Of a DNA stretch of 64,000 nt, positions 1-64,000 are shown piece after piece. The stretch comes from Spinacia oleracea. Lineage: Eukaryota; Streptophyta; Magnoliopsida; Caryophyllales; Amaranthaceae. The first letter of the stretch is position 1; every line of letters begins with the position of its first letter. Where the stretch lies: assembly GCF_020520425.1 (NCBI RefSeq), contig NC_079492.1, positions 112,255,157 through 112,319,156 of the forward strand, in the 5' to 3' direction. The translations under genes were made by a program, and so were the position numbers. The notes under the pieces were generated by a model that made no database searches, was not told the DNA's origin, and saw nothing but the letters and a program-made list of their open reading frames with translations.

Positions 1-2871
1 ACAATCCATTTCTAATATCCACATTGCCTCTATATATAACTCTTCCTACATTATTACTAATCTCCTGTATGCTTTTACATAAACCCTTGTATCCCCATGA
101 TGCATTGTTAAAAATGTCTTTATTCAAGGCTGCTTCAACAGGAGACTTCTTATATGCAGCTTTCATGACCCTTGCCAGCAAAATTGAAGGATCGTTATGA
201 ATTCTAAATGCTTGCTTGGCTAGTAAGGCTTTATTATATGTATCAATATTCCTCAACCCAACTCCTCCTAAACCCTTAGGCATCTCCAACTTACACCTCT
301 TTGTCCAACAGATGCCCTTATTATTGGTTGAACCCTTCCACCAGAATCTCATTAAAGTTGAATTAATCTGATCAGTAATTTTCTTTGGCACGTAGAACAC
401 TGATAGAAGATTTGTAGACAGAGCTGCTAAGATGGCATTGATAAACACTAATCTACCTGCCTGAGATAAACTCAAATGCTTCTATGATAGAGTTTTCCTG
501 TGCACTTTATCCACAATAGATTGAAATGACTTTGAGGATCTGCCATCTATTTCTACATCACAACCAAGATATCTTCCCAATTTTTCTGAGCAGGGAGTTC
601 CAAGGATTTTTTTTAGTTCTTGCTTTACCAAATCAGGAGTGTTAGGACTGAAGATAACACTGGACTTGTCAAAGTTTATAGCTTCCCCCGAAATTTTGCA
701 GAAAAATTCAATGGTGTTTCTCAATTTTTCACACGAATATTTATTTGCTTTAAAACAGAATAAAGAGTCATCAGCAAAAAACAAGTGTGAAATGGAAGGA
801 GCAGACCTTGTAATTTTTATCCCCTTAATAAATTTTGCCTCCTCTAGTTGTATCATCATTTTCGACAGAACCTCCATAACAAGAATGAACAGATATGGCG
901 AAATCGGATCTCCTTGTCTTAGTCCACATTTTGGTTTGAATGGTTCACTTGGCTCTCCATTGATAATGATAGAATATGAAGCTGTAGTAACACATTGCAT
1001 AATCCAGTGTCTACATCTAGAAGGAACAAGCATGCTATCCAAAACCCACTCCACAAATTCCCAACTTACCCTGTCATATGCTTTGTTCATGTCAACCTTC
1101 AGTATTGCATATCTCTCTAACCCTTTTTTTTCCTTTTTATGTATGTCATGATCTCATGCGCAAGGAGGCAATTGTCTCCCATGTATCTTTTAGGCACAAA
1201 AGCATTCTGAAAAGGTCCAACAATTTGCTGCATGATAACTTTCAATCTGTTTGTGATGCATTTGGATATTATTTTATAAATGACATTGCATAAACTAATA
1301 GGGCGAAATTGAGCCGCTTTCTCTGGACTTTCTACTTTTGGGATAAGGGCTATTAACGTCTGATTCCATTCTCTAAGAATAAATCATGTCCTAAAGAAAT
1401 GCAAAACAGCTTCTGTTATGTCTTTTCCTATGATACCCCAAGCTTTGTGATAGAAGATGGCTGGAATACCATCAGGACCTGGAGCCTTCAATCCACTCAT
1501 TTGAAACACCGTTGTTTTAACATCTTGCTTAGTGAATTTTTCATCCAGTCTGGCAATTTGTTGGCTATCTAACTTTGGAATTAAGTTTCTTACTTCATCA
1601 GGAATTCTCATGGACTCCACACATTCATCTGCTTTGAACAAATTTTTAAAATACTTACAAACAACATTCTTTATCCCATCTGAATCCGACACCCAATTAC
1701 CATCATCACTTTGAATCATTTTGATTGCATTTCTGGTCTTCCTGTGTTTAGCACATCTAAAAAAGAAGGATGTGTTACTATCTCCCAAAGCAATCCATTT
1801 GCCCTTTGCTCTTTGTTTCCAATAGGCTAACTTGATGAGTGCTTTATCAAAACATTCTTCTCTTGTTTTCCTTTCCTGCCTTATATTTTCCAAAATGTTC
1901 TGCTGAGTATACTTTTGCAATTGCTGCTGATTGTTATCACAAATATCCATTATATCATCCCAAAGAATATTATTAGCCATCTGAAATTCTTTGCACCGTG
2001 TAAACAGGTCATATTTAATTTTTTGAAGTTTCCTAGAACACTTATACATAGGGGATCCATCTAATTCTACTTTCCAATTAATAGCCACAGTCTCCTTTGG
2101 TTTATCCATGTCTAGGCACCAGCTTTCAATTTTCCTTACTCTGCCTTTTTTCTTTTTATCAATTACTGTCTCCAAAATGATGGGGGAATGATCAGAAACA
2201 AGAATTGGCAAGTTTAGGATGCTAGCCTCTGGAAACATTTGATACCATTCATCTGTCGCATATCCTCTATCTAGTCTTTCATATATACACTCTTTATTAG
2301 TTCTATTATTGCACCATGTAAAATTAACTCCATGGAATGGGATATCAACCAGTTGCCATTTTTGCCTCCATAACATAAATTTCTCCTTTCCCATAATATT
2401 TTGAGATCCACCTAATTTCTGACTGTGGTATTCAACTTGGTTAAAGTCCCCCAACATAAGCATTCTACCACATGAGACATTTAAAACTTCATCTACTGAA
2501 CTCCATACTCTCTCCCTATTTTCAATGTAAGGCGAACCATAAAACAAAAGTAAATCCCATTCATATAATACTTGCCCAATTACATCTGCCACTTTACAAA
2601 ATATAAAATTTGTGGACTTTTCCACAACTGAGAGTTTCACAAAAGGGCACCAAAAAATTGCTAATCCACCCACATAGTTAGGTGCTTCTACATAGTCATA
2701 TTTGCCGAAATTAAGCATTCTAGCTACTTTACTAATAACATTACAATTAGCATTAGTTTCCATTAGAAAGAGCACATCAACAGAAAATTTTCGGATGGTC
2801 CAGAGCAAAAACGGAATTGTAGGGTCATCCGATCAGTTCAACCCCCTACAATTCCATGCCATTATTCTCAT
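1..2871 (-). pseudogene. LINE ORF2: endonuclease + reverse transcriptase, broken
   Basis: The natural start is the ATG at 2871, giving MRIMAWNCRGL, the usual first residues of plant L1 ORF2 endonucleases. The EEP domain follows (FLMET near 2760, LMLGDFNQV near 2455, and VSDHSP near 2195), then the linker with WIALGDSNTSFF near 1785 and the RT start LKAPGPDGIPAIFY near 1480. RT core motifs are CGLRQGDPISPYLF (near 925) and FFADDSLF (near 770), which carries the catalytic Asp pair. The stretch 1-480 encodes the post-RT region (AGRLVFINAIL, then FWWKGS). In-frame stops lie at codon 13, near 1385 and near 482, and the frame changes near 1130, so no functional protein is expected. The end of ORF2 is outside the window. 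Confidence 0.92.
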
Positions 2872-2895
2872 TGGGCCCCTTGAGGTTGACCAGGC

Positions 2896-3420
2896 TCAAC
2901 CCTCAAAGCCATTAAATGACAAAGAAGCAGAAGCTGATACCTCATTCTCTGTGGATCTCTTATTATCATTACTTGCTGAGTCTCTGGCACTGTTATTCCG
3001 TACGAAATTCCCTTCATAGACTGCTTTGACGAAGTCGTTCATCACTTGTTCATAAGATGGAAACTCCCTTCTGGCAGAATCACTTCCCTTACATCTTTTT
3101 AGCGCCACACTGCTTTCTGATGACTCCAAATCCTCTCTTGCTAGTCTCTTCTTCCTTGGTCTGCCTATCTTGCCTTTCTCCACTATTCCTTCTTCTATTG
3201 GAGTGCAATTCTGAAATGAGCAATTAGCCTTCCACTCCGCTGGATTCAATTTCCCTTCTGGAAAATATTTAGTCATTTTTCTGTATTCACGAACTTTCTT
3301 CTTCGCCTCCTGTTTTCTCCCTTCTGTCTTTTCCCTTTGCATTTCCCCACCCAGAAACAGATTCTTACCACTCTTTAATTTGACAATTCTTTCCCTATCA
3401 GCCTCTTTATTTAGGAAAAA
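2896..3420 (-). pseudogene. LINE ORF1 C-terminal remnant
   Basis: An open frame on the minus strand, read from about 3420 to a TGA at 2896, gives a basic, Lys/Arg-rich protein tail with a nuclear-localisation-like GRPRKKR stretch and a Ser/Asn-rich end. It sits directly upstream of the endonuclease start, where plant L1 elements keep the end of ORF1 (RNA-binding, DUF4283 plus zinc knuckle in full-length relatives). Neither of those domains is present, because the element is cut off at its 5' end. Assignment rests on position and composition, not on a conserved motif. Confidence 0.6.
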
Positions 3421-3441
3421 GTACTTGTTATTTAGGAAAAA

Positions 3442-3815
3442 TTGGCTATAATAATCCTAATTTTGGCCGATTTGTTTTTATTAATCCCAACTATGAGTTA
3501 CTCCGTATTGTTTATTTGTCTAACAATCCAAATTTTATGGGGCATTCGCTTTAATGGGCCAAAATCGAAAGCAACATATTAGACAGGTAAAAAGTAGTAT
3601 AGTACTCGTGCGATGATCGGTTTATAATCTAAATATAAAATTATATGAAATGTGGTAGACAATAATCTTTAAATATAGCTTATAGATATTCTCCAAATTA
3701 AAATTAATGATGGATAAATTTATTATTATTCATTCGGTGTCTTATTTATTAAAACAATTAAAACAAATAAGAGTACATAGGTGAAATTTTACCATTCTCA
3801 TTCACCACTCGTATC
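3442..3815. other. Anonymous AT-rich DNA
   Basis: No open frame with recognisable content, no repeat structure and no RNA gene is seen. It is the DNA into which the LINE inserted. Confidence 0.5.
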
Positions 3816-4228
3816 CAGTTTCGGAGCCACGTGGGTGCAAGGGGTCTACCGACCCACCAAATAAAAAGTTAAAAAAAACCAAAATGAGAGCTAAGATACC
3901 TGTTATAATCTAGAACTGATCTATTAGATAAGCCTAAGAGACCAGACTTTAAAAACAACTGGTCTCTTAAAATTTTGAATAACAGACCCCCTCCAAATCC
4001 AATTCAATCAAAGAGATCAATTATTTACTACCTGCTCTCTTAAACCCGTAGAGAATAATTGTAATAATTTCGTAGGTATTTGATTGTAATATGAATATTT
4101 ATTAATTTTAGGACGATACGTTTTTTAATATATATTGTGTGTTGTGGAAAATCACCAAACACAACACTCTAAAAATCTTGGATACGCCACTGCCGACGCC
4201 CGAAAAAAAATTCATGGGTCCGCCACTG
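3816..4228. mobile_element. Small non-autonomous TIR element remnant (CAGTGGCGG family)
   Basis: The left end reads CAGTTTCGGAGCCACGTG. The right side carries two inverted matches, one ending in CGCCACTG at 4192 and one at 4228, of the type CAGTGGCGGACCCA when read in reverse. This end sequence is typical of common short plant elements that move by a DNA transposase in trans. No clear 8-bp or 3-bp target duplication could be matched, so the exact right end (4192 or 4228) and the superfamily are open. The interior is non-coding and AT-rich. Confidence 0.45.
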
Positions 4229-5589
4229 CTTATGTTAAGCATAAAGATATTTCATCCACCATTCACTTCGATAGTAATACCTACTTGATACTTGCACAAC
4301 TACCCCATCAACCTCATTACCTGATCAATTAACACATACCTACACCATGTACTATATTCAGTTAGAGATTACATTAGAGGCGGGGCGCGACCTGCACACC
4401 GTACCCGCCTACAATTTTCATCATCATCCCCTCCATCCACAATATGAACGATACCCATCCTCATCCCCTCCATCCACGATATTACGATGATGAGAATGTG
4501 GGGAAATGCATTTTTGATATTAAAGATTAAGTATAGGCTAGGACCCTTCATTGGCTATGGGTCACATTTTGTTAGTTAACATTGGGCCTATAAGATGTTT
4601 ATGACAACTTGTTAAATATATTAAATCAAGAGTTAATGTTTCTTATGCATATCCGTATTCATTATATGACACAAATTTTAAAATAGTTCAATTTATTCTA
4701 TAATAATTAATTGATAGTACAAAATCAACTATTATAAGATTTTCTATATCGATTAACAAAAATTTCATGATTTTTTTTCCATTGGATTACAGAACAATAA
4801 ACGATTAAAGATAAACGTTCCTTATTCATATATGTATCCAGTATATGGCACCAATTTTAAGCAGAACTTGATAGTAATACAATTAGTCATTATTTATGTT
4901 ATAAGAGAGACAAATAAGAGAGATGCATTTGTCAACTCCATCGATATGCCTCTCTTTTAGTATAGTACGAAGTATATAGATATAGAGATTTAAATTAAAA
5001 ATTTATTGACATAAGTAAATAAGTATTTCGTAGTATAGTCGATTATTACCATAAGTAATTAGAAGATTTTATGAAAAATATATACAAAGTGTATTAATTA
5101 TTTTATCATAGGTTAGTTATTTATATTGTAAGATAGGAAAATCAAAGAACGGCATTTGTCAGCTCCACAACGTTTTGTCTCTCTTTGAGTACGTATAGTA
5201 CTCCTTATACAGATGTTTATTAAAAATCTTCTAAAATATAATTCAATTATTTAGTCTAAAATATTTGGAGGATCTTTTTTAAGTAGAGATGATCATATGT
5301 TAATTGCGCATCGATTTTCTTGTTTTCTATTTCTTCCATTCATTAAAAAAACGTGGATGCGATCGCGTTTGCTATAACGGTCACATTGTCGCAAAACCGC
5401 TTGTAAGGGATGAATGGAAGAGATCCCGGCTGCCGCGGTGTAAATTTTTTGAAAAAAATCAAATTAGTATCTCTAAGCCTTATGATTACATTTTAATTCT
5501 AAAAAGTATTATATCAGCACCATATAACCAAATCTATGATTGGTATTATATTTTGTGAACAAATAAGCACTTGAAATATCATGTTTCAT
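4229..5589. other. Anonymous AT-rich DNA with weak local duplication
   Basis: No gene was recognised. Two diverged stretches (about 4870-4980 and 5095-5215) share the order ATTTGTCA(A/G)CTCCA then a CTCTCTTT run and a TAGTAC block, and earlier stretches (4630-4690 and 4810-4870) also resemble each other, so an old ~200-bp local duplication is likely. A short GC-rich island near 5350-5440 has no recognisable coding content. Confidence 0.4.
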
Positions 5590-6180
5590 AAACTAAACTA
5601 CATCACCTTTCCTGTCAGACCGCCTGACAGGCGCGTCACCGTCAGACCGACAATGAAAACCACGCGCGCGTGTACTCACACGCCATATTAATTTATTTAT
5701 TTTTTTTCTCTCTCCTTAATTTCATTTGCGTCTCTCCGTCCTTCCCTGAAACCCCTGCTTCTCTTTCATTCTAGAAACCCTAAGTCTCTCGCGATTCTCT
5801 CTCCTCTCCTCCAAAACTCGGCCATTGTGGACTCGTCGCCGCCACCTCCTTGCCACCATCTCCGTCACCATCATCTCCTCACTGCCGTTGCAAGATCCGA
5901 ATCAAAGAAAGAAGGAGACAAGCCGGCGGCGAAATAGAGGAAGAAATCGTCGTCGTGGACTCACCTTCTCGGCTTCTCGCCGCCGTCTCCTTCACCTTCT
6001 CGCCGCCGTTGCAAGATGTGAGAGATTCCGGTAGATCGAATTGGGCTCACTTCGCCCCTCAATAGCCGGCCCGAATTTCTGTTGTGGTTGTTGTTACGGC
6101 CACTGCTGCTGAAAGCTGTTGATTAATGTGGTTGTTGTGGCCTCCGATCCATCAGCACCATCAGATCCATTGAATTTGAT
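5590..6180 (+). other. Gene-like promoter/first-exon segment, unrecognised
   Basis: A GC-rich, pyrimidine-rich block unlike the surrounding AT-rich DNA. It has the look of a plant 5' end: a run of T/C around 5700-5740, then AAACCCTAA-type leader sequence near 5780 and short Arg/Ser-rich open frames (5825-6034 and 5850-6065) in overlapping frames. None encodes a protein I recognise, and the frames are probably compositional. It may be a gene fragment captured by the palindromic element to its right, or a remnant of a host gene that element entered. Confidence 0.3.
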
Positions 6181-6714
6181 AAGGAAAACTGAAGATGAAA
6201 TATTCATGTCATTTATTTAATTGAAAGAGAAAACTGAGTATGCAGGCCAGCGTTTTTCGTCTCCTTCCATGCTAATTACTTGAAAATGTAAAATAGTTAG
6301 CTACATTGAAGTGTTGTTTGGTCATTAAATTGTTTGAGTAACTCACTAAATGCTATAGTTATTTAACTAAATGTTTTATTTGTGTAACTAAATTGTTTGA
6401 CTATAATGTACTCCGTAGTCATGTAGTTTGTTTTTGGGACTATAATGTAATAAATATACTACGTAATTGATATAAAGTATGTCATAATTAATTAACCATT
6501 TAAGTTAATTATTTTATTTATAATTAAATTTGTTTTGGTTAAGATAGTATTTTTGATGTTTAGTTATGATAATTCGAGTTTTAGTCAATATTATCTTCTT
6601 TTTAGTTAAGATTTGTTGAATTTTAGTTATGTATTTTTGAGTTTCGGTAATTTTTCCGATCTAGTTACGTTTTTAAAAGTTTTAGTTAAGATTTTTTGTG
6701 TTTTAGTTATAGTT

Positions 6715-7310
6715 AAGTATAAGAACTAATTAGTTAAGCAATTAAACCAATTAGTTATTCAATGAAATCAATTATTTAAATACTTGGACCAATTAGTTAA
6801 GCATTGAAACTAATTAGTTAAGAAATGAAACTATTAAGTTTACATATATAAAAAAAATTTGTTCAGATTGAAATTCAATTAGTTAAGCCTTGCAACCAAT
6901 TAATTAAGCACTGGAACCAATTAGTTAAACATTTGAACCAATGAATTAAGCAATGAAACCAATTAGTTAATTTGTTTTAAGCATTCGAACTAATTAGTTA
7001 AGCATTTGAACCAATAAGTTAAGCAATGAAACCAATTAGTTAAGCGCTGTAATTAATTAGTTAATCAATCGAACTAATTAGTTAAGCATTTGAACCAATT
7101 AGTTAAGCAATGAACCCAATTAGTTAAGCACTGAAATTAATTAGTTAATCAATCGAACTAATTAGTTAAGCATTTGAACCAATTAATTAAGCACTGGAAT
7201 TAATTAGTTAATCAATCGAACTAATTAGTTAACCCTTTGAACCAATTAGTTAAGCACTGGAATTAATTAGTTAATCAATCGAACTAATTATTTACGCATT
7301 TGAACCAATT
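6715..7310 (+). repeat. Minisatellite, TTAGTTAAGCA unit, forward array
   Basis: About 20 to 25 degenerate copies of a ~21-bp unit with the core TTAGTTAAGCAATGAA followed by an ACCAA or ACTAA link. Some units repeat as a higher-order block (AATTAGTTAATCAATCGAAC occurs several times between 7050 and 7290). Non-coding. Confidence 0.85.
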
Positions 7311-7589
7311 ATGATGGCAAGAAGTTTTAACTAAAATTCAAAAATTATGATGGCAAGAAAAGAAAAACCACTTTAACGAAATAGGAACAACATGAGTCAA
7401 AACCCTTTTCCAAGGAAATGATGGATCAAAGCCCAAAAAAAATTACACATAGCCCAATATAATGTCACTTTAGGTTCACTAGTGAAGAATTTTCATTAAT
7501 CGATTTAATCTTAACTAAAACATGACTATTCTTAACTAAACCTTATAAAATCTTAACTAAACTTAGAAACACATAATTAAAACTTCTGA

Positions 7590-9540
7590 AATCATAACTA
7601 ATTGGTTCCATTGCTTAACTAGTTGGTTTCGTTGCTTAACTAATTGGTTCCGTTGGTTAACTAATTGAATTTCAGGCTTAACTAATTGGTTCCATGACTT
7701 AACTAATGGAATTTCAGGTTTAACAAATACTTTCTTTAAATCTGTAAACTTATTAGTTTCATTGCTTAACTAATTGGTTACATTGCTTAATTAATCGGTT
7801 CTAATCTTTAACTATTTAGTTCCATTGCTTAACCAAATTAGATACAATGCTTAACTAATTGATTTTATTGCTTAACTATTTGGTTTCTATGTTTAACTAA
7901 TTGGCTGCATTGCTTAACTAATTGGATTTCGTTGCTTAACTCATTGGTTTCATTGATTAACTAATTAGTTTCAATGCTTAACTAATTGTTTTAATTACTT
8001 AACTATTTGGATCCAGTGCTTAACTAATTGATTCCGTTAATTAACTAATCGGTTCTAAGGTTTAACTAATTAGTTCCATTGATTAACTAATTAGTTACTA
8101 TGCTTAACTAATTAGTTACAATGGTTGACTAATTGATTCTATTGCTTAACTATTTGGTTTCTATGTTTAACTAATTGGCTGCATTGCTTAACTAATTGGA
8201 TTTCATCGACTTAACTAATTGGTTTCATTGCTTACTAATTAGTTGCAATGCTTAACTAATTGGTTTTACTACTTAACTATTTGGATCCAGTGCTTACCTA
8301 ATTAGTTCCATTGATTAACTAATCAGTTCTAATGTTTAACTAATTAGTTACAATGATAAACTAATTGATTCTATTTCTTAACTATTTGGTTTCTATGTTT
8401 AACTATTGGTTGCATTGCTTAACTAATTGAATTTCATTGCTTAACTAATTGGTTTCATCGCATAACTAATTAGTTTCAATGCTTAACTAATTAGTTTCAT
8501 TACTTAACTATTTGGTTCCAGTGCTTAACTAATTTATTCTATGATTAACTAATTAGTTCAATTGCTTAACTAATTGATTTTATTGCTTACCTAATTAGTT
8601 CGGTGCATAACTAATTGAATTTTAGGTAACACAACATCAACATCAACAGTGTAACTAATTGGTTTCATTGCTTAACTAATTGGTTCAAATGCTTAACTAA
8701 TTAGTTTGATTGATTAACTAATTAATTTCAGTGCTTAACTAATTAGTTCGATTGCTTAATTAATTAATTAAAGTGCTTAACTAATTGGTTTCATTGCTTA
8801 ACTAATTGGTTCAAATGCTTAACTAATTAGTTCGATTGATTAACTAATTAATTAAAGCGCTTAACTAATTAATTAAAGTGCTTAACTAATTGGTTCAAAT
8901 GCTTAACTAATTAGTTCGATTACTTAACTAAAACCAAGAAAACCGTAACTAAAACTAAGAAATTCTTAACTAAAACTCAAAAAATCTAAAACCCAAAAAC
9001 ACGTTACTAAAACAAAATTATTTTTAACTTAAACGAATTTATATAAAAGTTTAACTATTCAGATTATTAGTATAACTATTTATATTACATTATAACTAAT
9101 TTATATAAAAGCATAACTATTTGGTCATAACGCACAACTATTTGTGTTTACCGTAATTAGTGTACACAAAATCATAACTAATACATATAAAACGTTAATT
9201 ATTTTACTTACAATTGTAACTTATGTTGTTTGATCATTTAATTAATAAACCAAAAACAATTCTTAACTAATTGGTTACATTTCTTAACTAATTGGTTTCA
9301 ATGTTTAACTAATTGGTTCGATTGCTTAACTAATTAGTTCCATTGCTTAACAAATATTTCTTTATTTTCGGTAAATTATTAGTTACATTGCGTAACTAAT
9401 TAGATCCGTTGCTTTAATTAATTTATTTCATTGCTTAACTAGTTAGTTTCATTGCTTAACTAATTGGTCCGATAGCTTAACTTATTAGTTCTAATGCTTA
9501 ACTAATTGGTTTTATTGTTTAACTAATTAGTTTCAGTACC
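7590..9540 (-). repeat. Minisatellite, same unit in reverse orientation
   Basis: The same ~21-bp unit read on the minus strand (plus-strand core TTCATTGCTTAACTAATT). It runs from 7590 to about 8930, is interrupted by a less regular AT-rich stretch with scattered TAACTA motifs (8930-9240), then resumes to 9540. This arm is about three times longer than the forward array, so the palindrome is lopsided. Non-coding. Confidence 0.85.
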
Positions 9541-9839
9541 TAAAAATTAGCGAAACTCAAAAATACATATCTAAAACTCAACAAATCTTAACTAAAAACA
9601 AGATAATCTTGACTAAAACTCGAATTATGATAACTAAACATCAAAAATATTATCCTAACTAAAACAAATTCAATTATAACTAAAATAATTAACTTAAATG
9701 GTTAATTATGACATACTTTATATGAACCAAATTTCAATATCAATTACCTAGTGTATTGATTACATTATAGTCACAAAAACAACTATGTGATTACGGAGTA
9801 CATTATAGTCACCAAATAATTCGATGTATATAAACTAAA

Positions 9840-10560
9840 CAAGCAGCAAGAGAGGTTTTGGTGGCTTAGTTGATCAACCCGAACAACAACAAAAGCGAGC
9901 AATAACATCACCACCAGGCCGTCGTACAAAGAAATAACGGTAGCTCTTTAGCCTCTTCGACGACCAGCACCATAGCACCTTCACCTCTGTATCCGCCGCA
10001 GCTGCCATGGTTCACCTCCTTGTAGCCTCCGCCGCCGCATCCGCCACTGCGAGATTGAGCCTCATTGACGGTAATTTGACTACCGTGGAAATCACCTAGA
10101 TCACATAAAAAATCAATCAAATTAAAATCACAAAAAATGAAAAAACAAAAACCTAATCTAATTCATTCTAATCGTATAAAAAACTAAATGAAACCAAAAA
10201 CAAAAATTAAAATTAAAATCAAATTAAAAAAACTCAAAACAAAAAAACTAAAACTATTCACCATCAAGAATAACAACATCAACAAAATCAGTCAAACTCT
10301 TTAGGAGTACGATTTACATCAACTGGATACTACTAATTGCACCAAACCCTAACCCTAGGTTTTGCGATTCATCTTTGAAATCATGATAACAAAATCAAAG
10401 ATGAATGGAGGATAGATTATGCAGCAGTAGAGTAGAGGAACAACAACAACGACAACCAAACAACCAATAAATCTCAAGAAGAATTGAAGAATAGAAGATT
10501 TACCTCATTTATTGACACAATACGAGGAAGTGGACAACGGGAAAGAAGAGGAAGTGGACA
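9840..10560 (-). other. Second gene-like GC-rich segment, unrecognised
   Basis: On the minus strand this resembles gene DNA: a short Gly-rich open frame (9908-10120) preceded by AT-rich intron-like sequence, and an upstream leader-like part near 10340-10510 with an AACCCTA motif and a GTAAAT donor-like site. No protein family was recognised. It mirrors the gene-like block at 5590-6180 in position but I see no convincing sequence similarity between them. Confidence 0.3.
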
Positions 10561-10564
10561 GCGG

Positions 10565-13440
10565 CGGCTTCATGTGCAGCAATGTGCTTCGTAGCTTCCT
10601 TTGCTGCTTCATGTGCAGCAATGTACTCTGCTTCAATTGTAGAATTCGCAATGGTGCTTTGCTTAGCACTTTTCCAGCTTACTGCACCTCCGTTGAGGCA
10701 GAAGACAAACGCAGACTTTGATCTGAAATCATCTTTGTCGGTTTGGAAACTTGCGTCCGTATAGCCTTTAACAATTAATTCATCATCTCCACCATAGACC
10801 AGGAAATCATCTTTGTGCCTTTTCAGGTACTTTAGAATGTTTTTGGCAGCAGTCCAATGTGCCTCTCCTGGGTCTCACTAGTATCTGCTCGTAGCACTGA
10901 GTGCGTACGCAACATCCGGGCGTGTACATATCATTGCATACATTATTGAACCAATCAATGATGCATATGGAATCCCACTCATTCGTCTACGCTCATCAAG
11001 TTTTTTTGGGCACCGAGTCTTGCTTAGAGTCATTCCATGAGACATGGGTAGGTAGCCTCGCTTGGAGTCTTCCATCTTGAACCTTTCAAGCACCTTATTG
11101 ATATAAGTGCTTTGACTAAGTCCAATCAGCTTCTTAGATCTATCTCTATAAATCTTGATGCCCAGTATGTACTGTGCTTCTCCTAGATCCTTCATCGAAA
11201 AACATTTCCCAAGCCAAATCTTGACAAAGTTCAACATAGGAATGTCATTTCCGATAAGTAATATGTCGTCGACATATAATACTAGAAAAGCAATTTTGCT
11301 CCCACTGACCTTCTTGTATACACAAGATTCGTCTACGTTCTTGATGAAACCAAAGTCACTGACTGCTTCATCAAAACGTATATTCCAGCTCATGGATGCC
11401 TGCTTCAATCCGTAGATTGATTTCTTAAGCTTGCATACCTTTTTAGCATTCTTTGGATCCTCAAAACCCTCAGGCTGTGTCATAAACACAGTTTTTGTTA
11501 AAATGCCGTTTAAGAAAGCGGTTTTGACATCCATCTGCCATATTTCGTAATCGTAATATGCAGCGATTGCTAACATTATCCGAATAGACTTTAGCATTGC
11601 AACTGGTGAAAATGTTTCATCGTAATCCACACCGTGGACTTGCCTGTAACCTTTTGCAACCAATCTAGCTTTGAAAACTTCAAGTTTCCCATCCTTGTCC
11701 TTTTTCAGTTTGAAAACCCATTTGCTTGCTATGGCTTGGTAGCCATCTGGCAAATCGACCAAATCCCACACTTGGTTTTCTGACATGGAGTCTAATTCAG
11801 ATTGCATGGCTTCTTGCCATTGCTTGGAGCTAGGGCTCGTCGTAGCTTGTTTGTAAGTCGCAGGTTCATCACTTTCAAGTAATAGAACGTCATAGCTCTC
11901 GTTCGTCAAAATACCTAAGTACCTTTCCGGTTGAGATCTATATCTTTGCGATCTACGCGGGGTTACATTTCTAGATTGTCCATGATTCTCACCAGATACT
12001 TCTAAAGATCTCTGAGTTTCATCCTGAATGTCATCTTGAGCATTCTCTAGAGTTTGTTGTTCGACTCGAATTTCTTCGAGGTCTACTTTTCTCCCACTTG
12101 TCATTTTGGAAATGTGATCCTTTTCCAAAAACATACCATCTCGAGCAACAAACACCTTGTTCTCAGATGTATTGTAGAAGTAATACCCCTTTGTTTCCTT
12201 TGGGTAGCCCACAAGGATACATATATTTGTTAGATTTTGGATGAAGTTTGTCTGAAATTAATCGTTTGACGTATACTTCACATCCCCAAATCTTAAGAAA
12301 AGACACTTTTGGAGGCTTTCCAAACCATCACTCATATTAAGTATTTTCAACAGCTTTAGACGGAGCTCTATTTATAGTGAGTGCAGCTGTATTTAGTGCA
12401 TGTCCCCAAAATTCTATTGGAAGTTCGGCCTGACCCATCATTGATCTAACCATGTCTAGCAAGGTTATGTTCCTCCGTTCCGACACACCGTTCCATTGTG
12501 GTGTTCCAGGAGGAGTCAATTCTGATAGAATTCCACATTCTTTCAGATGGTCATCAAATTCATAGCTCAGATATTCACCGCCTCTATCAGACCGCAGTGC
12601 CTTAATCTTCTTGCCTAATTGATTCTCTACTTCACTCTGAAATTCTTTGAATTTGTCAAAGGATTCAGACTTATGCTTCATTAGGTAGACATAACCATAT
12701 CTACTGAAGTCATCAGTGAAAGTGATAAAGTAGCTGAAACCACCTCTAGCATTTGTACTCATTGGTTTACATACATCTGTATGGATTAAACCCAATAGTT
12801 AAGTTTCTCTTTCTCCAACTTTAGAGAAAGGTTGCTTTGTCATTTTGCCAAGTAAACATGATTCGCACTTACCATAATCCTCTAAGTCAAATGGTTCTAG
12901 AATTCCTTCCTTTTGAAGTCTTTCCATGCGTTTCAAGTTAATATGGCCTAATCGACAATGCCACAGATAGGTGAGATCTGAATCATCCTTTTTGGCCTTT
13001 TTGGTATTTATGTTATAAACTTGTTTGTCGTGATCTAATAAATAAAGTCCATTGACTAATCTAGCAGATCCATAAAACATCTCTTTAAAATAAAACGAAC
13101 AACTATTGTCTTTTATTAAAAAAGGAAAATCCCTTAGCATCTAAGCAAGAAACAGAAATGATGTTTTTAGTAAGACTTGGAACATGGAAACACTCTTCCA
13201 GTTCCAAAACTAGCCCAGAGGGCAACGACAAATAATAAGTTCCTACAGCTAATGCAGCAATCCTTGCTCCATTTCCCACTCGTAGGTCGACTTCACCCTT
13301 TCTTAACCTTCTACTTCTTCTTAATCCCTGTGAATTGGAACATAAGTGTGAGCCACAACCTGTATCTAATACCCAAGAGGTTGAATTAGCAAGTATAATG
13401 TCTATAACGAAAATACCTGAAGATGGAACGACTGTTCCGT
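10565..13440 (-). pseudogene. Copia-1 pol region: protease, integrase, RT, RNase H (fossil)
   Basis: Recognisable in Copia order. The protease DTG motif (WVLDTGCGSHLC) lies near 13360, the GAG-pre-integrase zinc region (HCRLGHINLKRM) near 12940, and the integrase core (FTDDFSRYGYVY and NGVSERRN) between 12340 and 12800. The Copia RT covers 10878-12212, with KARLVAKGY, DVKTAFLNG, YGLKQA and LYVDD. The RNase H start (GYTDASF, then EAEYIAAHEA) lies at 10600-10770, where the element ends. Several breaks; not functional. Confidence 0.93.
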
Positions 13441-14258
13441 TCTTCTGATCTTCCTTTAGCTTCAAGCAATCTCTCTTCCAATGCCCCTTCTTCTTGCAGT
13501 AGAAGCATTCGGATTCAGAAGTGGGTTGACTGACCTTCCTCTTTTCAGACTTGGCGCCAGTTTGCTTAGTCGGGCTGGCCTTCTTGCCACCTTTCTTAGC
13601 ATTCCTCTTCTTACCAGATTTCTTGAACTTGCCCCCACGCACCATAAGCACATCTTGCTTATCACTTTTGAGCGTCTTTTCAGCGGTCTTCAGCATACCG
13701 TGAAGCCCAGTGAGCGTTTTGTCCAGACTATTCATACTGTAGTTCAGTTTAAACTGATCATACCCGTTATGAAGTGAATGGAGGATGGTGCCTACAGCCA
13801 TTTCCTGAGAGAATTAGTGATCCAGCCGACTCATATTCTCAATGTGTCCAATCATTTTGAGAACATGTGGACTTACGGGCTCGCCTTTCTTAAGCTTGGT
13901 CTCAAGAATTTGCCTATGAGTCTCGAATCTTTCGACCCGAGCCAGATCTTGGAACATGTTCTTTAACTCACTGATGATCGTGAAAGCATCTGAGTTGATG
14001 AACGTTTTCTGTAGATCTGCACTCATGGTTGCAAGCATTAGACATTTCACATCCTTGTTGGCATCAATCCAACGATTGAGGGCTGCCTGAGTGACCCCGT
14101 CGCCAGCGGCTTCGGGCATCGCCTCTTCCAGGACATACTCCTTTTCTTCCTGCATAAGAACTATTTGCAAGTTCCTTTACCAGTCAAGGAAGTTTTTCCC
14201 GTTCAACTTCTCCTTTTCGAGAATTGATCGAATGTTGAATGAATTGTTGTTTGCCATA
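13440..14258 (-). pseudogene. Copia-1 gag region (fossil)
   Basis: The frame opening at 14258 begins MANNNSF, the usual start of a large group of plant Copia gag proteins, and ends with a CCHC zinc knuckle (CFYCKKKGHWKRDC) near 13500. A Lys-rich basic stretch lies before the knuckle. In intact relatives this protein forms the virus-like particle. Fossil, with more than one break. Confidence 0.9.
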
Positions 14259-16862
14259 TTTTAAAACTACAATTGAAAAAGAATAAACAAATATATAATC
14301 ATTCACAGTTTCTCTTAATAAACTTAAATTCTAGCATACATGCATAATTTAATGTTCATTAAGAATTTTATTCAAGTTATGTGTTCCGGCAGGTGTGAAT
14401 AAAATGATTCCAAGACCCTAAAAACCATTGAAGAATTAAGCACATAATGTATTTTGACTCAATTCTAAAATCTTTTAGGTAAGCAAAAGCCTTTTGCTAA
14501 TAGTCTAGAAACTACTCTTGGTTGATAGGTACGTCTAAGAACTTATTAGGTAAACCTATCGATTTTGCCACGACATAAAAGGACTCCTTACTTATATCGT
14601 TGAGTTTCACCAAAACTAACATGTACTCACAATTGTTTGTGTACCTTACCCCTTTAGAATCAATAAGTAACACCTCGCTATGGAGGAAAACTATTACTAA
14701 GATTCATGTAAGGTTATCCAAGTAAGTGTTATTTTGGCATGGCACCTTTTAACTCAATTTTTAAGTTTGGAACTTAAGGCTCTTACTATGTTGGTTAGAT
14801 TTTAAGTGAACTAAAATCCTTAATCATGCAACATAATCAAGCCACAATCTCATGCATATTTAAGACATATTTAAAAGCAATAAATAACTTAAAGCATGCA
14901 TAAGATAAATGTGATCTAGTATGGCCCGACTTCATCTTGAAGCTTCAACTTCAAAATCCGTCTTGAAAATAAATTGGAAACTCCGTCTTGAATTTCACCG
15001 TGGGAGGCGCCATTTTCTTCAAATAGGATCTGCTATAATTAAACTAATTACAACTATTTGATGGTACGCAAACCATATTTGAATTGAAAAAAAAATAAAC
15101 TTTGGTGCATTAGACCAATTACATTTAAATTAATGGTACGCAGACCATATTTTCTATCCTATTTGGGCCATACTAGTCACTTCATAACCTGCAAAATAGT
15201 ACACACAATATATACCATTCACCCATTCATTATCATGAATGGCCCACATAGCTGGTTAGTAAAACACATTGTTATGCATCACATAAATATTTGCAGCAAT
15301 TAATCAAGGGCACCAATAATCTACCAATTATTCAGTCCTTATTAATTCTAATCAAGTTGTTTAACCTTAAAGGATTTGTAGACCTAATCAAGAGTTTATG
15401 ACTAAAGGCTCCCACTTAAACCAATAACTTTATATGCTTTACTAATTTTAAACATAAAAATGTATTTCTAGTCTAACCGGAAACATACAAGTTTAATTAA
15501 AATTTAAAGCTCATATAAAATTATAATCGAATCCAATTAATTTATTTTCAGTTGAATTTAAGAATTTAAATTAATTAAAGGTTTAATTTTAGTAAAATAT
15601 TTAGTATAAATAAAAATTTATAATAATCATAATATTCAAAATTAAAATCCGAGAAAACAATTTAAATTATTAATTTTAAAATTAATTAAACATGTCAATC
15701 GTCGCAAGACGAGGCACTTGGGCTTGCGCCCAAGCCCCATTGAGCCTCGAGGCCTCATCGCCCCTCGACTGACCGTTGCACAAGGCACGAGTAGCAGCAG
15801 CCACGCGCAAACGCAGCAAGCCAAGCCACGCTTGCGCGCAGCCTGCCCGCGTACATCGCATCGCAGCAGCCCCTTCGCGAGGCATCGCTCGCTGGCGCGA
15901 GACAGTGCGCGATGTGGCGCAGCACGCTTGCTGCCCACACGCGACTGCTCGCAGTGCCTTGCTTGTCACCCATCGCTCATCGCCCATCGCATAGCACACA
16001 CGGCCAGCACCATTGCCTCGCGCGCGCACCATGCTATGTTGCTCGCTGCATTCGTAACGCACGGGCGACGAGCTCCCTTGCTCGTCGTCGCATGCCCGCA
16101 CTATACAACACCCCTTAAGGATAACACATAGCGTCCTTTGCTTTGTGCGTGCAACGTTTATGAGCGTTTTTCATAAAATTTTAAAATTTTTTAATTTAAA
16201 ATTATCGACAAATTAATAAATCATATTAATTTCATAATTTCAGGGCGAAAAATCGAAAATTTATTAATCAATTAATTTTCGATTAACATGGATTCAAATC
16301 TAGGTCATAAAAATTTAAAATTTATCACAAATTAACCATTTTTATGGTGGTTTTTAATCATGGATACCTAATTAAATCGTCAATTAATCATGAAAATCAA
16401 ATCAAATTCTAAATTATTCGAATTTCAACAAATTAATTACAATTACAAATTAGGTTGTATAATTAACAAGCTTAGGCATTCAAATTTGTTAAACATATAC
16501 AGTAGGTCAATAAAAAAATTCAAGATTTATAAACAAGAATCGCAAATATTCAATTTAACATCTTAAAATTACAAACTTTTGCGTTCGAAAAACTAAAACC
16601 TCCGAAAAGTCATAGTTAGGCTTCGAATTTGGGAATTCTGGGTTCGGCAGAAAATTATTGTTTTTGTCAAAATTTTAGAATGCCTTTTACATGCGAAATT
16701 GACACAAAAATCACTCGATTTGGTTGAGTAACGAATAAACTGCCGAAAAACCGCGTACATATAATTAAATAAACGCAATTTGCAATTAATTAACAATTAC
16801 GAAAATTAATCACCCCTTTTAATTCTTTGCACGTTATGCAATTTAGATTATGCAAATAATAA
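14259..16862 (-). other. Copia-1 untranslated leader (2.6 kb)
   Basis: The stretch between primer site and gag contains no gag-pol coding sequence. It is AT-rich apart from a sharply GC-rich block at about 15700-16110 full of GCGAGC-type motifs. The same leader, in the same order, lies after the PBS of Copia-2 (51461-54100); for example the TTCACACCTGCCGG motif near its inner end occurs in both. Open frames in the GC block occur on both strands and look compositional. Confidence 0.8.
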
Positions 16863-16879
16863 GAGGCTCGTGATACCAC
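16863..16879 (-). other. Copia-1 primer binding site
   Basis: On the minus strand the base after the LTR end begins GTGGTATCACGAGCC. It resembles the TGGTATCAGAGC site complementary to initiator tRNA-Met that plant Copia elements use, but differs from it after TGGTATCA. Copia-2 has the same variant. Confidence 0.75.
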
Positions 16880-17345
16880 TATTAGGTTATGATACATATG
16901 AAAAACATAAATCATGCGGAAAAACCTTAATGCCAGGAAACATATTATTTACACATAATCAGTTAGCATAATTTAGATGCATACACTTTGTAGCGTGCCC
17001 TCCCTAGCTGCGCCCGAACCGAACAAGAACAAGTCTTTAGGACTCCAAGTGTCGTCCCTCCGTAGATAGTCCACAGCACGTCCGGATCCGCCTTAAGATT
17101 GACCAACTAGAATCGCCCTTAAGGTACTATTATTTTCGGCTAAATGGGCAAGTAATGTGACTGGTTTTTCTGCTAAAAAATCACAGCTTTTTATTGTATG
17201 AATACTTGTTAAAAACTCTTATATAAATTTATGACCCTAGGCATATATTTATAGAATCATGGAAAAGGATTTCGAATCCTGTTAGAATACTAATTAATTA
17301 ATTGGAATCCTTTTAGAACTCTAAATAATTAATTTCTATCTTCTA
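16880..17345 (-). repeat. Copia-1 5' LTR, inner part
   Basis: Matches the last ~450 bp of the Copia-2 LTRs, including the shared block ending CATAACCTAAT(A/C)A and the GGCGGATCCGGACGTGC region. A TATA box (TATAAATATA on the minus strand, 17244-17253) marks the likely promoter. The outer LTR part is absent; beyond it lies CACTA-A transposase sequence. Confidence 0.85.
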
Positions 17346-17700
17346 GGATTAGGATTTTGTTGAGGATGACGATAACGTTGAAAATAATATTGATGATGAT
17401 AATAATCGTGTGGAGGACATGATGCACGAGGTCGAGGATGAGGTTCGCGATCGTATTTTTGAGTGCTTGTCTGAGGCGTCTGAAACGCCACTGTATCCTG
17501 GTTGTACAAAGTACAACAAGCTTACCGCTGTTTGCACACTCTACAATATCAAGACAAGCGGAGGTTGGACTGACATTAGTTTCACTGAGTTGTTGGTAGC
17601 GCTAAGTGATATGTTACCGGCTGGCAATGAACTTCCAAAGTCGAACTATTATGCCAAGAAGCTCATGTGTCCCTTTGTTTTAGAGTACAAGAAGAAACAT
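17346..17700 (+). pseudogene. CACTA-A transposase (TNP2), left piece
   Basis: An Asp/Asn-rich stretch leads into SEASETPLYPGC, YNIKTSGGW and LPKSNYYAKKL, hallmarks of the N-terminal part of plant CACTA (En/Spm) TNP2 transposases. The frame stays open until the CACTA-B insertion at 17701 and resumes at 25985 without loss: LEYKKKH on the left continues as ACPNDCLLYRK on the right, as TNP2 proteins do. The true start is missing because Copia-1 adjoins at 17345. TNP2 cuts and pastes elements by binding their ends. Confidence 0.9.
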
Positions 17701-19344
17701 CACTAGTAGAAAAAGTGTCATTAGTAACCCCCTATTAATAACTAGCATTATATTGCCAGTTATAAATTGCCCATTACTAATGGGCTTTTTTGCGGTGAGT
17801 TGTAAATAAACTGGTCCAAGATAATTTTACCAAGCATTAGTAACCGGAAAAGCTAATACCCGTTACAATATCTAGTCGAACTTTTTTGGCCTCATTACCC
17901 GTAACTAGCAAAGTTAAGGTTACAAGTAGGCCTGTTACTAATTCCTCTCCTATAAGAAAGTACGGATATAAAAACCGCTATGTTCCATCTCTCAAATATC
18001 TCAAATCTCAATCCCTCATTAGTTTCTATGCCCCAAAATCATCTTCCCTTTTTCTCTACTAGTCTTATATGCACGCGATGCGTGCGAAATTATTAAAAAA
18101 AACTGAAATTGTTGTTACAACTAATCACAACAAATATCCTTACATGACGAAAAATCTAAATCTAATTGGAGGTAGGAAGTTTAAAGTAAACCATCATTAG
18201 GACGGATATATGAATAAAAATTGTTTCAAGGCATTCTGTAAGTTTAAGATTTCTAACGAAAAAAAATTATAACAGTCACCGTAGGCCTGTAGTGTTGAAC
18301 CTGATTTAACTATCCCCCGGCCAAAAATTGCATCAATTAGACATAAATTACCAAATTGGACTTACATAGCCACTGGAATAGTAATAGCAAAGAAACTGTA
18401 CCGGCCAGTTTATAAAATTAGATTAGTTTGAGATTTTGTAATAAATGTGAATATCTTTAACTAAAGTGGAAAGCATTATCATAGTTGGTTCCGCAGAAGA
18501 TTAACATAATTGGCCACTGAGGGCACTGATTGTTAGAAGCCTCATCTAGTTGGAAAAACTCACATAGCTAGACAAATACTTGAAACAGATAGCAGGTAGT
18601 TTCATAATCTACAGGACCAACAGTTATAGCTAAAAGCCTAAAAGTGAACTTCAAACGAAAAATTGTTTCAAGATCTCCTCCTGGAATGTTATCTGTGAGA
18701 TAGCACATAGTACATCAAAAATTCAAAACCCAACCCACTTTATGCCAGTTTATTTTCTACAGCAGCACGTTTACAGCTCAATGCGAATATAAGCTACAAT
18801 CCAATCACATTATGTAGCGTTACTGCATAAACAAACAATTGATCTCATTCAAATCAATCCAATCACATTATGACCAAAATCTACGATTAATACATGTTTA
18901 CAGCGCAATGTAAACATCACCATAAGCTACATTCTGATCACATTATATAGCGTAAGCAATCTCTTGATGTCATCCCTCCCTAGGTTCTCTTATTTATAGC
19001 ATGTTCCATATTGATTGAAGCACATTAGGCAGCAAGGAGGCAAAGAAAACACAGAATACAAAATCTATGAACCTGCATAGCATCATTGTTGGCATGATAG
19101 ATTCTGCTGTCATAGTAACTTAAAGCCAAAAATCAAATATATTGGCACTGGAACGTAAATCCTACAATGTCATAAGCTAGCTACTGAAAAAACATGCATA
19201 AAAATTATGAGCTAACTCAACTCTCTATGACAGCAAGCATGGCTTGTCGAGTATCTGCGAACTGGTGCCAGTCACGAATTCCAGCATAATCAATTTGAAT
19301 AAGCCATCTTATGCAGTTTTGATAAGTATGCAAGACTTTTTAAC

Positions 19345-19534
19345 CTGGGATGAGGAGAGCCTTTGATGGGTTTCTGGCTATAGTTCCTCCAGCAATACTC
19401 ATCGGGTGGTATATCAACTATTTTGTTACTAATTGTTGGAACTCTTGTTTTTCTCTTTTCCCGCCGTTCAAGTTGGTCATCACCTCCAATGAACTTGTAT
19501 TGCTCAGTTCCTTTCCTCCAGTCATGCTCACTGT
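19345..19534 (-). pseudogene. Captured WRKY group IId exon in Helitron
   Basis: The minus-strand frame contains [19 protein letters not shown] followed by [17 protein letters not shown], the lead-in and first half of a group IId WRKY DNA-binding domain. The canonical WRKYGQK is changed to WRNYSQK. The exon stops at CCCAG|GTTAAA, the position of the conserved WRKY-domain intron (inside the arginine codon before GYYKC), and begins after TTGCAG. The second half of the zinc finger is absent. Intron boundaries show capture of genomic DNA rather than a processed transcript. Altered heptad and missing half finger make DNA binding unlikely. Confidence 0.85.
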
Positions 19535-20224
19535 CTGCAATGCAAAAGCAGAACATTCCATAGTCTGACTTATACCTAAATAATATCACCCTAAGTTAAT
19601 GAATTTCATAGAAAGAATAATAACCTAGAATATTGTAAGTCGAGCCACATTTGGTAAAATTGTTATTCTAGGCAACGTAGTAAACACAAAAACTAAACCT
19701 AATTTTCAACAATCACGGCATAAAGGTACGAACTTTCAATATATAACCGTCAAGAACATGATAAAAATTGAAAATTTAAGCATAATTCATGTCCAAGTAC
19801 ACTTTGTAAAAAAATCACTCATTTTCATCATCAAACGCACAAAAAGGGAAGAAAAGTTAACTATTTTCTACTTGGAGTAGTAAATAAAAGTTAATAAGCA
19901 TGTCAAGAAACAACAGTTTAACTGCATGCCTTATGATCTTGAGATTCAGAGCCTTACTTTTTGTTTTTGTCCACACAACCGTCTAACCATGTGAACGACG
20001 TATTTGATCTCTCGGCTGCTGGGAGTAAGAAGAGGAAGGAACACTATTAGTTGAAATGAACGCTATTAGTTGAAAATATAATACACAATCTTCTGAAGGA
20101 ACACTATTAGTTGAAAAGATTTAATGCATGGAGTTTGGGAAACCATTAGTGAATTTTACACAAAAGATGTTTCTTTGTGAGGTTTGTAAAATAATGTAGA
20201 TAAAAAACAGAAGGCAAGAGAGAC

Positions 20225-20332
20225 GGAATCAGCTGCTGTGTTGGAAAAGAAGCAGAGTCAGCTCCTCTCTTTGACCTTTAACAGTTTTGGATTTGCAGAC
20301 TCTGCTTCTTTTCCAACACATCAGCTGATTCC
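20225..20332. repeat. Long perfect-type hairpin inside Helitron
   Basis: Two 35-bp arms (20225-20259 and 20298-20332) are inverted copies with one mismatch, separated by 38 bases. Arm core: TGTTGGAAAAGAAGCAGAG. An RNA from either strand would fold into a long stem. Confidence 0.85.
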
Positions 20333-20674
20333 ATACTGGTGAGAGATAATGATTTACATCTGGATCACCTCATCTGATCCAAACTGGTTAGCAATTATTG
20401 TTAATCGGGGTATCATGAATCTAGCAGGCAACATTATTTCGACAATGCAATGTATTATTTAGTTCTGTAAGGCGGAGCTAGCAGGAAGACGAACTAAATA
20501 AGTAATCAACCTATTATAGTGCTAATGAACACACAAATCATTTACCGGTTAACCAAAATGTTTAATTTAGGTCCGTTTGACAGGTTTTGTGATTCAATTT
20601 GACATAGCAGGATCGTATAAAAATTGCACATACTACAATTATGATAGAGGAAAAACATATTTGAAAAGAAATAC

Positions 20675-20933
20675 CTCAGAAAGTCCGGAAACACTGTCAT
20701 ATTTTTTGATCCCACCATTATCTACAATTTAATTAATCAAAGAAATCAATACAAACTCAGTATTTCTAATCAATACAAACTCAATACAATAATTATAAGA
20801 ACAATACGAAGGAGAATACTTACAGACATCAATTTCGTCCTCCATATTATTGAATTTTTTCACATCTTCAGAATAGCTTCATTTTCCTCAAATTCTGAGG
20901 GGCTTTCTTCTGATTATTTCCACGCTTTCCCAT
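20675..20933 (-). other. Two exon-like pieces in Helitron (MGKRG...)
   Basis: On the minus strand an ATG at 20933 opens MGKRGNNQKKAPQNL, and the piece ends at a GT donor after 20824. An intron-like AT-rich gap follows, then a second piece (20721-20675) bounded by TTGTAG and GAG|GTATTT, with frame-compatible residues NGGIKKYDSVSGLSE. The first piece shifts frame internally (a DEID-rich end is in another frame). The MGKRG start with a later acidic MEDEID block is loosely like nucleolar Sas10-type proteins; this is a weak guess. Pieces of one or two captured genes. Confidence 0.4.
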
Positions 20934-21429
20934 TTTCTCAAAAACAAATTGCAGAAACTTCAGCAAACTAAAAATTAACTAAAATCCTGAAGAAAAAAAA
21001 TCATGAAACGAAATTAAATTACAACACCTAATTCAAAAGAAATTCAGAATATTGCTTGAAAATAATCACAAAACAAAATTAAATTACCAACACCTAATTA
21101 AAATCGTAATAATTATCAAAACAGAAAGAAAAAGAATCCCCAGAAGAAGAAATGTAATTTAAACAAAACAGAAAAGCAAATGAAAACTGTTACCCGATAT
21201 TTGAAGAAGATCGATCAAACCCAGGAATTTCACCCAAATTTATAGAACCCTAATTGGAGCGGACTAAAATTCGATTGGAGCAAAAGTAGGATTCAATTCC
21301 AGATTTGCAATTCTGAGAAGATTCAATTAGTCAGAAAATTGAAATCAAATGAATCCATCATATGAATCCCTCTTTTGTTTGAATAAATCAACCAGAAATT
21401 TGAAATCAATTTGAAAAAGGGTAAATTGC

Positions 21430-21720
21430 GATTGGAATTGTAAAATACTCACCATTATTGTTTTGGGAACTTCTACTTTCCAGATTTGTGGTTCTGGAAT
21501 TCGACGTGCCGGACGGACATGACGGCGGAGAGAGTCTGAGGGATATTAGTCTTCACCAAATAGTTTATCCTCGCAGCCGGAGAATCATGTTTTGTTGAAT
21601 TTCTGAGTAGGGGAAAGCCATTGAAGAGAAGATTCGAAAAGGTTGAGAGAGAAAGGGCGATGGGGTTGAGGGAGGATGTCGTGTGTGCTCTGGGTAATTT
21701 TAGGGTTTGGAATGAAAGGG
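21430..21720 (-). other. Leader/first-exon-like piece at Helitron 5' side
   Basis: A GC-richer, pyrimidine-rich block that on the minus strand resembles a plant 5' UTR and short first exon (MSVRHVEFQNHKSGK) followed by ATG|GTGAGT, a strong donor-like site. The origin is not recognised. It could supply transcription start sequence for the downstream captured pieces. Confidence 0.35.
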
Positions 21721-21816
21721 TGCGGTTTAATTAGGGGGTATTACTGTCTTTTTCTATGGGGACACGAAAAGTTATTTTACTATTTTAACCTCAGCTGTTC
21801 CTTTATATAATAGAGA

Positions 21817-23440
21817 TTCGCTGCCATTGCTCCTCCAAAATCCCCTAACTTTCATTATGATTCTTTATCAACAGCTCAATAACAACAACATATTTGGCCT
21901 TCTTTGCCTTCGATCGTCTTCTTATGGTAATCTTTCTACCCTAAATTTTTTTTGATTAAATTTACTATCGATCAATTTGTGAATTCTTTTTTGAATTAGG
22001 TTCTTGAAACGATTAGGTTATCAAAATTTGCGAATGAACTGTTTTTTTGTGATTTCTCATATGAAATTGCAAATTTTATTTCTTATCTGTAAAATCTTTA
22101 GGTTTCTTTTGTAGGAATGGGAAGGTATGAAGTGTTTATATATGTAATTGTGAAGTGTTCAAATGAAATCTTTAAGTTTTTTCTCTTTATTTTTGTTGGA
22201 AAAGTTTGATTGAAAGAGTTGGACTTTTTGTGAATCTAAAATGAGAGACAAAACTAAAATGTTGGTATTTGGAATTATAAAAAACAATCAAACTATCGAG
22301 CATGATAACCAGCTCCTATTTCGTCGGCACGCGAAAGTGGCAGATTATTGGAAGCATTCTACTTTTAGTTTCCGTAGATATAACAATTGTGATAGGTTAT
22401 GATGTTATTTTTAGCACTGGGATTCTGGGATTGAGATCCACATGTTCCAAGTTCTCATCTTGCTTTTTGTTGTGATTTCAATTGTTCAACAGCTAAGGAT
22501 GCTAGGTGCACACTAGGTGTTCGATAAAATGCCAATATCAACTGGTCGATTCTCTGCATTTTGAGGTAGAGTTTATGCGCCATATTCTTAGTTGATTGTT
22601 CTAGATAAGTAGACAGTAAAAGCTAGGCAAAAAGATGGATCAAGCTAATGAAATGAATCAATTTGTGGTATGAAAATAACTGCCAATAAAACTTACTTCC
22701 TACCTTTCATAACACTTATAACACGGAATTTTACGCTATTCATATACTCATAATAATTTCGGCTACATGTTTCTGCTACAGAGTACTACATTTACATGTG
22801 TACATAAAAAATCCTGATATACTGACCTTTACACTTTTCAATTGAACTTTATGCATTCTGTTTATTTGATACAGAAGTGTCTTAGTCGTTTATCAAGTAG
22901 GATGCTATAATTTTTGCCCCTTCCAGTTATTTCTACTTTTGCTCTTCAAATCTTTCTATTGAGCTCTATCAATCCCTCACCAAGATTGAGCACTCCCATT
23001 CTTTGATTCTCGAGGCCCGTGATCCTAAACACATTGAAAGATGCCTCACAATGATTTGATGATGTGAGAATTATGTATCACACTATTCACAGTTTAACCC
23101 TCTGGGTACAACTGAAGTCATAAAGTAGATCTTTAATTTTAAGTAGTTTATTTTTTTTCTTATTTTTGAGAAAAGTTAATTTAGATAGTTAAGAACAATT
23201 CTTGATGTTGCTCTTGTTTTTTATATTTGAGGCTTTAGTCTACAGTTGTTGTATATGTTGTATACGCTGGGAGCACATAATCTATTGTGTCTGTAGATTC
23301 TTTACTTGAATTATTTAATTAGATCAGAGTGATGTCTTTGAAATTTCTTGATGATATAGATTAGTGTATGCACCATCTGTTGCATACCTTTGTTGTATAC
23401 CATCTTTTGTATGCCATCTGACAGAGGCTTATCTTTTATA
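21817..23440. other. CACTA-B interior, gene-derived but unrecognised
   Basis: Starts with a leader-like stretch (CTCCAAAATCCCC near 21830, then a CTTCTTATG|GTAATC donor-like site near 21925), then long AT-rich intron-like DNA. Nothing coding was recognised. Confidence 0.3.
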
Positions 23441-23602
23441 TGGCCCGGGTGCCCCTCCCCCCCCCCCCCCCCCCCCCCATTACATAGTGTATTTGTAGTT
23501 TCGGTCCCCCCTAAAATTTGAGTATAATGGTATATGTTCTATAGTATATTGCTTAACTTTTCTACTGGACCCCCTCGTAAACTAGTTCAAGATCCGCCAC
23601 TA
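23440..23602. repeat. Poly-C tract and CAGTGGCGG-family end remnant
   Basis: A run of about 22 C (23458-23478) sits in sequence that resembles the left part of the small element at 3816. The right side ends AAGATCCGCCACTAC, the inverted end of the same family. Probably a shortened copy inside CACTA-B. Confidence 0.35.
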
Positions 23603-23689
23603 CCATCTGATACATTTAACCTTATTGATAATTGGTAATAATTCTTCTGCTGGCTAATTAGATTCGTTTGTTAAACCAACACCATGTCA

Positions 23690-25090
23690 AAATTATCTCA
23701 TTTATATGCATTCGTTTAACTGACGCAATTTGCAGAATAGTTTTACTAACTCTGATTCTATACTTGACAGAAGTAGTATGGCCGATGAACAAAGTGAAGA
23801 GAAAGGATCCAGAACAAAATGTGCCATCTAAGAAGAGGGCAGAGGTCCATAATGGGGTACAATCAAGTACACCTTTGTTCCTCGAGATTAATGATTTTGA
23901 CTTGTCTAGTGGGGATTGGGAAGCTACCTACAGGAAACAAGTTGGTGCTTATTCTAAGAGAATTGATATAAATATGGACGAATATTCGAAGATTGATAAG
24001 TGGAGGACAACTTAGGGGAAGAGAAAAAGGTATGAATTTATGCATCTTAACTGTCACTGTTGGTTGTTTCTGTTGGGATAGGTTCTTTGTTTTCTGAAGA
24101 AGAAAATTGTGGAGCATCAGTTGATCTCTCAAAATTACATTTGACTCCAATCTTATATATCCTGCTTTTGACTGGAGCAAATGTAATGGTTTTCCTTTTA
24201 TACATGACTCTCTGTATTGGAATCTTTATGGCCAATGGGTTAGAGGTATTTATATATGATTCTATTTGCAGCATCTGTGTACTTCTTCCTCCTGTATCAT
24301 TTGATCCTGGAAGTCGACAGTGCTATCATCTGACACCTAATATAACTCTGAGTACCTATGCTCCTTGTTCACCCTCTTGGATAATCATCCTTGTTTGATA
24401 CTACAGGTGTTATGCGTTTATGGTGGTCTCTCTCCTAATATTCGGACAATTGATCAGGTTCTTGTTTAATGTACTTTTTTCATTGTAATTTGTGATATAT
24501 TCTGGTGTTGTGGGCATTTTTTCTAACATTACATTTTTTTGTTGAAACTGAAAAGCTATTTGTGGTTACTGGCTTTGTTTTTGTTTGTTATCGGGGTCTC
24601 ATCGACTTTATAATATCAGGAAAAATTACCTTTAGTAATTACAAACTTCGCACCTGCTTCATTTCAGTAATACGAAGAGTGTCTTCAGAGTAATACTCTT
24701 GCATGGAATAACCAGGTTTAGTTCTGATGTTTGACACATTTAATGGTTTATTACTAAGGAATAATAAGAATGAACAACTAACAATTATATATTAATCTAA
24801 TGATCGGATATATTACCTAGAATTCTTTTATCAAAACATGTAGAACATGTGGTAATGTGCTGAACTTAATTAATTTCCCTTCCATTATTGTTGATTGAGA
24901 TATTATTGACAGTGAACATGAATGAGGAACTGATGATACATGCTAGTAGAGATGCATTGCTAAGAGTAAGGACACTTGAAATTAAGGTACTTATATACTC
25001 CGTAGTAATTTAATGTTATGTAAAATTCTAACAATAGTAAAAGAAAGAGGAAGGCAGGATGTCCGAAAGCCCAGGAGCTTAAGGTGAGCT
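23690..25090 (+). other. Exon-like pieces of an unrecognised captured gene
   Basis: A frame from about 23735 to 24015 (WPMNKVKRKDPEQN, ending EYSKIDKWRTT) begins after a TTGCAG site. Further exon-like pieces follow at about 24915-24986 (MNEELMIHASRDALLRVR up to AAG|GTACTT) and 25040-25082 (up to AAG|GTGAGC). The pieces are on one strand with splice-like borders. I do not recognise the family. Position inside CACTA-B suggests either a captured host gene or a diverged CACTA accessory (TnpA-like) gene; neither can be shown from sequence alone. Confidence 0.4.
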
Positions 25091-25521
25091 GCACTGCCCA
25101 TTATATTTTTCAGTTTACTCACTGTTTGGTGAATTCTTTTTGTTAATCACTTCAAGATATTTTGCCACTAATAAATTGATGAAATTTATTGTTTTTTTCC
25201 TCTGAAGATACATTTATACAGAGAATAAAGAAGCTGTACCAGGAATACAACCACGGTAGAGAAATGTAGTCGTTCTTACATTTTTTTTTTGGTTCTATTT
25301 TATTGTTAAAGTTCTGCACAATTAGGAGTTTCTATTTAGATTTTTGATGAAGAAACAACTTTGATACCTCATATGTACTTCTTTATTTACTCCAATGTTA
25401 TACAATCAAATTATTTTTATGAATACCATTCACCTTTATTCTTTTGTGTGACTAATATGGTTGCTGCTAGCTGCTACATCTATTGCTAGCACTGCTACTG
25501 TTGTGCTACTACAACTAGCTT

Positions 25522-25525
<4 letters not shown>

Positions 25526-25616
<91 letters not shown>

Positions 25617-25617
25617 T
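25526..25617. repeat. Back-to-back (TTA)n/(TAA)n microsatellite
   Basis: About 15 TTA triplets switch directly to about 14 TAA triplets near 25570, making a perfect ~90-bp palindrome of simple sequence. Confidence 0.9.
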
Positions 25618-25984
25618 CATGCCAGTAACTATATATATATCTCGTAACTGGCATGAAAAGATATGGTTACTAGTATATATTCCAGTAGTAACTAGTCTAT
25701 GCTTGTAGTAACTGGCAATAATCGAAGCCAATTACGAATAAAAATCTAATAGTAACAGGCCAAGTCTAACACCAGTTACAAATAGTTCGGTTCTTTTTGT
25801 AAAATTTGACATATAATAACTGGCAAAAATAATGCCAGTTACGAATAGTACAATATTAGTAACTGGCATTTGGCAGTTACTAATAATTAACACTATTAGT
25901 AACGCCGGCTATAGCAACGGACGATGTTAGTTACTAAAAGCCCATTTTTGCCAGTTACTAATAGCACTTTTTCTACTAGTGCAT

Positions 25985-28410
25985 GCTTGTCCAAATGATT
26001 GTTTGCTATATCGTAAGCAGTATGAGAATTTGAATAAGTGTCCACGGTGCGGAGTTTCGCGTTACCAACGCAAAGGGGTAAGCGAGGGTAAGAATGGGCC
26101 GCCAGCTAAGGTGTTGTGGTATCTTTCCATAATACCGAGACTGAAGCGCTTGTTTTCGATAAAAAATAGGCAAGGAATTTGAGGTAGCATGCAGATCCTG
26201 ATCGAAGGAAGAAAGATGGTTTTCTTAGACATCATAATGATTCTCCCCAATGGAAGACTATTGACAAGCTTCATGACACTTTTGGTAAGGAACCTCAGAA
26301 TTTGAGGCTTGGGTTATGTACGGATGGGATGAATCCATTTGGCACTTTTAGCTCCCAACATATTACATGGCCAGTACTTCTAGTCATCTATAATTTACCT
26401 CATTGGTTGTGTATGAAACACAAGTACCTCATGTTGTTGATTCTTATATCGTGGTCTAAACAACCGGGAAATGACATAGATGTCTACCTTGAACCTATCA
26501 TTGATGATTTGACAAAGATGTGGGATGAAGGGGTTTTCGTATTCAGTGCACATGCAAATGAGACGTTTAGATTGTGTGCAATGCTTTTCTGCACCATCAA
26601 TGACTTCCCTACTTATGGTAACTTATCCGGGTACAAGAACAAAGGAAGGAATGCATGCCCGACTTTTGAAGATGATACACAATCCATATATATTTCTCAA
26701 TGTCACAAACATGTATTCTTGTGAACGCAAATGCTTTTTAGACATGATCATCCTTATCCTAATATGAAGACAACATTCAATGGGGATGTTGAGATAGATG
26801 TAGCTCGTAGAGCGTTGACTGGTAAGGAAGTTTATGAGCGGGTCAAGGATGTTCAAACGGTCTCCGGCAAGTCAGTGAAAGACAAGGTTACAACTGCATT
26901 ATGAAAAAAATAGTCCGTGTTCTGGAAACTTCCATATTGGAAAGATCTACTGGATAGGCATTGTCTTGACGTCATGCATATTGAGAAAAATGTATGTGAA
27001 GCAATTCTTGGGACACTTATGAATATTTCGGGCAAGACAAAGGATACCAAGGAAGTTAGAGAATACTTGAAAAGTAAGGGGTTTCGTCCAGAGCTGCGGC
27101 CTCAGTCTTTGGGATATAATAATAAGGAAATGGAGAAAGGGGGTGCCAATAAAAAAGGGAAAGGCAAAGGCAAAGAAAAGGGCAACGGCAAAGGGAAGAA
27201 GAAAAACGATTACTTGCCTCCGGCTTGTTTCACATTGTCCAAAGAAGAAAAACGATTATTTTGTGATTGCTTGTATGGCATTAAGGATCCCTCGGGGTAC
27301 TCATCGAACATGAAAACACTTGTGTCTTTAATGGAGAGTTGAAGTTATCTAGTATGAAATCTCATGATTGTCATGTCATGATGCAAACATTCTTACCCAT
27401 TGCAATTCGTGGGATATTGCCAAAGCATGTGAGACATACTATTACTAGTCTTTGTTCATTTTTCAATACGATATGTAGCAAAGTGCTTGATCTGTCAACA
27501 CTCGATGAACTTCAGAATAAAGTAAAAATCCAAACATTATGCGAATTTGAGATGTATTTTCCACCTTCGTTCTTTGACATAATGGTTCATTTAATTTGCC
27601 ATCTTGTTCGAGAAATTAAGTTGTGCGGTCCAGTGTTCTTTAGGTGATGTTATCCTTTTGAGAGACACATAGGAGTTTTACAAGATAAAGTGAGGAATCC
27701 TGCACAACCAGAAGGTAGTATGATTCAAGGAAACGTGGGTGAAGAAGTTGGAAATTTTGTGGCCGAGTTTCTAGCAAGAGCTGAACCTATTGGTCTTCCT
27801 ACATCCCGACACGAGGGAAGACTAGAAGGCAAGGGTACAATTGGGTCAAAATTGATCTCACCTCCTATGCATAAGCTATTACAATCTCACTTATGTGTGT
27901 TGCATCATATTCTAGCCGTCCACCCGTATTTGGTGATGCATAAGCATGAATTGGCTAATGAATACCCTTCCACAGGGGAAAGAGAATTGACGCAGTTGCA
28001 TAATAAAGAGTTCATTAAATGGTTCCAAGATAAGTTTATTGGTGAACTAGAAGTAGCTAGTAATAGTTTTTGTGAAACTGTTCAGTATCTAGCTCTTGGT
28101 TCTTGGGAAGCTGTGCATTCATATCAGGGTTATGATGTCAATGAATACACATTTTGGACCGAGCGCCAAGATCAGAAGTCCTTGTCAGTGCAAAATAGTG
28201 GTGTCTCCATCGTGGCATCATCAAGAGAGTATGCTAGTGCTAAGGATAGATGTCCGGTTGATGCCAAGTTGTCTTACTATGGGCGAGTCCAAGACATATG
28301 GGAGCTTAGCTGTGGTACAAAATTCAATGTTTGTCTGTTTTGGTGGAAGTGGGCTGATAATAATAGGAGGTGTGTAAAAAGGGATGATGCTTGTGTGTTC
28401 ACTCTTGGGG
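25985..28410 (+). pseudogene. CACTA-A transposase (TNP2), right piece, degenerate
   Basis: Begins ACPNDCLLYRKQYENL, then CPRCGVSRYQRKG (zinc-finger-like), KVLWYLSIIPRLKRLF, GLCTDGMNPFG (a conserved acidic motif of Transposase_21), the block ending GNDIDVYLEPIIDDL, the block starting LPYWKDLLDRHCLDVMH, the DUF4218-like block around 27360-27640 and the DUF4216-like block around 28080-28400. At least five frame changes or stops are visible between 26180 and 27660 (near 26170, 26185, 26720, 26905 and 27340), so it is inactive. The frame fades after FTLG near 28405, where Athila LTR-type DNA begins. CACTA-A terminal repeats are not in the window. Confidence 0.92.
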
Positions 28411-28580
28411 CTCAATCATAGACATCCTAGGCTCCCAAGGGTCGACCATGATCATCCCGAACCTACTCGGGATCGCGTAGTGGCCCGAAATGTCTCGAAA
28501 CGGGCCTAAAAAGGCCAATTTCCCATCAAACGACCTGAAATCTCAAGGCATACTCAATAACAAATATTAGTACTTAAAAT
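28411..28580 (-). repeat. Athila LTR portion, left of CACTA-C
   Basis: Non-coding sequence (GGCTCCCAAGGGTCGACC, then CGAAATGTCTCGAAACGGGCC) that joins 47963-48038 once CACTA-C is removed. With that block it would form the end of the Athila element; the LTR start is placed at TGATATATGCG (minus strand, 48038) next to a purine tract. The joint length is short for an Athila LTR, so it may be incomplete. Confidence 0.5.
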
Positions 28581-28850
28581 CACTACGACAAAAATTGCTT
28601 TTAATAGCGCTTAATAATGCTTTTAACAGCGCTTCTTGAAGCGTTGTTGATGGCTTCGCTATTAAAAGTAAAAGGTACCTTTAATAACGCTTTTCAAAAG
28701 CGCTGTCATATGTAATATCTAGGATAATTCAAATGTTTCTTTCATAGCACATTATAAACGCTATTAAAGATTTTGCGCCATCTTTCAAATTATTTTCTAA
28801 TAGCGGATGTTATGAAGCGCTATTAAAGGTTTTTTTTTAATATAATATTT

Positions 28851-29117
28851 ATACCTGAAAAATGTTTCATTTTTTTTACCACAAATAACACCATAATTGA
28901 AAAATAGTAAATAGTTAAAAATTAATATCCATACCTCAATTAAAAGAATTTTTACATTGTCGCCCTAATAAAACCGATTACATAGATCTAAACTAAAACT
29001 AAAACTAAAAATTAAACTACGTCGTAGAATACATTAATCAATACTTCAATACAGTCTTATGTTTGTTGGTTCCTTCAACATAACCTAACGATTATACAAT
29101 TGTTGAACAACATTGCG
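28851..29117. other. CACTA-C interior between subterminal repeats and Tat element
   Basis: AT-rich non-coding sequence; nothing recognised. Confidence 0.5.
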
Positions 29118-30469
29118 CACCCGAAACTTGCTATTTATAGAAACCTGTTATTTATGGAAACCTGCTAAAAATAGTAACTGCCGTAATGGGTAGTTGTTAA
29201 AAGTGGCAAGTCATAAAAGATAGAAACCTGTCAGAATTAGGTGTTGCACTCCAATATAAATCCTAAATGAGATAGAAATTGCAAGAGGAATCCTATTCCT
29301 AATATGATTCGAAAATAAGAGTTACGTATTAATTAAAATCCTAACGAGCCTAGAGTTCGTAACGGGCCCAGACGCATTCCGTCACAAAGTTAATACGCGC
29401 TAAAAGACTCGGATAAGTCTCAAACACTCCGGATTTTAAGAGTCCGAATCTGACAAAGAAAACGGCCCAGACCCTATTTTAAACGCCTGGCTCTGGGCGC
29501 CGAAATCTTCGGCGCCCGGCCCTGGGCGCTGAAATTACCTGGGACGTGTTCTTTCCTAATTCTTCGTGGATTAGAGCTCTAAAATTCTATCTTTCCACGA
29601 ACTCTTTTCTATAAATATAGCCCCAAATTCGACGTGAAAAAAGACACACACAATTCATTATTCTGAGTATTGACTCCAACCCTTAAGCCTAAGCCTCACG
29701 CTGCGAAATTGATCACGCGTTCTGTCGCAATCGATCCAAAAATCGAACAGAACGTATCCTGTCCCGTAGTTTGAGATTCGTTAAATAAAAGGAGAAATAG
29801 CAAAGTCAAAGTGGTTAGTTTTCTGAGAACCGTCACGCACCTCTCAAGGGTGCGTCGTAATGTGCCCCTTCGCATGATTTAATTGCTTTCCTCGCCCTTT
29901 TATGAACTGTTAAACTAATCAAATCTGATTGTTCTGTCACGCCTAATAAAGATAATATGTTGGGAAATTGGATTATCATGCTAGGTCCCTTAAAACAATC
30001 TAAATCAGATAATCGCGATCGATCTAGTATTATATGTTGCATATTGTTAAAATCAACTCAGATTAGTTTAATAGTTAACGCATGTCCCTTCAATTATTTA
30101 TGCTGAGCTAGTAAGGATATCCTGCCTCTGGAGTTATCGAAGAGCGAGTACTCCTCTCGGTAGTTACAGTCCCCCGAACCCTCAATCTCTACCTTGCGGG
30201 TGTATGTTGAGAGATCCCCACACCAGGGATTACAAGGGAACCTACGGCCGTCGTGGTCAAACATAATTGCACTCCCTTTATGTCTCGATAACCGGGTTTT
30301 GTCAGTTTTTCTCATTGTCGTTAAAAACTGAATGGCGACTCCTATATTACTAGTCAATTGGGTGTAAACTCACAGGAAATCCAATTACACTTGATTTGAC
30401 AAAAAGAAACGTCACACCCACGAGGGACGAGGTCACGCATTAGCCTCGTGCTTTTTCGACCCCCTCACA
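29118..30469 (+). repeat. Tat 5' LTR
   Basis: Matches the 3' LTR from CACCCGAAACTTGC to the end CCCCCTCACA. Contains the promoter TATA box (TATAAATATAG at 29610) and one copy of the hairpin pair (29476-29545). Confidence 0.88.
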
Positions 30470-30487
30470 GTGGCGACTCCGCTGGGG
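30470..30487 (+). other. Tat primer binding site
   Basis: Directly after the LTR end: TGGCGACTCCGCTGGGGA, the form of primer site found in Tat/Ogre-group elements. Confidence 0.8.
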
Positions 30488-31685
30488 ATAGTGAAGGAAA
30501 TACTCGTGCTCGTAGGTAATCAAAATAGCCGAAGGGTGAAACGATCCTACCCCGCGTTTCCCCATCAAGTTGGGACGACCTGAAAATCAGCATATTAATG
30601 TGAACGGACAGAATCGCATAACGAATCTTGGCTCCCTTGGATGTTTCATCTCGGGAGTTGGGACTAAGGATACCCATCGCCAACCGGGGGGTGCATACGC
30701 TTCGAATGTTGTCCACTCGGCACTTTCGCTAGTAGTACACCCGTCCCAAACACAATCGCTTGCCCATTAGGTACCTCTCATTGGTGCATGCCCCCTTGGC
30801 TTACATCGTGATTGGCCTCTTGGGCGAAATTCGTCTGTTGAAGGCACTACCTCGACCGGGGCATGTGTTGGATCTGCGATAGAAGCGGTACCAAGCCAGG
30901 CGCAAATACTACCCATAAAGCCTATCATGAACTACATAACATATTATTATTGCCTCATGATGTAATGTTAGTTATGTGTAGCGAAATATGTAATTGTGTG
31001 TGACAAACAATGTTAGAAAACCAACGACCTTAAAAATTGCCCAAACATTCATAAACCAATTGGCCAAAGAGTTATACCAAAATACGTGTTCCGCAAACCC
31101 GAACGATCACCGCAAAAATAGGAATGGCCCGTAACGAACCCCACAAACGCCGCACAACGCGTAAAGGACGTTATTAGGCAAACACGCAAAATCAAAGTCG
31201 CAAAAACAAAAAGTAGACGCAAACAGAAAACGAGAACCAGCCAGGGACGCATTTTCAATGCCCCTGGTTGGGCGCCAAAATTTCTCACGCCCTACGCTGG
31301 GCGCTGAAGTTGCTGCCTGGCCTTTTGGTCAGGCGCAGCAGCCTCGGTGCCCGCGCATGAAGAAAACACGTAGCAAAAAAAGAACCATTCGTAAAAATTG
31401 CTGCAAGGGCGTATGAAAAGCACTCGATTCTAAAAGCGACTAAAAAAATAACTCTTTGTGTCGTTGTTAGGTCTCCTACGACGACAATGCTCGGCATCAA
31501 AACCGAACATGCTAATAACTATGAATGTCACACGGGCAAGTGTTTCGAAAATCCAAAGAATGACCAAAAGGAAAAAAACCAAAAAGTGTACCAACAAAAG
31601 AAAGAGCGAAAAAACCAATAGAGAGAGTCAAAAGTCTAGACTAAGTAATGCTTGAAACTTTGGGGCCTAAACTTTAGCTTATCTT

Positions 31686-33005
31686 ATGCATAGGACTGGT
31701 CCTGCCACTTGGTGCCGATCTGGAAATCAAAGGTTAGTGCGTCTCGAAGATACATCACCAACACCAGGTTTAGTGACTCCAAGCTCCGTCCGTCATCCCT
31801 CATTTCAAGGATCTCCGCTTCCCCAACCTCGATTCGCACCCTCAAATATGTCTATAGAAGAGTTACAGAACCAAATGACCCTACTCATGAACCAACTGAA
31901 AATGGAAAACGAATCCTTAGCGGCTGCGCAAGCCAAACATTTTGCATTACTGATCATTTGGCCTCCCGAAACCGAATTAGTTCAAAAATTCATTGACAAC
32001 CTGGACCCAACTTACAAACCACATCTTAGATACTTGAGCCGTGATACCTTCAAGAGGGTTTATGAAGTAGGAATGAAGATCGAGGATGACCTCACAAAAA
32101 CAGTACAAAGCAAACCTGCATACAAGAGTAGCACCTACCACAGGGGCCCCATGCCCCAAGCCCAAGAGGTCCATGTTGTGAAAGAAACTCCAACCCGAAG
32201 GAGCCCGGGAGGGTGGACCCAAAATCGAAATTTTGCCCCACACGGGTCGACTCTAGTACAAGCTTTCCAAAGACTAACCAATCAAGGAAAACTAAGGCCC
32301 ATAGGCCCCACACCCGACCCTCTAGTCAAAAGTAAGTACTGGGTCGAGGGCGCTCGCTGCGAGTTCTATCAAGGGAATGGGCATGATACTGAAAACTGCT
32401 GGAGACTAAAAAACACGATCCAGGATATGATAGAGGAAATAATACCTCTCCCCAACGTTGGCAAACCCAACAACAACAAAAGCCCACTCGGTTCTTGTCA
32501 TATCTCTCTTGACCAACCAGAAAATATGAACTTTGACCCTACGGCGTATATTACGCACCAAGGTGCACCACTCGCCATGGTCCCTATGGATCAAATCGAG
32601 AGAGAAGTGTGCGGTGTGTGGGATGATGATGCTGAAGATGTCTACCTGTCTCAAGTATCGGGCCAGGACCTCTTTACTGAAACTTGGCCCAGATTTGAAA
32701 TTTCCCATACCTTGGATGAGGCACCTCACCTTACCAAGACCAAAACAGCTAAAATATTGGACAACCAGGTTCTATGGACATTGTTTAACGAATCGAGGAC
32801 TATGGAGAACGAGACTGTGATGACTACCCTAGCTTCACAAGATGAAGGTTTCGATCCAACCCGGTTAATCTCTCCTGCATCAACACTAGAAGAGGCCGAG
32901 AACGGATGGGTGAAGACATGTCAGTGGGCCAACACAAAAGGGATAGAATTCAAGATGAGTACCGGCGGAGGACCAAAGTTTTACGAGACTAAACCCAAGG
33001 CTTGA
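31686..33005 (+). CDS. Tat gag (fossil element)
   Basis: A 439-codon open frame. Features of Tat gag: a central region YLSRDTFKRVYEVGMKIED (about residue 117), a Pro/Arg-rich linker, and CEFYQGNGHDTENC (about residue 228), a CCHC-like knuckle followed by LKNTIQDMIE. No pol frame follows; the next 1.3 kb is non-coding. In autonomous relatives gag forms the particle that packages element RNA, so an intact gag in a pol-less element may serve its own packaging. The start used is the first ATG of the frame; an upstream start is not excluded. Confidence 0.8.
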   Translation: MHRTGPATWCRSGNQRLVRLEDTSPTPGLVTPSSVRHPSFQGSPLPQPRFAPSNMSIEELQNQMTLLMNQLKMENESLAAAQAKHFALLIIWPPETELVQKFIDNLDPTYKPHLRYLSRDTFKRVYEVGMKIEDDLTKTVQSKPAYKSSTYHRGPMPQAQEVHVVKETPTRRSPGGWTQNRNFAPHGSTLVQAFQRLTNQGKLRPIGPTPDPLVKSKYWVEGARCEFYQGNGHDTENCWRLKNTIQDMIEEIIPLPNVGKPNNNKSPLGSCHISLDQPENMNFDPTAYITHQGAPLAMVPMDQIEREVCGVWDDDAEDVYLSQVSGQDLFTETWPRFEISHTLDEAPHLTKTKTAKILDNQVLWTLFNESRTMENETVMTTLASQDEGFDPTRLISPASTLEEAENGWVKTCQWANTKGIEFKMSTGGGPKFYETKPKA

Positions 33006-34328
33006 GGCATATAGAGCACCTTAGTAAAAAGCGCCTAGTAGTTCTTTAGATTGATAGAAAAAAAAAAGCTTTAGATGGTCCTAAGACCCCTTAGAATATA
33101 GGTTAATTTTATTTCAGTGTGTTTTCCTTACTTTCCAAATTAATAAAGGCGTAAGATTTCTCCTAAAAACTTTTATTCTAACACTAAAGAAACACCAAAT
33201 GTACTTGCAAATACAAAAACAAAGAGGCAGCCCACTCTAGGCCCAATAAACAAGGCCCACTCGGTCTTGAATCGTGACATCGAAATGAACCACACTATCA
33301 TATTGCCACAACATAAGGGTCTAACCCATGCAACCCAAAGAAATAAAAAAAGGAAATCAAATTCAAAACAATACAAATAATGCTCAAGAAAAAGAAAAAA
33401 AAAAAAAAACTCATTAAAATAACACCGGCCCCCGCATCAACACGCACCTCAGCCCACTCAAAAGCCTATACAAAGATCTTCATATCTTCCACACACTAAC
33501 CCCATTCTCAAAACCGTTTCGAGTCACGAATAGAAAAATTTAATCCGGACAAAAATGCGTCTCACGCTAACAGTCAAAAAAGCCTCCGAAATAGCCTCAA
33601 AATTGATCTTAATACGAGTAAAAAAGTAAAGCACAAAACAAAGAGAAAAAAAATAAATGCAAGAACATGTGAAGCAAAGCGTCGAAAGGACCGCCCAGAA
33701 ATCATTTTCAGCGCCCATGACTGGGCGCCGAAATCTTTGACGCCCCAGCCTGGGCGTTGAAACTCTCTGCCTGCCTAAACTTTTCAGAAGTGCTCGTCAT
33801 TTTATCCGCACATAACGGAAAAATAACGAACACTTGGGGGGTACAGCACGTATCCAGATACGCGTACCAAAAAAAATAGCCGTACAAAAAACACATGGAA
33901 TTTCATTTTTATGTTTCCAGCTCAGTCGGCAAAAAACAGCAGACTAAAATAATGATAATACTTCACTCATTTTACCAATTAAATAATATGTTTCCACCTC
34001 AGGGCATATCTATTAAAATTCGGCATCCTAGAATTATTCTAGCCAGAACTACGCGCGACCTGATTCTAAGTTAAAAAATATTTAACAAAGGTACGTAGGC
34101 AATCCTATTTATGGATTCGGTCCAATCAAGTAAAAAACATATATACATTGTGCAAAAGTGTTAGACATATATAAAAAAAAAGAGAAAAAAAAGGGAGAAG
34201 CAAAAAAAAGTAAAAATAAAATACGCCTTTATTAAAAAATGATAAGAAGGAAAACAAAAGTGCTAAGAAGGAAAAAACAAACACAACTGAAATAAATAAA
34301 GGGCACCTACACCCTAGCAAGAACTACA
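33006..34328. other. Tat untranslated region between gag and antisense gene
   Basis: Non-coding, A-rich on the plus strand, with one hairpin pair at 33707-33765 and a purine-rich run near 33390. It occupies the place where pol lies in autonomous relatives. Confidence 0.6.
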
Positions 34329-36143
34329 CTACTCTAGTTCTTCCGGATCATCAAATAAAGTCTTGTAGAGGGCAATGTTCGCAGGATCCACCCCCACAGT
34401 CTTCTGCGCTGCCCCTATATCAATCTCCATAAGAATCGGCTCCTGAACACTAACTTCCAAAGATGCCAAGGCTTCAGAAACATTCTCAGTTTGAACAGTT
34501 ATAGCCTGCTCAGCCTCAAGGGCACAGACAATGGTGGGGGAAGGATTATCAACATCAATTGGATTAGTCACTGTTTCTACTGGTGGCTGAGCTCTCCTAA
34601 CCCATACATTATTCCGGCGACGATCTCCGCGAGAGCTTGCATTTCTTTTAGCAACGGCAGGCCCCTTCATGTTAGGCATCTTCTTAGGCCTAGAACTGGA
34701 GCGGGGAGGAACTTCCTTTCGCTTTCGATCAGGACGAGCTTTCACAGTCTTAATACCATGAGTGCGAGGATTGGCAGAATCACGGCCCTCATATCTAACC
34801 CGAATACGAGGTATCAAAAGCTCAGCTGGCTCCCCATTTCGAGCCTCGGTCCTCACAGCTTTATCATCGGAACTCATCCACAACTTGTAGTTTTCAGAAA
34901 GACCCACAAAGCCATTTGTAGCCACGGCCCAACGCGGGAGACCATCATAATACTTAGCCCATGCTTGAACCCGTGCTTGTGAAAAGGCTGCTACTTTAGG
35001 TGGTACTGTATCGGAAAAAGGGATAGTCTGCCTTAAGCCGTATTGACGCATGACTCGGTAAGGAAAGATATAAATAGGCCGAGATAGCCCCAACAAAGAA
35101 ACATAAACCGACACATCAGAACCCCCCGTCATAGTAGTCAAACCCCACCACGGTACCACCCACTTAATAGAACAGATACCATGAGTAAAAAAGGAAGCCC
35201 ACTCGGCCTCGTCCTGGGCTCGGTGCAAATACTTTCGGTTACCCAAGGCTATAGGGCGATAATGTTTAGGATCGGCAGGAGTTTCTAAAAGCCTAAGTCG
35301 TTCCATGAGCCAAATCTGCAAAAAACGGGTACGTTCAAATCAAAAAAAAAAAAAAAACGGAACCTGGGGCGCAGTTTCAACGCCCAGGACCAGGCGCCGA
35401 AAATTCTAACGCCCAGCCCTGGGCGCTGAAACTCAGCTCCAGGCAGGATGAGTAAAAAATATGCAAAAAACATATATGTGCGCAAAGAAAAGATCGACTA
35501 CCTGCAGCAATAGGGGGCTTCCCTTAAAATATTCAGATTTGGCATTCTTCTTCAACTCATCCGCACTCAGCAAAGTCTTGGCAACAACCAACGGCATAAT
35601 AGAATAGCAACTTTCCATCTGGCTAATCAAGGGGATCAACCTTATGTCACCGAACTCACCATTGTTATTCGACAGCAAATAATGATTCAACAAACAAAAT
35701 ACAAGGGCTCGAATGTTCAATTTATGTTCGGTCATATTTTTACTAGGCCTAAAGTGATGTTTTACAAGCTTTGCCAAAACAACCTCATCACCTACAACAA
35801 ACTCGGCAAGCATGTTAGCATCTAGTCCTAGGAAAGCCCCTATGGTTGTCTTACCCTCTTCAATGGTGCCAGGGGTGGCGGGAGTAGCATTAGTAGGATA
35901 ACCAAGGATCGCAGCAAAGTCGTCTGGCAAAGGACATATTTCATTGCCCCGAAAGACAAAAACATGATGATCGGAATCCCAAAAGCTCAGGGCAGCATGC
36001 AGAAAGTTATAGTCAATATTAATTTGTTGTAAGCCTAAAAGTGCCTCTAAGTGGTATTCTTTCAACAAAGCCTTTTCTGTAGGAGTAAGGGTTCTTAGCC
36101 AGCGCCTCACAGCTCGTTGGAGGGAGAAGGGAGGAATCGACAT
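34329..36143 (-). CDS. Antisense plant-mobile-domain (PMD-like) gene of the Tat element
   Basis: Two open blocks on the strand opposite to gag: 36143-35502 and 35315-34329, separated by a 186-bp gap with GT and AG borders (CTGCAG|GTAGTC and TTGCAG|ATTTGG). The first has FWDSDHHVFVFRGNEICPL and LPDDFAAILGYP, the second IWLMERL and PYRVMRQYGLRQTIPF, all typical of the plant mobile domain found in transposon-derived plant proteins. The second block ends in a basic linker (KARPDRKRKEVPPR) and an acidic tail. Tat elements are known to carry extra ORFs, some antisense, between pol and the 3' LTR. Its role is unknown. Confidence 0.75.
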
Positions 36144-37204
36144 TACAAAAGCAAGGAGGAATTAAAGCTAAGCAACTACAAGAGAGAAGAAGATTAAGAG
36201 TGATGGAAAAGAGGGACGTATCTAACCCCTATATATAGCTGAAGACATCAAATGACATCCTGATCCCATTTGGAAACGCGCTAAGAAATCCGAAAGCCAA
36301 AAATCGTCAGGAAAAGACTTTCAGCGCCCACGGCTGGGCGCCAAAATGATTAACGCCTAGCCTTGGGCGCTGAAAATGCAGCCCAATGCCCGGATTTCAC
36401 AAAACGCGGAACAGGAAAGGACTTAAAACCGTGTTGGTAGACACGAGGCCCTATTGCAATCAAGATCAAAGCCCAAAAGCACCTTTAGCACCCAAATAGT
36501 GAAAATGAATGTTAAGACTTGGTCGAAAACTCGTCTCAAGGAATATATGTGTACACTTTTCAAAACAAATATGAGCAAAATAAATATCAAGGTCATTCTT
36601 CGAAACACCAAAAAAATATTGTTAAGTCGTTGGTTTCTCAAAATGAAAAATGTTTGTTTGTCAAAAGATTAATCCGGGCCAAGCTAAACCGGATATTATT
36701 GGAAAATAAACTTTGTCGCCCGGAAACTGAAGTCGCACTCCACGACTTCGTCAAAATAGCATACCACTATAAAGGTCACTCGCATATACGAGCACGACCC
36801 CAAACATGATTAAAGGACGTTATAAAATACGTACCTCTCTTGGCAAGAAATGACCGTCAAGCCCGAGTGCTTGGGGGCTCGAAAGAAAATATATACTCCA
36901 ACAAAGAGTGTGCAAAGTTAAAATCATGTTCCCGGACTACGCTATACACAGTCCCATGTGTGGATAATCTCAAAAGAAAAAAAAAACGGATTTCGACCTC
37001 AGAATAAAGGTCGTCGTCGATACTTGTACATGGTCCTCTGATCAAAGACCGAATGGTGGAAAAATTGAGCCGTAAAGACTAGCTCAAAACCATGAAAGAT
37101 GAAGACCACGAGACAATGGTCCGTTTAAGCACGTTGTCAACCCACATTCAGGTTGCAACTAAATTCGAGCATCCCTCGAAAGAAAATAAATTCTTCAAAA
37201 AAAC
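36144..37204. other. Promoter-side region of antisense gene
   Basis: The minus strand upstream of the ATG at 36143 holds a TATA-like TATATATAGG (near 36225) and a leader-like stretch, fitting a separate antisense promoter. One hairpin pair lies at 36318-36376. The rest is non-coding. Confidence 0.45.
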
Positions 37205-37490
37205 AAAAATAGGCTCGCCCACCTTCAGCGGGCGGGGTCTGCGTCACTAACCGCGCAGGTCCTCAGTTTTCGAAAAATAAAATCTTCAAATTCAAAATAG
37301 GCTCGCCATCTTTAGCCGGCGGGGTCTACGTCACAAACCGCTTAGGTCCTTATTTTCAAAAAAAAAAAGCAAACAAACTTCAAAATAGATTCGTCCACTT
37401 CTTTCGGACGGGGCGTCCACCCTTAGCGGACAGGCTCGCCATCTTTAGCCGGCGGGGTCTGCGCCACTAACCGCGCAGGTCCTTAGTCGC
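37205..37490. repeat. Degenerate tandem repeat, GGCGGGGTCTGCGTCACTAA type
   Basis: About three copies of a ~110-bp unit around GGCTCGCC, CGGCGGGGTCT and CGCGCAGGTCC (37210-37270, 37310-37350, 37430-37486). Confidence 0.7.
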
Positions 37491-37496
37491 TGCAGC

Positions 37497-37830
37497 GATA
37501 ACTTTTTCTGGTTTTCCCTTTTTCCAAAAATTAAAGGATTGGTTTTCTGTTTTTCCAAAAAAGAACGATGTGAGTAGTTTTCCTTTTTTCCAAAAATTAA
37601 AGGATTGGTTTTCCGTTTTTCCAAAAAAGAACGATGTGAGTAGTTTTCCTTTTTTCCAAAAATTAAAGGATTGGTTTTCCGTTTTTCCAAAAAAGAACGA
37701 TGTGAGTAGTTTTCCTTTTTTTAAAGGATTGGTTTTCCGTTTTTCCAAAAAAAGAGCGATGTGAGTAGTTTTCCTTTTTCCAAAAATTAAAGGATTGGTT
37801 TTCCGTTTTTCCAAAAAAGAACGATGTGCT
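37497..37830. repeat. 66-bp tandem repeat before Tat 3' LTR
   Basis: About five copies of a 66-bp unit containing AAAGGATTGGTTTTCCG and AAGAACGATGTGAGTAG. Because 66 is a multiple of three, it gives spurious repetitive open frames on both strands. Tandem repeats between coding region and 3' LTR are usual in Tat elements. Confidence 0.9.
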
Positions 37831-38259
37831 GGATTTTCCTTCGTTTTACGTCCTATAAAAACAAGGGGGTTTTCTCGTTTAGCTAACCCTGAAAATGAGA
37901 ATCTTTAAAAACATTTTTACCTCGTGATTGGGCTTGGCCAGGCCCAATTACACTTTATAGCTTTGATTTCGAAAACATCTGTAGCTACTCCCAATGACAA
38001 AGTGAGGGAGTTTCTACGCCTCTTTAGGTACTTCCAATGACAAAGTGAGGGAGTTTCTATACTATCCGTTGACAAATCCCAATGACACGTGAGGGATATG
38101 TCGACACTTCAAGTGATGACCCTTAAGTCAAATGTTATCACTCGGGGGCTCGTGAGACCCTCGCAAAACAAGTCACCTACACTATGGCTTGTGTGACGCA
38201 CTCCGTCCAATACTTTGACCATCGTCTCATCCCGAGACTTAGTCAAAGTGGGGGCTAAC

Positions 38260-39249
38260 TGTAGACACCTACTTTTGTCCCCATTTCCGAAAGGGAAGGT
38301 TCGATGATGAGAACATAAATCTCCACTTGGCAACGCATCTCCTATAAAATAACGAATCTCAATAACCCTTTTCATTTCACCCGAAACTTGCTATTTATAG
38401 AAACCTGCTATTTATAGAAACCTGCTATTTATGGAAACCTGCTAAAATAGTAACTGTTGTAATGGGCAGTTGTTAAAAGTGGAAAGTCATAAAAGATAGA
38501 AACCTGTCAGAATTAGGTGTTGCACTCCAACATAAATCCTAAATGAGATAGAAATTGCAAGAGGAATCCTATTTCTAATATGATTCGAAAATAAGAGTTA
38601 CGTATTAATTAAAATCCTAACGAGCCTAGAGTTCGTAACGGGCCCAGACGCATTCCGGCACAAAGTTAATACGCGCTAAAAGACTCGGATAAGTCTCAAA
38701 CACTCCGGATTCTAAGAGTCCGAATCTGACAAAGAAAACGGCCCAGACCCTATTTTCAACGCCTGGCTCTGGGTGCCGAAATCTTCGGCGCGCAGCCCTG
38801 GGCGCTGAAATTACCTGGGACGTGTTCTTTCCTAATTCTTCGTGGATTAGAGCTCTAAAATTCTATCTTTCCGCGAACTCTTTTCTATAAATATAGCCCC
38901 AAATTCGACGTGAAAAAAGACACACACAATTCATTATTCTGAGTATTGACTCCAACCCCTAAGCCTAAGCCTCACGCTGCGAAATTGATCACGCGTTCTG
39001 TCGCAATCGATCCAAAAATCGAACAGAACGTATCCTGTCCCGTAGTTTGAGATTCGTTAAATAAAAGGAGAAATAGCAAAGTCAGTTTTTCTCATTGTCG
39101 TTAAAAACTGAATGGCGACTCCTATATTACTAGTCAATTGGGTGTAAACTCACAGGAAATCCAATTACACTTGATTTGACAAAAAGAAACGTCACACCCA
39201 CGAGGGACGAGGTCACGCATTAGCCTCGTGCTTTTTCGACCCCCTCACA
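38260..39249 (+). repeat. Tat 3' LTR
   Basis: Starts TGTAGACACCTACTTTTG after the purine tract AAAGTGGGGGCTAAC (38245-38259) and ends CCCCCTCACA. TATA box at 38886. Carries a hairpin pair at 38752-38810. Confidence 0.9.
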
Positions 39250-42200
39250 CTCACATTTTGGACCAAACATGGAATACAGTCATACAGGTGAGTTGGACAT
39301 TTAAAAGTGTAACCGTGTATAGATGAGTGCCCGAGTAACATCTGTTACAAGCTAAGCCTTTGTATGTACTACTAAGCAAGTCAACGTGAGAACCTTAGTT
39401 CCCACAAGACATCTCAAGCATATTCATTAGCAAAAACATTCTAATTCTGAATCCACACAAACAGTATCACTAATAAAAACCACAAAATGCAGCAGCATAA
39501 GTAAACCTCCTGTCCAAACTTGGCGCAAAATTAGTTAAAAAAACAATGATCTCACGCTTCAGAGAATATTAGTACAAAGTCACCTGAACAGGAATCAGTA
39601 TATATACCAGGACAAAACAAAAAAAATGGCACCCTCAAAAAATCTCATCCCAACATTCAGTCTTCTAGACTTCAAGAAACAATAGCCAGCATCCATTTCC
39701 ATAGACTCCTGCATGGATAGATATCAAACAAACAAACAAAAAAAGCCAAGACTTTATTCCACAAAAGGCCTTTGACAAATTTGATAACTTCATGTTCAGG
39801 AAAACATCAAATTCTTCTAAATTACTCCCTAGTTCTTGAGTTTCAGAGTATCTTTGATTTAAATGTTCTCCGTCTATTTCAGTGTATCTTATTGGATGTT
39901 TGTGTAAGATTCTTTCCTCTAAACATACTATTTTACATTTTCGGCAAAGGATGTATATTTTCTATAAAGACTAGAGTTTGTTTGTCTACTGCGTTTCTAT
40001 TTATTCTAGTGGCTGCAAACAAGCAGACATTTTACTTCATATCCAATTCACCAAACAGAATCCTAGAGTAGGTTTCACAAAGGATTAGACAGGTACAATA
40101 GAATGAAGCAAGTCAGTCTATATTCTGTCAAAAGGCCACCTAATATTCAATTAAAAAGTCACCCTTCCGAAGAGAAAATCACCCTCTTAGACCCTGTTGT
40201 TTTCGACTTTATTTTAATTCCATTCAATTCAGTTTTGCCAAACAAAGTTCAGAATAATAGTGCCTTATACGTTTGAAAATCACCTTAATTCAAACACACG
40301 GTTAGGACTTAGAGTCGTCGAGTTGTACTAATTGTTCTCTTATTTTTGCTGCGAACTTCATTCATCGGTATAAGGCAAAGTGCCACACTCAATATATGTT
40401 ATTTATATAGAGTTCCAGAAACATATCAAGTTGTGCATGTCACAATTCATATAACAGAAATATAACACCGTAATCTGTTTCTAAAAAAGAATGTATCAGA
40501 CAAGTTTGAGGGACAGGCCGGCTTCTAGGGTAAACGACGATTGTGATTCAGAACTAGAAATTTTTTGAAATAGATTAGAAGAAAATACTAAAGAGGCCAA
40601 GGAAAAGAAAAGGAAGTGGTCGATTGTGGGACTTGCAATAGTTACAACGTCGAAGTTGCATCAAAAAGACCATTGATATCTAGGAGGTCGAGTTTTTAAA
40701 CCCTATCAATCACTGGTTTTTGATGAAGGAGTTCTCTAACACGAAGCCGTATTGTCTTAGATTCTACTGTGATCAGCTTTATATTTACAGTACAATCACA
40801 ACTAATTTAGACGAAAGCACAATGTCATGTACAAGTACTACGAAGCTAGGCCAATTATTTGTACTACTAAATGAATTACTGATCTCATACTGAATGCAAG
40901 AAGTAGCACCAACAACTGCTTTTAATAATGAATGCTAAACTCCAGTAAGAGTTAGAAGAAATTTAGTGCATTGCTATTCTATTATCAAAGAATCAAAATT
41001 TAAACCCTTGCCTAACAAATGACTCTCTCTTTTTCTAACATTGTAGCATCTTCTCCTTGGATTTCTCTCATCACTCACATCTCACACGGAAAAAAAAGGA
41101 AAAGGAACAACCATGCTTCTTTAAGGATAAATCCCCTCCACCTCTTTAGCCTCTACACAGTAGTTTCCCCCTAGTGTGACAGCAAGCCCATGAGCTTCAG
41201 TCGACCTCGTCAAGGACATCATTTTACAGTAACTCCAAATCACACAAACCATAATCTTTTAAGCACCAGTGAACTAAACTGATTTCCTACTAAATAGAAG
41301 AATAAAATCCTCAATTTACTGCTCTGGTGCAATGGGTCAGAGGAACATTTCTCAATTCCTGGCAATAGTTGGGTTTTTTGCTTTAGATTAGCACATTATA
41401 ATCTGCACTCAAAACCATGGCATGAGCCAGTTTGAGATAACCCATGAAAGTATAGATTTAATAACAGTACCAGATATTGGCTACTGATGTCACTTAATGC
41501 AGCAATAGAAGGGCAAAGAATTGGGATATAACTAACACTTAAACACATAATTAAACGAATCGTAGTTGTATCCAAACCCTAAAAGTCATAATTAAATAAA
41601 TCGTAATTGGATCCCAATTCAGCAAAGGGTCGCAAATTTTATGGAGAAAAAAACTGCCTAGCAGCAGGGTTTCTTCTTTATCCACCTCCCCATCATCATC
41701 CACCTTCATTATATCAAATTAAACCCATTAAACATTTCCCACAATGCAAATCAAGCATAAATATCAAATTCCAATTAAACGCTCAATTTATGTCATAGAC
41801 TACAAATTTAGGGTATAATTAATCAAATTACTCAACGGAGAAACTCAAACCTTTGATAACTGCGGAACTCTTCGGGAAGCTCGTCCTTCGAATTCATCAT
41901 ATCAACCTAATTTCAGTCAATTAGTTCAGAAAAATGTAGATTTGCAATGTTCATGGGACAAAGAAAAATAGATAGAAAGAGTCATACAGGTCGTATAAGC
42001 CATGTTGAAGTGCAGGATTAGGCCAGGATCTCCTTCGAGCGTTGCTTGTATATCCTCCCCGACGTAATTCTCTTGGATCCCTAAAACGCTCTGTATTCTG
42101 CAGCAGCCAGAATTCATATTCAATTTTCAAAAGTAGAAGAAGATATGAAATTAAGAGGAAGAGGGAGAAACCTCACGTTATTGGTGTTGTAGAGCTTCAA

Positions 42201-42309
42201 GCTCTTTGCAAATTCTCCTCTTCGGTTTTCTCCATGGTGAGACGGTTGTAGAAGTAGAGAGGGTTTTGCTGGTGAAAATAACATAAGGGGAAAAGAGAAG
42301 CTAAGCGTT
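39250..42309. other. CACTA-C own interior with captured gene-like piece
   Basis: Mostly AT-rich, intron-like. On the minus strand, 42235-41830 looks like the 5' end of a host gene: a leader with a donor-like site (AATAAC|GTGAGG near 42176), an exon-like block 42083-41985 bounded by CTGCAG and CT|GTATGA, and a third block after ATTAG with MMNSKDELPEEFRSYQ ending AAAG|GTTTGA near 41850. The first two blocks carry no consistent long frame, as expected for a spliced 5' UTR. The protein is not recognised. Nothing coding was recognised in 39250-41600. Confidence 0.4.
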
Positions 42310-42318
42310 AATTTTTTA
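42310..42318. repeat. MULE 9-bp target duplication, left copy
   Basis: AATTTTTTA, identical to 47757-47765 on the other side of the MULE. Confidence 0.9.
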
Positions 42319-42459
42319 CGGATTTTTTACCAAATGCCCCTGAGGTTTACTTTAATGCACCAAATACCCCTAAACTTTCCAAAATGCACCAAACACCCCT
42401 GACGTATGCAATAATATCATTAAATGCCCTTTTGTCTGACGGACGTTAACCCTCCGTTA
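42319..42459 (+). repeat. MULE left terminal inverted repeat
   Basis: 141 bp; matches the right repeat in reverse complement apart from about one substitution and an indel. Internal CACCAAA(T/C)(A/G)CCCCT motifs recur several times and continue in subterminal sequence to about 42545. Confidence 0.95.
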
Positions 42460-42699
42460 GGCAGTTAGTTCGTTAAAACATAATGCACCGAATACCCCTG
42501 AGGTTTGGTAAAAAGCACCAAATACCCCTGAGGTTTGGTAATTTTTTTTCCAAAAACTAGCCGTTGAATTTGAATAATATAGCCGTTGCAGTCACCCATA
42601 CACTAATTTCCCTTATATATACCATACCCAACAACAACACCACACTGCCCTAAACCCCAATCCCCCCCAACTGCACAAACAGTCCACCCCAAACCCCCA

Positions 42700-43035
42700 C
42701 CTGCACAACCAGAACACTGCAACAGGAGCACCAACAACAAGCAGAACCCTGCAACACCAGCACCAGCAACAGCAAGAACAAACAACAACAGCAGCAGCAG
42801 CAACAACAAGAATAACAAGACAGCAGAGCAACAAGAACAAACACCAATAGCAGCAGCAGCAAGGACTTCAACACAGCACAACACCAGCAGCAAGAACAAC
42901 ACAGCAACAACAAGAATAGACAACACCAGCAGCAAGAACAACACAACACAACAACAACAATAACAAACAACAGAAGCAGCAACAACAGAAGCATCAACAA
43001 CAGAAGCAGCAACAACAGAGCAGCAAGAACAACAA
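42700..43035 (+). repeat. CAA/CAG-rich leader of the GRF gene
   Basis: Some 330 bases almost free of T, made of AACAACA, GCAGCAG and AGCAAGAACAAC repeats directly upstream of the ATG at 43042. A long Leu/Val-rich frame on the other strand is a by-product of this composition. Confidence 0.8.
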
Positions 43036-43041
43036 CACAGC

Positions 43042-43419
43042 ATGAGTTCTTGTTCCAATACATCATCATCCAATCTGTTTTCATACATACTTGTTCCAAA
43101 CAAATGTTGTCCTATTTGTTCCAAAAAATGTGCAATAAAAAGCTCCGAGACATCCAAAAATCCACAGAGGCTATATTACAAGTGTGATCCTTGTAACCAT
43201 TTTATGTGGTGCAAAGGAAGTGTTCTACACCAAAATCAACAACACCAACAGCAACAGAGCAATATAGAGTATGAGGGAACATCGGAAGACAACGACAATA
43301 TAAGTGACGAACTGAAGAAACTGAAGAAAAGAGTGAAAGAGCTCAAAAAATTCCAAGCTGCAGCAATTAAAATAGGAATTGTAATGTTTTTGTGTCTAAT
43401 GTTTGTAGTAAAGAAGTAA
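43042..43419 (+). CDS. GRF-type zinc finger protein with coiled coil and C-terminal TM (MULE second gene)
   Basis: A 125-codon frame opening with ATG after a T-poor leader. Residues about 22-57 form a GRF-like zinc finger: CCPICSKKC, then NPQRLYYKC and CNHFMWC, with the conserved Asn-Pro-x-Arg and aromatic pair. A Lys/Glu heptad region (DELKKLKKRVKELKKF, about residues 94-110) predicts a coiled coil, and the end (IGIVMFLCLMFVV) is one membrane-spanning segment followed by KK. GRF fingers bind single-stranded nucleic acid in several DNA-repair proteins. The gene lies inside the MULE, convergent with mudrA, in the place where maize MuDR has mudrB, to which it is not visibly related. Many plant genomes carry small GRF-TM proteins; function here is inferred only. 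Confidence 0.75.
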   Translation: MSSCSNTSSSNLFSYILVPNKCCPICSKKCAIKSSETSKNPQRLYYKCDPCNHFMWCKGSVLHQNQQHQQQQSNIEYEGTSEDNDNISDELKKLKKRVKELKKFQAAAIKIGIVMFLCLMFVVKK

Positions 43420-43652
43420 TCAAGACAAACAATGATGGTTGTAATGGCACGAGCACATGAATTTCATTTATCAATAATATGCAAGTCTTTGAACTCGTAA
43501 CTGAAATAGTTTGTTTCCAAAATAAACCGAACATCAAGTTGTGGGTAGCTTTACAAAAAAATGCCAAAATGTGCCACAACCTAAGTTGTTTTTCAAAATA
43601 AACCTAAGCTTTAAAACAGAAATACTAAACTGAATCCTAAGCTTACTTCTAG

Positions 43653-46600
43653 TTATGCAGCTTTGGACTTCTTGCTGCTCGATGCATTAGATGTTGGAGC
43701 CTTCCTCTTCCTAGCACCAGATGTTGATGCACCAGCAGAACCAGCAGCAGCTGCAGCAGATTCTTTCCTCTGTTTTGCAGTGGAACCTCCTTTACAAGTT
43801 CTTGAGTTATGCCCAATTTGCTTGCATTTCCCACACTTGACAGTGGTGTTTCTTTTCCCCCTCTTCTTCTCATGAGCACCTCTTCTTCTCTGCTTGGCTG
43901 GTCTGCCAGCTGCCCTTCTCATTAGTGGGGGAAGAATCCTAGGTAGCTCAAATGTAGGCCACTGTGTTGAGTCAGGCATGGGGTGAATATGCTCTGAGTA
44001 TGTGAGCTTATAGGCTGCCCCTTTGAAGTAAGGAGAAACAAAATCTGTAGGATTGAGTCTTTGATGGTATATTATCCTAATAGCATGCTTGCAAGGTATA
44101 CCACACCCTTGCCATTTCCCACAACCACAAACTCTAGCAGCAAGCCTAATAGGGAACTTCACATGACCATCTAAAACCTCAAATTCACCCCCCCAGCATT
44201 AGTTGCATAACAGAACCTCGAGTCAACACTCCTCTCTTCAAGCTCCTTAGTAGCATATGGCGTCAATTGATCGGGTCCAATGTCAACAGCTTTATCAAAT
44301 CTGGCCCCGATCTTCGTCATGCACCAAGACCTTATTTCTAACATAACAGAATACAATAATTGGCATCACACATTTTAATGCAAAATAAATACCCGACTCG
44401 GAAACTTGAACACATACCCGACTCGGACACTTGAACACAAACCCGACTCGGACACTTGAATACAAACCTAAATAAATAAGTTCCAATGACACAAAAATAG
44501 GATAAAATGTAAAGGATTACCTTCAAGAAGTGACAAAACAGGAAGATCCCTAAAGGGTTTGGTACACGCGTTGAAGGATTCCACAAAGTTGGTGGTGTTG
44601 TGATCACAAGTGACCCCAACATCAAACTTGTGTCTGGACCACTGTTCAGGCACTTTGTCAAGATATCCCACTGCTTCTGGGATGAGTTTGCCAATCTTTT
44701 CCATGGCTTTGTTGAAGACATATGGATTGTATGCATCAGCAACAACCCAGAACAAGTCATGGAAGGCTGTGCCACTGTATCCAGCTTGTCTGCAGTTGGT
44801 ATACAGATGCTGAGCACAGACCCTCCTGACTGCTTTGGGGAAAACATCATACAAAGCAGATTCTACTCCCTGCATAACACAATTCCAAGTTTCAATAACT
44901 AGGGAAGTGAACCAGAAAACTGAAAAAAATATAAACAATACTACAAATAATAAAAACCAAGAAAGGGAGGAGTAATTACCCTCATTCTGTCACTAATAAA
45001 AGTCCAGTCATCCCTCTGGCACCCATGTTGAACAAACAAAGCCTTCAAACTTCTGAAAAAATAGGACCATGTGTCCATACTCTCCGTACTCACAATGCTA
45101 TAGGCTAATGGAAAAATCTCATTATCCCATCGATAGCAACTGCAGTGAGGAGAATTCCCTTATAGTATCCACTCAAATGTGCACCATCAATGCCTATGAT
45201 AGGCCTACAACCTCTTAAGAAACCCCTAACTTGTGCAGCAAAGGAGAAAAAGCAAGCCTTGAAACGGGGTGTCACGTTACCAGAATCTGCAGTCCAAGTG
45301 ACCAAGGCATAACTCCCAGGATTGGTAGATTTGATCATTTCAGCATAGGATGGTAAAAGGGCATATGACTCATCAAAACCTCCATAAATTTGCTGCCTCC
45401 CGAGGCTTCTCACCTTGTACATCAACCTCTGTTTCACTTGTACCCTATAAATCCCCAATGCCTTTCTTTGAAGTGTCTTAATTGGGATTTCTGGATTTGC
45501 TTCAATGTCAGGAAGTAGTTTGGTGCATAGCCACTGAGATGTCACCATGGGATTCTCCTCAAGTCTCCCACAAGACTTGTGCTCACTGACAAGAGTTTTA
45601 ATGGCCCAACTGACCCCATCCAACAACACACAGGCATGGATCCTCCAATTGCATGACTCAACCAGACACATTGCAGTGAATCTGGTTGTATCAGCCTTTT
45701 CAACACTCACAGCAAATCCCTCTTGAATACAGAAGTCTCTGAAGACCTCCATGAAGTGTGTCTTGCTTTGGAATATCATCCATGGTTGCAACTTGATAGT
45801 CCCCCATGGCATGCTTCCCACAACTTTCCCATTTGCATACAAATTATCCAGCTTATTACTCCCATCTAAATGATCCTCAAAACTTCTCTCAGAAATTACC
45901 TCCTTAAGAACATCTTGTTCTTCATCTTCTTCAATTTCTTCGTCAATGAAATCGTCGGAGTTGAAACCAGTTTCACTATCACTCTCACTCTCCTCAAAAT
46001 TTTCATCATCACTCTCATCATCCCATTGCTCCTCTTCCTCCACATTGTATGCAGTGGGTTTCCTCACCCTTGAACCAGCAGGCCTTCCCCCCCTCTTCTT
46101 AGGAACAAACTCACCCGTCTTCTTAGCATGACTTCTAGAAATTCTGAAACCCCTCCCTTTGTTTAACTCAGCCCTGTTAGGAGGGGGTGTCTGATCTGGC
46201 TGGTGTTCTGTTTGATGTTGTTGCTGCTGTTCTGTGGGTTGGTGTTGCTGTTGTTCTGTTTGTTGTTGTTGTTGATGTTCTGTTTGTTGTTGTTGCTGAT
46301 GTTCTGTCTGTTGTTGTTGTTGTTGCTGTGGTTGTGTCTGTGGTGAGGTTGGTGGTGGTGAGGGACTTCTTGGTGGTGGTGATGGATTATTTGGTGGTGG
46401 TGAGGGCTCTCTTGGTGGTGATGGAACATTTGGTGGTGGTGAGGGCTCTCTTGGTGGTGGTGAAGGCTCTTTTTGTGTATTTGGTGGTTGGGAACCTCCC
46501 GGGGAAAGGCAGTCAGCATGTTGTGAGCTGTAAACACGTACGTACTCTACGCTTAAATCCTCAACATCATACACAGGCACCTCAACTGCCACTGTGTTTG

Positions 46601-47048
46601 CCAATTGCTCCTCCAAATCCCTTTGAATCTCAGCCTCCCTTTCTAACCTTCTCCTTTCCTCTTCCCTCTCCCTCTCAAACTCCTCAGCTTTCCTTCTAAG
46701 TTCTGCAGCCTTCCTTTCCTTCCTATCCTTCCTTTTCTTAACTGCAGTCCTAAATTGGATTGAAGTTTCCTTCTCATTTGCCTTCTCTATCCATATTTCC
46801 ACAGTATCTGTGCGCTTAAATAAACCCCACATGCCCATCAAACCAACATCATTCAACAATTCTACTCTTTTATTCGTACTAGGATTAACATAAAATAATC
46901 TAAATAAATCGGGAATCAGAACATCTTGCTTAATAGAATCATCAAACAAGTCATCAACCAAATCCATGTAGTTCGTTTCATCAGTATCTTGTACCCTCAC
47001 ATCAAAATTCCGATCATTATAATGACATAACAACCAAATTGCGACCAT
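43653..47048 (-). pseudogene. mudrA: mudrA-type MULE transposase, two frameshifts
   Basis: Three exons: 47048-44980, 44869-44521 and 44337-43653, with GT-AG introns of 110 and 183 bp. The start is taken at MVAIWLLCHYNDRNF because a TTTGTATAG splice-like site lies just before it. Exon 1 has a charged coiled-coil region, a Pro/Ser and Gln-rich linker, an acidic stretch, the MuDR domain (around CLVESCNWRIHAC) and the catalytic start GIDGAHLSGYYKG. The second catalytic Asp is probably in FISDRMRG at the exon 1/2 join. Exon 3 has the SWIM finger CGCGKWQGCGIPCKH and a CCHC knuckle CGKCKQIGHNSRTC, then an Ala/Ser/Lys-rich tail. One base seems missing near 45126 (after AVAIDG) and the frame slips again at a 7-base G run at 44188-44194, so this copy is probably dead. 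Confidence 0.93.
44391..44467. repeat. 25-bp tandem repeat in mudrA intron 2
   Basis: Three near-identical copies of a 25-bp unit containing ACCCGACTCGGACACTTGAA within the second intron. It contains the palindrome CCGACTCGG. Confidence 0.85.
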
Positions 47049-47615
47049 CCTATACAAACAATAAACACAACACAAAAATTCAAATTAATGAACTAAATCA
47101 TTAGGCAAAACAACAAAGCACAACCAGACACTATGTTTTACCATTAACACCCCAAAATTCAAGTTAACCCATCTCATGGAAAAATCACGATTTTAGCAAA
47201 ACCCTAACCCTAATCAAAGAAAAATTCGCAAAAAATAGCACCAAGAACAAGAAACGAATTGAGTGAACTAACCTTGACACAATTTTGATGAAGTTGAAGC
47301 CACAAATTCCAGTCCTTTGCTCTCCTTGCACCCACTTTTGTAGGACTCGCGAAAACTGCAGATTTTTGGACCAAATTGTCGATCTTTTCGTGGGGATTTA
47401 CTTCGACTAACTATTGCGAGTTGTTTTACACAAATCCCAGCGAATTTCGATCTTTCTCTCTCTTTGGTTTGGTACTCAAGTGCTCTCTAATGGTGTAAGA
47501 GAACAGAGAGAAATGTCGAGGAAGAAGTTGGGAAGTTAGGTTTTGAATTTTTTTTTTTTTCTTTTTTGATATGGCGCCAGAAAGGACAAGTAAGGGCAAC
47601 AAGGTAAAAACATGG

Positions 47616-47756
47616 TAACGGAGGGTTAACGTCCGTCAGACAAAAGGGCATTTAATGATATTATTGCATACGTCAGGGGTGTTTGGTGCATTTTGGAAAG
47701 TTTAGGGGTATTTGGTGCATTAAAGTAAACCTCAGGGGCATTTGGTGAAAAATCCG
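47616..47756 (-). repeat. MULE right terminal inverted repeat
   Basis: Reverse complement of 42319-42459; followed by the 9-bp duplication copy at 47757-47765. Confidence 0.95.
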
Positions 47757-47959
47757 AATTTTTTATTTTGCCAAGGAGTTTTATTTATTTTTTCTCATAC
47801 ATTTTAATAGTGGTTTATCATTAAGCGCTATAGTAAGTTGTACATATGACAACGTTTTTTTTCTAAGCGCTATCATATGTTATTTTTTATACTTTCAAAA
47901 GCGAAATGGATAAAAGCGCTATTAAAAAATCTCTATTAAATGACATTTCTGTAGTAGTG

Positions 47960-50052
47960 AATGGATCCTAAGAGATCATTTAACACGGAAAAGTACTAAG
48001 GGACGGGGGTGGAAACTCTATAGAAAACGCATATATCAAACTCCCCCAAGCTAGATCTTTGCTTGTCCCTAATCAAAGAAATCATCGATGAATACACAAA
48101 TCAACTTCACCCCAAATACATCTTAAAACAATGAATACAATTCAAGGCAAAATCCAACAAGCATGCATCAGTGTCAACCAATCAAGACCATTTGACTATT
48201 AATCTTCCCTAACAATTGTCACGCAGGGCAAACCACAAGTGTACATGGAATTCAAGACTAGTGCTTACACACTCTTTACTCAGTTATGTGGCGGATAAAA
48301 GATGTACCCGTTCGCTCCCCTCCCAACAATTTATGTGAACAATGCCCTCCCAAACTCACAAACACTCGTGTGTTTAAAAGGGCATGCACTCAACCTAACA
48401 ATCGACTCAGAATACGTCACGTCATAACTTGCATTGATAAGCAACTACTTTCATATTAATATGACTCTATGCACAAAGGTGGGAAGGTCTTCAAAGCTTG
48501 TAATGTTAGGCTTAGGTAAGGGTGTAATATATTTGGGTAAAATGTGAGCTTAAAGCCTTGGCTTTGGGGAGAATAAATCCTAGAAAAATCCATGACCAAT
48601 CACAAGTGATGAACACAACTCTCCCACTCAACACATGATAAAGAAACAAATGAACTACACCATACTTTCTTGCCTTCTTTCACAATTATAACCAATCTCA
48701 CTCATAAAGATAAGAAATTACGATACTTGAGTGAATTCATGCTTTTAAATCTTTCGAGCATAATGAAGTTTTCTTTTCTTTTCTTTTCCACGCTCGAATT
48801 CTTTCTATCTTCTTTTTTTCTCTTTTTTTCTTTTTCTCCCTTTTGGGAACCTTCACATTCTCAATTCTTCTCATTTTTTACTCAATTTTTTTTATTCACC
48901 ACACAAGGACAAGAAGAACTCCCTTTCCTTTTTCCAATACCCAAATCATTCTCAAATGAAGCACACCACAACTCCCTCGCCTCACTCACTAATAGCTCCC
49001 TCAAACCAAGACTAGTAACCAATGGGGCTCAATGAGCTTGTAATATGGTTAGTCACCGAATAAAAGGGCACAAGCAACAACATGGGTAGAAAAGAAGGGA
49101 ACAAATATATCTAAAATCATCTAAAGGCCACCTTAAAGAAAAATGTCTTCGTCCTCCTCAATGTGCATGCATGTGAGCCATAAAACATTACTAACAGTTG
49201 CAAACCAATACTCAAAATCAATGATATACCAGGAAGCTAACACACATTCCTAACCAAATCAACTAGCCAAGCACCAAGTCCACAAACGGTTAGCCAAAAT
49301 TGACTCATGTTAAGGCATCAGAATAGTCGAATCTCAAATCATGGTCAACAAATCAACATTGCTCGTCATCAAAAACCAAGAATCAAAATAGTTTTCAAAC
49401 AAGGGGCACAGGGAACTATGATTTTTTTATTCATCGGAACGTATTTTTTTGTTTTTTTTAAAGCATTAAATATAACCTATAAAGCAAATAAACACACCAA
49501 TTGCCTTGAAGGGGCATGGAACCACCATCATTAGTACCTAGTATATACAAGGAAATGAACACCCCCCCCCCCCCCAAGCTAAATCAGACAATGTCCTCAT
49601 TGACTTCAAGGGGCATGGAACCACCATCATCATCAATCATCCTGATGGCCATGGCCATCAGCATCCATATCATCTCCTGCATGGCCACCAAGCCTGCTAG
49701 AATCCTCTCCATACTGTCCGTAGTAGTGAGTGGGAGTGAAGGTGCCCCTAGTACTAGGAACTCCATATCCCTCTAGGGGATAGCCAGACCATAAAGGGTG
49801 TTGGGCCTCCTGAGGCACAACTCCTTGCCTAGTAAAATGGTTATAAATGGGGAACATAGCCCTCTGATGATCGACCTCGAAGTGATCGAACCGAATCTCT
49901 AGATGGTCCATGCGCTCCTCCAAAGAGCGATGCTCCCCCTGTGAAGCTGGGCTACCCTGATGTCTATCCCCTCTCTCTCGAAGTCCTCTCCTACTAAAGT
50001 AGGTACCAGGCTCAGGCTTGGGCTAAGGTTGCTGCTGAGGCTGGGGTAGTGG
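47960..50052 (-). other. Athila 3' part: ORF tail, untranslated region, LTR start
   Basis: On the minus strand 50052-49630 continues the ATHILA-type ORF interrupted by Copia-2 (EERMDHLEIRFDHFEVDHQ, then a Gly/Tyr-rich and His/Asp-rich tail). An untranslated stretch follows with a purine tract, AGCTTGGGGG extended by a G run (49562-49580), and a second similar tract, CTAGCTTGGGGGAG, near 48045 before TGATATATGCG at 48038. Either could mark the 3' LTR start. Between them is non-coding, T-rich DNA. Confidence 0.65.
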
Positions 50053-51443
50053 TGAAGGAAATAATGCCCTTGGTCCAAGTATGCATTCTATGTTAAGTCT
50101 AATAAATGCGGTTCAGTATTAATTAATAAGTTAATAATTCAGTGAGATCAAGTGAGCTGAATGCCTAGCTAGAGGCCGCTTCAGTTCAAGTGGAATTAAT
50201 GATATTAATCCACAGCTTACTCTTGACTGAACCCGTAGGGTCACACAAATAGTACGTACACGGATCAAGTATTTAATAGCATTAAATACTCCATCTATGG
50301 ATATTCGGAATCGACGGATCTTGGTTTCAGTGGGAGCTGAGATCGTCACAGGCAAGAAATAAATACTCCGGAAACGATGATATTGCCGGAAACGGAAATA
50401 TGGATCGTATCGGAAATATAAATATTATCCAAGTCGTAGATGTTGCCGGAAACGGAAACATGGTACGTATCGGAAAATATTATCGGAAATGGAAATATTG
50501 CCAGAATCGGAAATATTGCCGGAAACGGAAATATTGTCAGAATCGGAAATATTACCGGAATCGGAAAATAATTCCGGAAACGGAAATATTAAATATTTGT
50601 TCGAAACGGAAATTAATTCCGGAATCGGAAATATTAAATATTGTTCGTATCGGAAATGAATTCCGGAATCGGAAAATTTAATCGGAAGCGCATCGTACGA
50701 ATAAGCATCGGACGAGGCCTGCCGGACGAGGCCCAGCACGAAGCCAGGCCATCGCCCAGCAAGCCAAGCGCGCCGCACAAACAGCCACGCCAGGCCCAGC
50801 GCAAGGCCAGGCCCAGCAGGCTGCGCAGCGCGCACAGCGCGCAGCGCGCGCGGGCGCTGCGTGGGCTGCTGCTCGCGCGCACGCATGGTGGCCCATCGTG
50901 GCTGCCGTGCGTGTGTGTGCAAGTGTTTGTGTTCGTGCACGTTTCCTAAAACATGCAGAGTTCGGTTAATGATTAAATTCCTAATTCTATTTGATAAATT
51001 AATTAAATTAGAGTTCTTGTAGGATTCTAGGTTTAATTAATTTGTATCTGAATAGGATTTCGATTCCCTTTCCATACCCCTATAAATATGAGGCTAGGGC
51101 TCACAATTTATAACGAGTTTCAAAGTATTCAAAGTGAGTTTTTGAGAGAAAAATTCAAACACACATCTTGCTCAAAAGTGCCGAAAATTCTAGTACCTTA
51201 AGGGCGATTCTAGTTGGTCAATCTTAAGGCGGATCCGGACGTGCTGTGGACTATCTACGGAGGGACGACACTTGGAGTCCTAAAGACTTGTTCTTGTTCG
51301 GTTCGGGCGCAGCTAGGGAGGGCACGCAACAAAGAGTATGCATCTAAATTATGCTATATGATTATGTGTAAATAATATGTTGTCCTGGGTTAATGGTTGT
51401 TTCCGCATGATCTATGTAATGTCATATGTATCATAACCTAACA
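50053..51443 (+). repeat. Copia-2 5' LTR
   Basis: Contains a CGGAAAT-type repeat array (50375-50690), a GC-rich block (50715-50890) and a promoter TATA box (TATAAATATG at 51081). The last ~450 bp match the Copia-1 LTR. Confidence 0.97.
50375..50690 (+). repeat. CGGAAATATT minisatellite in U3 of the LTR
   Basis: About 18 degenerate units around (T/C)CGGAAA(T/C)(G/A)GAAATATT, many with CCGGAAACGG. Present again at 59284-59599 in the 3' LTR. It lies ~400-700 bp upstream of the TATA box. Confidence 0.85.
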
Positions 51444-51460
51444 GTGGTATCACGAGCCCC
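51444..51460 (+). other. Copia-2 primer binding site
   Basis: GTGGTATCACGAGCCCC, directly after the LTR end. Same unusual variant as in Copia-1. Confidence 0.8.
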
Positions 51461-54100
51461 TTATTATTTTCATAATCTAAATTGCATGAACATGGTTAAA
51501 TATTACAAATTTGCAAGAATTAAAAGGGGTGATTAATTTTCGTAATTGTTAATTAATTGCAAATTGCGTTTATTTAATTATACGTACGCAGTTTTTCGGC
51601 AGTTTCTTCGTTACTCATCCGAATTGAGTGATTTTTGTGTCAATTCCGCATGTAAAAGGCATTCTAAAATTTTGACAAAAATAGTATTTTTCTGCCGAAC
51701 CCAGAATTCTCAAATTCGAAGCCTAACTATGACTTTTCGAAGGTTTTAGTTTTTCGAATGCAAAATTTCGTAAATTTAAGATGTTAAATTAAATATTTGC
51801 GATTCTTGTTGATAAATCTTGAATTTTTGATTGACCTACTGCATATGTTTAACAAGTTTGAATGCCTAGTCTTGTTAATTATGCAATCTAATTTGTAATT
51901 ATGATTAATTTGTTGAAAATTAGAATAATTTAGAATTAATTTGATTTTCATAATTAATTGTAATTTAATTAGAAACCTATGATTAAAAACCACCATAAAA
52001 ATTGTAAATTTATGATAAATTTTAAATTTTTATGACCTAGACTTGAATCCATAACAATCGGAAATCAATTGGATAATAAATTTTCGATTTTTCGCCCTAA
52101 AATTATGAAATTAATAATATTTATTAATTTGTCATTAATTTTATAAATTTTAAATTTTTATGCGATTCGTTCATAAAACTTGCACGCACGAAGCAATGGA
52201 CGCTTCGTGTTACCCTTAAGGGGTGTTGTATAATGCGGGCATGCGACGACGAGCAAGGGAGCTCGTCGCCCGTGCGGCACGAATGCAATGAGCAAGGACG
52301 TAGTGCACGAGCACAAGGCAGCAGCCCTGCCTTGTGTCGTGTGCCACGAGCAATGGACGAATGGGCATGGGCGAAGGGCGAGCCAAGGCAGTCGCGTGTG
52401 GGCAGCAAGCGAGCTGCGCCACAACGCGCGCTGCCTCGCACAAGAGCGCGCAGCCTCGCGCGCAGCGAGCGCAAGCTCGCGTGCCACGAGCGCTGCGCCC
52501 AGCATTGCTCGCGCGCACAGCGAGCGATGTCGCGCGCCCAGCGAGCGATGTCGCGCGCCCAGCGAGCGATGTCGCGCGCGCACTGCGAGCGATAGCTCGC
52601 GTGCGATGAGCGCTGGCGCGCGCAGCGAGCACCTATGCGTGCGGAGGCTTGCGATGAGGATGCAGCAGCTATGCGACGAGCGCATGGGCTGCGCGCACAT
52701 GGCCAGCAATGGCTGTGTGCGTGCGGCCCATGGGCGTGCAACGCGTAGGGTGTTTGCGTTACGATTAAAGATCGTTTTGAATGTTTAATTTGAAAATTCC
52801 AGTTCACGTAATTTTAATTAATTTTAAAATTAATAATTTAAATTATTTTCTTGGATTTTAATTTTGAATATTGTAATAATAATAAATGTTATTTATTCTA
52901 ATTATTTTACTAAAATTAAAATCATGAATTAATTTAAATACGACTGAAATTAAATTAAACTTTTTGGATTCAATTATAAATTTATATGAGCTTTAAATTT
53001 TAATTAAATTTGTATGTTTCCGGTTAGACTAGAAATACATTTTTATGTTTAAAATTAGTAAAGCATATGAATTTATTGGTTTAAGTGGGAGCGTTTTTTA
53101 GTCATAAACTCTTGATTAGGTCTACAAATCCTTAAGGTTAAAACAACTTGATTAGAATTAATAAGGACTGAATAATTGGTAGATTATTGGTGCCCTTGAT
53201 TAATTGCTGCAAATGTTTACTTGATGCATAATGTGTTTTACTAACCAGCTATGTGGGCCATTCATGATAATGAATGGGTGAATGGTATATATATTGTATA
53301 TGTACTGTTTTGCAGGTTATGAAGTGACTAGTATGGCCCAAATAGGATAGAAAATATGGTCTGCGTACCATTAATTTGAATGTAATTGGTTTAAATACCA
53401 AAGTTGTTTTTCAATTCAAATATGGTCTGCGAACCATCAAATAGTTGTAATTAGTTATAGCTTATCCTATTTGAAGAAAATGGTGCCTCCCACGGAGATT
53501 TTCAAGACGGACTTTGAAGTTAAAGCTTCAAGATGAAGTCGGGCCATACTAGATCACAAATATCTTATGCATGTTTTAAGTTATTTATTGCTTTTAAATA
53601 TGTCTTAAAATGCATGAGATCAAAAGCTTGATTATGTTGCATGATTAAGGATTTTAGTTCACTTAAAATCTAACCAACATAGTAAGAGCCTTAAGTTCCA
53701 AACTTAAAAATTGAGTTAAAAGGTGCCATGCCAAAATATACACTTGCTTGGATATCCTTTACATCAATCTAGTAATAGTTTTCGCTCAGCGAGGTGTTAC
53801 TTATTGGTCCTAAAGGGGCAAGGTACACAAATAATTGTGAGTACATGTTAGTTTTGGTGAAACTCAACGATATAAGTAAGGAGTCCTTTTATGTCGTGGC
53901 AAAATCGATAGGTTTACCTAATAAGTTCTTAGACGTACCTATCAACCAAGAGTAGTTTCTAGACTATTAGCAAAAGGCTTTTGCTTACCTAAAATGTTTT
54001 AGAATTGAGTCGACAAACTGTGCTTAATTCTTCAATGGTTTTAGGGTCTTGGAATCATTTTATTCACACCTGCCGGAACAATAAAATCGAATAAAATGCT
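51461..54100 (+). other. Copia-2 leader shared with Copia-1
   Basis: Co-linear with the Copia-1 leader (14259-16862, opposite strand). AT-rich with a GC-rich block at 52230-52745 that includes three tandem copies of a 21-bp unit around AGCGAGCGATGTCGCGCG (52525-52590). Long Ala/Arg-rich frames there exist on both strands and are compositional. Confidence 0.8.
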
Positions 54101-57100
54101 AATAACTTGTTTGAATTGCATGGTTGCTTTAATTTCAAGTTATTATTCATGATAAATGTTTAGACTTTGCATGCTTCAATGTATGTTTTAATTATTGTTT
54201 ATAATTAAATATCTTGCACTGCAATAAATCCTTTTAGAAAGGTAACAGTAAATTTCCTCGATTGGTAGTGAATCCAAGAACGATTCACGGAAAAGAGAGA
54301 AAGTGAGCAATTTAAAATGTACGTTTCTTATATCGACTTTTATGGTTGTTTTCGAATATCAAAATCGAATGGCAAACCAATTGGTGCTTGTGAATTCAAA
54401 ATACACTGTAGTTTTGAGATCATAAAGCATTGAGTCTAATACGCTCAGCTTTACCAATGGTTAACAACCTAATATCTTTGTCCATTTAATTCTCGAATGA
54501 GTCTAGTCCCTAGACATTCGAATAGATCGATACTTAGAGAACTTTAGAAGCTTCTGGTAAGATCATCTAGTTGAAACAAAATATTCAACAGAAATTAAAA
54601 TGGTAAAGAACCTTGTTGGTGACATTGGACATGTCTAACAAAGTATAAAAGTCAACACTAAAGAATTCAATTCTTAAGACTATAAGAAAGGGTACAAGAA
54701 ATAGGAAAACGGGGAACAAATGAAAGGAATTACGATTCCGTTTCTACCTATAAGTTTATGTTTAAAGAGAAGTGACCTAGTAATCAAACTTCCTTGGTAT
54801 CATATACCGCTTGAGGTTCTTACTTCGGTAATAACTCAAACAATGGAAGCTAGGATACACTAATGACCTACAAGTGGGAAATGAAGCATGGCAATGCTAC
54901 ATTAGTTGTAGAGTCATCTAGTTTGTTTTAAGTCCTTTCAAAGGCTGGAACTAAATGGCTATTTTGTTCCATAATCAGCATACCTAAATTTCTGCTTCAA
55001 ACACAGAAAGACTCACATTCAGAAGAACAAAAACAATGCTTGTTTGTTTGTTTGTTTATTTGAATGAAATGGTCATTTACGGAATGAGTCAATATGCTTG
55101 ATTAAAACAAACAACTCTTTAAAGAACTTTACTAGGTTCAAATCAAACCCTTGATTTGAGTTCCACTAATCTTTGGCATTGTTGCTTAGACCATATCAAC
55201 AAGTTAACATTCAAAAGCTCTATTTTGATGGACTTTTGAAAGTTAATTGATTTCTAGATCAATTTAAGACGACTAGTCTTACTTGTTGAAAGTAACAAAA
55301 GATATGAACTATTGTTAGAACTCCTAGACAATAGAGTTCAAAGCTAAAGAAAGATTTTATGACTTTATTATTTCACATGGATTTGAGTGAATATAGGTTT
55401 ATTTACTCAAAGTGATATAAGTTTGAATCTGTTTGACTAGTTCAAAGATTCAGAAGTATAAAATCCACTTGGCAAGAAATCATAAAGATCTAGGTTAGAT
55501 CATGTTGATGATTACTTGAGACCAAATATGATCATCAATGATTGTGTGTTGTAATTTCACAATCTAGGTCCATAAGATATAACATATCTTAGTTGGAATA
55601 ATCGAAGTCAATTAGCACTTGATTCGATCAATGATGAATCATAAAGACTTTTCCTATAATTTCTAAAACAAAATGCTCAACTACCACCAAACTAAACCAA
55701 ATTCGTCAAAGCTATTGAAAAGTAATTTCAGAATAACTTTTCATAAAATATATCTAGAGAGTTGCAAAACTCAGTGGGAGCTTAGTGTTTGTTATTCAAC
55801 AAACTAAGGCCCAAGTCTAGATATATGTTTCATTGTGATTTATTCAAATGAGACACAAGGGTATTGTTTCTACCACGAATTTTTGAGAACATAATGTTTG
55901 TTTGCTCGAAATAATGTCCTTTTGGAGATTCGTTTCCAAAATGACAAGTGGGAGAAAATAGACCTCGAAAGTCTTCGAGGCGAACAACAAACATAAACGG
56001 ACATTCCGGAGGCTTTTCGAAGTGCTTCAGAAAACCCGAACTTATTTTTTAAGGACTTTAGGAGTGGCTTTAAAGAATAGACATCTCTTAGAAGACTTTA
56101 CAAGTGCTTCAAGGAGAACATAATATTCAAAGGACTTTCAAGTGGCTATTGATATTCTATTGTTTGATGTTCTATACCCAAGTAGGCATAGAATTCAAGT
56201 CACTGAAACTATGAGATCCTTCTATTAAATAGTGAAGAAACCTACAACTTGCAGTCAAACTGTTATCATGTAGATTAATGAGTTTGTGACTTGTAAGAAA
56301 GCTATGACGAAACCCAGATTCCCTAAAATGGTTAGAGGCCATATATAGACTAAATGTTTTAAATGGTTAGAGGCCATAAAACATACTCAATGTTTTGATG
56401 ACAAAATTGAAATTTTGTTGATTTGCAAGAATAGTTTCACACCTATTGGTTGCAAGTTTGTTTTAAGGATAAAAACCATCAAACATGGAATTGTGTTCAC
56501 ACACAAAGCTAGATTAGTTGCTAAAGGTTACAAGCAAATTCATGGCATGGATTGTGTTGAAACCTCATGCAAAATCATAATGCTTAAGTCTATAATTCAA
56601 GCAATGATTGCATATTGGTACATATGGCAATTGGATGACAAAACGTATTCCTCAATCAAATGATGGAATACAATATGTACATGGTATGTCATAGAGTTTG
56701 TGGATCCAAATAAATGCTTGAAAAGGAAAGCTAGCTTATAAAATCTAAGTACAGATTTAAGCAAGCAATTGGGAATTGGAACTGTATTTTAAGTGAAGCT
56801 AATAAGCATTTTAGTTTCATAAAATATACATGATTCTTATAGATGTATAAGAAGTTTAGTGGGAGTACATAAAAACTTATTTGGTCCTATGTGTATCACA
56901 CACATATCTCTCTATTGTGAAATAACATTCAAATGCTAATGACTTAGATTTGAAATTATTCATCAATGATGGACCATGGCGAAACTTAGTACATATTGGG
57001 TATTAAGATCTATTTACAAAGATCTTATAATATTGTTTTAGATTAAGTAATGGCATTTACTAAATCAAACACGAAAGTCTCCATTGGAGATATTCGACCC

Positions 57101-58947
57101 ATGTGAATAAATCTAAGTAAAGAATGTTTGAACTATGTATAAGCATTTACTAAGTTAAACATCAAAGAGTCTAAATGAGATTCTTAACCTATATTATATG
57201 TCAAAGAATTTAGCTGGATTCAGTATCTACTAAAATTGAATGAGCTAAAGTTACATGAATAGAATTCAATTGGGAATTATTCTACAAAAGAATTTATCAT
57301 GTATGATATAATATGAGGATCGCCAAAAACGTATCGTATGACTTTAGGCATGACGAACATATACCAATCTCTATTGATCTAAGTAAAGATCAACTAGATT
57401 GAGATCAAAAATACTTATGGTACTTGAAAAGGTACATAGGAATAGTTCTTGATTCAAGGAAATAAGGATATGCTAAATATTGATGTTGCACGCATAAACA
57501 CTGGCAAAGGATCAAGCAAGACCCTTTGGAGTTAACCATTGACAAGGACGAGCTATTGAGCATTGTGTTTTGAAAATGGCAACATGGATTGGAGACCATG
57601 AGTTGTTGCGTGGGAAATTAAAATAATAATTTCTATGTTCTAAGATATAGTTGGAGAATCTTCCACATATCTATGAACTGCCTGGATAGGTAAATCCAAA
57701 CAAAGCATCACTAGCAACCTATACAGTTGAAGTAAAAGTAATTATTGCCTAAGAAGAAATAAAACAGGGTTGTTTAAAGTTCTTCACTGAACTTGGGTAG
57801 ATCACCTATCTGCTGGCTTGATGGTTCTTCATTGAAAAATGCGTAGAACCACTCTTGAAGCAAGAAAAACGTCTGCTAACTTGATGGTTCTTCATTGCAA
57901 AATGAGTAAAACCACCATCGAAGTAAGAAAGACTAGATCACATAATAAACAAACTCGAAAAGATCTTATCATCATATCTCGAAGAACATTCGATGAAAAG
58001 GATATTAAGATTGGCAAAGCATGATAACTAAACCTATGCAACAAGTGAGAAGCAACACTCACGTTGTAGCACTGGAAATCAAGCATAGCTTTGAATTCCA
58101 TGAATTGTTTTAGAAGATGGGTTTGAGGCCCATGGTTGTAAAACATTGGGGTTGAACATTTATCATATATGAAATGTGTTTTCATATTCCATTTAATCTT
58201 GGTTTAGTATTAAATGATGAGTCCCTTCAATTTGACAATATATTCAAGATAGACTGTCAGGACCAGTCCTGTGACTAAGAAATGTCTATCAAGTGAACTT
58301 GAATGTCAAAAGTTGAAAATGGTCCCTAGTCGGAGTTTTCTATAAAATTGGACGCATAGAAAACGTTAGACGACTAGAATGCAAGATGACTAGTAGTTCT
58401 GTTTCTTGAACTATGTGGACATGGCAATGTCATAATCATTTGCATAGATACTTACTTTGGGAAGACTAGTATCGGACAAGACCTATGAAACTTTACTGTA
58501 AGAGATGAAAATCTGTCATAAGTAAATTTCATTAAATTATTAGACACTAAATCCTCAATACCTGAGTGATTTGAGATTACTTGTTTGAGAACTGGTTGCT
58601 TTGACGTTGACCAACCGTCGCACCGTAAAAGGAGGCTATAAAGGCAACGCTCAGGTAATCACCTATCAAACGAAGTCTAATCTCAAGATCGCAAGATTGG
58701 GATTGTCCTCCCATAAATCGGGATGAGATGCTTAAAAGTTGTACAAGGCCACTCGGAGAGCTAGAAACTGTGAAATGCATGGCCGTGCTCGGATGAATCA
58801 TAGGCTATGATTATCTGTTTATTTGATCAGTTGAACTCTGAAACCGAGGAACACCTCTGGACATAATAAGGATGACAACTCTTACCTTATGTTCAAGAGC
58901 AAGCATCGAGCGACAAAGGAATTAGGAAATGCACACTTGTCCCTAAG
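54101..58947 (+). pseudogene. Copia-2 decayed coding interior (fossil)
   Basis: Only traces of Copia pol are seen, the clearest at 56415-56663 (KARLVAKGYKQIHG, matching KARLVAKGYRQVHG in Copia-1 RT). Many breaks throughout. The rest is AT-rich and unrecognised. Confidence 0.75.
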
Positions 58948-58961
58948 GACAAGTGGGAGAC
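58948..58961 (+). other. Copia-2 polypurine tract
   Basis: GGACAAGTGGGAGAC immediately before the 3' LTR start at 58962; plus-strand DNA synthesis would start here. Confidence 0.8.
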
Positions 58962-60352
58962 TGAAGGAAATAATGCCCTTGGTCCAAGTATGCATTCTAT
59001 GTTAAGTCTAATAAATGCGGTTCAGTATTAATTAACAAGTTAATAATTCAGTGAGATCAAGTGAGCTGAATGCCTAGCTAGAGGCCGCTTCAGTTCAAGT
59101 GGAATTAATGATATTAATCCACAGCTTACTCTTGACTGAACCCGTAGGGTCACACAAATAGTACGTAAACGGATCAAGTATTTAATGGCATTAAATACTC
59201 CATCTATGAATATTCGGAACCGACGGATCTTGGTTTCAGTGGGAGCTAAGATCGTCACAGGCAAGAAATGAATACTCCGGAAACGATGATATTGCCGGAA
59301 ACGGAAATATGGATCGTATCGGAAATATAAATATTATCCAAGTCGTAGATGTTGCCGGAAACGGAAACATGGTACGTATCGGAAAATATTATCGGAAATG
59401 GAAATATTGCCAGAATCGGAAATATTGCCGGAAACGGAAATATTGTCAGAATCGGAAATATTACCGGAATCGGAAAATAATTCCGGAAACGGAAATATTA
59501 AATATTTGTTCGAAACGGAAATTAATTCCGGAATCGGAAATATTAAATATTGTTCGTATCGGAAATGAATTCCGGAATCGGAAAATTTAATCGGAAGCGC
59601 ATCGTACGAATAAGCATCGGACGAGGCCTGCCGGACGAGGCCCAGCACGAAGCCAGGCCATCGCCCAGCAAGCCAAGCGCGCCGCAAAAACAGCCACGCC
59701 AGGCCCAGCGCAAGGCCAGGCCTAGCAGGCTGCGCAGCGCGCACAGCGCGCAGCGCGCGCGGGCGCTGCGTGGGCTGCTGCTCGCGCGCACGCATGGTGG
59801 CCCATCGTGGCTGCCGTGCGTGTGTGTGCAAGTGTTTGTGTTCGTGCACGTTTCCTAAAACATGCAGAGTTCGGTTAATGATTAAATTCCTAATTCTATT
59901 TGATAAATTAATTAAATTAGAGTTCTTGTAGGATTCTAGGTTTAATTAATTTGTATCTGAATAGGATTTCGATTCCCTTTCCATACCCCTATAAATATGA
60001 GGCTAGGGCTCACAATTTATAACGAGTTTCAAAGTATTCAAAGTGAGTTTTTGAGAGAAAAATTCAAACACACATCTTGCTCAAAAGTGCCGAAAATTCT
60101 AGTACCTTAAGGGCGATTCTAGTTGGTCAATCTTAAGGCGGATCCGGACGTGCTGTGGACTATCTACGGAGGGACGACACTTGGAGTCCTAAAGACTTGT
60201 TCTTGTTCGGTTCGGGCGCAGCTAGGGAGGGCACGCAACAAAGAGTATGCATCTAAATTATGCTATATGATTATGTGTAAATAATATGTTGTCTTGGGTT
60301 AATGGTTGTTTCCGCATGATCTATGTAATGTCATATGTATCATAACCTAACA
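58962..60352 (+). repeat. Copia-2 3' LTR
   Basis: Same length and content as the 5' LTR, including TATA box (59990) and CGGAAAT array. Followed by the target duplication AGTGG. Confidence 0.97.
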
Positions 60353-61355
60353 AGTGGAGCAATCTTCTCACCGACATAAAGGTAGTGGGCTTGGCCCCTA
60401 GAAAATCTAGTGCGGCCCTCAACGTCTGGTAGGGTGAACAATGCATTTCTCTGGAACATTCATGACATAAGGCCAGGACGAAGCATCAGATGCTTAGAGT
60501 ATAACTTGAAAATTCTCGCAAAGTAGTCCAAATCCAACAAATTACGCCCTGGAACCACAGTGTGGTCCCGCTCAGCAAAATTGGCTACTGCAATAACAAT
60601 GTGGGTGATCAGTCCCCCAAGAGTGATACTCGTTTTGTACCGGGAGGTTGCAGTAGCAAGCAGGTGGCTGGCCAAGTGATGAGCCAAGTTCATTCTATAA
60701 CCATCTCCAGCCATCATATACCCTCCTATCACCTCTAACTCCGTACTTCTCACATTCTGATTCTCCTCCTTTCCAAAAATAGTAAATCCCATAAACCGGA
60801 AGAAGACAATGGGGACTGGGTGTTGCACAGCAGAAGCGTGCAAATGTTGCATATTAGGGGGTTCAGAATTCCCCGTCAGCTTTCTGAATTGTTATGCCCC
60901 TCCCCGGGGAATCGATTGTGCTCAACAGCTAACCCAAATATTCTACCAAAATCCTTGATAGGCATATTATAGTTTTGGTTCATCAATCAAAAGGACACAC
61001 GAACAATTTCCTTGTACCCATTTCTATGCACATTAAATGAACTCAAGAATTCAAGAGTAAGCTTCTTATAAGTCAATATAAGCATGCCATACATATGCTT
61101 CATCCCTACACCACAAAATAAATTCCTAACATCCTTCTCAATGCCCATATCATTTAGAGATTTTTGACATATAAAACGAGTAGGGACTACCTTCCGTTGC
61201 TTGAGATGGGCGAGCCTAGCTTATTGTTCCTCACTAACTAGGACGATATATATGTCCGGAAATGTCGGGTTGGGCCCGAACCGTGGTGCATGACTCGTAG
61301 AAGCTTCCTCCGGTCTCCTTGTTCCCGTGCACGTCCTCTTGGGCCTAGAAGCCAT
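60353..61355 (-). pseudogene. ATHILA-type ORF of the Athila element (fossil)
   Basis: The frame opens at 61355 with MASRPKRTCTG and continues with RFICQKSLNDMG, GGYMMAGDGYRM and DLDYFARIFKLYSKHLML, features of the plant retroelement ATHILA ORF family. It lies downstream of pol (integrase at 62253-63185), the place of the extra ORF in Athila elements. The remainder is on the other side of Copia-2 (50052-49630). A few breaks. Function in intact relatives is unclear. Confidence 0.75.
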
Positions 61356-62250
61356 TGATGAACAAATTTGAGAGTTTGAGGTGTTTTGATGAAATTTGGG
61401 TTTTTTGTGGGGAGAGAGTGAGAGTAAAATTAGTTTGGTGGAGGATGAAGAGGGTGTTATGGTGATATTTTGATGTATTATGTAATGAATTTGGGTGAGA
61501 GATGAGGGAGATATGGAGGTTTGAAGTTTATAGGGTTTGGGGTTTAATGGAGGAGAGGGGAGAATGAAGAAGCTGAAAGAAGAAAGAATGAAGAAAAAGG
61601 GAGTGAGCCCGTAGTTTGTAGTCGATTTTCTCCTCTCGCCCGACGGGCATCGGTCTGCCCGACGGGTCGCTGGCTCGAAACCCGCCCGACGGGCCGCTGT
61701 TCGCCCGTCAGGCAATCTTTAATGTTTTCGTTCCCTTCAGCGCGCGCCCGGTCGGACGCTCATCGCCCGGTGCCCACCGGGCGGCTGGAGATTTTCTCAT
61801 TTTCCCCCTCCTTAGCCAAAATCCATAACCCAAGCTTGAAAAACTCCTCCGTAGTCTTCCTCCCGACGGGCACAGGTCCTCCTGCCGGGCATGTAGCTCG
61901 ATTTCACTTCGATGGGCATTCAGCTGCCCGGTGGGCAAAAATGTACGATAATGAACCCATCCACGCACGCCCGGTCGGGAGCTCATTGCCTGCCCACCAG
62001 GCGGTTGACTGTTTGCTGTGTTTCGCCTATTTTTCGACTTTTTTCGAACTAAGGCCTCAAATCTGCACACCACTGAACATGTAAATAGTGTAATTCCCTC
62101 TTCTCACCTTTCTAGTGATATAGATCAAACTAGAAACACACGAAAAGTACAAAAAATCAAAACTATATTAACGTAAGCAATAAAATACGGGTTGCCTCCC
62201 GCAAGGCGCTGGTTTATTTTCTGGTCAAGCTCGACCTCTTTACCTCAAGC
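61356..62250. other. Athila spacer with GC-rich short palindromes
   Basis: Non-coding between integrase and the extra ORF. From 61636 to 61990 at least eight copies of GCCCGACGGGC-like palindromes (variants GCCCGGTGGGC, GCCCGGTCGGGA) occur in otherwise ordinary DNA. Open frames across it are not conserved. Confidence 0.65.
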
Positions 62251-62252
62251 AT

Positions 62253-64000
62253 CTATGAGGCGGAAGGGTGGATGTGCGGGACCTCAACCACTCCTACGGT
62301 AGCCCCTTCGTGGTATAACTTTAGACGTTGCCCATTGACTTCGAATCTTTCTCCTGTATTATTTTCTACCTCGATTGATCCAAACTTACTGATCATGGTC
62401 ACAGTGAACGGCCCAGACCACCTAGACTTAAGTTTTCCAGGAAATAACTTAAGTCTAGAATTGAACAATAGAACCTTGTCGCCCACTGCGAACTCCCTCT
62501 GAAGGATGTAACTGTCGTGCCATCGTTTAGTCTTTTCCTTATAGATGTTGGCACTGTCATACGCTTGCAATCTAAACTCATCTAGCTCATTCAACTGTAA
62601 TAGCCGCTTCTCACCGGCTAGCTTAGCATCCATGTTGAGCTGTTTGATTGCCCAAAAAGCCTTATATTCCATTTCTACCGGCAAATGACATGCCTTACCA
62701 TACACTAACCGATACAGGGAAGTACCAATAGGTGTCTTGAAAGGATTTCTCTATGCCCATAGAGTATCATTGAGCTTGTCACTCCAATCCTTCCTAGATT
62801 TCGCCACCACCTTCTCAAGTATAGATTTGTTCTCCCGGTTAGAGACCTCAACTTTCCCACTCGTACGAGGGTGGTAGGCTAGTTTGGTGCGGTGATAGAC
62901 CTCATATTTGCGCAGGAGCGCATTTAAATGCTTCTCATGGAAGTGTGACCCTCCATCACTGATCAATGCTTTAGGAACTCCAAATCTGGGGAAATTGATC
63001 TTCTTAAACATGAAAATGACTGTCTTAGCATCGTCGGTAGGTGAGGCAATGGCTTCCACCCACTTGGACACATAATCTACAGCTTCAAGGATATACAGAT
63101 TACCCTTGGACGATGGGAAGGGTCCCATGTAGTCAATCCCCCATACATCAAACACCTTTATCTCAAGTATCCCATTCTGTGGCATCTCGTGCCTCCTCGA
63201 AATGGTGTTGGTCCTCTAGCACGCATCACAAGCCATAATGAAAACCTATGCATCCTGAAACATAGTAGGCCAGTAAAACCCGCACTGTGACAATTTGGCA
63301 TTAGTCTTAGAAGGTCCATGGTGACCTCCATAAGGAGAAGAATGACACCTATTGATTATACCATGGACTTGCCATTCTGGAACACACCGCTTATACAACC
63401 ATTCAGCAGTCTCGCGGAACAAATGCGGATTATCCCAAAAGTAGAACCGAACATCGTGCAAGAACTTCTTCTTTTGTTGATATGTCATATCGGCCGGAAG
63501 AGTACCCCCCACAATGTAGTTCGCATAGTTTGTGAACCATGGTGACTGACCCGCAATCTCAAGTAGATGATCATCATGGAATGAATCATCGGTCGGTGCA
63601 GACAGATTACCATCATCATATCTCAGTCTAGACAAGTGGTCTGCAACCACATTCTCAGCCCCTTTCTTGTCGTGGATCTCCAGATCAAATTCCTGTAGCA
63701 GTAGTATCCATCTAATAACCCTAGGTTTGGCTTCCTTCTTAGAGAGCAGATACTTAAGGGCCGCATGGTCAGTGTAGACTATCACCTTGGACCCAATCAG
63801 ATAAGAACAAAACTTGTCCAAGGCATAGACTATAGCTAGAAGCTTCTTCTTAGTAGTAGCATAATTAACTTGAGCGACATACAAGGTCTTACTAGCATAG
63901 TAGATAGCATGCAAGACCTTGTCCTTTCTTTGACCCAAAACTGCCCCAACTGCATAGTCACTTGCATCGCACATTATCTCGAACGGGAGATCCCACTCGG
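62253..64000 (-). pseudogene. Athila pol: RT end/RNase H and integrase (fossil)
   Basis: From right to left: RNase H ([15 protein letters not shown] at 63974, [24 protein letters not shown]), the integrase zinc region ([13 protein letters not shown] near 63330), the integrase core ([15 protein letters not shown] near 63130, LISDGGSHF near 62960) and the integrase C-terminus ([10 protein letters not shown] near 62410). Gag, protease and most RT are beyond the window edge. Broken, with about two breaks in the visible part. Confidence 0.93.

Follow-up and report, generated by a model that had tools for sequence, protein, structure and literature searches.

The window (the whole 64-kb stretch of plant DNA analysed here) was found to be transposon-rich and plant-like. 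Seven of ten frames had a Pfam match: LINE-type reverse transcriptase, Copia reverse transcriptase, CACTA tnp2, DUF4218, the MuDR DNA-binding domain, SWIM and, as the seventh, an endonuclease below the curated cut-off; the other three had none. Between a LINE and a Copia element lies an AT-rich element of 3,414 bp (25% GC) that consists largely of short tandem repeats in two opposed arms. Its parts, with two adjoining candidate target duplications, are:

6398-9811, no strand: whole element, very likely of foldback type (identical tips, composition, frames of at least 45 codons listed stop to stop)
6388-6397, plus strand: candidate left target duplication CTAAATTGTT, weak, 7/10 with 9812-9821
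6398-6417, plus strand: left tip TGACTATAATGTACTCCGTA, with the core GACTATAATGTA again at 6438
6398-6660, plus strand: left flanking domain of the terminal inverted repeat (TIR), 92.5% identity to the right flanking domain
6709-7311, plus strand: left array of 21-bp units, 26 scored, all plus
7312-7499, no strand: middle domain, non-coding, with the strand switch
7500-7603, minus strand: second-type units at the inner end of the right arm, five matches of at least 14/21
7595-8620, minus strand: right-arm array without a simple left-arm counterpart of equal length, higher-order period of about 274 bp
8652-8931, minus strand: right array corresponding to the left 84-bp-type array
8934-9262, minus strand: spacer (330 bp) with degenerate second-type units
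9262-9540, minus strand: outer right array of 21-bp units
9543-9811, minus strand: right flanking domain of the TIR, in inverted-repeat alignment with the left flanking domain
9792-9811, minus strand: right tip TGACTATAATGTACTCCGTA, with the core GACTATAATGTA again at 9761-9772 (minus)
9812-9821, plus strand: candidate right target duplication CCAAATAATT, weak, 7/10 with 6388-6397

Several other repeats were observed in the window. A MULE at 42319-47756 has 141-bp TIRs (42319-42459 and 47616-47756) that are 99.3% identical; it contains the MuDR DNA-binding domain and SWIM matches and looks young. A direct repeat of about 1,396 bp, 99.2% identical, is present at 50053-51447 and 58962-60357, nearly 9 kb apart. 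Also present are inverted repeats that measure about 1.4 and 1.5 kb, with 88.8% and 84.0% identity, at 14316-17358 and 50975-54145; these may be two related mobile elements facing opposite ways. At 25523-25616, perfect (TAT)16 and (ATA)16 microsatellites adjoin each other and are nearly mirror complements.

The limits of the element were placed at 6398 and 9811 because TGACTATAATGTACTCCGTA is found at both tips, near the limits of 6385 and 9822 proposed in an earlier sequence-only reading. Read inward, the 20 bases at 6398-6417 (plus) and 9792-9811 (minus) are identical. When up to three mismatches were allowed, the motif had three matches in the window, with 0.01 expected by chance, and the third was located at 9754-9773 (minus). 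The tip core GACTATAATGTA occurs exactly four times in the 64 kb, twice per end, at distances of 39 and 38 bp. The earlier reading saw no terminal motif, but one is present. CACTA elements have tips that begin with CACTA; the tips found here are TGACT, and a CACTA element was rejected. No second copy of the element was found within the 64-kb window.

The TIRs are about 265 bp long. Alignment of 6397-6660 with the reverse complement of 9541-9812 gave 236 identical bases in 255 aligned positions (92.5%), with a further 26 columns gapped. The inverted ends of about 270 bp described previously are thus real, but the inversion does not stop there, as the left arm (914 bp) is inverted along its full length with respect to the right arm (about 2.3 kb). 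Inverted similarity ends at the tips: the inverted score of the flanks (5001-6397 against 9813-10540) was 29.0 compared to 30.2 ± 4.0 for shuffled sequences (n = 60), and a larger palindrome taking in the flanks was rejected on this score. Direct similarity between the flanks was slightly above that of the shuffles (29.5 compared to 24.5 ± 3.0, maximum 32.5, n = 60). Assembly errors are known to arise at inverted repeats, and a fold-back chimera of assembly or library origin could in principle give such a structure. Chimeras give near-identical arms, however, whereas the outer arms differ at 7.5% of the aligned bases and by gaps. The arms are also unlike in length and content, they enclose a middle of its own, and the two flanks are unlike. 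We regard an artefact as exceedingly improbable.

The 21-bp units were scored with a weight matrix trained on this region, which gave 107 matches in 5501-10600. Those scoring at least 12 and starting inside 6701-9544 were counted, and 92 matches were kept. All 26 units of the left arm were on the plus strand and all 66 units of the right arm on the minus strand, with the switch near 7312, which bears out the opposed 21-bp repeats of the sequence-only reading. The 15 matches left out were weak or peripheral. Four of them break the orientation rule, namely 7479 (plus, score 4.5), 6325 and 6371 (minus, outside the left tip) and 9866 (plus, outside the right tip), so that three of the four lie beyond the tips. 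As the units counted are also those on which the matrix was trained, independent evidence of the arrays comes from Tandem Repeats Finder and from plain motif counts. TTAGTTAAG occurs 50 times inside the element and not once in the other 60.6 kb. The shorter motif TAGTTA was found 26 times on the plus strand and never on the minus strand in the left arm, and 5 times on the plus and 76 times on the minus strand in the right part. Just beyond the left tip, at 6325-6393, are two weak units in the orientation of the right arm, and Tandem Repeats Finder reported a period-21 repeat at 6345-6393; these units may be what is left of another copy.

The inner half of each flanking domain is built from a second 21-bp unit, TTTTAGTTAAGATTTGTTGAG, with TTTTAGTTAAGATTTGTTGAG-like copies in the left one, and this unit is found again at 7500-7603 and about 8934-9272. 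At a threshold of 14/21 this unit had 24 matches in the element, of which the six up to 6961 were all plus and the 18 from 7316 onward all minus. The rest of the window gave 33 matches in 115,962 positions, and about two of the 24 may therefore be due to chance.

The left arm consists of the flanking domain, an array, a short non-unit segment (about 6835-6875), a further array and an array with an 84-bp higher-order period (6977-7311). Read inward from 9811, the right arm begins with its flanking domain, an array with a like non-unit segment (about 9340-9378) and the 330-bp spacer. It continues with an array complementary to the left 84-bp array, 8652-8927 being 88% complementary to 6977-7252, and an extra array with the 274-bp period, and ends innermost with a third copy of the non-unit segment (about 7708-7752) followed by second-type units. 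Duplicated blocks and the extra array account for the greater length of the right arm. From this order it may be read as the left plan with blocks duplicated and expanded, although other registers are possible in such repetitive DNA. Two 16-bp direct repeats, ATTATGATGGCAAGAA, start 36 bp apart at 7308 and 7344 (7308-7359) and flank one minus-strand second-type unit (7316). Being located at the strand switch, they could be a mark of how the palindrome formed.

Units were about equally alike between the arms and within one arm. The mean number of mismatches per unit pair was 4.90 within the left arm (325 pairs), 4.85 within the right arm (2,145 pairs) and 4.93 between arms (1,716 pairs). When the arm labels were rolled along the array, 23 of 91 arrangements gave a separation of the groups no worse than the true one. 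Between the arms, the longest exact match was 65 bp, and the longest direct match within an arm, determined for the left arm only, was 51 bp. Either sequence was exchanged between the arms, or the palindrome formed after the array; we make no firm claim of exchange, because the lack of arm differentiation also fits one duplication of an array already formed. Arms that are indistinguishable by their units are what a single palindromic duplication is expected to leave, and the locus might accordingly be a minisatellite that underwent inverted duplication at its present site, for instance through template switching, without ever having transposed. The two weak units beyond the left tip and the one known copy of the element are in line with such a local event. 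Against it, similarity stops on both sides at a matching short motif that is doubled at each end, and the layers of flanking domain, second-type units and array are kept in both arms, as they are in the ends of transposons.

The target duplication bears on the same question. The best pair directly at the tips, 6388-6397 and 9812-9821, matches at 7/10 positions, compared to the duplications of 8-10 bp in Tetris and Tm1, two foldback families. Of the 10-mer pairs taken from the 300-bp flanks (84,100 in all), 0.44% match at 7/10 or better, and several duplication lengths could have been chosen. Pairs matching at 8/10 occur at shifted positions, but these would cut into the right tip. With TIRs that are 92.5% identical, 7/10 is worse than expected for a duplication of equal age. 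Exact direct repeats in the flanks were considered and rejected as a target duplication, as the longest, AACTAAA (7 bp), does not adjoin the right tip. The weak duplication is a further point in favor of a palindrome formed in place. Taking the tips and the layered arms together with it, we find that origin quite unlikely, and a transposed element remains the preferred reading.

The flanks had been described as GC-rich and gene-like. A high GC content was found in the more distant flanks (53% at 5700-6100 and 55% at 9860-10060), but not at 6200-6397, which has 28% GC. Judged by eye, 5700-6100 and 9860-10500 resemble 5' ends of genes pointing towards the element, with a CT-rich leader and GC-rich frames on the plus strand of the left flank, and intron-like T-rich DNA and a GC-rich frame on the minus strand of the right flank.

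No open reading frame longer than 68 codons was found among the stop-to-stop frames of 6397-9812, and no mudrA-like transposase was found in these frames, in agreement with the earlier reading, in which no transposase was seen. The RNA of 6397-9812 was predicted to fold at -1204.6 kcal/mol on the plus strand, compared to -580.1 to -601.3 kcal/mol for six dinucleotide shuffles, and at -1194.4 kcal/mol on the minus strand. The predicted plus-strand fold contains 733 pairs between the arms, which fits the idea of an RNA able to form hundreds of base pairs, and a hairpin RNA from the element is physically possible. The main present role of the locus could then be that of a source of long hairpin RNA giving rise to small RNAs, a role compatible with transposon origin. 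The stability of the modeled fold, the many inter-arm pairs and the likeness of both strands are in keeping with this. So is the precedent of maize Mu killer, an inverted duplication of part of MuDR for which a hairpin RNA of about 4 kb produced by read-through has been proposed (PMC3440606). A fold of this kind follows from any palindrome, however; its predicted strength here results from the element being one and is no sign of transcription. There was also no Rfam match at gathering score in 5000-11000. We consider a main role as hairpin source unlikely.

Taken together, the element is very likely an old, non-autonomous copy of a foldback-type DNA transposon in a plant chromosome. Its TIRs are long and composite and include a tandem-repeat domain, and the middle between the arms is non-coding, without a frame above 68 codons. 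By analogy with known families, this is the foldback anatomy, which combines flanking domain, tandem-repeat domain and non-coding middle and in which the two arms need not have the same number of repeats. The sequence-only reading had left the class undefined, but the anatomy matches Galileo, Tetris and Tm1, and a terminal motif is present. That reading had set aside foldback elements and MULEs on account of an array filling the element, unequal arms and a missing motif. The array and the inequality were correctly observed, but they are no bar to the foldback class, because known foldback arms vary in repeat number.

The form alone does not give the superfamily, because foldback form arose in more than one superfamily, and foldback-type ends are described as having evolved more than once in unrelated transposons (PMC3169594). 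Screens for MULEs ask for TIRs with a length of 100 bp or more and a similarity of 80% or more, and for target duplications of 9-11 bp with at most two mismatches (PMC3310237). The TIRs of the element lie within this range and the duplication, 7/10 at the tips, outside it. We infer that a transposase made elsewhere, most likely Mutator-like but possibly of another cut-and-paste superfamily, moved the element. This transposase would recognize the doubled tip motif and perhaps also the arrays. The MULE at 42-47 kb was rejected as its partner, having TIRs and ends that differ from those of the element. Slippage and unequal exchange would have made the arrays expand and contract, and exchange across facing arms or a late palindromic duplication may have kept the units of the two arms alike. 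A search of viral contigs for the tip motif gave no stretch, which says little about a plant element.

Arabidopsis VANDAL elements are, like the present one, plant elements whose non-coding parts carry fast-changing arrays of short motifs; in VANDAL these arrays are bound by VANC proteins, which the elements themselves encode and which remove silencing marks (PMC5735166, PMC10398659). VANDAL TIRs are described as degenerate (PMC10398659), unlike those found here. A VANC target was rejected: the motifs of VANC21 (YAGTATTAY) and VANC6 (AGTTGTCC, AGTTGTAC) had 0 and 0 occurrences in the element, and 2 and 5 in the rest of the window. By analogy, the approximately 90 TTAGTTAAG-centred units might be putative binding sites for a protein of the family, either a transposase or a VANC-like anti-silencing factor, with the opposed arms also giving a silencing hairpin RNA. 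We see this as a long shot; if true, activation and silencing signals of one family would be combined in a single palindromic array. Should the arrays be bound by a protein of the family or give rise to small RNA, the element would be a useful plant test case, and otherwise an ordinary relic.

Among foldback-type elements, Tetris of Drosophila virilis is described as having flanking, tandem-repeat and inner domains around a non-coding middle, with a repeat number that differs between copies (PMC4079207). It resembles the present element in being non-autonomous and in its TIRs of flanking plus tandem-repeat domain, but its unit is about 220 bp rather than 21 bp, and its duplications of 8-10 bp contrast with the weak candidate found here. 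Tm1, a Mutator/foldback family of root-knot nematodes, likewise has composite TIRs filled with many short tandem units. These TIRs vary in length with the number of an approximately 14-bp motif, and duplications of 8-10 bp were reported for 45 of 53 complete elements (PMC3169594). It differs in the size of the unit, in asymmetric 7-bp motifs outside the inverted repeat and in a MULE transposase being known for the family (PMC3169594). Galileo, a foldback-like member of the P superfamily, shares long, internally repetitive TIRs. The arms of one copy may differ in repeat number, and exchange between its long TIRs has been proposed, but it has an insect P-type transposase and larger units, and has no plant link in the accounts cited (PMC3573991, PMC3688188). 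A domain of its transposase binds sites in the repeats, and it is for Galileo that a role of foldback repeats is described as shown, in part (PMC3688188).

Plants have comparable elements. MuTAnT, a Medicago MULE of foldback form, has long modular TIRs that form a foldback, but is about 0.2-1.6 kb long, targets TA microsatellites and makes 9-bp duplications (PMC4486113). Arabidopsis FARE, compared by description, also has long modular foldback TIRs (PMC4486113, PMC3169594) and is referred to as a foldback element that has a MULE transposase, and rice Tnr8 is cited as a foldback element (PMC3169594). No plant family with the 21-bp unit was found described in the literature, which was searched by structure words and not by sequence. 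Further examples come from insects: in Aedes aegypti, 10 of 12 long-TIR MULE families have subterminal repeats of 9-15 bp (PMC5225508), and ten copies of Foldback4 in Drosophila melanogaster range from 627 to 2,266 bp with a varying number of internal modules (PMC2955051). Compared to these systems, the element is most likely a clear but ordinary example of a design already known from other organisms. It shows short units filling both arms without arm-specific divergence, and its exact tips provide a handle for finding the plant family and its transposase.
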